Part shown: piece by piece, positions 1 through 33,450 of the stretch
Position numbering within the stretch: position 1 is the first letter of the stretch
How the letters are laid out: the number at the start of each line of letters is the position of its first letter
IMG/VR virus record: IMGVR_UViG_3300033064_002919
Span: 1 to 33,450 of that record
DNA: 33,450 nucleotides
Strand: one strand, 5' to 3'
Source of the DNA: a virus
The notes under the pieces: generated by a model
Told to the model about the DNA's origin: nothing
Database searches by the model: none
What the model saw: only the letters and a program-made list of their open reading frames with translations
Made by a program: the position numbers and the translations under genes

Positions 1-1670
1 CCGCCGCCGCCGCCGCCGCCAACACCATTGCCACCGGTGGGTGCGCCTGATGTCCCGCCCGCGCCGCCTGGAGATAGCGAAGCGCCTAAACGGCCAGCGC
101 CGCCAGCGCCGCCAGCGCCGCCATTACCGGTAACTCCACCAAACCCGTTAGCGCCTCCGTTGGCACCGCCGCCGCCGCCTGAGAAGAAACCGCCCAATAC
201 AAGACTATTGCCACCGTTGCCGCCGTTGCCGTGCGGGCCAGCACTACCACCGCTTGGGGATTGTAAAGAACTGGTGTTATTGCAGCAGTCAGTGTAGGAA
301 TACCCCGTTCCTCGGTTTCCTCCGATAAAGCGGTTGCCAGTGCCGGACGTGTAGATGGCAAGTACTGCCTGAGCGAGTATAGGGCTAGAAGATCCGCCCG
401 CTGCGGCTACACCTGTTGATGCCGATACTGGCGAGCCTGTGCCTGAAATCAGCCGCGCCCAAGTACTGCCGCTGTCAGTAGTCTTTGATACCCCACTATA
501 GTTGCCCGTGAGGTAGCTAGTAGTTCCGCCACCTACAACTTTCATACCGTCTACAAAACTAGAGTTAAAAGCAACTACGGGCTGGGTCGTGTCTACTAGC
601 TCCCATATATCGCCATACTCACTAGTCAGAACTTGCTGGCAACCAGAAGCACTAGCAGAACTCAAGCTATACGTCGTCGAAGGCGCTATGAATTTAGCAC
701 CGTCAAAGTAAATCCCCGTTATATTTGGCTGAAAACCCGTTAGCCCGGACTGGATAGGACTCCACGGACCCGCTAAGTTAGTAGCTCTGGATATCTGACC
801 TTTGTCATTGACTACAACATACCACCCGTTTCCAAAAGCGACGCCAGTAACCTTTGACCCTAGTTGCATCTGTAGGGAAGTTTCCCTGAGCATGGTCCAA
901 CTGTTGCCCTGGCCCGTGCTGGAGTACCCTAAGCATTCAACAAAGGCGTCTGCTACAACAGTCTGGCCGCATCTAAAGTAGCGAGTACCGTCAAAGCCAA
1001 TCGGCTTATCCGCGTACAGAAACATGCTGGAGTTGGCCTCAGCGTCCCAGTTCATAGACCCGGCTAAGGACCAAGTTACCCCGTCTACGCTGACAAAGTT
1101 ATCGTGATATACGCCGTTTAATCGCTGCGTCATTAGGGTGTAGAACCCGTTGACGTACTGAATACCGTATGCGCTCGTCGCTTGAAATGGCAGACTACCG
1201 GCCGTCCAAAGAGTCCCGCCGTTGCTTAACACGGCGATAGTAGCGGAACCGGCGTCTGAAGAAGCAACAGCAACTAAGGTATCTGCATTCCCGGCGACAT
1301 AGCGTACGCCTGTGGAGCTTGCAAGTATTGCGGCAGCGCCCGGTTTTGTCGTCCAGTTTTTCCCGTCCGAGCTAACTGTTACTTCTCTTGTCGGCGTAAA
1401 TCCTGCAAGCTGGCTGCCTGTCCATGCCATGGACGACGGGGTGAACGCTGTGACTGATTCAGTATTAAACCAAACAGCCGAACCCGAACCACCCGCGCCA
1501 ATAGAAATAGTAGCTGTTGAACCTGGCGTTAGCGCGACCCCGACCGATTTAGAGTACGCACCCCCATCCCCGGTCAGTCCCGAACCCGCGCCGACCGCCT
1601 CAATAGTGGCCGTCTGGCAATCGGCGGGGACGAACCATTTGGTCCCAGACTTGAGGACGACCGTTACCAT
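1..1670 (-). CDS. Glycine-rich tail fibre / adhesin-like protein, partial (3' end beyond window)
   Basis: A single open frame of at least 556 codons starts at ATG 1670 and runs off the left edge. Residues 1-69 resemble the phage glycine-rich fibre domain (KSGTKWFVPADC near the start, later LTPGSTATISIGAGGSG). Residues about 95-410 hold three Asp-box-like motifs, SSDGKNW (100-106), SVDGVTW (194-200) and TTDSGSTW (397-404), among repeated 'NG-aromatic' strands, suggesting a BNR/sialidase-like beta-propeller. From about residue 470 the chain is mostly Gly/Asn/Ala and reaches a pure glycine run encoded by GGC repeats at the window edge. Known phage glycine-rich tips such as T-even-type Gp38 adhesins bind receptors, so a receptor-binding role is inferred. 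It follows the 62-residue gene with no gap. The C-terminus and any chaperone are not visible. Confidence 0.8.
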   Translation of the reverse strand, partial: MVTVVLKSGTKWFVPADCQTATIEAVGAGSGLTGDGGAYSKSVGVALTPGSTATISIGAGGSGSAVWFNTESVTAFTPSSMAWTGSQLAGFTPTREVTVSSDGKNWTTKPGAAAILASSTGVRYVAGNADTLVAVASSDAGSATIAVLSNGGTLWTAGSLPFQATSAYGIQYVNGFYTLMTQRLNGVYHDNFVSVDGVTWSLAGSMNWDAEANSSMFLYADKPIGFDGTRYFRCGQTVVADAFVECLGYSSTGQGNSWTMLRETSLQMQLGSKVTGVAFGNGWYVVVNDKGQISRATNLAGPWSPIQSGLTGFQPNITGIYFDGAKFIAPSTTYSLSSASASGCQQVLTSEYGDIWELVDTTQPVVAFNSSFVDGMKVVGGGTTSYLTGNYSGVSKTTDSGSTWARLISGTGSPVSASTGVAAAGGSSSPILAQAVLAIYTSGTGNRFIGGNRGTGYSYTDCCNNTSSLQSPSGGSAGPHGNGGNGGNSLVLGGFFSGGGGGANGGANGFGGVTGNGGAGGAGGAGRLGASLSPGGAGGTSGAPTGGNGVGGGGGG

Positions 1671-1859
1671 TTAGAACTCCTGTACGGTTTTAGTGCCCGA
1701 ACGGAATTCGGCTATGCCAACGATCTCGCCATTGACCCACGTCGTGTTTTCTGGAAGCTCGACAAAGTAGCATCCTTCTGGGCAGATGTCCGTAAGCTCT
1801 GCGACGATGGTGGTAATCAGCACATCCCCGGCGGTTTGAATCACAGCAAGCGTCGCCAT
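1671..1859 (-). CDS. Small phage protein, 62 aa, unknown function
   Basis: The reading frame opens further upstream, but ATG 1859 is preferred. It lies one base after the stop of the cupin-like gene and has GAGG about 8 nt ahead, whereas the longer form would overlap that gene with an Arg/Ser-rich, non-conserved-looking extension. The 62-residue product is acidic and probably beta-rich (LAVIQTAGDVLITTIVAEL, then FVELPENTTWVNGEIVGI). It lies directly upstream of the glycine-rich fibre gene and is probably cotranslated with it. No family is recognised. A small virion or fibre-associated protein is the guess from context. Confidence 0.65.
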   Translation of the reverse strand: MATLAVIQTAGDVLITTIVAELTDICPEGCYFVELPENTTWVNGEIVGIAEFRSGTKTVQEF

Positions 1860-1860
1860 A

Positions 1861-2136
1861 TCATTTGACCTCGTACTGGTTGATGAAGATGGTGTTCGGA
1901 TCCAGCGCCTCAAATTCATGCCATTCGTTAGCCGTCAAAAGCAAAGGATTGCTGGCGGAGGTCAAGACGATTTCCTTGCCCTCTTTTCGCACAGCAATCC
2001 TGCCCTGCAAACAGGCTGTCAGATGGCTGTAGTCGTGCTCATGCCTGACCAAACCCTCGCCGGGGTTCGCCTGGAACACAGTGGTGTTCGTGCCGTTATA
2101 GGTAAAGCGCGCCACGTTAGATACGTTGGTCAGCAT
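1861..2136 (-). CDS. Cupin-fold-like small protein, 91 aa
   Basis: The sequence has the two-part layout of a single cupin barrel. Motif 1-like PGEGLVRHEHDYSHL is followed by a Gly turn (LQGRIAVRKEGKE), and motif 2-like ANEWHEFEAL follows about 20 residues later. His residues in HEHD and in WHEF could bind a metal. Cupins range from enzymes to sugar-binding or structural domains, so the activity cannot be named. The start ATG 2136 has no strong ribosome site; the gene sits 17 nt after a structural gene stop and one base before the 62-aa gene. Its place among fibre genes suggests a virion component or an enzyme acting on host surface sugar, which is inference only. Confidence 0.65.
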   Translation of the reverse strand: MLTNVSNVARFTYNGTNTTVFQANPGEGLVRHEHDYSHLTACLQGRIAVRKEGKEIVLTSASNPLLLTANEWHEFEALDPNTIFINQYEVK

Positions 2137-2153
2137 ACTGGGCGCGCGGTGCT

Positions 2154-2630
2154 TTAGTTGTCGAGCTGGAACGTCAGCGAGCTAGCTGGGAAGGTCACAG
2201 CATCGCCTGAATTGATCGTCTTACTGACTGTCAGCGCCGAGTACATCAGCAAGTTGCCGCCAGTCGCTGCATCAAAGATACCCACGCCCGTGATGGGAAG
2301 GCCAGCTGCCCATGAACCAGTAGGCGTCGGAAACGTAATAAGGTTATTGTTGGAAGTCGTGCCGTTGTTTCCACCAGACGCCGCCGCTGATAATGGAACT
2401 GACGTTGCTGCCCAGTTGCCGAGGGTGGACGCCACAGTCACACGCCCGTAGCCGTTGCCGCTAACTTCCACTCCAGCCGATGAGTCGCTTGGGGTGGTTG
2501 ACAGCAGGCCGATGTAAAGACTTGTGGGGCCAGTGCCAGCAGTAAGAGATGCGCCAGCGAATCCAAGTGCCTGGCCTCGAAAGAGCCAGTCGATGATTTT
2601 GTTTTCTGCGAAGTCGGTAAAAGCTGCCAT
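2154..2630 (-). CDS. Phage structural protein, fibre-like beta protein, 158 aa
   Basis: The N-terminal helix (AAFTDFAENKIIDWLFRG) followed by TSLYIGLLSTTPSDSS and VSGNGYGRVTV is the signature of a common phage structural family often labelled tail fibre protein. The rest is Ser/Thr/Asn-rich and probably beta-structured, ending in LTFQLDN. AAAGGA lies about 8 nt before ATG 2630. It sits among other small fibre or baseplate-like genes downstream of the head-tail adaptor. The virion-component assignment is from recalled family resemblance; whether it belongs to tail, collar or capsid surface is unknown. Confidence 0.65.
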   Translation of the reverse strand: MAAFTDFAENKIIDWLFRGQALGFAGASLTAGTGPTSLYIGLLSTTPSDSSAGVEVSGNGYGRVTVASTLGNWAATSVPLSAAASGGNNGTTSNNNLITFPTPTGSWAAGLPITGVGIFDAATGGNLLMYSALTVSKTINSGDAVTFPASSLTFQLDN

Positions 2631-2659
2631 GATATTTCCTTTGAGTTGCTGGGTAAAAG

Positions 2660-3109
2660 TTACGCTTGGTTGACGCCCATCGCCGAATAGGCGGTGCCGT
2701 CAAACCAGAAGTTGATGATGGATTTCTTGTTTGCCGCGCCCTCCCACACTGCGCCGAACCAGGTCAACGAAGACGGCCAAGTAAATGCCCGCGCTACCGA
2801 CGACCCATCCGAGTCGATGAGCAGCTGGAGGTGGCACGGACCGGGCGGATTGACGAACGTGTAGCTGATCGCCCCGCTGGGCTCAGGCTGGCGCTGGTTC
2901 TGTGCTGCGGACCAGTCCAGCGTGATTGGCCCAGCCGTTGCGCTTCCGGCGGGCTGCGACTGGAACGTAGCTGTCTTGAAGCCCGTGACAGAACCGTTGC
3001 CCAGGGCAAAAGGAAAGCTCAGGCCGCCTTGGGTGACCTCCAGAACAAGCGCATCTCCGTCAATTACGACTACGGACTGCGTCTCCTCGCTGACCAGTAC
3101 GGTAGTCAC
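2660..3109 (-). CDS. Phage fibre/baseplate-like protein, 149 aa
   Basis: The C-terminal half matches a recurrent phage structural module: a beta-strand before TFVNPPGPCHLQLLIDSDG, then FTWPSSLTWFG and INFWFDGTAYSAMG. It is common at the ends of phage tail or fibre proteins. The N-terminal part (ETQSVVVIDGDALVLEVT) is also beta-rich. The ATG overlaps the stop of the gene before it as ATGA, indicating translational coupling with the BppU-like protein. A virion role is likely; partner and location are not shown by the sequence. Confidence 0.6.
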   Translation of the reverse strand: MTTVLVSEETQSVVVIDGDALVLEVTQGGLSFPFALGNGSVTGFKTATFQSQPAGSATAGPITLDWSAAQNQRQPEPSGAISYTFVNPPGPCHLQLLIDSDGSSVARAFTWPSSLTWFGAVWEGAANKKSIINFWFDGTAYSAMGVNQA

Positions 3110-3453
3110 CGGGTGACCTCAAAAGATACTGTGACAGCGCCCGTCAGCAGGCGCGTGACCGTGCCGCTCGGAGCTACTAGCTCAAGGTCGTAAACACCCT
3201 TTCTCCAGGAAATTAGAGCAGTCTCTGCAGCACTTAGCCGGATCGCTACTGTGCCCGCCGCGCCGCCTAATCCCAAGCGGGAGTTCGCGTTTGTCAGCTC
3301 CAGCAGGACGTCGGGTGCTGCAACAGTAGACCTAACTTGCATGCGGGCCGTATAGCCGGTCAGGTCGACCAAGATGCCCGCGCTGTTTTTCCAGGTGATC
3401 GTACGAACAAAGGTGGCCCCCTGCTCGATCTCAAAGTCGTATGTTCCTGCCAT
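3106..3453 (-). CDS. BppU-N-like baseplate/tail protein, 115 aa
   Basis: The layout YDFEIEQGATFVRTITWKN, then DLTGYTARMQVR, then AETALISWRKGVYDLEL and VTRLLTGAVTVSFEVTR, is that of the small beta-sandwich related to the N-terminal domain of lactococcal phage BppU, found in many phage structural operons. TGGAG about 9 nt upstream supports ATG 3453. The next gene starts inside its stop codon (ATGA). In this family the domain anchors receptor-binding proteins to the baseplate, so a tail-tip adaptor role is the likeliest reading, by analogy only. Confidence 0.65.
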   Translation of the reverse strand: MAGTYDFEIEQGATFVRTITWKNSAGILVDLTGYTARMQVRSTVAAPDVLLELTNANSRLGLGGAAGTVAIRLSAAETALISWRKGVYDLELVAPSGTVTRLLTGAVTVSFEVTR

Positions 3454-3493
3454 TCACTTACTCCAGTTGTGGTGCCGCTGGGTCAGGTAAAAA

Positions 3494-3931
3494 TCAAGCT
3501 GCCTGCGTGACATACCACTCGACCTTTACGGTGTCGGAGGAGCCCTTCGTCTGCGCGGGGATGGAGACGCGGTTAAGCATGGTCCCCCCTGAAACTGCGT
3601 TAAAGATGCCGAGCTCGGTAACCTGCCCGACAAAGGTGCCGGGCAAAAACGTGGCAATAAAAACCGTTGTAGCGTCTGTCGCTGCGGACGAGCTGAGCCC
3701 GACCCGGGCTTTTTCGGAGACAAGCGTGGTGTCTGTCGCAAGCACTGCAGTCGTACCAGTGCCCATGGCCATGTGGCTCATCAGCGCGGGTGAGTCTGCC
3801 AAGCGGGCGGCGATCCAATTCAGCCCGGTGTCGACGACCAAGTTGTCGACCCGCGCGGTCGACAAAACGGTGCCGCATGGCCCGATCACTTGAATCACCG
3901 CGCAGCCGCTGTTGCGCACATGGGTGTCCAT
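3494..3931 (-). CDS. Phage structural protein, 145 aa
   Basis: The frame extends 54 codons further upstream, but that part overlaps the adaptor gene and is Arg-rich, so the start is placed at ATG 3931 in a TGATG junction with the adaptor stop. The product has the pattern TGLNWIAARLA, then MAMGTGTTAVLATDTTL, ELGIFNAVSGGTMLNR and a final VEWYVT strand, seen in phage tail or fibre-associated proteins. The middle resembles the beginning of collar-fibre proteins. The coupled start suggests it is made in proportion to the head-tail adaptor. Exact role unknown. Confidence 0.65.
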   Translation of the reverse strand: MDTHVRNSGCAVIQVIGPCGTVLSTARVDNLVVDTGLNWIAARLADSPALMSHMAMGTGTTAVLATDTTLVSEKARVGLSSSAATDATTVFIATFLPGTFVGQVTELGIFNAVSGGTMLNRVSIPAQTKGSSDTVKVEWYVTQAA

Positions 3932-4584
3932 CAGCAGCCGCCGTACCGTACGTTGCCAGCTTTGCGCTGGGCTCTTGACTTTTCGGCCTTGGCGGCCGAG
4001 CAGTAAGCGTAGAACTCGGCACTCTTGCGCGCGACCCTGGCTTCGTCGCGTGTGTCGGCATCCTGCTTGGCGTAGGCGAGTGCGCTCATCCACAGCATCA
4101 GGTGCCGCTGGTGCTGCTCCTCGATCTCCAACTTCGTGCTGCGCGCCGAAGTGATCGTGACCAGCGGCAGGCGCTCGATGATCATGGAGGCGGTGCCGGC
4201 AGCCGCAGGCACCGGATGCCAGCGCAGTGTGTTGGCGCCCAGACCCATCACCGCGGTGGTGACCGCCCCGGTACGGGCGTCAAGGCGTATGCCTTCAGTG
4301 TCCATGTCCCCGACGTTGGCCAGGCGAAGCGGCTGGGCATCGCTGTCGCGCTGGATGCGCACGATGTTCAGGATCCGGGAGTCGGTATCGCTAAAGGGTA
4401 CGCCGGCAACCAGGTCCAGCGTACACAGGCTTGAGCTGGCGTCCCGGATGCCCCCAGTAAGGCGGACGAACATCTTCTGCGCGTCGTCCGCATAGGAGGC
4501 GATCTCAGCGTCAGACCACAGTGTCGGCGCGACCGTGTCGTCCACGTCGGCACGAAATAGGTCGCGGAGCTCTGCGGTGTACAT
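3931..4584 (-). CDS. Head-tail adaptor (connector) protein, SU10-adaptor-like
   Basis: The 217-residue protein begins MYTAELRDLFRADVDD and continues LWSDAEIASYADDAQKMFVRLTGG, the helical opening typical of podovirus adaptor proteins such as that of phage SU10, analogous to P22 gp4 and T7 gp11. A beta-rich central part (SRILNIVRIQRDS) is followed by a helical C-terminus with YAKQDADTRDEARVARKSAEF. Such proteins dock as a dodecamer beneath the portal and join it to the short tail. Its place downstream of capsid and portal genes supports this. The ribosome site is weak. The family call is by motif memory. Confidence 0.7.
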   Translation of the reverse strand: MYTAELRDLFRADVDDTVAPTLWSDAEIASYADDAQKMFVRLTGGIRDASSSLCTLDLVAGVPFSDTDSRILNIVRIQRDSDAQPLRLANVGDMDTEGIRLDARTGAVTTAVMGLGANTLRWHPVPAAAGTASMIIERLPLVTITSARSTKLEIEEQHQRHLMLWMSALAYAKQDADTRDEARVARKSAEFYAYCSAAKAEKSRAQRKAGNVRYGGC

Positions 4585-4598
4585 GGCGGCTGCAGGCT

Positions 4599-4970
4599 TT
4601 AGTCGGAGCTGGCTTTGAACTCGGCCCAGGCTTGATCGCGCTCTTTGGCGGCGACCGACCAGCCGAGTTCCTTCAGCAGCACAGCGGCGTGGGGCGCGCC
4701 GCCAGCAGTAAATTCTTCGCGCACGTTGCGCAGCACCAGCTTCTCGAACAGGTCGAACAGCGCGATCTTGCGCTCGTCCGCATCGGTCGGCTCGTTGGTG
4801 GCGTTGCCGGTGGCTTCGGCCTCGGTGAGTTCGGACTCGGGCACACCGCCGGCCGCGATGACCTCGGGATACATGTAAGGGGGGACGTGCTGGGCGACGC
4901 CTTTTTCGAACGCGATGGACAGGCCCATCACGGAGGCGATCACGCGGCTGCGGTGAAGAACAAATTTCAT
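4599..4970 (-). CDS. Conserved phage protein of the head region, 123 aa
   Basis: The N-terminus MKFVLHRSRVIASVMG, then IAFEKGVAQHVPPYMY, is a pattern recalled from small proteins that sit between capsid and adaptor genes in similar phages. The second half is helical and acidic (DADERKIALFDLFEKLV) and ends in a charged tail. AGGAT lies upstream of ATG 4970. It is the first gene after the terminator at 4993-5016, so it depends either on read-through or on a promoter not recognised here. No enzymatic motif is visible. A head-completion or virion-internal role is a guess from position. Confidence 0.6.
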   Translation of the reverse strand: MKFVLHRSRVIASVMGLSIAFEKGVAQHVPPYMYPEVIAAGGVPESELTEAEATGNATNEPTDADERKIALFDLFEKLVLRNVREEFTAGGAPHAAVLLKELGWSVAAKERDQAWAEFKASSD

Positions 4971-4992
4971 GCTTGATCCTGGGTAGTTAAAG

Positions 4993-5016
4993 AAAAAGCG
5001 GGGCCGAAGCCCCGCT
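4993..5016 (-). terminator. Rho-independent terminator after capsid-decoration unit
   Basis: On the minus strand a perfect 8-bp stem AGCGGGGC / GCCCCGCT closes a TTCG tetraloop and is followed by TTTTTC. It begins 4 nt after the stop of the 149-aa gene. UUCG-capped GC stems with a U run are classic intrinsic terminators. The complementary strand lacks an equally good U run, so it appears directional. Confidence 0.85.
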
Positions 5017-5020
5017 CGTT

Positions 5021-5470
5021 TTAGCTGCCGGTGACTTCGGTGCCGCGGCCGTCGATGGTGTACATCACGCGGACGCGGACCTTACCGGCCGTGGCGGCTG
5101 CCACGGTGGAGGCCAGCGTGATGCGCACGTTGGCGCCCGCGTTGTGGGCCAGACCCAAACCTGTCAGCGCGGTGCGGCCGGCGGACAGGATGGACGTGGC
5201 AGCCAGCAGGCCGGTGGCCGAAGCCGCCGAGCCGACAGACACGGTGTAGGCCGTGGGACCGGCACCAGCGGTCTCGACAATCAGCTCGCCGCCCACCACC
5301 ACGGCGCCTACCGGCAGCGGGATGGCGTCGAAGACGATGTTCTCGGCGAAGGTGGTGCCGAAGCCTTTGAGCGCGCCGGTGACGGAGTCAACAGCGGTGT
5401 CGTTGAAGGCGAAGGCGAACTCCGCGATCAGGGGGAACTGGGCAGTGCGGGAAGCGAAGAGTTTGGCCAT
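5021..5470 (-). CDS. Probable capsid decoration/cement or head fibre protein, 149 aa
   Basis: The protein is small and almost entirely beta and small residues: AEFAFAFNDTAVDSVTGA, VFDAIPLPVGAVVVGGEL, then AYTVSVGSAASATGLLAA and a final KVRVRVMYTIDGRGTEV strand. This resembles a family encoded beside N4-gp56-type capsid genes. AAGGAG is well placed before ATG 5470. It is cotranscribed with the capsid gene 12 nt upstream and the pair is closed by a terminator, which fits a protein needed in hundreds of copies. Decoration is inferred from position, fold guess and expression unit. Confidence 0.6.
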   Translation of the reverse strand: MAKLFASRTAQFPLIAEFAFAFNDTAVDSVTGALKGFGTTFAENIVFDAIPLPVGAVVVGGELIVETAGAGPTAYTVSVGSAASATGLLAATSILSAGRTALTGLGLAHNAGANVRITLASTVAAATAGKVRVRVMYTIDGRGTEVTGS

Positions 5471-5482
5471 GGTGTGGGCTCC

Positions 5483-6595
5483 TTAGTAAGCGACGTAGGT
5501 GGAGATCGCGCCGAAGTCCTCGACCGAACCGTTCTCGTAGATCGAGCCGAACTTGGGTTTCAGGAAACCCAAAATCTTGCCGCACGAGATGCCCTGCGAG
5601 TTGTCGTAGTCAAAGCCCTTCTCGTTCCACTCTGGGGCACCGATGTCGGCCATGCCGAGCGCTTGTGCGCCGCAGAACAGAACCTGGCTGCCGTTGATGT
5701 TGAAGCCGGAGCCGTACTTGTCGGTGCCGGACGTAGCGCCGGACACGTTCGGGACGTGGCGGAACTCGTGCAGGTGGATGCCGTCGATCTTCACGCTCGA
5801 ACCGGTGAACAGCTCGTTGCCGTTGCCGCGCTCTTGCGAGTGGCGCAGGTTGAGCATGTAGTCGTTGTCCTGCTTCAGGCGGGCAAACGTCTGTGGCGTC
5901 ATGAACGCGTGGAAGGTCTCTTCGCCGCCCTCGCTACCAACGCCGCGGATGTAACGGTCTTTGGCATAGGCCTTGAGCTGAACAAACATGTTCCAGGTCG
6001 GGTAGTCAGCGGCGGTCACTGCAGTGGTCGCACCGTTGGCCGACAGGGTCTTGGTGGTGCCGTTCCAGTTCAGGCGGCGGTTGGTCGATGGGGCAGCCAC
6101 GTCAGCGGCGAACTCCAGCGACGGCAGGTCGGAGCCGACGCGCAGCTGGCCGTTATTCTTGCGGGCGTACGACACGCCGCCCAGGGTCAAGAAGGCCATC
6201 TGGTCGATACGGTCAGCGAGCCAGTAGCTCAGCACGTTTTTGCTGTTGCCGCGGAACTCGACGCACGACTTCTGGTCGGCCATCTTGCCCTCGTGGCGGT
6301 TGGCGTGGCGAATCTGGTCGACGCGGATGACCTGGTCAAAGGTCTGCATCGCCTCTTCGTTGCCTTCCAGCGCGCGGTCGCCAGCGACGCCGTCGCCGGT
6401 CAAATCAGCCAGCAGCGTGATAACGGCGCGGGCGCCCTTTTCAGACTGCTTGAGCTCGGTGATGTGCTGGACCAGCGAGGTCGGGCCCTTGCCGAGAAAG
6501 CGGTTGATGAAGGACTGGTTGCGGGCTTGTTTCCACAAGTCCATCGACCAGACGGTCTTTTGCTCAGAGGTGAGCAGTGCGAAATTGGTAAGCAT
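5483..6595 (-). CDS. Major capsid protein, N4-gp56 family
   Basis: The 370-residue protein has the N4-gp56-family opening: FALLTSEQKTVWSMDLWK, then NRFLGKGPTSLVQHITELK and VITLLADLTGDGVAGD. Later come RHANRHEGKMADQKS, AFMTPQTFARLKQD and the C-terminal GMADIGAPEWNEKGFDYDN. Members form HK97-fold capsids in podoviruses and some other tailed phages. CGGAG precedes ATG 6595. It is not directly coupled to the scaffold gene as in many phages; about 2.1 kb of surface-protein genes and a terminator lie between, so it has its own upstream control region at 6596-6742. Confidence 0.9.
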   Translation of the reverse strand: MLTNFALLTSEQKTVWSMDLWKQARNQSFINRFLGKGPTSLVQHITELKQSEKGARAVITLLADLTGDGVAGDRALEGNEEAMQTFDQVIRVDQIRHANRHEGKMADQKSCVEFRGNSKNVLSYWLADRIDQMAFLTLGGVSYARKNNGQLRVGSDLPSLEFAADVAAPSTNRRLNWNGTTKTLSANGATTAVTAADYPTWNMFVQLKAYAKDRYIRGVGSEGGEETFHAFMTPQTFARLKQDNDYMLNLRHSQERGNGNELFTGSSVKIDGIHLHEFRHVPNVSGATSGTDKYGSGFNINGSQVLFCGAQALGMADIGAPEWNEKGFDYDNSQGISCGKILGFLKPKFGSIYENGSVEDFGAISTYVAY

Positions 6596-6736
6596 GTAAG
6601 CGATCTCCGTGAGTGTTGGAACTGCGTGCGTCTGTTGATGTGTCGCTTCAACTCAGCGGAGTGGAGGTGCTGTCGAGACCTGCCTGATCGAATTGTTTGG
6701 ATTTTAATCTAAATTAGATTTACGAGTACGAAGATG
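6596..6736 (-). promoter_or_regulatory. Control region for the capsid unit, with perfect palindrome at 6706-6720
   Basis: This non-coding stretch lies between the capsid start and an upstream terminator, so transcription of the capsid probably starts here. It contains the 15-nt dyad AATCTAAATTAGATT (6706-6720), with core TCTAANTTAGA shared with two other intergenic sites, in an AT-rich patch (about 6691-6720) within GC-rich DNA. A TAAAAT-like -10 follows the palindrome on the minus strand, but I see no matching -35 at 17 nt. An activated or phage-specific promoter is therefore more likely than plain sigma70. Function inferred. Confidence 0.55.
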
Positions 6737-6765
6737 AAAAAAGAGCCGCGGGGTTAGCGCGGCTC
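6737..6765 (-). terminator. Rho-independent terminator upstream of the capsid unit
   Basis: On the minus strand an 8-bp perfect stem GAGCCGCG.. / ..CGCGGCTC with a 7-nt loop is followed by six T residues. It lies 18 nt past the stop of the 130-aa gene and so ends transcription coming from terminase, portal, scaffold and surface-protein genes before the capsid gene. Confidence 0.85.
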
Positions 6766-6783
6766 GGTTGGCGATAAGCAGTG

Positions 6784-7176
6784 TTAGATCATTGAGTTCT
6801 GGACCAGCTTCAAGTCCATCCGCGCCAGGGCGGCGAAAGGCTCTTGCTCAGTCACATCAATTGCATTGAGCAAAGCCTCGCATTGCGGCAGCGTGACAGC
6901 ACCTTTGCCCAGCTCAACGATGGTCTCAGGTTGCCCGGGTACAGTCGTTGCCAATCCCTCAGTGTCAAAGCTGGTCAGCGGCAGCAGCGCAGCGAGTTCG
7001 GCATCGATCATTCCAGCGGCAACGAAGTGCGTGGCTGGCAGCGATCCGTTGATTGACACAGGGGTAGCCAGCATCCCGTCACCAGCCGCACCCTCCGACA
7101 GGCCAGCGCATAAAGCACGGGCGAGAGGGGCGTAGGCAGCAGGGACGATCAGGCAGCGGTGGACGTATTGAGTCAT
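6784..7176 (-). CDS. Phage protein following the lectin-like gene, 130 aa
   Basis: Begins MTQYVHRCLIVPAAYAPLAR and is rich in Ala, Leu and Gly. A motif VSINGSLPATHFVAAGMID is followed by VELGKGAVTLPQCEALLNAID. It is translationally coupled to the 461-aa lectin-like gene through a TAATG junction and is the last gene before the terminator at 6737-6765. Similar short proteins are found after tail or surface-fibre genes in other phages, but no function is known to me. An assembly partner for the fibre is possible; no chaperone motif is visible. Confidence 0.6.
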   Translation of the reverse strand: MTQYVHRCLIVPAAYAPLARALCAGLSEGAAGDGMLATPVSINGSLPATHFVAAGMIDAELAALLPLTSFDTEGLATTVPGQPETIVELGKGAVTLPQCEALLNAIDVTEQEPFAALARMDLKLVQNSMI

Positions 7177-8561
7177 TAGTAGGCTCCCGTCTTGCTGTTG
7201 ACATAGGTTTCTGCGCTGGTAATCTGGGCATCGCTGCTCAGTGCGCCACGGATGACCATGCCGTACATTTGGCCGTTGAAGAACAAGCTGGGGCCTGCAC
7301 GGGCGCCGATGTAAACAGGAACTGCTTGAAACGTACCACCCAGCGTTTGGCTAATCCCATTAGCCGCAGTCCGACCACCATTGACATACAAAGCAAAAGT
7401 GTTGCCGCCTAAGTCAGTCAGCATTGATATTACCGATGTGTTTGGAGCTGCAATGACGGGCGTTTGTGTGGCGCTAGAAGACGACCCATAAAAAACCGCT
7501 TGGTAATTTGCCAAACCTCCAGAAGAAGCCCGCAGATACATTTCACCAACAGTGGCAACTGATGTATCGCCTAGTTCCATAATGGTGCCGTTTGACGCAG
7601 CATCACTCAGCTTCCTAACCCCCGCCACAACAGTCATCTTGTCCGTGCCGCTGAAGTCAATTGAGGCGGTGGACATCCAACTGTTCGTGCCGTTGAACTT
7701 CAAGTAGCTGGGGAAGCCTACGCTGTCGTAGTCGGTGCTGGTGTTTACTCGCTGGTAGCGGGTGGCTGTTGAGCCGGTTTCTATCTGTGCCCCCCAAGGA
7801 AATAGAGTACCTGTCGTTAGGGATGAGCCGTTCGTATCCCAAGTTAGGATGGCTTGGATTTGGGTTAATGCCGAAACCAAGTTAGCGCTGATCGAGATGC
7901 GGTAAAAACCATTGCCCACAGCTTGCACCGTTGCAGTTGGGCTGGTCGCAGTGCCGTAGATTGTCGGGCCAGAGACTATTACGCCATCAGCCAAACGAAC
8001 AGTCATTACAGCACCGTTAGCACCCGACCCATCTTGCACGTTGACAGCGCAACTGTCCTCTGTTCCGGCCTTTATGTAGATAGACCATGTGTATGCCCCT
8101 GTTGCCGTAGCTCCAATATTGAAACGCAACCGCTTCAAGAGGTTGCTGGGGTCAGTACTCCCGTAAGCGCCGCAAGCCGACCCATCTGGAGCAACCACAG
8201 TGCCAGCGACAGGGCCAATGTTTGTCTTTATCCACGCAGCACCCGAAAAGTCTGCCGAAGGAGATACCAGATTCACCCGCGACGACAGCACCGGTCTGTT
8301 GATGGCCGTTGGCTGTGTCGCGTGATTGCCGCGTCCTGACTTGTCTAGCATCTTGCCGACAGGCTGTTCCATGCTCGTCACGGGCGTTGTGCCTGCAGAG
8401 TCTTGGAAGAGGGTTGTCATGTCGCTTGGGTCGTACCATGCGCCTTGCTCACTGGAGCGGAATAGCGCTGCGATGGCTCCAGAAAGTGACAGCCCAGCGC
8501 CCCACACCGAGCGCCAGGCCGGAGCCGCAGCTTTTGCCCAAGCCGGGCTGAAGGCGCTCAT
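7176..8561 (-). CDS. Lectin-like (LamG/concanavalin-type) virion surface or fibre protein
   Basis: The 461-residue protein begins with an Ala-rich segment, then AWYDPSDMTTLFQDSAGTTP and MLDKSGRGNHATQP, motifs common to phage fibre proteins. The middle (about 95-280) looks like a carbohydrate-binding jelly-roll (YTWSIYIKAGTED, VGNGFYRISISANL, WGAQIETGSTATRYQRV). The C-terminal part (about 295-461) resembles a LamG/concanavalin sandwich, with LKFNGTNSWMSTASIDFSG, FALYVNGGRTAA, VYIGARAG and GMVIRGALSSDAQITSAETY. Its ATG overlaps the stop of the 109-aa gene. It lies between scaffold and capsid genes rather than in the tail module, so a capsid-surface fibre is possible. Sugar binding is inferred. 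Confidence 0.7.
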   Translation of the reverse strand: MSAFSPAWAKAAAPAWRSVWGAGLSLSGAIAALFRSSEQGAWYDPSDMTTLFQDSAGTTPVTSMEQPVGKMLDKSGRGNHATQPTAINRPVLSSRVNLVSPSADFSGAAWIKTNIGPVAGTVVAPDGSACGAYGSTDPSNLLKRLRFNIGATATGAYTWSIYIKAGTEDSCAVNVQDGSGANGAVMTVRLADGVIVSGPTIYGTATSPTATVQAVGNGFYRISISANLVSALTQIQAILTWDTNGSSLTTGTLFPWGAQIETGSTATRYQRVNTSTDYDSVGFPSYLKFNGTNSWMSTASIDFSGTDKMTVVAGVRKLSDAASNGTIMELGDTSVATVGEMYLRASSGGLANYQAVFYGSSSSATQTPVIAAPNTSVISMLTDLGGNTFALYVNGGRTAANGISQTLGGTFQAVPVYIGARAGPSLFFNGQMYGMVIRGALSSDAQITSAETYVNSKTGAY

Positions 8562-8887
8562 GTGCCGACTTCGCCCACGCCGGCGCCCGCAACGGCGATA
8601 AAGCGGACGGCGGTAACGTTGCTCACCTGTTCGGCCGTGACCGCCGCGACGGTACCAGAGGCCCAGTCGAAAGCGACAGCGTTGCTGGTGGCGTTGGCGT
8701 TATCGGCCACCACCACGTCGAGCAGGCTGCAGGTGGCCTGCACCCTCATGCTGGTGCCGGGCGCAGCGACGATTGTGGCTGTCTCGTTGACGATGATCCA
8801 TGGTGAGGTCTCGGTGGCAGGGACAGCGGCGCGGACGCGGCGCGGCGCGCTGCGGGGCATGCCTTGGTAAGTGAGTGTCGTGGCCAT
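8558..8887 (-). CDS. Small beta-rich structural protein, 109 aa
   Basis: After a basic stretch (RSAPRRVRAAVPA) the protein is mostly strands: SPWIIVNETATIVAAPG, RVQATCSLLDVVVADN, AVRFIAVAGAGVGEV. The pattern recalls short phage proteins with one small beta-sandwich. AAGGAGAG lies 7 nt before ATG 8887, a strong ribosome site. The following lectin-like gene starts in its stop codon (ATGA). Located directly after the scaffold gene, it could be a decoration or anchor protein for the lectin-like chain. That is inference from order and coupling. Confidence 0.6.
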   Translation of the reverse strand: MATTLTYQGMPRSAPRRVRAAVPATETSPWIIVNETATIVAAPGTSMRVQATCSLLDVVVADNANATSNAVAFDWASGTVAAVTAEQVSNVTAVRFIAVAGAGVGEVGT

Positions 8888-8909
8888 AGTCGCTCTCCTT
8901 CAGGGGTTG

Positions 8910-9920
8910 TTAGATCGTGTCGCCGCGCATGCGGCTGAGGACTTCCTCGGGCAGCTTGGCGAAGTCCTGCTGGTTCATCTTCATGACGGCCTTGGCGTCG
9001 AACGCGCCGCCGGCCTTGTCGCTGTCGATGCCGACCTTGGTCGTGCTGGCCGGGGTGCTCTCGACAGCGGCGATGGTCTTGGCGGCAGCGGCCAGCTTGC
9101 GGGCAGCAGCGACAGAGGCGGCGTCCGACTTGGGCGCGGGGGCGAGCGTCTTAATCTGGGCGGCCGTGGTGGCGCCGAGCTCCTTGCGCACGGCTTTCTG
9201 CATTGCCTCGGTCGGGTTCATGCCCTGGGCTTCGTAGCCGTTTTTCATCAGGATGACCTCGGCCATGGCCTCGGCATCAAAGTCCACATGGGCCTCGTCG
9301 AGCATGGGGTACTGCGCCTCGATGCGGTCGAGGGCGTTCATGTAGCGCGCGCTCTCGGCGGCCTGGCTCTGGGCGGCGCGGATTTTGAGGTCACTTTTGG
9401 CCTCGGCCATCTCGCGCTCAGCCCGGCGAATCTGGGACATGACGGCGGTGGCCTTGTCGATCTCGCCGTCGGTCAGCAGGGTGGCGTACTCTTTCTCGAG
9501 CTGGGCCACGACGGCGTCGGTGGCCGTGACGTTCTCGGACAACGTGGCGGTGTCTTTCAGGGCTTTGAGGGCGGCGTTCTCGCGGCGCAGCTCGTCGGCG
9601 GTTTCCCGGGCCTTGGCAAGTATGGCCTCGTGGCGGTCGAGCGGGATGCGCTTGCCGCGCGGCTTGGTCTTGTCGGCGTCCTTGTCCTCGTCGTCGTCTT
9701 CCTCGGCGGCAGGAGGGACGTCGGCGGCCTTGGCGGCGAGCTCGGCTTCGAGAGCAGCGGCGGTGGCTGCCTCGGTGACGCCGCCCTTGCCTGCTTCGGC
9801 ATCAGCGGCTGCGGCAGCGGCGCCGGGGTCAAAGTCGTCGCCGCGGTCGAGCGTGCCGGTGCCGCCGGCGTCGAGGTCGTCATTCATCAGCCGGTGGCGC
9901 AGGAGGTGCTTGGGGTTCAT
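8910..9920 (-). CDS. Scaffolding protein
   Basis: The 336-residue protein has the composition of a phage scaffold. It has an acidic, Ala-rich, disordered N-terminus (AAEEDDDEDKDADK), a long charged helical centre (HEAILAKARETADELRRENA, VMSQIRRAEREMAEAKSDL) and a helical C-terminus ending FAKLPEEVLSRMRGDTI. P22-like and N4-gp56-type capsids use such internal scaffolds, whose C-terminal helix contacts the capsid. Its ATG overlaps the portal stop (ATGA), the usual portal-scaffold pairing. Capsid lies about 2.3 kb further downstream, which is unusual. No protease domain is seen. Confidence 0.8.
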   Translation of the reverse strand: MNPKHLLRHRLMNDDLDAGGTGTLDRGDDFDPGAAAAAADAEAGKGGVTEAATAAALEAELAAKAADVPPAAEEDDDEDKDADKTKPRGKRIPLDRHEAILAKARETADELRRENAALKALKDTATLSENVTATDAVVAQLEKEYATLLTDGEIDKATAVMSQIRRAEREMAEAKSDLKIRAAQSQAAESARYMNALDRIEAQYPMLDEAHVDFDAEAMAEVILMKNGYEAQGMNPTEAMQKAVRKELGATTAAQIKTLAPAPKSDAASVAAARKLAAAAKTIAAVESTPASTTKVGIDSDKAGGAFDAKAVMKMNQQDFAKLPEEVLSRMRGDTI

Positions 9921-12124
9921 GGTTCAGGTCCTTGAGGTGGGTTAGCGGGTGGGGTTGGCGGTGCTGGGGGTTTGGCGGCAGCGGTGGCGGCGTCCTGGGC
10001 GGCCTTGACGCGGGCGTCGACACGTTTCTGGGCGGCGTCCTGGGCCTGCAGCTGGAGCTTGTCGTCGGCGGTGCGGACCTTGAGCTGGTGGTCCATCTCG
10101 GCCATGCGCTCCTTGTGGGCCTGCTCGCGCTCTTTCATCTGCGCCTCGTGCTCGGCCTGGGCCTGCTCCAGCTCGGGGTTGCCAGCGGCGGGCGCTGCAA
10201 TCGGGGTGCTGGCCAGGGTCTGGGCCTTGACACCGGTCTCCTGGGTCTTGGCCTGCTTGAGCTGGGCGTCGGCGTTCTTCTGGGCGACTTCGGCTTCGGT
10301 CTTGGACACCTCGGCTGCCTGCCCGCGCGCGGCCAACTGGGCCTGGGCCTGGGCTTCGGGCGAGTTTTTGCCGGCCTCCATCTGCTTGATGATGTCTTTC
10401 TTGTTGATCAGGCGGCTGTTGTCGATCAGCACGCTGTCGGGGATCATCACGCCCATCTCGCGCAGCGACGTGGCCTGCTCGAACTGGCTGTCTTCCAGGG
10501 TCTCGCGGCGCGGCACGGAGCTGACGACGATGCCGTACTCGCCCAGCGTCAGGTCGTTGAGGATCTCCTCGTAGGGGCCTTCCATGCCCTGTGCCTCGTA
10601 CTCTTCCCGGCTCATCGGGTTGGGCTGGTTGACGGTGAAGTTCTCGGTCTCGCCGGTGGCCTCGTCCTTGGTGATGCTCTCGAGGCGCTCTTCGGTGTAG
10701 AACTCCTGCACCAGATCCAAAATGTTGCGCGCCAGCATCCAGTCGGTGCGGGTCAGCGAGTCCAGCGGCTTGACCAAGTTGGTGCTGCCGGCCTGCTTTT
10801 TGGCCTGGATCGCCTTGGCGGCGACGTCGGCGCGGTCCATGCCCTGCATGGAGTCGCTGACGCCGGAGATCGTCTTGATGTGCTCTTCGGCCTTGTAGCT
10901 GGCGCGGTCCAGACCCTGCGGGACCTGGTTGGGCTGAATCTTGTCGATCCCGTCCATCTCGTTGACCTCGACCACGAGACCGGTCTGGGCGCCCTTCTGC
11001 TCGAGCTCCTCGATGGTCATGTTGACCAGCGCGCCGGCTTTGACCTTCCAGCCGCTGTTGGCGGTGGTGTTGATGACGTGCAGCTCCTGGCTGGTGACCT
11101 TGTTGAGCAGCTCCTGGGAGCCGATCAGGTTCTCGACCAGCCCGACCGTGTGGCCGTAGCGGAAGTGCGGGAAGTACGGCACGATGGTGAAGTGCTTGTA
11201 CGGGCTCCAGTCGTCGTGGAGCTTGACGTTGTCGGCAATCACCGTCCATTTGATGCGCCGCACCATCTGGGTGATGACCTGAAAGCCGTACTTCTCGCGG
11301 AAAAAGGCGATCTTGTCGCGGCCGAAGTCGTCGGGCACCGGGCGGGTGTCACCGGTCTCGGGACTCAGGAAGTGCTTCTGCTTGTCGAGCACACGGTGCT
11401 GGCGCTCGATCAGCCGGATGTTGCGCATCACGGCGCTTTCGTCGTAGTTGCCGATGTACTGCGGGTACTGCTGGCTGCCGAAGCGGTCGCGCAGGCTCTC
11501 GATGGAGTCAAAGCCGTATGGGAAGGCGCTCTGGTCGCGGTTGCGCAGCAGCTCGGCGTCGGCCTTGCTGTACAGGATGGCGATGTCGTCGGCTGTTACC
11601 CACTTGGTGGTGAACACCTCGCCCCAGGTGTCGGGGTCGTAGCCCTCGGCGTCCGGGTCAACGACGACGTTCTTGGGGTTGATGTTGTCGATTACGACCT
11701 CGCCCTGCATGTTGTCGCCGTAGGCGATGCGCACGTCGAGGTAGCCGCGCGAGCCGATGATGCCGTCGGCGAACATGTCGCTGCGCTTCCAATCGAGCTG
11801 GTTGTTGTCGCTGATCTGCTTGTAGACCTTGCTCAGGATGTCGGCCGTAGAGGCGCTGGAGCCGCTGCGGGGCCGGAAACTCGTCTCGGCGCGGTTGAAA
11901 ATCTGTTCGCCCAGCACGTTGCCGACGGTGGAGATGATCTTGTTGATGGTCAGCGCCGGGCGGCGCACCAAGTCGAGCCGGGCCTTGTCGGCGCGGTCCC
12001 ACTGGTCGCCGCGGAACATGCGCTCACACAGGTCGACCTTCTTGACGAAGTCGCTGTGGCCGTTGTCGCGGCAGTACTGGTAGCGGTTCCAGATGCGCTG
12101 GCTGAGGGCGGTGTCGACGGGCAT
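9917..12124 (-). CDS. Portal protein, P22-like
   Basis: This 735-residue protein shows features of P22-type portals: an early RMFRGDQWDRADKARLDL and RRPALTINKIISTVGNVLGEQ, then LFRP-like text replaced here by RAETSFRPRSGSSAS. It continues with NPKNVVVDPDAEGYDPDTWG and GQELLNKVTSQ-like SQELLNKVTSQELHVIN. A long Gln/Ala/Glu-rich helical C-terminus (about 600-735) corresponds to the barrel. Portals form the DNA entry ring at one capsid vertex. TGGAG precedes ATG 12124. It lies in the normal order between terminase and scaffold. Confidence 0.9.
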   Translation of the reverse strand: MPVDTALSQRIWNRYQYCRDNGHSDFVKKVDLCERMFRGDQWDRADKARLDLVRRPALTINKIISTVGNVLGEQIFNRAETSFRPRSGSSASTADILSKVYKQISDNNQLDWKRSDMFADGIIGSRGYLDVRIAYGDNMQGEVVIDNINPKNVVVDPDAEGYDPDTWGEVFTTKWVTADDIAILYSKADAELLRNRDQSAFPYGFDSIESLRDRFGSQQYPQYIGNYDESAVMRNIRLIERQHRVLDKQKHFLSPETGDTRPVPDDFGRDKIAFFREKYGFQVITQMVRRIKWTVIADNVKLHDDWSPYKHFTIVPYFPHFRYGHTVGLVENLIGSQELLNKVTSQELHVINTTANSGWKVKAGALVNMTIEELEQKGAQTGLVVEVNEMDGIDKIQPNQVPQGLDRASYKAEEHIKTISGVSDSMQGMDRADVAAKAIQAKKQAGSTNLVKPLDSLTRTDWMLARNILDLVQEFYTEERLESITKDEATGETENFTVNQPNPMSREEYEAQGMEGPYEEILNDLTLGEYGIVVSSVPRRETLEDSQFEQATSLREMGVMIPDSVLIDNSRLINKKDIIKQMEAGKNSPEAQAQAQLAARGQAAEVSKTEAEVAQKNADAQLKQAKTQETGVKAQTLASTPIAAPAAGNPELEQAQAEHEAQMKEREQAHKERMAEMDHQLKVRTADDKLQLQAQDAAQKRVDARVKAAQDAATAAAKPPAPPTPPANPPQGPEP

Positions 12125-12126
12125 GC

Positions 12127-12483
12127 TTACTCCAGGAATTTCAGCCGGTACAGCGCCTGGGCGCAGACGGCGGTGATGACGTCAATGAGGCTCTGGATGG
12201 CGGAATTACCGTCGGCACACTCGGGGCCGTACTCCTGCAGCCAGTCTGTCAGCGCCTGGATGTAGGCGACCGGATTGCCGGTCGGCACCTTGATCGCCGG
12301 GTAGGAATTGACGTGGCCTTTGAGCCCCTGATAGACCTCGGCGAACTCGTCGGTGGCCTCCAGGATGTCGTCGTAGAAGGTCTGCAGCGCCATGTGCTGG
12401 GCGTAGCTGCGGGTCGACAGGTGCGTCAGGTGGGCGGCCGTCCGCGCGGCAAAGCAGCGCGCGATGATTTCGGGGGCGCTCAA
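12127..12483 (-). CDS. Small helical (ferritin-like?) phage protein with TTG start
   Basis: The only in-frame upstream initiator is TTG 12483, preceded at 6 nt by GGGGGTGG on the minus strand. The next Met is 30 codons inside the conserved-looking part, so TTG is preferred. The product is all-helical: MSAPEIIARCFAARTAAHL, then STRSYAQHMALQTFYDDIL and EFAEVYQGLKG. This resembles a family I recall as DUF5856, whose His/Asp/Glu spacing suggests a ferritin-like bundle. It sits between large terminase and portal. Function unknown; the family link is weak. Confidence 0.6.
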   Translation of the reverse strand: MSAPEIIARCFAARTAAHLTHLSTRSYAQHMALQTFYDDILEATDEFAEVYQGLKGHVNSYPAIKVPTGNPVAYIQALTDWLQEYGPECADGNSAIQSLIDVITAVCAQALYRLKFLE

Positions 12484-12496
12484 GAAGCCACCCCCA

Positions 12497-14089
12497 TCAT
12501 GCCGTCATGTGGCTGCCGGCCCCGTTCAGGTTGTTGAGTTTGCTGCGCCACGATTTTGGCTCCTTGGAACGAGGTTTAGCTGGAGGTTCGCGGCCGATCG
12601 CCATCTGCGTCATCCAGGCGATCGAGTCGACCTGGTCATCATGGACGCCGGCGGGGAAGCGGAGAAGTTCGAGCCGGGCGGCGTCATACCACTCGGCGTG
12701 ATCGTTGAAGCTGACCATGCCCTGCTGCATCCGGCCCTGCAGCGGGCGAGCCCGCGCCATCTTGTCGGAGATGGGTTTGAGCACCACGATGGAGGGGTAG
12801 ACACGGCGTTCTCGCATTCTCTTCTTTAATAGAGCTTCGATTGCACGGTAGATTTGCCCGTCTTCGAAGCCGAGCATTAGGCCAGGACTATACCACCTCG
12901 AACATAGATTTAAGATTGACTCGACGATGAAAAACGAGTCAGCTGACTTGTAGCGCAGGATTTCGGCGACGTGCAGCACGTCGTCGGCGTCCTGCAGCCC
13001 GACGGTGCCGACGGTGTAGTCGTTCTGCTTTTTCTCGCTGATGGCGAAGTCGAAGGCGATGTAGACGTTGGCTTGGGTGATGAAGGGCACCGTCCCGCGC
13101 CTGAAGTGCTCCTTGAGGAAGTAGGCACCGTCGTCCGGGACCGGGTTCTGCTGGTACAGGGCTGACCAGAAGCGCGGGCTGATGGTGCGCTTGATCTGGT
13201 TGAGCTTCTGGATGTCGTAGCGGGCCTGGTGCAGCGGCTCGCCCTTGCGGCGCAGCAGCTGGCCGTTGGCCGGGGGTGCGTCGACGATCAGGTCGCAGTC
13301 GTGGTCGAGGTATTCGTCGAATTCGGCGATCGCTGGGTACTTGACAACGACAAAGTGGTCAGCCTCGGGGTCGGCGGCCATCGCAACCTGCAACTTTCCT
13401 GCAAGGTCATCGTCATGCCACCAGGTTTGTACCAACAATACTCCACCGCCTGGAGCCAGGCGCGTGTAGGCGGTGGAGTCATACCATTCCTTGAGTTTTT
13501 CGCGGTTGTCGGCGCTGTCGGCCTCCTCCGCATTCTTGATCGGGTCGTCAATCGTGAGGATGTGGGCGCCCTTGCCGGTGATACCGCCGCCGACACCGGC
13601 CGCCACGTAGCCGCCGCGCCGGCCCTGCACGCCCCACTCCTCCGCACCCTGAAAGTTCGGGTTCAGCCGGGTGTCGAACACGCTGTGGTAGCTCGGGTCC
13701 TCGAGCACCTCCTTGACCTTGCGCGAAAACGACATGGCCAGGCCCACGTTATACGAGCAGGCGATGATTTCGTGGTCGGGGTGCCGGCCGAGGTGCCAGG
13801 CCGGGAACATCCGGCTGCCCAGCTCGCTTTTGCCATGCCGGGGCGGCATCAGGATCATCAGCCGGGGGCTGAGACCCTTGGCCACGTCGTCGCTGAATTT
13901 TTCTAAGCGCCTGCAGATGTCCTCATGCACCCAGCCGGCCAGGTAGCGCGGGTTGATCCGCTGGGTGAAGGGCAGTAAACGCCTTCGGCTCAGAATCCTG
14001 GAGGCCAGCTCGGCCTGGACGGCGGGGTCAGCGCTTGGGAGTAGCGCCGGTGGCTGCCCAGTGGGCGAGGTCCGCGTACTCAAGGCCAT
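12497..14089 (-). CDS. terL: Terminase large subunit
   Basis: The 530-residue protein has both terminase domains. The ATPase has Walker A PPRHGKS (82-88) and Walker B ILTIDDP with D181/D182, plus a coupling-like QTWW. The RNase H-type nuclease has acidic residues in IAFDFA (D347), GFEDGQ (D410) and HDDQVDS (D484-D488). This arrangement is that of phage packaging motors that cut concatemers and pump DNA through the portal. Its ATG overlaps the stop of the 55-aa gene before it (TGATG). The nuclease motifs look intact. Packaging strategy (cos or pac) cannot be told from this window. Confidence 0.92.
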   Translation of the reverse strand: MALSTRTSPTGQPPALLPSADPAVQAELASRILSRRRLLPFTQRINPRYLAGWVHEDICRRLEKFSDDVAKGLSPRLMILMPPRHGKSELGSRMFPAWHLGRHPDHEIIACSYNVGLAMSFSRKVKEVLEDPSYHSVFDTRLNPNFQGAEEWGVQGRRGGYVAAGVGGGITGKGAHILTIDDPIKNAEEADSADNREKLKEWYDSTAYTRLAPGGGVLLVQTWWHDDDLAGKLQVAMAADPEADHFVVVKYPAIAEFDEYLDHDCDLIVDAPPANGQLLRRKGEPLHQARYDIQKLNQIKRTISPRFWSALYQQNPVPDDGAYFLKEHFRRGTVPFITQANVYIAFDFAISEKKQNDYTVGTVGLQDADDVLHVAEILRYKSADSFFIVESILNLCSRWYSPGLMLGFEDGQIYRAIEALLKKRMRERRVYPSIVVLKPISDKMARARPLQGRMQQGMVSFNDHAEWYDAARLELLRFPAGVHDDQVDSIAWMTQMAIGREPPAKPRSKEPKSWRSKLNNLNGAGSHMTA

Positions 14090-14256
14090 CAGAGGCCAAA
14101 ATTGTCATTGTCATCCATCAGGCTGGCGCGCCGCTCGTCAATCTCGGCCTGCAACATCGCCGCAAACAGGTCGTCTGCGGCGGCGTAGCGGCGCTCCCGT
14201 TCGATGACCTCGGCATGGAGGGCGTCGATGGCGTCGATTGTGTTATTCCGGGTCAT
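14089..14256 (-). CDS. Small protein upstream of large terminase, 55 aa
   Basis: ATG 14256 (MTRNNTIDAIDALHAEVIER) is preferred to an earlier in-frame Met because the extension is basic and unlike the rest. The product is one or two charged helices (AADDLFAAMLQAEIDERRAS) ending in DDNDNFGL. It overlaps the preceding 55-aa gene by 14 nt and its stop overlaps the large terminase ATG. The position between terminase subunits suggests a packaging accessory, but no motif shows it. Confidence 0.55.
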   Translation of the reverse strand: MTRNNTIDAIDALHAEVIERERRYAAADDLFAAMLQAEIDERRASLMDDNDNFGL

Positions 14257-14410
14257 TGAGCATCCCCTGAATCTCGGCAATCATGCCCATCGCCTCGAGC
14301 GCGACGGTCAGCTGGCCCGAATTTCGGGCTGCGTCAGCGATCTCCAGAATCTGCCGGCTGACAAAGTCTTTGTCGAAGGTGGGGGCCTTGGGAATTAACG
14401 GGTTTGACAT
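14243..14410 (-). CDS. Small helical protein, 55 aa
   Basis: A short frame starts at ATG 14410 (MSNPLIPKAPTFDKDFVSRQ) with GGAGCCGCCC upstream and ends at TAA 14243. The rest is helical (ILEIADAARNSGQLTVALEA, then MIAEIQGMLNDPE). It fills the gap between the 89-aa gene and the next small gene with a 14-nt overlap, and its composition matches its neighbours, so it is probably real. Function unknown; the spacing suggests cotranslation with the terminase genes. Confidence 0.55.
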   Translation of the reverse strand: MSNPLIPKAPTFDKDFVSRQILEIADAARNSGQLTVALEAMGMIAEIQGMLNDPE

Positions 14411-14433
14411 GGGCGGCTCCTAGTTAGAGGGGT

Positions 14434-14703
14434 TTAATCCGCGGCGCGGGTGTCGATGAACACCGGTGTGCCCTCGCCCATCCACGCGCCGATCGTGTTG
14501 AACTCAAAGAACTCTTCGGCGTCTTCCCGGGACATGTCCCGAGCCAGGATGTCGATGCACCGGCTGCGGTCGTAGGCCACCACGCGTAGGCCGCCGGCCC
14601 GCTCACAGATGCCGATCACGGCCTCGTCGAAGTCGGCGGGTTCCAGAAGCAGGGCCTCGTCGCCGTCCAGCAGCTCGTTTAACCGTTCGCGCGTGTAGTT
14701 CAT
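14434..14703 (-). CDS. Conserved small phage protein, 89 aa
   Basis: Start ATG 14703 overlaps the small-terminase stop (ATGA); a longer frame would overlap that gene out of frame. The sequence (NYTRERLNELLDGDEALLLE, EAVIGICERAGGLRVVAYDR, FFEFNTIGAWMGEGTPVFID) matches a pattern common in phage genomes, with a conserved 'E-F-x-F-N-T-x-G-x-x-G-E-G-T-P' end. No activity is known to me. It is acidic with a probable alpha/beta fold. Placement between terminase subunits may be incidental. Confidence 0.65.
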   Translation of the reverse strand: MNYTRERLNELLDGDEALLLEPADFDEAVIGICERAGGLRVVAYDRSRCIDILARDMSREDAEEFFEFNTIGAWMGEGTPVFIDTRAAD

Positions 14704-15326
14704 GGTTTCTCCGGTGGGTTGAGCGCCTGCTGGGCGCCTTGGGTGATGACTTTGAGCAACTCGGCGTCGCTCATGCCGTTCAGACGGTCGATCACGACGT
14801 TCCCGCTGACGTCGACCTTGATCTTGTGTTCCACGGGGGCGTAGTAGCCGCACATCTTTCCGATCTCGCGCCAGCCGGAGATCATGGTCATGGGCTCGGC
14901 CATCAGTTTGGCCATCTCCACGCCCTCGAGCAGCCCGTCCATGACTTTCTGGCGGGTCATCTGCCCGGCCTCCTCGTACTTCGCCTTGATCTGGTGGTAC
15001 AGCTGCAGCACGTTGGGGTACTTGGCCAGCCGGTAGGGGACGGCGCTGCTTTCGTAGCCCGCACGTACTCCGGCGGTGGACAACGACTCGCCTTCGGCCC
15101 AGAACTTGACGAAGAGCTTCTGTTTGTCGGTCAGCGGCTTGTCGGGGTCGATGACCTCGGCCAATTCGGCGGCTGACAGGTTGGAGGTGTCGACGCCGCG
15201 TGACCTGGCGGCGCTTACGCCCCGGCCGGTGTTCGCCCCGCGCACCGTGCGCTTGGTTTTTGGGGTCGTGTCTTTCATTTGCTTACCGCGCTCGGTGAAA
15301 GCTTCGAAGGGCTTGGCTCTTGGCAT
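14700..15326 (-). CDS. terS: Terminase small subunit
   Basis: After a basic N-terminal tail the protein has LTDKQKLFVKFWAEGESLST and AGVRAGY, the helix-turn-helix entry typical of phage small terminases. Helices for oligomerisation follow (QLYHQIKAKYEEAGQMTRQK) with a short C-terminal tail. It recognises phage DNA and loads the large subunit. ATG 15326 lies only 11 nt after the palindrome TCTAACTTAGA. If that palindrome overlaps the promoter, the real start may be ATG 15278 (residue 17, MKDTTPKTKR), giving a 192-residue protein. It is the first gene of the minus-strand arm. Confidence 0.8.
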   Translation of the reverse strand: MPRAKPFEAFTERGKQMKDTTPKTKRTVRGANTGRGVSAARSRGVDTSNLSAAELAEVIDPDKPLTDKQKLFVKFWAEGESLSTAGVRAGYESSAVPYRLAKYPNVLQLYHQIKAKYEEAGQMTRQKVMDGLLEGVEMAKLMAEPMTMISGWREIGKMCGYYAPVEHKIKVDVSGNVVIDRLNGMSDAELLKVITQGAQQALNPPEKP

Positions 15327-15337
15327 CTTGGCGGCAT

Positions 15338-15355
15338 TCTAACTTAGAGGTTAGA
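15338..15355. promoter_or_regulatory. Palindromic operator-like site TCTAACTTAGA plus half-site
   Basis: TCTAACTTAGA (15338-15348) is a perfect dyad with a single central base, followed at once by GGTTAGA, so that TCTAAC and GTTAGA also pair over an 18-nt span. On the minus strand the flanked form is CTCTAAGTTAGAAT, identical over 14 nt to the site upstream of the primase-helicase gene. TAGAAT could act as a -10 box for the terminase arm. Operator function is inferred from recurrence and position. Confidence 0.6.
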
Positions 15356-15432
15356 TGGCTGGGAAATCTCGTGGCGAATTGGCTGGGAAAAATTTATGAA
15401 ATTTTTCTGGAATCGGCCGCGTGAGGCTCCCC

Positions 15433-15460
15433 CCGGGTGCCTCGTTCCGAGGCTACCCGG
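15433..15460. other. Strong hairpin without U tract in control region
   Basis: CCGGGTGCCTCG and CGAGGCTACCCGG pair over 12 bp with one bulged T and a TTC loop. Neither strand has a following T run, so it is not a normal intrinsic terminator. In RNA it would be a stable leader structure on plus-strand transcripts starting upstream; in DNA it could be a cruciform or protein site. Confidence 0.5.
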
Positions 15461-15486
15461 TTCGGATTCGGGTTCATCCGCTCTCT

Positions 15487-15500
15487 ATAGGGGACCCTAT
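15487..15500. promoter_or_regulatory. Dyad ATAGGGGACCCTAT
   Basis: A perfect 6-bp inverted repeat (ATAGGG/CCCTAT) separated by GA. Preceded by CTCTCT it gives CTCTCTATAGGGG, superficially like the core of T7-type promoters, but the upstream half of that consensus is absent and no single-subunit RNA polymerase gene lies in the window. An operator is the simpler reading. Confidence 0.4.
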
Positions 15501-15528
15501 CCCTCAACCATCCCCGCTCACGAAGTCA

Positions 15529-15548
15529 ACGACGAACAAGTTCGTCGT
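15529..15548. promoter_or_regulatory. Perfect 9-bp inverted repeat
   Basis: ACGACGAAC and GTTCGTCGT are separated by AA, giving a 20-nt near-perfect palindrome about 52 nt before the first early gene. The two-base centre is too tight for a comfortable RNA loop, which favours binding by a dimeric protein. No similar site is seen at the other control regions. Confidence 0.5.
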
Positions 15549-15600
15549 ACTGCATGCGTTGTTCGAGCATCTTCGCTCTTATCAATAGATTGGATACGTA

Positions 15601-15840
15601 ATGACCATCGCTAACACACTGGGCCGTGCCATTGGTGCTACCGCCGCATACACCGCTCACGCAGCTGCCGTGAGCATCAAGTCGACCGGCCGCTTCGGCG
15701 TCGACCTGATCGACGGCACCACCGAGGGCTACGCAGACCACTCTGCGCGCCTCGCCGCCCAGCGCGAGCTGGCCTACGGCGCCGCCGGCAAGCCCAAGTC
15801 CATCGCCATCGCTGTCAAGCGCAAGGCAGCCACCGCCTGA
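15601..15840 (+). CDS. First early protein, 79 aa, unknown
   Basis: ATG 15601 has only GGA about 7 nt upstream. The product begins MTIANTLGRAIGATAAYTAH, continues ISKSTGRFG-like VSIKSTGRFGVDLIDGTTEG and ends with a basic tail (KRKAATA). The Ala/Gly-rich helical N-terminus could touch a membrane. Similar short proteins with 'TGRFG' and 'GYADH' motifs are recalled from other phages, but no function is known to me. It is a single gene closed by its own terminator at 15846-15870, so it may be produced at high level immediately after infection. Confidence 0.65.
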   Translation: MTIANTLGRAIGATAAYTAHAAAVSIKSTGRFGVDLIDGTTEGYADHSARLAAQRELAYGAAGKPKSIAIAVKRKAATA

Positions 15841-15845
15841 TCACC

Positions 15846-15870
15846 GCGCCCGGGCAACCGGGTGCTTTTT
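15846..15870 (+). terminator. Rho-independent terminator after first early gene
   Basis: GCGCCCGG / CCGGGTGC form an 8-bp stem with one G-U pair around a GCAA tetraloop, followed by five T residues. It begins 5 nt after the TGA stop. Downstream early genes would need read-through, antitermination or a separate promoter. Confidence 0.85.
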
Positions 15871-15922
15871 CGTCCCGTGGTTATGCACCAAGGGCATTTT
15901 TCATTCTTGTTTGGAGATCGCT

Positions 15923-16204
15923 ATGAACACCGTTAAAGCTAAACCTGTCGGCTCAATGACCAAAGCCGAGTTGCTCGCCCACATCGCGGGCTTAGATGCC
16001 CGCATTCTCGTCGGCGCAAAGCTGGTGCGCGACCTGCGCACCGAGCTCGCCATGGTCAACCAGCCAGCGCTGGTGTACACGCAGGCCGCGCCTGCTGCGC
16101 ACAAGGCGTACTACGACTACGTCCGGGCACAACGCACCGCGTGCAAGGCCGCCGGCCAGCGCGTCGTGTCGTACCAGACGTTCGCGCAGTGGTCTGCGCA
16201 TTAA
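15923..16204 (+). CDS. Small early protein, 93 aa, unknown
   Basis: ATG 15923 is chosen because GGAG lies 6 nt upstream; an in-frame TTG at 15911 would place the ribosome site inside the gene. The product begins MNTVKAKPVGSMTKAELLAH, then helical IAGLDARILVGAKLVRDLRT, and ends with a Tyr/Arg-rich stretch (KAYYDYVRAQRTACKAAGQR) that could bind nucleic acid or protein. No family is recognised. It lies in the cassette of small genes separated by hairpins that opens the early arm. Confidence 0.6.
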   Translation: MNTVKAKPVGSMTKAELLAHIAGLDARILVGAKLVRDLRTELAMVNQPALVYTQAAPAAHKAYYDYVRAQRTACKAAGQRVVSYQTFAQWSAH

Positions 16205-16265
16205 ACAACCCAGCAACGGGGCCAGCGGTGACGCTGACTCCGTGCTATTAAATTAGGAGCATCGA

Positions 16266-16577
16266 ATGATCGACGCAGTTTTGCTTTTTGGGCTGATCAA
16301 CATTGTCTTCGAGATGGTGTTGCTCAGCATGCTGCCGGTTAAGTTCCGGCTGAAGTTGCTTGGCACGCATCAATTGCAGCTCGTGCTGCATGTGCTGTTC
16401 CTCGTCGCCAACCTGCTGGTGCACTGGGGAACACTGGTGGGCACGATGTCCTCGATTCTTGCGTTCTGCGCATCAATCGTCTCCGTTCGCATCGCCCAGA
16501 TGCTGTTCGGAAAAATCGAGGGCGGGCGGTACTACACCGTCGGCCTCATTAAATACAAAGCCGAGGAGTTGACATGA
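16266..16577 (+). CDS. Small membrane protein, 103 aa, three predicted TM segments
   Basis: AGGAG lies 7 nt before ATG 16266. Three hydrophobic stretches are visible: about 1-22 (AVLLFGLINIVFEMVLLSML), about 37-60 (LQLVLHVLFLVANLLV) and about 60-82 (MSSILAFCASIV). A basic loop (KFRLKLLGTH) sits between the first two, and the short C-terminal tail is charged (KIEGGRYYTVGLIKYKAEEL). The size and topology overlap with holins, but it lies in the early arm with no endolysin nearby, so a role in taking over the host membrane is equally possible. Its stop overlaps the start of a 29-aa membrane peptide. Confidence 0.65.
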   Translation: MIDAVLLFGLINIVFEMVLLSMLPVKFRLKLLGTHQLQLVLHVLFLVANLLVHWGTLVGTMSSILAFCASIVSVRIAQMLFGKIEGGRYYTVGLIKYKAEELT

Positions 16578-16663
16578 GTGAACGAATGATCGACGTGCTG
16601 TACGCCGTCGCAACCGTACTCATCACAGCCGGTGTCGGCGTGATGCTGGCGTGGAGGGGTTGA
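16574..16663 (+). CDS. Single-pass membrane peptide, 29 aa
   Basis: ATG 16574 overlaps the stop of the membrane protein gene as ATGA, and the frame ends at TGA 16661, three bases before the next ATG. After a short polar start (MSERMID) the remainder is one hydrophobic helix (VLYAVATVLITAGVGVMLAW) ending RG. The exact fit between two genes and the coupled start make it likely to be translated. It may be a partner of the larger membrane protein, like small regulatory or holin-type peptides; unproven. Confidence 0.55.
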   Translation: MSERMIDVLYAVATVLITAGVGVMLAWRG

Positions 16664-16665
16664 AC

Positions 16666-16935
16666 ATGGCACGCATTTACATGGTCTGCCACGTTCTGGC
16701 CGACGGCAACGCTGGCTTCCCAACTCGCATCTTTGCAATGAAGGAAGACGCGCACAGGTTCTGCGTCGAAGTCAAAAAGACCAGCAGTCGCGTGTACATC
16801 GTGCATGACTGCATCGTCATACCTGACAAAAGCCGTGACCTCGCCCACGAAGCTGACATGCGCGCGATGCGCAAAGAGCAGCTCGAAGCTGACTTCGCTG
16901 ACGACCCAGAGTTCGACTGTGATTTCAGCTACTGA
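16666..16935 (+). CDS. Small early protein, 89 aa, unknown
   Basis: ATG 16666 follows GGAGGGG by about 6 nt, one of the best ribosome sites in the window. The product starts MARIYMVCHVLADGNAGFPT, has an alternating alpha/beta look (RIFAMKEDAHRFCVEVKK, SRVYIVHDCIVI) and ends strongly acidic (DFADDPEFDCDF). An acidic small early protein could mimic DNA or bind a host enzyme, but nothing specific shows it. A stable hairpin follows the stop. Confidence 0.6.
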   Translation: MARIYMVCHVLADGNAGFPTRIFAMKEDAHRFCVEVKKTSSRVYIVHDCIVIPDKSRDLAHEADMRAMRKEQLEADFADDPEFDCDFSY

Positions 16936-16944
16936 CTGAAGACA

Positions 16945-16979
16945 ACGCCCGGCAAGCCGGGCGTACTGCATTCGTTTTT
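16945..16979 (+). terminator. Hairpin with delayed T run, probable weak terminator
   Basis: A 9-bp perfect inverted repeat (ACGCCCGGC and GCCGGGCGT around AA, 16945-16964) is followed 11 nt later by TTTTT. The gap between stem and T run makes it weaker than the terminators at 15846 and 18584; it may instead protect or process mRNA. Confidence 0.5.
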
Positions 16980-17010
16980 GGGCATGTCGCCCGTTTACAT
17001 AGGATTTTCA

Positions 17011-17268
17011 ATGACGCACACCATCGCTATCAAGCGCTTGCCCTACATGGGCATCCCTGTTGACTCCAAAGTCAAGCGCGCTGTCCAGCCATCGCTGGAG
17101 ATCCCATTCTCCGCCCTGCACGAGTACGAGCTCGAGCAAGTCGAGGCTCGGCTGCAGGTCAGCACCGATCCGTTCGACGTCCTCGCGGGGAAAGTCGAAC
17201 ACCTTGCACAGCTGCTGGGCTGTTCCGAAGCGCAGGCCGAACGCGTGCTCTTTGCACGCCTCAAATGA
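17011..17268 (+). CDS. Small early protein, 85 aa, unknown
   Basis: ATG 17011 has AGGA 7 nt upstream; an earlier in-frame Met lies in the hairpin-rich leader and is rejected. The product begins MTHTIAIKRLPYMGIPVDSK, then helical FSALHEYELEQVEARLQVST and VLAGKVEHLAQLLGCSEAQA. The last part reads like a small helical bundle. Its stop overlaps a possible ATG for the next gene (ATGA). No family recognised. Confidence 0.6.
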   Translation: MTHTIAIKRLPYMGIPVDSKVKRAVQPSLEIPFSALHEYELEQVEARLQVSTDPFDVLAGKVEHLAQLLGCSEAQAERVLFARLK

Positions 17269-17540
17269 TCCGCAGCCGCGACGACGAGCAGCGCCACATC
17301 TGGCGCTGCATGAATGCACCGCTGCTCACAACAGCGTTTGTTGTGCCCTACCAAATAGAAAGGTATCCCGTGACATTGCTCCCAAAACCGCTGGAACCCA
17401 AAAAGATGACCTACGACGAAGCCTACGAGCTGGCCTACGAGCAAGCCTGCGAGTCGGACAGCCCCAACTCGCCTGACTTTGATCAGCTCGTCGACATCTT
17501 CATCGACATGTTGTGCATCAAACACAACATCGAGGCCTGA
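17265..17540 (+). CDS. Small acidic early protein, 91 aa (or 56 aa from GTG 17370)
   Basis: Two starts are possible. ATG 17265 overlaps the preceding stop (ATGA). GTG 17370 has GAAAGG about 6 nt upstream and begins at the part that looks like a folded protein (VTLLPKPLEPKKMTYDEAYE). The intervening DNA holds a perfect GCGCCA/TGGCGC hairpin (17293-17308 region), which would suit a leader. The conserved-looking core is an acidic helix pair (LAYEQACESD, DFDQLVDIFIDMLC). Function unknown. Confidence 0.5.
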   Translation: MIRSRDDEQRHIWRCMNAPLLTTAFVVPYQIERYPVTLLPKPLEPKKMTYDEAYELAYEQACESDSPNSPDFDQLVDIFIDMLCIKHNIEA

Positions 17541-17551
17541 AAGCATCACTG

Positions 17552-17589
17552 GCTGTCTCGCATGCGGGACAGCTGGGGAATCTTTCCCA
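17552..17589 (+). other. Two adjacent hairpins between early genes
   Basis: GCTGTCTCG.. / ..CGGGACAGC (17552-17573) pairs over 8 bp including one G-U, and TGGGGAATCTTTCCCA (17574-17589) pairs over 6-7 bp. There is no clean T run after either. Together they lie between a stop and the ribosome site of the 320-aa gene, so they may act in mRNA stability, processing or partial termination. Confidence 0.45.
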
Positions 17590-17613
17590 CAACAACCAAA
17601 CTGAAAGCAAATC

Positions 17614-18576
17614 ATGGCTAAAACCCACACCGCACCTGTCATCTCCCCATCTTCGTTCGACCTCCCGCTGTACATCAGCGAGATCCCGCAAGTCGACCTC
17701 GCTGCTGCGCTGATGCGCAATCTGGCCGGCGCAGCTGACTTCGCCATCGTCAACGCTGCACGCAGCCTGTTCAAAGGCGTGCGTCAGGAAATCTGGCTCG
17801 GCGACTGCTCGCTGGACACGCTGGCTGACCTAAACAGCGCACTAAACGAGCAATCGTTCGCCGAGGACAGCTTCAAAGCTGCCGGCTCCAGCAACATTGG
17901 CAACATCGAGACGATCAAGAACTTGTGGCCGCTCCGCGAAAGGTGGATCGAGCAAGCTCGTGACCTCACCTCACTCACCGTGAACTGGGAAGGCACGATC
18001 AACAAATTCGAGCCCAAAGACATCGAGGAGCAAATCTGCGAGCCAGAGGTCAACACCAGCAAAAAGACCATCGGACGCATCGTCAAGCAAGTCAACCGCA
18101 AGGCAGAGGAGCTGGACATCGACGAAGAAGACAAGGCTCGTACGCTGAAAAACCGTCTCGCACGGGAAGACGTCAACAACGCCAACATGATTTGCAACTT
18201 GAAAGCAACGTCGCAAGGCGTGCTGCACATGCTGTACGCAGCGATCAGGATCGACAACGAGGAAGTTGTCACCGAGATCAACGGTGCACGCAAAAGTAAG
18301 GAAAACGACTGCCACCGCGTGGCTCACGTTGCTGGCGAGCCAGACTTCCACCTGCTGCCGTACAACCTGCGCTTCAAGCTGATCAGCGAGACGATCAAGC
18401 ACACCGAGCTTCAAGCCGAGTGGGCCTGCAAAAACTCGCGCATGAGCGAAGACGAGTTCGACACGTTCGACATGCTTTGCAGCAAGTCGATGAAAGCACT
18501 GCGCAGCGTGATCAGCAGCCCACAGTTCCGCACAGCACTGGCCCAGCTTGAGGCCAGCGACGCAATGACCGGCTAA
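17614..18576 (+). CDS. Large early protein, 320 aa, unknown function
   Basis: GAAAG lies 6 nt before ATG 17614. The protein is mainly helical. It begins MAKTHTAPVISPSSFDLPLY, then DLAAALMRNLAGAADFAIVN. A charged middle (TIGRIVKQVNRKAEELDIDE, EDKARTLKNRLAREDVNNAN) could be a coiled coil. The C-terminal half (GVLHMLYAAIRIDNEEVVTE, RFKLISETIKHTELQAEWAC) is also helical. No nuclease, ATPase or DNA-binding motif is evident. It is the last and largest gene of the leading early cassette and is followed by a strong terminator, so it forms its own expression unit just before the origin-like region. A host-takeover role is possible but unsupported. Confidence 0.7.
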   Translation: MAKTHTAPVISPSSFDLPLYISEIPQVDLAAALMRNLAGAADFAIVNAARSLFKGVRQEIWLGDCSLDTLADLNSALNEQSFAEDSFKAAGSSNIGNIETIKNLWPLRERWIEQARDLTSLTVNWEGTINKFEPKDIEEQICEPEVNTSKKTIGRIVKQVNRKAEELDIDEEDKARTLKNRLAREDVNNANMICNLKATSQGVLHMLYAAIRIDNEEVVTEINGARKSKENDCHRVAHVAGEPDFHLLPYNLRFKLISETIKHTELQAEWACKNSRMSEDEFDTFDMLCSKSMKALRSVISSPQFRTALAQLEASDAMTG

Positions 18577-18583
18577 TCACACA

Positions 18584-18618
18584 CCAGACCGGCTGCTCAG
18601 GCAGCTGGTCTGGTTGTT
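18584..18618 (+). terminator. Strong 13-bp hairpin terminator
   Basis: CCAGACCGGCTGC and GCAGCTGGTCTGG pair over 13 positions with one G-U around a TCAG loop (18584-18613), followed by TTGTT. It begins 8 nt after the stop of the 320-aa gene. The T run is short and broken, but the stem is the longest in the window. Confidence 0.7.
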
Positions 18619-18692
18619 CAGCATTCGGCCACTTTATGGGCCTGCCAAACATCCATTCCATACGCGCCAACCTCTCTCTCTATATATTTATT

Positions 18693-18710
18693 TATCTATC
18701 TATCTATCTA
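18693..18710. repeat. Short tandem repeat (TATC)4
   Basis: Four exact TATC units plus TA follow TATATATTTATT, in otherwise GC-rich DNA. It is non-coding. It could be a duplex-unwinding element, iterons for an initiator, or simply a slippage product. Confidence 0.8.
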
Positions 18711-18818
18711 TTACTATTATTCTTAGACTTTAATAAGATTGGAATGGAATATAGTAATGAATAAATAGAGAACTCTCCTCTGAAGATGTGTTTTTGGGCT
18801 CTTACGTTCTGTCGAGGC

Positions 18819-18829
18819 TCTAAGTTAGA
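18819..18829. promoter_or_regulatory. Palindromic operator-like site TCTAAGTTAGA
   Basis: A perfect 11-bp dyad 43 nt before the primase-helicase ATG. With flanks it reads CTCTAAGTTAGAAT, identical over 14 nt to the minus-strand site before the terminase arm. TAGAAT at 18826-18831 could be a -10 box, but no -35 is seen 17 nt upstream. Confidence 0.6.
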
Positions 18830-18872
18830 ATTCGTCTTCACCCCCGCAGAAAACCTTGAAGGCACCTTTTCC

Positions 18873-21260
18873 ATGAAATTGTCGTTCCTGAATGCCCCCG
18901 TGCCGCTCACCAAGAGCTACACCAAGCTGCCTGATGGCAGCATCGAAAAGTCCTCATACCCCAACGTCTGGGAAGTCACCAGCATCGCCGAAGACTGCCC
19001 CACCCTCGCCGCCATGGAAAAACTGATCACCAAGCACGCCGCTCTCGGCAACTGTTTGTTGAAGGGCCTGGTGCAGCGTCCGCTCACGTCCGAGTCACGT
19101 AAGGGCTCAACCGACCGCAACGCAGCGACCGACTGGCTCTGTCTGGACATCGACGGCATCGAGCCCGTGTTCACCAGCAAGCTCGATGACGGCACCATCA
19201 CATCCGTCAAAGTCACACCCGACACCATCATGGACGCGATGGGCCTGGCTGACGTGAGCTACATCCTGCAATGGTCGGGCTCCATGAACATCACCAGCAC
19301 CGCCTTGCGCTGCCACATCTTCGTGATGCTGACCAAGCCTGTCAGTGCCCCGCTCGTCAAGCAGTGGCTGATCCAGAAAAACCACGAAGTCACCATCCTG
19401 CGTCATCACCAAGCGCTGACCAAGACCGGCAACTCCCTCACCTGGGGCCTGGACGTCACTGCCTGCCAAAGCGATAAGCTCATATACATAGCACCGCCGG
19501 TGCTCAAAGGCATCAAGAACCCGCTGGGAAAAATCCCCCGCATCTCGCTGATCGCCAAAGCCAAGCCCAGCTACGACCTGAGCAGCCAGATCAACTCCAC
19601 TGCCCAGAACCGAGCACTGACCGACACACGCGTGCTAGCTCTGCGCGACCAGGCTGGCCTGCCCAAGCGCAAGCTGACCTACAAAACGGTCGGCGCCCAC
19701 GAAATTTTGATCAAGCCCGATACGTGCATCGCCACGGAGACCAAACAAGACCGCGGCTTCGTCTACTTCAACCTTAACGGAGGAGACAGCTGGGCCTACT
19801 ACCACCCGGAGGACAACCCTGACTACATCCACAACTTCAAAGGAGAGCCGGTCTACCTGACCAAAGAGCTGCTGCCCGACTACTGGGCCAGCTTGCAAAG
19901 CGCGGGCCACCGCGTCACCAGCAGCGGTTTGACCTACCTGGCGTTCTGCGACCGGTTGACCGGCACGTACTGGAAAGGCACATACGACGCCACCCAGGAC
20001 CTGCTGGACATCACGATTGCCAAGACGCTGGTCATCCTCAAAGACTACGCTAAAGAAAACGGCATGCCGCTGGGCGACTTCGTCCCCGAGTGGGACATGT
20101 CGTTCGACCCGCAGGACAACGTGCGCGTCGACTTCACCAACAAGACCATCAACACGTTCCAGCTCACGCCGTACATGAAGGCAGTAGCCAAGAAAGTAAC
20201 GGCCTGCCCGCCCGGCATCTTCCGGGTCGTCCACCACGCCCTCGGCGGTGACGCTGACATCACCGAACACTTCATCAACTGGGTGGCCTACATCCTGCAG
20301 GAACGCGACCGCACGCTGACCGCCTGGGTGCTGCACGGCACGCAGGGCACAGGCAAGGGCATCCTGATGAGTCGGATCCTGCGCCCGCTGTTCGGTGCAA
20401 ACCAGACAACTGTGCGCCGCATGGAGGAATTCAAGCAGCCCTACAACAGCTACATGAAGCAGTGCTTCCTGGTTTTTGTCGATGAAGTGCAGACCAAAGC
20501 CCTGATGGACGAGAACGGCATCATGGCCAACATCAAGAACTTCATCACCGAGCCCATCATCACCATCCGGCAGATGTACGCAAGCGCAGTTGAATGCAGG
20601 AACTACACCAACTGGATCTTCGCCTCTAACAAGCCCGACCCGATCCAAATCGACCGGGAAGACCGGCGTACCAACGTCGGGCGTTACCAGCCTGCCAAGC
20701 TGGTCGTCACTGACAAAGACCTGGCCAAGATCGAGAGCGAGCTGCAGGCATTCCACGACTTCCTGCTGGGCTACGCGGTCGACAAGGCCGCTGCAGCCAC
20801 GCCGCTGGAGACTGAGGACCGCGACACGCTGATATCTATTAGTGAGAACGCCATCGACTCAGTGGCCAGCGCGCTGATCGAAGGCGACATGGAATTCTTT
20901 GTCGACCAGCTGCCCACCAGCAACAAGTACCAGAGCAACGCCCTGGCGGCCAGCAAAGTCGAGGACTACCGCCAGGCGCTGCACGACATCTTGCTGCGCA
21001 CCGACGCCCTGACGGGTAAGGTGAATATCCCCCGGGACGAGCTGCGCACGCTGTTCGAGTACACGGTAGGCAAGATTCCCGAATCACCAAACAAGTTCAC
21101 CAGCCTGCTCAAGCACCACCGCATCCACATGAAGAAGGTGTGGGGCGGTGACAAGACCGTCAACGGCACCGCTGTCGAGTTCAAGGACGTCCAGAACTTC
21201 GGCAAATACCTGAACAGCCACTTCCCACAGCTGAAAAAGCTCACGAAAGCCAAACCATGA
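18873..21260 (+). CDS. Primase-polymerase (AEP) / SF3 helicase, NrS-1-like
   Basis: ATG 18873 with GAAGG upstream is chosen over an earlier in-frame Met that would include the operator and 29 unlikely residues. The 795-residue protein has an N-terminal AEP-type primase: LDIDG (D92, D94), RCHIF (H148) and GLDVT (D194) correspond to the DxD, sxH and hD metal/nucleotide motifs. The C-terminal half has an SF3-like helicase with Walker A GTQGTGKG (489-496), Walker B FLVFVDEV (532-539) and an R-rich DREDRRTNV region. It resembles phage NrS-1 polymerase-type and DUF5906 proteins, which prime, can polymerise and unwind DNA. It heads a new transcription unit next to an AT-rich origin candidate and its stop overlaps the NinX-like gene. 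Confidence 0.88.
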   Translation: MKLSFLNAPVPLTKSYTKLPDGSIEKSSYPNVWEVTSIAEDCPTLAAMEKLITKHAALGNCLLKGLVQRPLTSESRKGSTDRNAATDWLCLDIDGIEPVFTSKLDDGTITSVKVTPDTIMDAMGLADVSYILQWSGSMNITSTALRCHIFVMLTKPVSAPLVKQWLIQKNHEVTILRHHQALTKTGNSLTWGLDVTACQSDKLIYIAPPVLKGIKNPLGKIPRISLIAKAKPSYDLSSQINSTAQNRALTDTRVLALRDQAGLPKRKLTYKTVGAHEILIKPDTCIATETKQDRGFVYFNLNGGDSWAYYHPEDNPDYIHNFKGEPVYLTKELLPDYWASLQSAGHRVTSSGLTYLAFCDRLTGTYWKGTYDATQDLLDITIAKTLVILKDYAKENGMPLGDFVPEWDMSFDPQDNVRVDFTNKTINTFQLTPYMKAVAKKVTACPPGIFRVVHHALGGDADITEHFINWVAYILQERDRTLTAWVLHGTQGTGKGILMSRILRPLFGANQTTVRRMEEFKQPYNSYMKQCFLVFVDEVQTKALMDENGIMANIKNFITEPIITIRQMYASAVECRNYTNWIFASNKPDPIQIDREDRRTNVGRYQPAKLVVTDKDLAKIESELQAFHDFLLGYAVDKAAAATPLETEDRDTLISISENAIDSVASALIEGDMEFFVDQLPTSNKYQSNALAASKVEDYRQALHDILLRTDALTGKVNIPRDELRTLFEYTVGKIPESPNKFTSLLKHHRIHMKKVWGGDKTVNGTAVEFKDVQNFGKYLNSHFPQLKKLTKAKP

Positions 21261-21622
21261 AACTCAAAACCTCTGAGCTCACCGACCTGGCCCTTGACTG
21301 GGCGGTAGCAATGACCGAAGGGTATGACGAAAGCTGGCTGCTCCGACAACTTGCCAACCCAAACCCTAAGACTCGCGCAATTATTCGATTTATCGAGGAC
21401 TGGGCCGAAGCTGGGCCGATCATCGAGCGCGAACAGCTCGGCGTTTGGTTTAGCCAAGCCATGGAAGATGAAAACGGCACGCCTCTGCGCACCGCCACCT
21501 GGTATGCAGAAGACCTGATTGGCTTCACAGCAGTCGGCCCCACACCTCTCGTCGCAGCCATGCGCTGCTACGTGGCAAGCAAGCTCGGCGACGAAATCGA
21601 CGTCCCGGAAAAACTGCTGTGA
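21257..21622 (+). CDS. NinX-like protein (DUF2591)
   Basis: The 121-residue sequence has the family signature: MKLKTSELTDLALDWAVA at the start, GPIIEREQLGVWF in the middle and GPTPLVAAMRCYVASKLGDE followed by VPEKLL at the end. This is the phage P22 NinX/DUF2591 family, widespread in phages but without a known activity. Length is normal and all conserved parts are present. The ATG overlaps the primase-helicase stop and the next gene starts by GTG in its stop codon, so it belongs to the replication operon. Confidence 0.8.
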   Translation: MKLKTSELTDLALDWAVAMTEGYDESWLLRQLANPNPKTRAIIRFIEDWAEAGPIIEREQLGVWFSQAMEDENGTPLRTATWYAEDLIGFTAVGPTPLVAAMRCYVASKLGDEIDVPEKLL

Positions 21623-21789
21623 TCCCCAAACCCAACGACTCATTCATGGTCTACCTGCTGCGCTGTAACGGCGCGCTGGAAGAAGTCTTCACAAACAAAG
21701 CGCAAGCCGAAGCCCACATGCGCGCCGTCCGCAAAAACAGCGAACACTGGCGCATCCAAGAAAAACAAACCACGCCACACCAGGCGTAA
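21619..21789 (+). CDS. Small protein, 56 aa, GTG start
   Basis: GTG 21619 overlaps the NinX-like stop as GTGA, a junction type used repeatedly in this genome. An ATG at 21646 is the alternative (47 aa). The product reads MIPKPNDSFMVYLLRCNGAL then helical EEVFTNKAQAEAHMRAVRKN, with a polar tail. It could be a small alpha/beta protein. It ends 16 nt before the -35 box of the promoter at 21805 and is therefore the last gene of the primase unit unless there is read-through. Confidence 0.55.
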   Translation: MIPKPNDSFMVYLLRCNGALEEVFTNKAQAEAHMRAVRKNSEHWRIQEKQTTPHQA

Positions 21790-21804
21790 ATTGCAAATCT
21801 TTTC

Positions 21805-21833
21805 TTGACACGCAACACACGCTGCAATCTAAT
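21805..21833 (+). promoter_or_regulatory. Sigma70 promoter with TCTAA repeats at -10 and start
   Basis: TTGACA (21805-21810) matches the -35 consensus exactly, the spacer is 17 nt, and TCTAAT (21828-21833) differs from the -10 consensus at one base. Transcription should begin near 21840, only a few bases before ATG 21843. TCTAA occurs at 21828, 21835 and 21846, half of the palindrome found at three other control sites, so the same regulator might act here. Confidence 0.8.
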
Positions 21834-21842
21834 ATCTAACAT

Positions 21843-22109
21843 ATGTCTAAGAACGATTCCATGCACTCCAGCATCAGCTTTCACGGCCCCGACGTGCAAG
21901 CCACCCTCGAGGCCAACCCAATGGTGTTCAAGGCTGTCTGGGACAACTGCGCGACGTTCGCAAATGCTTCGATCCGCGTAGATACGCACCCGTGCTACGA
22001 CGACAGCACGTTGGAATGGACGATGTGCATCGCCTCTCCAACCGGCCGCCGCACGCTCCTCGTCACCCAGCAGACGGCCACTGGCCCTGTCCGCTTCTCC
22101 AAACAATAA
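21843..22109 (+). CDS. Promoter-proximal protein, 88 aa, unknown; possibly leaderless
   Basis: ATG 21843 (MSKNDSMHSSISFHG) would be almost at the predicted transcript start. ATG 21861 (MHSSISFHGPDVQATLEANP, 82 aa) gives a leader of about 20 nt but only AAGAAC as ribosome site. The product has a mixed fold (MVFKAVWDNCATFANASIRV, TLEWTMCIASPTGRRTLLVT) and no recognised family. Being first after the only near-consensus promoter in the window, it is probably expressed strongly and early. Confidence 0.6.
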   Translation: MSKNDSMHSSISFHGPDVQATLEANPMVFKAVWDNCATFANASIRVDTHPCYDDSTLEWTMCIASPTGRRTLLVTQQTATGPVRFSKQ

Positions 22110-22123
22110 CCCCCGAGGTCCTC

Positions 22124-22399
22124 ATGTCTTTCAAAACCGACTCGTTCGGAGGCGGAGCTGACAGCTCTGCTGACTCCGTTCTTCCGACGACCGCCTATGC
22201 CTACGGACGGCCCAACGAAGCCAAGCCCCACAGCCCCCGTCTCCGAAAGACCCCGCCGCCGCAGCTGGACGTTTTCAGGCGCCCCGCCTACAGCTGCCCC
22301 GAACTCGGCCGCACCAGCAACCGGCCTGGCGCCTACGACGCCTACGACCTGCCGTCCATCTACGGCGGTGTGTGCAAACCTTACCGATTCGCAGAGTAG
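22124..22399 (+). CDS. Pro/Tyr-rich small protein, 91 aa
   Basis: ATG 22124 has GAGG about 7 nt upstream; the frame extends further 5' over the previous gene but is Arg/His-rich there and is not used. The protein begins MSFKTDSFGGGADSSADSVL and is rich in Pro, Tyr, Arg and Ala (AYGRPNEAKPHSPRLRKTPP), so largely disordered, with a C-terminal DLPSIYGGVCKPYRF. It could be a flexible binding protein. No family with known function is recognised. Confidence 0.55.
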   Translation: MSFKTDSFGGGADSSADSVLPTTAYAYGRPNEAKPHSPRLRKTPPPQLDVFRRPAYSCPELGRTSNRPGAYDAYDLPSIYGGVCKPYRFAE

Positions 22400-22408
22400 G
22401 AGTAAATC

Positions 22409-22840
22409 ATGGGCTACAGAACCGACGGCTTGTGGGTCATCAGCGGCCCCGTCAACGACATCATCGCTGCCTGGACAGCTTGCCGGCTCCAGATAACGCT
22501 GCCACAGGGAAGCGAATGGGACGAGTTCAGCGTCTACCGAGTCAAAGACACCGGCTACATCCGTTACGAGTTCGATAGCTACAAGTGGTACCGAGGCTTT
22601 CCAGAAGTTGATTTTTGTGAAAGTGTCTGGAGCGCCTTGTCAGTGTTTGCCGAAGACCAAGAAACAAACACCATCTCGGGCAAGCGCTTACACGTCGACG
22701 AAGACAACGCCACAGAAACAGACGAGTTTGGCGACGACCCGCCTGACATCTACACCTCCTGCACGATCGAAGACTCGGAACCCAGTTCAGGCGACCCGAT
22801 CAACCTGCCCACCACAACCCCAGCCACGGCCACAACATGA
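22409..22840 (+). CDS. Conserved phage protein, 143 aa
   Basis: GGAG lies 8 nt before ATG 22409. The start MGYRTDGLWVISGPVNDIIA, the central EFDSYKWYRGFPEVD and the later GKRLHVDEDNATETDEFGDD resemble a family of phage early proteins beginning 'MGYRSDV'. The C-terminal 40 residues are acidic then Thr/Pro-rich and probably disordered. No activity is known to me. The next gene starts within its stop codon (ATGA). Confidence 0.6.
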   Translation: MGYRTDGLWVISGPVNDIIAAWTACRLQITLPQGSEWDEFSVYRVKDTGYIRYEFDSYKWYRGFPEVDFCESVWSALSVFAEDQETNTISGKRLHVDEDNATETDEFGDDPPDIYTSCTIEDSEPSSGDPINLPTTTPATATT

Positions 22841-23031
22841 ACACTCGGCTCCTCAAACTGTTTCGCCGCCCCACGCCGCTGGAGATGGCAGCCAAAGAAC
22901 TTGCTGACGCCGAGCTGTCGCTGCTGCAGGCGCACAGCGGTGTGGAGTACGCGCAAAGCCTGGTCAATTACCGCACGGCACAGATAACCCGCCTCCGTAG
23001 CTTCGTTGCGGCGTCGGCAACTTCAATCTAA
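22837..23031 (+). CDS. Small helical protein, 64 aa
   Basis: ATG 22837 overlaps the preceding stop. After a basic start (MNTRLLKLFRRPTPLEMAAK) the rest is a helical hairpin, ELADAELSLLQAHSGVEYAQ then SLVNYRTAQITRLRSFVAA, with heptad-like spacing. Short proteins with 'FRRPTPLEMAA' starts are recalled from many phages, without a known function. Its coupling suggests a complex with the 143-aa protein. Confidence 0.6.
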   Translation: MNTRLLKLFRRPTPLEMAAKELADAELSLLQAHSGVEYAQSLVNYRTAQITRLRSFVAASATSI

Positions 23032-23036
23032 AAATC

Positions 23037-23399
23037 ATGAACATCAAAAAAATTGCTCTTTCTCGCGCGCTCAACATGCTCAAAGGAGCCGACTGCACCT
23101 TCAAGATCATCGAGCCTGATGGCACCGAGCACGGCACGCTGATCCTGGCCACACCCGCTGCAGACCGCAAGCGCGCACCCAACAAGCTGCCTCACGGCAC
23201 GCTGCTGAACCACGCCAAGCCTTACCTCAAAGACGTGATGCCTGGGACCGCCATCGTGGTGCCCTTCGGCGAGTTTGAAGGCGACAGCAAGGAGTCGCTG
23301 CGCGGCACCATCTGCGCCCACCTCAGCAAAGCCTGGGGACACGGCAGCTACATCACGCACACCAACAGCGCAGGCATCGAAATACTTCGAATGGACTGA
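23037..23399 (+). CDS. Small protein, 120 aa, unknown
   Basis: The ATG at 23037 follows the previous TAA by 5 nt without a clear ribosome site, so re-initiation is likely. The N-terminus is helical and basic (IKKIALSRALNMLKGADCTF), followed by strands (FKIIEPDGTEHGTLILAT) and a motif AIVVPFGEFEGDSKESLRGT. The last part (HLSKAWGHGSYITHTNSAGI, then EILRMD) looks globular. I recall similar small proteins in phage replication regions, but cannot name a function. Confidence 0.6.
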   Translation: MNIKKIALSRALNMLKGADCTFKIIEPDGTEHGTLILATPAADRKRAPNKLPHGTLLNHAKPYLKDVMPGTAIVVPFGEFEGDSKESLRGTICAHLSKAWGHGSYITHTNSAGIEILRMD

Positions 23400-23401
23400 C
23401 C

Positions 23402-23611
23402 ATGGACGACGACGACGCCGAAAAGCCCGCGCCCGCTCAAGTCACCTTTAGCGGAGAAACTTTTTATTCGGTGCCGAGAACCACAAAAGCCGACTGCACC
23501 AAATGCGATTTTCATCCCGCGTCTCACGACGATCACTGCAACGCCACGTCCTGCGCCAACGTCATTTTCCTCAACCTCCACAACTTCTTACTTCACAAGC
23601 TCACATCATGA
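23402..23611 (+). CDS. Small four-cysteine protein, 69 aa
   Basis: After an acidic start (MDDDDAEKPAPAQ) the sequence has C32-x2-C35 in DCTKCDF, then HDDHCNATSC with C46 and C51, a spacing that could hold a zinc ion. Similar phage early proteins share a C-x2-C ... C-x4-C layout. Two His residues nearby (HPASHDDH) are alternatives. The stop overlaps the MoxR gene start (ATGA), so it is cotranslated with it and may be a partner; this is inference. Confidence 0.55.
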   Translation: MDDDDAEKPAPAQVTFSGETFYSVPRTTKADCTKCDFHPASHDDHCNATSCANVIFLNLHNFLLHKLTS

Positions 23612-24594
23612 AACCATCCGCCATTCGCACCGCCCTTGCCGAACTCATCGCTCTGCAGCGCCCTGCTTTCCTTTGGGGCCCACCCGGCGTCGGCAAATCT
23701 GACGTCGTTCGCCAGACTTCCAAAGACCTCAAACTCGAGCTGCGCGACGTGCGCCTGGCGCTGCTCGACCCAATCGACCTCAAAGGCTTCCCTGTAGTCG
23801 ATGCTCTTAAAAAGAAAATGTCGTGGCTCGCAGCCGACTTTCTGCCTACCAAGGGCAAAGGCATCCTGTTTCTTGATGAGCTGAACGCTGCTGTCCCATC
23901 CGTGCAGGCAGCTGCCTACCAGCTGATCCTCGACCGCGCCATTGGCGACTACAAACTGCCCGACGGCTGGTACGTCATGGGCGCCGGCAACCGCGCCAGC
24001 GACCGCGCTGTTGTCAACGAGATGCCCTCGGCCCTCAAAAGCCGCTTCGTCCACTTAGATTACGACGTCGACGTCGACGACTGGAACCAGTGGGCCATGG
24101 CCAACAGCATCCACACCGACGTGCGCGCCTTCATCCGCTTCCGCCCCAACCTGCTGCACAGCCACGACGCTGCCAGCAACCCGCGCAGCTTTCCCTGCCC
24201 GCGCACCTGGAAGTTCGTCAACGACATCTACAAATCAAGCTTGCCGCAAGACATGGAGTTCGAGATCATCAAGGGCACGGTCGGCGAAGGCGCCAGCGCT
24301 GAGTTCTCTGGCTTCGTGCGCCTGATCAAAGACTTGCCCACCGTCGACGAAGTGCTGCTCAGCCCAACCGACGCGCGCCTGCCCTCCAGCCCGGCTGCCA
24401 TGTACGCGCTGGTCACTGCGCTGGACGCCAAAACCACCACGGCCAACATAGCCCGCGTCATGGACTACATCGGCCGCATGTCCACCGAGTTCCAGACCCT
24501 GTTCATGCGCAGCGCCGTGCGCCGTGACGTCAAGCTGTCCGGCACCAAGACTTTCATGGACTGGGGCATCAAGAACAGCGCGGTGCTGGTATGA
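23608..24594 (+). CDS. MoxR-family AAA+ ATPase
   Basis: ATG 23608 sits in an ATGA overlap; a frame further upstream is rejected because it overlaps the cysteine gene. The 328-residue protein has Walker A GPPGVGKS (24-31), Walker B ILFLDEL (86-92), sensor-like MGAGN and an Arg in ALKSRFVHLD. This is the AAA_5/MoxR pattern. MoxR ATPases act with von Willebrand A proteins as chaperones that insert metals or remodel complexes, as in RavA-ViaA and CobS-CobT. A vWA gene lies 2.5 kb downstream with a helical protein between them, so the three probably work together. The target in phage infection is unknown. Confidence 0.85.
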   Translation: MKPSAIRTALAELIALQRPAFLWGPPGVGKSDVVRQTSKDLKLELRDVRLALLDPIDLKGFPVVDALKKKMSWLAADFLPTKGKGILFLDELNAAVPSVQAAAYQLILDRAIGDYKLPDGWYVMGAGNRASDRAVVNEMPSALKSRFVHLDYDVDVDDWNQWAMANSIHTDVRAFIRFRPNLLHSHDAASNPRSFPCPRTWKFVNDIYKSSLPQDMEFEIIKGTVGEGASAEFSGFVRLIKDLPTVDEVLLSPTDARLPSSPAAMYALVTALDAKTTTANIARVMDYIGRMSTEFQTLFMRSAVRRDVKLSGTKTFMDWGIKNSAVLV

Positions 24595-24896
24595 AGCTCA
24601 TCCTTCAAAACGGCTACCCGTACCCCTGCCCTGCCGAGGGTACGCCTGACGACTACGACGCACGCGACTACGAACTCATCCTCGACGATGTTTGCCACTT
24701 TGAGTGGAAGCACACCGTGACGGTTGAGTTCAAGTCACACGACGCTGCCCACGCAGCGCGTGAACTCACCAGCTGGCGCTGGTGGGACAACGATGGGCTG
24801 ATCCTCGAAGCTGCCATCGACGAGCAAGACGGCTACGCCCATCCCGCCATCTGCACTAAAGACATGGCCTATTGCGGATTCATACTTAAGGAGTAG
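24591..24896 (+). CDS. Small protein after MoxR, 101 aa
   Basis: ATG 24591 overlaps the MoxR stop. The protein starts MKLILQNGYPYPCPAEGTPD and has two Trp-rich segments (VCHFEWKHTVTVEFKSHDAA, LTSWRWWDNDGLILEAAIDE), suggesting a compact alpha/beta fold. No family is recognised. It is acidic. It lies inside the MoxR-vWA module and may be accessory to it or simply an inserted orphan gene. Confidence 0.55.
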   Translation: MKLILQNGYPYPCPAEGTPDDYDARDYELILDDVCHFEWKHTVTVEFKSHDAAHAARELTSWRWWDNDGLILEAAIDEQDGYAHPAICTKDMAYCGFILKE

Positions 24897-24900
24897 ACCC

Positions 24901-25068
24901 ATGACATCAACACAGTCCCGTCCCCGGCTTGTAGTTCTAACTGCGACCACCGCTGCCGTCTATGAAGGCAGGCAGCTCATGGCCTTCAGCAAAGAACCCT
25001 GGGACTACACCGCCCACGAAGTTGAAGAGATGCGCGTGGCCGACTACAGCCAAGAAAAAGCATCGTGA
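24901..25068 (+). CDS. Small protein, 55 aa
   Basis: AAGGAG lies 7 nt before ATG 24901 and overlaps the previous stop. The product reads MTSTQSRPRLVVLTATTAAV, then YEGRQLMAFSKEPWDYTAHE and an acidic helix. Its stop overlaps the next ATG (TGATG). It is short, but the strong ribosome site and coupled ends support translation. Function unknown. Confidence 0.55.
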   Translation: MTSTQSRPRLVVLTATTAAVYEGRQLMAFSKEPWDYTAHEVEEMRVADYSQEKAS

Positions 25069-25271
25069 TGCGCAATCAACCAGATTCGTTTTTTAGCCAC
25101 GAAGCGCTCGACCGCACAGCAATGGTCGCCAATATCCTTGACGCCCACTTGCTCGATCACCCGTGGCTTCTGCAACCTGAGAACGCCGACGTGCTCAAGC
25201 TGATCGAAGACGCTGGAGACAAGCTGCAGACAGCCTACCAACTCATCGGCAACAGAACCATAGGAGTTTGA
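25068..25271 (+). CDS. Small helical protein, 67 aa
   Basis: ATG 25068 lies in a TGATG junction; the adjacent in-frame GTG at 25065 is an alternative. The protein reads MRNQPDSFFSHEALDRTAMV, then helices (ANILDAHLLDHPWLLQPENA, VLKLIEDAGDKLQTAYQLIG). No motif of known function. It precedes the helical partner gene of the MoxR-vWA module. Confidence 0.5.
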   Translation: MRNQPDSFFSHEALDRTAMVANILDAHLLDHPWLLQPENADVLKLIEDAGDKLQTAYQLIGNRTIGV

Positions 25272-25273
25272 TC

Positions 25274-26095
25274 ATGATCCAGTCCCGCGCGATGCTCGCC
25301 CAGCTGTCCATCTCCCAGTGGACCGCCCGCAAACAAGACAAAAAAGTCTCAGCTGAAGTCGAGGCCCAGCACGGCGCGCACGACGCCGGCAAGTACAACA
25401 AGCTGCTCGTCAACAAAGCCCTGCTCGACCCGATCAGCAAAGTCGCCTCCAAAGTGCGCGACTACCACTACGGCGTCACGCTGCCATGGAGCGACGCCGG
25501 TGCGCTGCTGCCCAGCACGCTGTTCATTGACTACACCGCCAAGATGCGCGCCTACAAGGCCGAGTTCCAGGCCGCCGTCAACACCATGGTCAGCCAGTAC
25601 CCGGCCGAAGTCCAGGCTGCCCGTGTGCGCCTGGGCACCATGTACAACCCGGCCGACTACCCGATGGACTGGGAGCTCAAAGACCGCTTCAACATCGCCC
25701 TGGAGTTCACGCCCGTGCCCGACGCACACGACTTTCGCGTCGACGTCTCCAACGAGGCGCAAGACGAACTGCGCGAGTCGGTCAAGCAGTCAGTAGCTGA
25801 CCGCCAGGCCGACGCTGTCAAAGCCACGTTCGCCCGCGTCCGTGATGTGGTGTCGAAGATCGCAGAAAGATTGTCCATTGAAGACGCCATCTTCAAAGAC
25901 ACGCTGGTCTACAACGCCCGCGACCTGTGCCTCGTACTCAAGGCCCTGAACATCACCGACGACCCGGCGCTCGACGCGGTACATGCTGAGATCACCCAGC
26001 ACCTGCTCAAGCACCCCGACGCCATCCGGCGCAACCCCGGGCTGCGGCGCGACGTGGCTGCCAAGGCTGCGGAAATTCTCAAGACGCTGCCGTGA
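25274..26095 (+). CDS. Helical protein of the MoxR-vWA module (DUF3150-like), 273 aa
   Basis: AGGAG is 7-8 nt before ATG 25274; an in-frame TTG two codons earlier is rejected. The sequence MIQSRAMLAQLSISQWTARK, then HGAHDAGKYNKLLVNKALLD, YHYGVTLPWSDAGALLPSTL and a helical C-terminus resembles a protein repeatedly found with MoxR and vWA genes in phages. I recall it as DUF3150-like but cannot verify. It is mostly helical with charged surfaces. By analogy with CobST- and RavA-type systems it could be the adaptor or substrate of the ATPase. No catalytic motif is seen. Confidence 0.65.
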   Translation: MIQSRAMLAQLSISQWTARKQDKKVSAEVEAQHGAHDAGKYNKLLVNKALLDPISKVASKVRDYHYGVTLPWSDAGALLPSTLFIDYTAKMRAYKAEFQAAVNTMVSQYPAEVQAARVRLGTMYNPADYPMDWELKDRFNIALEFTPVPDAHDFRVDVSNEAQDELRESVKQSVADRQADAVKATFARVRDVVSKIAERLSIEDAIFKDTLVYNARDLCLVLKALNITDDPALDAVHAEITQHLLKHPDAIRRNPGLRRDVAAKAAEILKTLP

Positions 26096-26319
26096 CCCTG
26101 CCGGATGAGACCTGGGCCGAGCACCGCAACGTCGTACAGGCGTTGATGACGCTCTCCCAGGAACACAGCATCTGGTACAGCAACTACAGCACTTTTTGCA
26201 ACATGACCGACGACAACCGCTACCGCTGGTGGGAGCGCGCCAAAAAACAAGCCGCGCTCGGCGCTCCCGCCATGCAGACCCTGCTCTCCAAAGTCATTGA
26301 ATTAAGGCTGACACAGTAA
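26092..26319 (+). CDS. Small protein, 75 aa, GTG start
   Basis: GTG 26092 overlaps the stop of the 273-aa gene as GTGA. The product begins MTLPDETWAEHRNVVQALMT and is helical with many aromatic residues (WYSNYSTFCNMTDDNRYRWW). The last 20 residues (PAMQTLLSKVIELRLTQ) form a helix. The next gene starts in its stop (TAATG). Function unknown. Confidence 0.55.
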   Translation: MTLPDETWAEHRNVVQALMTLSQEHSIWYSNYSTFCNMTDDNRYRWWERAKKQAALGAPAMQTLLSKVIELRLTQ

Positions 26320-27056
26320 TGTTTTCGATTTCTACTTACAACATCACGCCAATACATTCTCTGGCGCAGGCAGTCATAGCCTGGGACAAAACCCCTGTCT
26401 GGCGCAACCAGCACGCGTCAATGAAACCTCTCGACACCGTGCGCATGCCGCACAAATGCCTCGTCAAGCTGTCTCTTGACCAAGGCTACGACTGCTCGCT
26501 CTACAACACAACCATGGTGCGCTACTGCATGGACGGCAGTGTCGAGCTGAACTGCCACGACACAACTTCATCCGCACAGTTTGTCTGGCGCGTCGCCCCC
26601 AACGGCTGCACGCCTACCAGCCATAAAGGGCGGATGTACTGGCGCGTCCGCACCGACGACGGCGACCGTTACTACCGCTGCGGCGTCGAACGCCTGCGCC
26701 TGCAGCCGACTGCCGCTGGCAACTGGCTACTCACCAATAAAGCCGACCAGCCCACCGAATGGGTGCTGGACCGCAAGCTCGCTGCCCAGGCCCGAAAACT
26801 GGTGAAGCCCTACTCCCAGTGGTACGCCGTCAGCCAGCGCATGGGCGCAGGAGCGACGCAGCGTTTATTCCACTACGGCCGGGATTACCGGATACCGACG
26901 ATTCGCCAGCTGCTGGAAGACCACGACAACCCAGCTACTTTTCTTGCCGTCGCACCAGAAATCGGCGCACCTATCAACGCCCGCAACTCCGCTTACCTCC
27001 ACCTCGGCGCACGCACTCAGCAACCCGCGCCGTTCGATCGTTTACCAAGGACTTAA
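26319..27056 (+). CDS. Phage protein, 245 aa, unknown
   Basis: ATG 26319 overlaps TAA of the preceding gene. The protein has a beta-rich first half with repeated 'V-x-W-R' and Tyr-rich strands (FVWRVAPNGC, GRMYWRVRTDDGDRYYRCGV, ERLRLQP) and an alpha-helical second half (KLAAQARKLVKPYSQWYAVS). No nuclease or binding motif is certain. It lies between the helical partner and the vWA protein, so it could be a substrate or regulator of the module. It ends 2 nt before the vWA start. Confidence 0.6.
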   Translation: MFSISTYNITPIHSLAQAVIAWDKTPVWRNQHASMKPLDTVRMPHKCLVKLSLDQGYDCSLYNTTMVRYCMDGSVELNCHDTTSSAQFVWRVAPNGCTPTSHKGRMYWRVRTDDGDRYYRCGVERLRLQPTAAGNWLLTNKADQPTEWVLDRKLAAQARKLVKPYSQWYAVSQRMGAGATQRLFHYGRDYRIPTIRQLLEDHDNPATFLAVAPEIGAPINARNSAYLHLGARTQQPAPFDRLPRT

Positions 27057-27058
27057 TC

Positions 27059-28177
27059 ATGAACCAAGAAGTCGCCCAACAACTCACCCGCGCCCGCACC
27101 CACCTGCTGCTGGACTTTCCGTTCTTCGGCGAGCTGGCTCTGCGCCTGCGCCTAGTCGAGCGCCCTGACGTTCCCACGCTGGCTGTCGACGGTCGCCACA
27201 TCTTCTACAACCCGGACTTTGTCGCCGGCCTGTCGCCCTCGCTGACCAAGTCGGCCATGGGCCACGAGGTGCTGCACCCCATCCTCGACCACATCGGCCG
27301 CCGCGGTGGACGCGACCCGCGCAAGTGGAACCAGGCTGGTGACTACGTCATCAACGCCATGCTCAAAGACTCCGGCTTTGAGATTGGCCCCAACTGGCTG
27401 TATGACACGGCCTACGCCGGCATGACCACTGACCAGATTTACGCGCTGCTGCCCAACGACGACGGCAGCGGACGTCAGCCAGGCGGCCCTGGTGGCCACG
27501 GCGGCCAGGACGATCCGCTTGACAACTGCATGGACGGCGATCCTGACACCACCGACATCGACGCCACCGACTGGAAAATCGCCACCATCCAGGCCGCCAA
27601 CGCCGCCAAGGCCATGGGCAAATTACCAGCCAGCCTGGCGCGCTTCGTCGAGGAACTGACCACGCCCAAAGTCAACTGGCGCGAACGCCTGCGCCGCTTC
27701 GTCACCGAACGCAGCCGCAACGACTACAGCTGGATGCGCCCCAACCGCCGCTTCATCAGCCAGGGCATGTACCTGCCCAGCCTGTACAGCGAGTCCATGG
27801 GCGAAATCGTCGTGGCCATCGACACGTCCGGCTCGATCGGCCAGGAGATGCTCGACGCTTTCGGCAGCGAGATCAAGGCCATCGTGCAGAGCGCCCGGCC
27901 GTCCAAGACCACCGTGATTTACTGCGACGCCGAGGTCAACCACGTCGACACGTTCGCGCCCACCGACGACCTGAAGTTCGCCATGCACGGCGGCGGCGGC
28001 ACCGACTTCCGCCCACCGTTCCAGTACGTGAGCGAGCACGCCATCCGCCCGGTGTGCTTTGTCTACCTGACCGACATGTACGGCAGCTTTCCGACTGACC
28101 CCGGCTACCCGGTCATGTGGTGCGCCACCACGGAGGTTGTCGGGCCGTTCGGCGAGACGATTTCCATCCAAGTTTAA
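27059..28177 (+). CDS. vWA domain / putative metallopeptidase protein (DUF2201-like)
   Basis: AAGGA lies 7 nt before ATG 27059. The N-terminal part has GHEVLHPILDHIG with a complete HExxH zinc motif (H69, E70, H73), followed by RDPRKWNQAGDYVINAML, as in DUF2201-type proteins. An Asp/Gly-rich linker (about 140-165) leads to a C-terminal vWA-like domain with the MIDAS motif DTSGS (255-259). vWA proteins pair with MoxR ATPases, using the metal site to hold partners. Here both the putative zinc and MIDAS residues look intact, so peptidase activity is possible but unproven in this family. It closes the MoxR module. Confidence 0.82.
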   Translation: MNQEVAQQLTRARTHLLLDFPFFGELALRLRLVERPDVPTLAVDGRHIFYNPDFVAGLSPSLTKSAMGHEVLHPILDHIGRRGGRDPRKWNQAGDYVINAMLKDSGFEIGPNWLYDTAYAGMTTDQIYALLPNDDGSGRQPGGPGGHGGQDDPLDNCMDGDPDTTDIDATDWKIATIQAANAAKAMGKLPASLARFVEELTTPKVNWRERLRRFVTERSRNDYSWMRPNRRFISQGMYLPSLYSESMGEIVVAIDTSGSIGQEMLDAFGSEIKAIVQSARPSKTTVIYCDAEVNHVDTFAPTDDLKFAMHGGGGTDFRPPFQYVSEHAIRPVCFVYLTDMYGSFPTDPGYPVMWCATTEVVGPFGETISIQV

Positions 28178-28187
28178 GGAGCACTTG

Positions 28188-28655
28188 ATGCAATACACCA
28201 GCGAACGCAAAGACGCCATCGTCGACCGTCTCGAAACCCTTGGCGTCAAAAAATGCCTGGTTCAGTACAGCGGCGGCGGCGACAGCGGCGCAATTAATGA
28301 AATTTCTGCGTTTTTAACCCACGCGTTCAAAGATCCGCAAGACGTAGACGAGCTAGTCCGAAGCCTGGAAACTGACGAAAACGAAATTGTCATCAATGTG
28401 CGCGACCGCCTGCTGGGCGAGAAAACCAGCGCCTTTAGCGAACAGATCGAACAGTTGGCCTACGACGCGCTTGACCATGTCGATGCCGCCGACTGGGTCA
28501 ACAACGAAGGCGGCAGAGGCACGCTCATCATCGACGTAGAAAGCGGCATCATTGAAATCGAACACGAGATGTACGGCGAGACAGTGTATGAGGGGGACGA
28601 CGACGAAGACGGAACTCAAGGCGAATCCGATCATGCAGCTTACACACTGACCTGA
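28188..28655 (+). CDS. DUF6878-like acidic phage protein, 155 aa
   Basis: AAGGAG is 6 nt before ATG 28188. The motif CLVQYSGGGDSGAI near residue 25-40 is the hallmark I associate with DUF6878, a family of phage and plasmid proteins of unknown function. The centre is helical (EQIEQLAYDALDHVDAADWV) and a strand-rich segment (RGTLIIDVESGIIEIEHEMY) leads to a strongly acidic tail (EGDDDEDGTQGESD). It begins 10 nt after the vWA gene. The acidic tail could mimic nucleic acid; this is only a suggestion. Confidence 0.65.
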   Translation: MQYTSERKDAIVDRLETLGVKKCLVQYSGGGDSGAINEISAFLTHAFKDPQDVDELVRSLETDENEIVINVRDRLLGEKTSAFSEQIEQLAYDALDHVDAADWVNNEGGRGTLIIDVESGIIEIEHEMYGETVYEGDDDEDGTQGESDHAAYTLT

Positions 28656-28657
28656 CC

Positions 28658-29017
28658 ATGACACACCCTGTCTACCACTCAGCTACCTGCGTCAAACGCT
28701 GGGGCGGCAAGCCTGAAGACTACCAGCCTATCCACGACTGGCTGGACGCTACTAAAGAAACCTTTGCCGATTTTCGGCACCGCGCGCTGCGCCACCACAG
28801 CCAAGGCTGCTTTGAAGCCGAGCGCATCTTCGGCCACAGCATCACCAACAGCGACGGGCGCATGGTGCCGGTGCGTTACATCGCAGAGCAACACATCCAG
28901 GAAGACTGCGGCGGGCGCATCCCCACCGTGTCTGACTGGTTCCGCAACATCAAAGCCGAGAGCTGGATGAGCCGTGGCTATGACGTACCGATTTCCGACA
29001 ACGAACTCAACCCATGA
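28658..29017 (+). CDS. DUF6915-like phage protein, 119 aa
   Basis: The sequence closely follows the family pattern: YHSATCVKRWGGKPEDYQPI at the start, FADFRHRALRHHSQGCFEAE, then FGHSITNSDGRMVPVRYIAE and a DW near the end. Several His residues (RHHSQ, EQHI) are conserved in the family and may bind metal. Function unknown. It starts 2 nt after the DUF6878-like stop and overlaps the next gene by ATGA. The two families often occur together in phage accessory regions, to my recollection. Confidence 0.75.
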   Translation: MTHPVYHSATCVKRWGGKPEDYQPIHDWLDATKETFADFRHRALRHHSQGCFEAERIFGHSITNSDGRMVPVRYIAEQHIQEDCGGRIPTVSDWFRNIKAESWMSRGYDVPISDNELNP

Positions 29018-29238
29018 CCAACGAAGAAATCATTGCCCGACTTGACGGTATTGACCTGGCTCCGGCCATTGCGCAGTCAATCACTAAAACGTGGGGCAAA
29101 AAATGCCCCGACTACGAGCCTTGCTGCGCGGTGTGCGCCGCCTGGCATTTGTTCGAAAAGACCGGCGAACGCCCGACCTTCAAAGAAGTCTGTCGCGAGA
29201 CAGAGTCTCATCAACCCCAACCCAAGGAAACATCATGA
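29014..29238 (+). CDS. Small Cys-rich protein, 74 aa
   Basis: ATG 29014 overlaps the preceding stop. The protein is helical first (MTNEEIIARLDGIDLAPAIA), then has CPDYEPCCAVCAAWHLFEKT, a cluster of four Cys and a His that could bind a metal. The tail is polar. It overlaps the next gene at ATGA. No family recognised. Confidence 0.55.
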   Translation: MTNEEIIARLDGIDLAPAIAQSITKTWGKKCPDYEPCCAVCAAWHLFEKTGERPTFKEVCRETESHQPQPKETS

Positions 29239-29486
29239 ACGAACTTATCAATGCCATCGAAGCTGCTGTGCGCAAAATCATCCAAGAAGAAATTGGCAAA
29301 GCCATCAGCGACCAGCTGAGCGAAGGCAACTTCGACAGCGTCGTCCGAAGCGCCATTGACAACAACCTGTACGTCATCAGCTCAATTGAACAGATTATTG
29401 AAAAGAACATGGAAGACCATGACTTTCACGACCAAATCATCACCGCTGTTAAAGACCTCACCTATGAGGTCACGGTAAGCCGGTAG
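29235..29486 (+). CDS. Small helical protein, 83 aa
   Basis: ATG 29235 overlaps the preceding stop; a longer in-frame form runs over that gene in another frame and is rejected. The product is acidic and largely helical, MNELINAIEAAVRKIIQEEI then ISDQLSEGNFDSVVRSAIDN, with amphipathic spacing that would suit oligomer formation. Function unknown. Confidence 0.55.
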   Translation: MNELINAIEAAVRKIIQEEIGKAISDQLSEGNFDSVVRSAIDNNLYVISSIEQIIEKNMEDHDFHDQIITAVKDLTYEVTVSR

Positions 29487-29488
29487 GT

Positions 29489-29719
29489 ATGTCTGACGAC
29501 ATCAAAATCAAAGCCTGGACGTACCACCCTCTGTATTTCACTGTTCTCTACCAAAAAACAGTTGTTAGTTGCATTGATTTTCGACCTATCGGCATCCCCC
29601 ATTACTTTCACAATTACGACAATTTCAACAGTCTCTCCAGAGACGCTCAGTACGCAGTTCGCTGCGCTGCTGACAAATTCATGACTGCCCACAACGTCTT
29701 TATCAGGCTGACCACATGA
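29489..29719 (+). CDS. Small aromatic-rich protein, 76 aa
   Basis: ATG 29489 has GGTAGGT immediately upstream. The product (MSDDIKIKAWTYHPLYFTVL, then SCIDFRPIGIPHYFHNYDNF) is rich in Tyr, Phe and His. Codon use looks slightly more AT-rich than its neighbours, which hints at a later arrival, by eye only. It overlaps the next gene at ATGA. Unknown function. Confidence 0.5.
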   Translation: MSDDIKIKAWTYHPLYFTVLYQKTVVSCIDFRPIGIPHYFHNYDNFNSLSRDAQYAVRCAADKFMTAHNVFIRLTT

Positions 29720-30336
29720 CTGACACCGACTCCACAGTTGAACAAATCGAGTTCAAGTTCTCCGAGCTCTCAGACAAGGCCAAAGAAAATGCCCGCGACG
29801 ATTTCAAATACCGTGACGGCTACCCTCACGACGACTGGTTCAACCAGGTGTACGAAGACGCAAATTCCATCGGTGAAATCCTTGGATTAAACATCACCAA
29901 CATCTCATTTTCTGGTTTCAGCAGCCAAGGTGACGGCGCGTGTTTCAAAGGCCTTTACGAATTCAACGTCGACGCCATCGAGCAGATGAAAACCCACTGC
30001 AACGACAACGAGCTGATTCGCATTGCCACCCAGCTCACGGCGATGCAGATCGCCCAGCGGCTGCAAGGCCTGGCGTACTTCACAGCCAGGATCACCCAGT
30101 CAGGCAGATATTCGCACTCAAACACCATGCGCGTTGAAATTGATTTTGACGACTACGCTACTGAAGATTTGCAGGCCTTCGAAGACTTTGAAGACGACGT
30201 CGCCAAGCTCTTCCGCGACTTCGCCAACTGGATATATTGGGCGCTGGAAGCCGAGCACGACTACCTGTGCTCTGATGAAGTCATCGACGAACTGCTGGCT
30301 GAAGAAACTTTTGACGAAGAAGGCTGCGCCGTCTAA
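29716..30336 (+). CDS. Phage protein of the 'antitoxin-like' FSGFSSQGDG family, 206 aa
   Basis: The conserved pattern FKFSELSDKAKENARDDFK, YEDANSIGEILGL and FSGFSSQGDGACF is shared by phage proteins that databases, as I recall, sometimes label 'antitoxin of toxin-antitoxin stability system'. The evidence behind that label is unclear, and no toxin gene is recognisable beside it. The second half is acidic and helical (FEDFEDDVAKLFRDFANWIY, ELLAEETFDEEG). Translation is coupled to the preceding gene (ATGA). It could be an early host-interaction protein. Confidence 0.65.
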   Translation: MTDTDSTVEQIEFKFSELSDKAKENARDDFKYRDGYPHDDWFNQVYEDANSIGEILGLNITNISFSGFSSQGDGACFKGLYEFNVDAIEQMKTHCNDNELIRIATQLTAMQIAQRLQGLAYFTARITQSGRYSHSNTMRVEIDFDDYATEDLQAFEDFEDDVAKLFRDFANWIYWALEAEHDYLCSDEVIDELLAEETFDEEGCAV

Positions 30337-30364
30337 GATCGTCGTTCGATTAACGAAAGATTCC

Positions 30365-31072
30365 ATGACGCAACACATTGTCAGCTGGTCTTACTCCAAA
30401 CTTGGCGACTTTGAAAAGTGCAAGCTTTCAGCCAAGCTCAAGCACCTCGACCGCATCCCCGAGCCAGACCGCCCACTGCCGCCCGGTAAAACCGAGCATG
30501 CCAATGACCGCGGCTCGCGCATCCACGACAGCTGCGAGCATTTCGTTGATGGCACCGGCCCGTTCATCGCCGAGATGAAGGAGTTCGAGCAGGAGTTCAT
30601 TCACATGAAGCACCTGCACGCTGCCGGCCGGGTCTCGCTCGAAGGCGAGTGGGCACACGACAAGGACTGGAACATCGCCCCGTGGAAGACCGGCTGGCTG
30701 CGCCTGAAGCTCGACGCCATGGTCCACGCCTCTGAGACCGAGGCCGTTGTCATCGACTACAAGTCCGGCCGCAAGTTCGGCAACGAAGTCAAGCACGCCG
30801 AGCAGCTGCAGCTGTACCAGCTCAGCGCCTTCCTGCGCTTTCCTAACCTCGAAGTCGTTCACGCCGAGCTGTGGTACCTCGACGCCAAAGAGATCACCAG
30901 CAGCACCTTCACCCGCGACCAGGGCCTGCGCTTCAAACGCAGCTTTGACAGGCGCGGCACAGCGCTGACATCGGCTACCGACTTTCCCGCCAACCCCAAC
31001 GTGTTCAGCTGCAAGTGGTGCCCCTACGGCCCCGAAGGCACTGGGCACTGTGCGGTGGGTGTGAGGAAATGA
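30365..31072 (+). CDS. PD-(D/E)XK nuclease, Cas4/RecB-like with four-cysteine pattern
   Basis: ATG 30365 with GAAAGA upstream begins MTQHIVSWSYSKLGDFEKCK; longer in-frame starts overlap the preceding gene out of frame. Nuclease motifs are in order: H54 in GSRIHDSCE, D117 in LKLDAM, D131-x-K133 in VIDYKSGR, and the QxxxY-like QLQLYQ. C19 near the start plus C216, C219 and C229 at the end match the layout that holds a 4Fe-4S cluster in Cas4/AddB-type nucleases. Length 235 is typical. It is probably an exonuclease used in replication, recombination or host DNA breakdown. The small gene and SNF2 helicase that follow are coupled to it. Confidence 0.82.
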   Translation: MTQHIVSWSYSKLGDFEKCKLSAKLKHLDRIPEPDRPLPPGKTEHANDRGSRIHDSCEHFVDGTGPFIAEMKEFEQEFIHMKHLHAAGRVSLEGEWAHDKDWNIAPWKTGWLRLKLDAMVHASETEAVVIDYKSGRKFGNEVKHAEQLQLYQLSAFLRFPNLEVVHAELWYLDAKEITSSTFTRDQGLRFKRSFDRRGTALTSATDFPANPNVFSCKWCPYGPEGTGHCAVGVRK

Positions 31073-31275
31073 TCGACACGCCGCTACAGATTCTGGCTCG
31101 TCTGAAACAGATGAAAACCCAAGAGCTGGTCGGCGGTAGCGAAGTGCGCTTCCTGCGCCGAATTGGCCGAATTGGCTTTAACTACGACACGCGCAACCTG
31201 CCGTACCACAAGCAGGTCGACGCGCTGATCGAGATTTATACCCCTATGGCCATTGCAGAAAGACTGACTCAGTGA
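31069..31275 (+). CDS. Small protein between nuclease and helicase, 68 aa
   Basis: ATG 31069 overlaps the nuclease stop. The product is helical and basic (MIDTPLQILARLKQMKTQEL, then RFLRRIGRIGFNYDTRNLPY and IEIYTPMAIAERLTQ). The next gene starts by GTG in its stop codon. Its fixed, coupled place between nuclease and helicase suggests a bridging or regulatory subunit, but nothing in the sequence proves it. Confidence 0.55.
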   Translation: MIDTPLQILARLKQMKTQELVGGSEVRFLRRIGRIGFNYDTRNLPYHKQVDALIEIYTPMAIAERLTQ

Positions 31276-32687
31276 CCCCCAAACCTATCAAGCCCTTCGC
31301 CCACCAGCTCGTCTCTATCAAACACAACGACAAGTCCAAGCTAGTGTTTGACCTCAGCGACGCTGGCACCGGCAAGACCTACGTGCGCATCGCCGGCTTT
31401 GCCAAGCGCCGCGCAGCCGGCGGCAAGTGCCTGCTGGTCATTGCCCCGCGCTCGCTCCTGCGCAGTGTCTGGTTCAACGACTTCCGCAAGTTCGCCCCGC
31501 ACCTCAAGGTTGTCATCGCCAACGCTGACAACCGCGAGAAAGCCTTTGCCGAAGACGCTGACGTCTACGTCACCAACACCGACGCCGCCAAATGGCTGGG
31601 CGCGCAGAAGAAACCTTTCTTTGCCCGCTTTGGCGAGCTGGCCATCGACGAGTCGACCGCCTTCAAGCACCACACCAGCCAGCGCAGCAAAGCCATGGTC
31701 AAAGTAGCCCGCCACTTTGAATACATCTGCTGCATGACCGCCACGCCCAACAGCAACACCATCTGCGACATCTGGCACCAGGCCATGCTGCTCGACGCCG
31801 GCAAACGCCTCGGCAACAGCTTCTTCAAGTTCCGCGACACCGTCTGTACCCCGGTGCAGGTCGGCCGCCAAGCCCAGATGGTCAAGTGGCACGACCGCGA
31901 AGGCGCTGAGGAAGCCGTGTTTGGCCTGCTGGGTGACATCGTCATCCGCCACAAGTTTGACGACTGCGTCGACATTCCGGCCAACCACCAGTACGCCGTC
32001 GACTACGACCTGACCGCCAAGCAGCTCAAGACCTATCTGGAGATGGAGCAGACCCAGATGCTGTCGCTCAGCAAGACCACCATGACGGCCGTCAACGCCG
32101 CCGCGGTGCGTACTAAGCTGCTGCAGATCGCCAGCGGCGCGGTCTACGACGGCCTCGGCGGCTTCCAGGTTGTTGACCGCGCTAGGTACGAGCTGGTGCT
32201 TGACCTTGTCGAGCAGCGCCAGCACAGCCTGGTGTTCTTCTTGTGGAAGCACCAGCGCGACCTGCTGATCGAAGAAGCCTGCAAGCGCGGCCTGACGTTC
32301 TGCGTGCTCGACGGCTCTACCACCGACCGCGAGCGCGACGAGATGGTCAAGGGCTATCAGGCCGGCGTGTTCCAGGTCATGTTCGCCCATCCCAAATCAG
32401 CTGCGCACGGTTTGACGCTGACCAAAGGCACGGCCACGATCTGGTCGTCGCCCACCGACGACCTGGAGATATTCGTGCAGGGCTCCAAGCGCCAGCACCG
32501 CATCGGCCAGACGCAAAAGACCGAGACCATCGTCGTCATTGCCAAGGGCACCTTCGACGAGAAAGTCTGGGACAACATGCTCAGCAAAGGCAAGCGCATG
32601 GACAACCTGCTGGACCTGTTCAGCAGCCTGACAACAGCAACTGCGCCAGTCGCGGCGCGTAAAAAGAAAGTGATGGAACCAGCATGA
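31272..32687 (+). CDS. SNF2-type SF2 DNA helicase/translocase
   Basis: GTG 31272 lies in a GTGA overlap. The 471-residue protein has the two RecA-like lobes: motif I DAGTGKT (30-36), motif II AIDESTAF with D126/E127, motif III TATP (156-159) and motif VI QGSKRQHRIGQ (403-413). This is the SNF2/RAD54-like pattern, here short and without extra domains, as in phage helicases. Such enzymes move on duplex DNA and may help replication fork restart or recombination. It follows the Cas4-like nuclease, so the two may act together on DNA ends. The C-terminus is Lys-rich. Confidence 0.88.
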   Translation: MTPKPIKPFAHQLVSIKHNDKSKLVFDLSDAGTGKTYVRIAGFAKRRAAGGKCLLVIAPRSLLRSVWFNDFRKFAPHLKVVIANADNREKAFAEDADVYVTNTDAAKWLGAQKKPFFARFGELAIDESTAFKHHTSQRSKAMVKVARHFEYICCMTATPNSNTICDIWHQAMLLDAGKRLGNSFFKFRDTVCTPVQVGRQAQMVKWHDREGAEEAVFGLLGDIVIRHKFDDCVDIPANHQYAVDYDLTAKQLKTYLEMEQTQMLSLSKTTMTAVNAAAVRTKLLQIASGAVYDGLGGFQVVDRARYELVLDLVEQRQHSLVFFLWKHQRDLLIEEACKRGLTFCVLDGSTTDRERDEMVKGYQAGVFQVMFAHPKSAAHGLTLTKGTATIWSSPTDDLEIFVQGSKRQHRIGQTQKTETIVVIAKGTFDEKVWDNMLSKGKRMDNLLDLFSSLTTATAPVAARKKKVMEPA

Positions 32688-32884
32688 AAATCAGTGAATG
32701 CCTATGCCCTGCGTCTCTTGACAGCGGAATCTTGACTCTCGAAGACGGCACCGCTATCGACCTGCAGCATATTTACGAACTGTTGGCCGAACTGCGCGAC
32801 TACGCGATAAGCGCCACGATGACGATGGAAGAAGAGCCCAGCTGTGTATTCGCGGCAAGTTTGATCCTGGATGAATTTCAGTGA
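32684..32884 (+). CDS. Small acidic protein, 66 aa
   Basis: ATG 32684 overlaps the helicase stop. It starts MKISECLCPASLDSGILTLE, then helical IDLQHIYELLAELRDYAISA, ending acidic (MTMEEEPSC.. LILDEFQ). Its stop overlaps the GTG of the polymerase gene. Possibly a small accessory of the polymerase or helicase; no motif supports this. Confidence 0.55.
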   Translation: MKISECLCPASLDSGILTLEDGTAIDLQHIYELLAELRDYAISATMTMEEEPSCVFAASLILDEFQ

Positions 32885-33450
32885 CCTGGGCCTCCGCCAT
32901 CAAAAAACACGTTGCCCAGGCGTTCGCGCCTGCAGCGACGTTCACGCGGCCGGCTGTTCCGCAGCACACCGTTGACTGGGCACGCCTCGTGTCCCTGGAC
33001 TTCGAGACTTACTACGACGCCGACTTCACCCTCAAGAAGATGTCGACTTCTGAATACATCCGCGACAAGCGCTTCAAGTCCCAGATGCTGGGCATCAAGG
33101 TAGGCCATGGAAAAACACGAATCATCCCCGCCCGCAACATCAAAGCCGAGCTGGGCAAGATTAACTGGGCCACTCACGCAGTGCTTTGCCATAACACTCA
33201 GTTTGATGGTTTTATCCTTAGTCATCACTACGGAGTTCATCCTGTTTATTTATACGATACCCTCTCGATGGCCCGTGGCCTTCACTCTAACGATATTGGC
33301 GCTGGTCTTGACGATGTAAGCGTCTTCTACGGCGGCCACGGCAAGCTCGAAGGCCTCGAGGCCACCAAGGGCGTCGTCAACTGGCCCAAGGCTTTGTTCG
33401 ACGCCACGGCACCCTACTGCGCCAACGACGTCGACGAGATGCTGCGCGTC
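32881..33450 (+). CDS. Family A DNA polymerase, 3'-5' exonuclease domain, partial (right edge)
   Basis: GTG 32881 overlaps the preceding stop (GTGA) and the frame stays open for 190 codons to the window end. Exonuclease motifs are complete: Exo I LDFETY (D40, E42), Exo II HNTQFDGF (N105, D109) and Exo III YCANDVDE (Y179, D183). The order and spacing are those of the proofreading domain of phage PolA-like enzymes. The polymerase domain would lie beyond the window, so family A rather than B is a judgement from the exonuclease style. With the primase-helicase upstream, it completes a phage-encoded replication set. Confidence 0.8.
   Translation, partial: MTWASAIKKHVAQAFAPAATFTRPAVPQHTVDWARLVSLDFETYYDADFTLKKMSTSEYIRDKRFKSQMLGIKVGHGKTRIIPARNIKAELGKINWATHAVLCHNTQFDGFILSHHYGVHPVYLYDTLSMARGLHSNDIGAGLDDVSVFYGGHGKLEGLEATKGVVNWPKALFDATAPYCANDVDEMLRV

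Follow-up and report, generated by a model that had tools for sequence, protein, structure and literature searches.

Two described systems come closest to the element reported here. L5 stoperators comprise more than 20 asymmetric sites, which lie in promoters and short intergenic spaces and whose orientation tracks transcription (PMC9283540). The start-associated sequences of cluster K phages (SAS/ESAS) are non-palindromic, with the SAS reading 5'-GGGATAGGAGCCC around a Shine-Dalgarno core, accompany non-structural genes only, and are of unproven function (PMC3203893). The DNA that we analyzed, hereafter the window, is the whole 33,450-bp stretch, an IMG/VR virus record, of a phage related to Pseudomonas phage KPP25 (Kochitakasuvirus), the nearest named phage, to which its capsid protein is 61% and its terminase 43% identical; it corresponds to approximately half of the ~65–70 kb genomes of its relatives. 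A near-identity search of the window's first 25 kb against annotated phages returned no match, no Rfam family matched in the window, and our literature search found no description of the site for the KPP25-related phage group. One repressor acting at many genome-wide operators is also known from C1 of phage P1, a likeness to the dispersed sites found here in spite of their different sequence.

Like the L5 stoperators, our element occupies promoters and short gaps and is oriented: 142 of the sites close to a gene start ran with the gene and 14 against it, 156 in all. It is likewise asymmetric, with 4–22 copies per site-bearing genome where L5 has more than 20. Whereas an L5 site is an asymmetric 13-mer bound by a monomer, our element is an 18-bp lattice of three half-sites with a different sequence, and it occurs in phages of Gram-negative, mostly betaproteobacterial hosts. 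With SAS/ESAS it shares the character of a repeated, phage-specific word that stands in one orientation just before many start codons and may overlap the upstream stop. However, its core is a dyad without a Shine-Dalgarno sequence, its consensus is TCKAANNTCKAANWWMGA rather than GGGATAGGAGCCC, and instead of being restricted to non-structural genes it has the capsid and terminase small subunit genes among its commonest targets.

The 11-bp palindrome TCTAANTTAGA occurs in three exact copies in the window, at 6708–6718, 15338–15348, and 18819–18829. These are the positions given by the sequence-only reading, and a scan of the whole window returned no further exact copy. That reading held chance recurrence to be unlikely, which is borne out by dinucleotide shuffling, with 0 copies in 100 of 100 shuffles. 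When two mismatches were allowed, 8 matches were found against 3.7 by chance; this count is barely above chance, indicating that the signal sits in the exact word. All three copies are intergenic, as originally described. The first lies between the major capsid gene (5483–6595, minus strand; 370 aa; PHROG 334, E 5.6e-74) and the next gene, and the second ends 11 nt upstream of the ATG at 15326 of the terminase small subunit gene (14700–15326, minus strand; 208 aa; PHROG 51/641; cluster 0, in 18/18 genomes). The third falls within the longest open reading frame, which runs from 18786. Homology puts the start codon further on, at the ATG of 18873, and this copy thus in the leader of a gene for a 795-aa primase/helicase-like protein (18873–21260 from that start, plus strand; PHROG 1156/1829; Pfam DUF5906, VapE-like domain). 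The palindrome copies precede the major capsid, terminase small subunit, and primase/helicase genes, and the latter two copies share the 14-mer CTCTAAGTTAGAAT on the coding strand, as had been noted.

While the exact word stands, the 11-bp dyad is not the functional unit that it had been taken for. A weight matrix showed the palindrome to be part of a larger, directional element of ~18 bp, TCKAANN-TCKAANWWMGA(-TC), in which three half-sites combine asymmetrically around a dyad core. An extra TCKAA half-site stood 7 bp upstream of 41 of 89 distinct exact copies, against a background of 0.5. Computed over 17 genomes, with KPP25 left out, the half-sites formed a lattice of direct repeats at 7 bp (82 versus 5.4 expected) and inverted, convergent pairs at 6 bp (76 versus 1.2) and 13 bp (47 versus 1.0). 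Smaller peaks stood at 11 and 18 bp, and divergent pairs peaked at 5 bp; overall, the enrichment was 15- to 60-fold. The T/G and A/C variants of the two arms did not covary, and TCTAA..TTCGA and TCGAA..TTAGA were both common. Such independent variation fits separate DNA half-sites rather than an RNA stem and, together with a loop of 1 nt, rules out an RNA hairpin formed by the palindrome.

A matrix trained without the window and KPP25, with ~0.1 false matches per genome, placed seven sites in the window, five of them non-coding. The capsid composite site (6708–6725, minus strand; TCGTAAA-TCTAATTTAGA; score 29.4) ends 112 nt before the capsid start and has a −10-like hexamer, TAAAAT, at 6701–6706. 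At the terminase small subunit site (15338–15355, minus strand; TCTAACC-TCTAAGTTAGA; score 27.7), a −10-like TAGAAT overlaps at 15336–15341, in a leaderless-like position relative to the ATG. The same hexamer overlaps the primase/helicase site (18812–18829, plus strand; TCGAGGC-TCTAAGTTAGA; score 18.6) at 18826–18831. Two further non-coding sites add to the three noticed at first. One, at 21828–21845 (plus strand; TCTAATATCTAACATATG; score 25.8), precedes a gene that probably starts at 21861 and has a TTGACA at 21805–21810, 17 nt upstream of TCTAAT. The other, at 30332–30349 (plus strand; TCTAAGA-TCGTCGTTCGA; score 20.0), overlaps the upstream gene's stop codon and ends 15 nt before the ATG of an exonuclease gene (30365–31072, plus strand; 235 aa from the homologous start, set by relatives' lengths and reading frame; PHROG 69), which is preceded by the element in most relatives too.

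We collected relatives by capsid, terminase, and primase queries. The exact palindrome was present in 21 of 40 relative records, with at most 7 copies per genome, and the reversed control pattern gave 0. The weight-matrix scan of relatives that had been suggested along with the sequence-only reading found the site conserved: leaving the window aside, 15 of 17 records had 5–22 sites each, whereas KPP25 and G024 had none; held-out genomes with sites carried 4–8 each, and training-set genomes 5–22. Four close relatives that have the same genes, namely G013, G021, G024, and G028, lacked the sites. Twelve cellular genomes of 3–7 Mb were chosen that each carry capsid genes of the family, and outside phage contigs the word was not in excess over the reversed control in these genomes, which rules out a host regulator as the reader; in one cellular genome of 4.1 Mb, all 5 copies of the word lay on the phage contig. 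Of the first 18 genomes, 11 encode an integrase, which suggests that these phages are temperate. The proposal of a phage-wide regulon is thus strongly supported: the sites accompany the same genes in relatives, are phage-specific, and co-occur with one candidate regulator. We conclude that the regulon is real, conserved, and specific to phages, and that there is a strong candidate for its control.

This candidate, cluster 24, is a family of ~125-aa predicted winged-helix proteins, whose gene in relatives is usually found near ligase and integrase genes. It is encoded in a part of the genome absent from this fragment, in agreement with the earlier statement that the window holds no matching regulator. 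The presence of cluster 24 agreed with that of sites in 27 of 28 phage genomes (Fisher 8e-7, phylogeny uncorrected), more than for any other of the 55 families (runner-up, 23/28), and all 10 site-free genomes, including the four close relatives named above, lacked it. KPP25 lacks the sites as well as cluster 24 and the integrase of the family. Thirteen records had been held out of both matrix and profile at first scoring. Agreement was also complete in prophage-bearing cellular genomes (9/9), four of which had both cluster 24 and sites and five neither, and 54 cluster-24 loci, some of them from training genomes, carried 161 sites versus 0.25 expected. On the portal tree, joint losses of sites and cluster 24 were nested, with G013 and G021 placed among site-bearing relatives. 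Given that the tree supports 2 independent site losses (4 at most), the co-occurrence has little phylogenetic power, and we claim no phylogeny-corrected significance for it.

AlphaFold2 predicted a winged helix with C-terminal strands for cluster 24 (mean pLDDT 81.6). Helices at 6–19, 25–29, and 41–53 and strands at 57–61 and 72–76 form the three-helix core and beta wing of winged-helix DNA-binding proteins, and the invariant RVSDYLG..WR helix occupies the recognition position in the model. The nearest folds were MarR, Fur/Zur, ArsR, and MecI regulators (TM ~0.4–0.46, no E < 0.001). In contrast to the L5 system, the predicted winged helix and beta strands had no sequence match to any solved repressor structure, and the cluster A repressor (HTH plus Stoperator domain) was absent among the top fold matches shown. 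A sequence search of the PDB gave nothing significant (best E 0.57, an unrelated protein), Pfam and PHROGs held no family for cluster 24, and no relative was found among 50,697 annotated phage records. Canonical repressors with HTH_3, S24, or RHH_1 domains were ruled out, as none was common to the family. S24 was found in 0/20 and HTH_3 over the cut-off in 1/20, and therefore not shared, which also eliminates a lambda CI-type repressor; RHH_1 gave 0/18 at E ≤ 1, a search that a divergent RHH could escape.

We have established that the site exists, is built on a half-site lattice, is conserved, oriented, and specific to phages, and occurs together with cluster 24. On this basis, we propose that the palindrome forms the core of a site in double-stranded DNA that this winged-helix protein reads, and that occupied sites stop transcription, a reading to which we assign a probability of about 0.52. 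The sites probably constitute a dispersed, repressive, operator- or stoperator-like regulon of the mostly temperate KPP25-related phage family. The phage-encoded cluster 24 protein would read the half-sites of TCKAANN-TCKAANTTMGA, two in tandem 7 bp apart and the third inverted 6 bp further, at sites spread over core promoters and the short gaps before genes within operons. At a promoter, an occupied site would cover the −10 region and stop initiation, while within an operon it would block the elongating polymerase. A single regulator could in this way shut down the genes for capsid, packaging, replication, and recombination at once, either in the prophage or in early infection, so that the candidate role of cluster 24 would be repression in the setting of lysogeny or timing. 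The dyad with its tandem half-site, the −10 overlap at some promoters, the operon gaps, and the co-directionality resemble the operators and stoperators of L5-like phages, and this favors repression of initiation and probably of elongation. The presumed reader, a small phage-encoded DNA-binding protein, and the temperate lifestyle are further likenesses to L5. Several observations count against this explanation: one genome has sites without cluster 24 (G027), losses are few, promoter geometry is not fixed, and the cluster 24 gene itself usually has no upstream site, unlike phage repressors, which mostly do.

We tentatively suggest that stoperator-type genome-wide silencing may extend beyond actinobacterial phages, with a winged-helix family reading an oriented three-half-site lattice before single genes and silencing both initiation and elongation throughout the prophage, though we consider this less likely than not. 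Confirmation of the control site and its candidate regulator would imply an independent origin, in phages of Gram-negative bacteria and with an unrelated protein, of oriented operator systems that span the genome as L5 stoperators do, and it would open a direct way into lysogeny and immunity for the KPP25-related group. Neither the site nor cluster 24 has been seen in annotated phages, the sequence being new and the regulator family unnamed; a large family of uncultured, mostly temperate phages thereby gains a defined control site and a candidate regulator.

The distribution of sites relative to genes and promoters bears on the direction of control. The original placing of the palindrome at a few control regions was too narrow, as most copies lie directly before start codons within operons. 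Most sites ended 0–30 nt before a start codon, and 83 of 115 start-proximal sites came −30 to +60 nt after a gene of the same direction had ended, indicating that they are operon-internal. The commonest targets were the genes for capsid, exonuclease, cluster 16, primase, cluster 20, and the terminase small subunit. The capsid site mostly stood 90–120 nt upstream of the gene, directly before a −10-like hexamer, and would therefore not be transcribed from that promoter; in many relatives, half-site-like words adjoin this hexamer even after loss of the left arm. At the terminase small subunit gene, TAGAAT, TACACT, or TATACT was kept 5–12 nt before the ATG in most relatives, which fits the earlier suggestion of TAGAAT as a −10 box at this promoter. 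The hexamer was kept in G004, G005, G006, and G008 despite the lack of an intact palindrome there, indicating that the promoter can do without the site, in keeping with an operator role.

This last observation weighs against a positive promoter element, at which cluster 24 or another phage factor would act as an activator, recruit host RNA polymerase to directional sites close before genes, and give rise to short-leader or leaderless transcripts. Such a role would accommodate the strong orientation bias and the nearness to start codons, TAA and TAGAAT words within the half-sites might act as −10 boxes, and TAGAAT-N7–9-ATG at the terminase small subunit gene looks leaderless. However, we found no constant −35/−10 geometry around start-proximal sites. 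Relative to the −10-like hexamer, the site is upstream at the capsid gene and overlapping at the terminase small subunit gene, while no clear hexamer accompanies many operon-internal sites, and we consider activation unlikely for these reasons.

The proximity to start codons could also reflect a role at the RNA level, as a translation-start signal or translational-repressor site similar to the cluster K sequences. In line with this, a Shine-Dalgarno match was found in 12–22% of genes whose site ends ≤12 nt from the start versus 66% of controls, a weakness that leaderless transcripts explain only in part, and some copies before the ATG read AAGAAAGATC or AAGGAAGATC. However, genes with a site ≥13 nt from the start had normal Shine-Dalgarno matches, and the capsid copies mostly lie 90–120 nt upstream, before the −10. 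A dyad in DNA is suggested both by the inversion of one half-site and by the 6/7/13-bp lattice, the arms do not covary, and the palindromic form shows no pairing with the 16S end. An explanation of the element as a Shine-Dalgarno sequence is ruled out for palindromic copies, and genes with very close sites lack a Shine-Dalgarno match. Overall, an RNA-level function appears quite unlikely.

We also regard it as improbable that another phage protein binds the sites, with cluster 24 merely traveling along in the same lineages. The small number of independent losses would be compatible with such hitchhiking, as would G027, which has 7 good sites while cluster 24 is absent from the 60 kb read; this contig is incomplete, without TerS and primase, yet the usual cluster-24 neighborhood is present and cluster 24 is missing from it. 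On the other hand, no other family matched the sites as well, agreement extended to all of the prophage-bearing genomes, cluster 24 has a predicted DNA-binding fold, and the family shares no HTH_3, S24, or RHH_1 alternative.

That the element is nothing special, with −10 boxes and stop/start junctions simply looking alike as AT-rich stretches in a GC-rich phage, would fit the TAGAAT and TAA contained in the motif but is highly improbable and already contradicted by the shuffles, the lattice enrichment, the absence of sites from four relatives with the same genes, and the lack of excess in host genomes. The two coding matches in the window, at 12823–12840 and 12898–12915 on the minus strand, lie within terL, 75 nt apart both here and in relatives. 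Given that they occupy the same place in terL across relatives, they are probably kept by protein sequence, and we did not count them as functional sites.

The leader of the capsid mRNA in the window (6540-6690, minus strand) and the corresponding capsid leaders of the fetched relative loci (L084-L163) carry one or two hairpins, in which the loop (A/G)CGA(C/T)A(C) is kept while the stems vary, as exemplified by GGGGC(ACGACAC)GCCCC. Stems of at least 5 were found in 40 of the 51 leaders, compared with 10.7 when the flanks were shuffled. Within 6540-6690 on the minus strand, the window's own hairpins read GTTGA(AGCGACACA)TCAAC and AGGT(CTCGACAGC)ACCT. These hairpins, which had no match in an Rfam search, possibly represent an RNA control element.

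Upstream of the terminase small subunit gene, a AAAATTTNNTAAATTTTT-like block is located 5' of the -10 box (window 15360-15430, minus strand) and was found in most relatives; it resembles an UP element. Further along, at 15480-15510, CTCTATAGGGGACCCTATCCC contains the perfect inverted repeat ATAGGG-GA-CCCTAT, which separates the leftward terminase gene from the rightward genes and bears a superficial likeness to a T7-type promoter word. The AT-rich stretch 5' of the primase gene, which includes a ATCTATCTATCTATCTATT microsatellite at 18690-18715, is a possible replication-origin region.

The gene for a DUF5856 protein (12127-12483, minus strand; PHROG 858, labeled "starvation-inducible regulator") is flanked by portal and terminase genes, and the presence of this protein across genomes correlated poorly with the presence of the site, the directional element with a palindromic core. 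HNH-type endonuclease-like genes lie immediately 3' of site copies in two genomes of phage relatives (G019, 27312; G017, 13040). Another palindrome, CGAAGNCTTCG, occurs in 90 copies in the first 2.1 Mb of the fetched relative loci, a frequency equal to that of TCTAANTTAGA.
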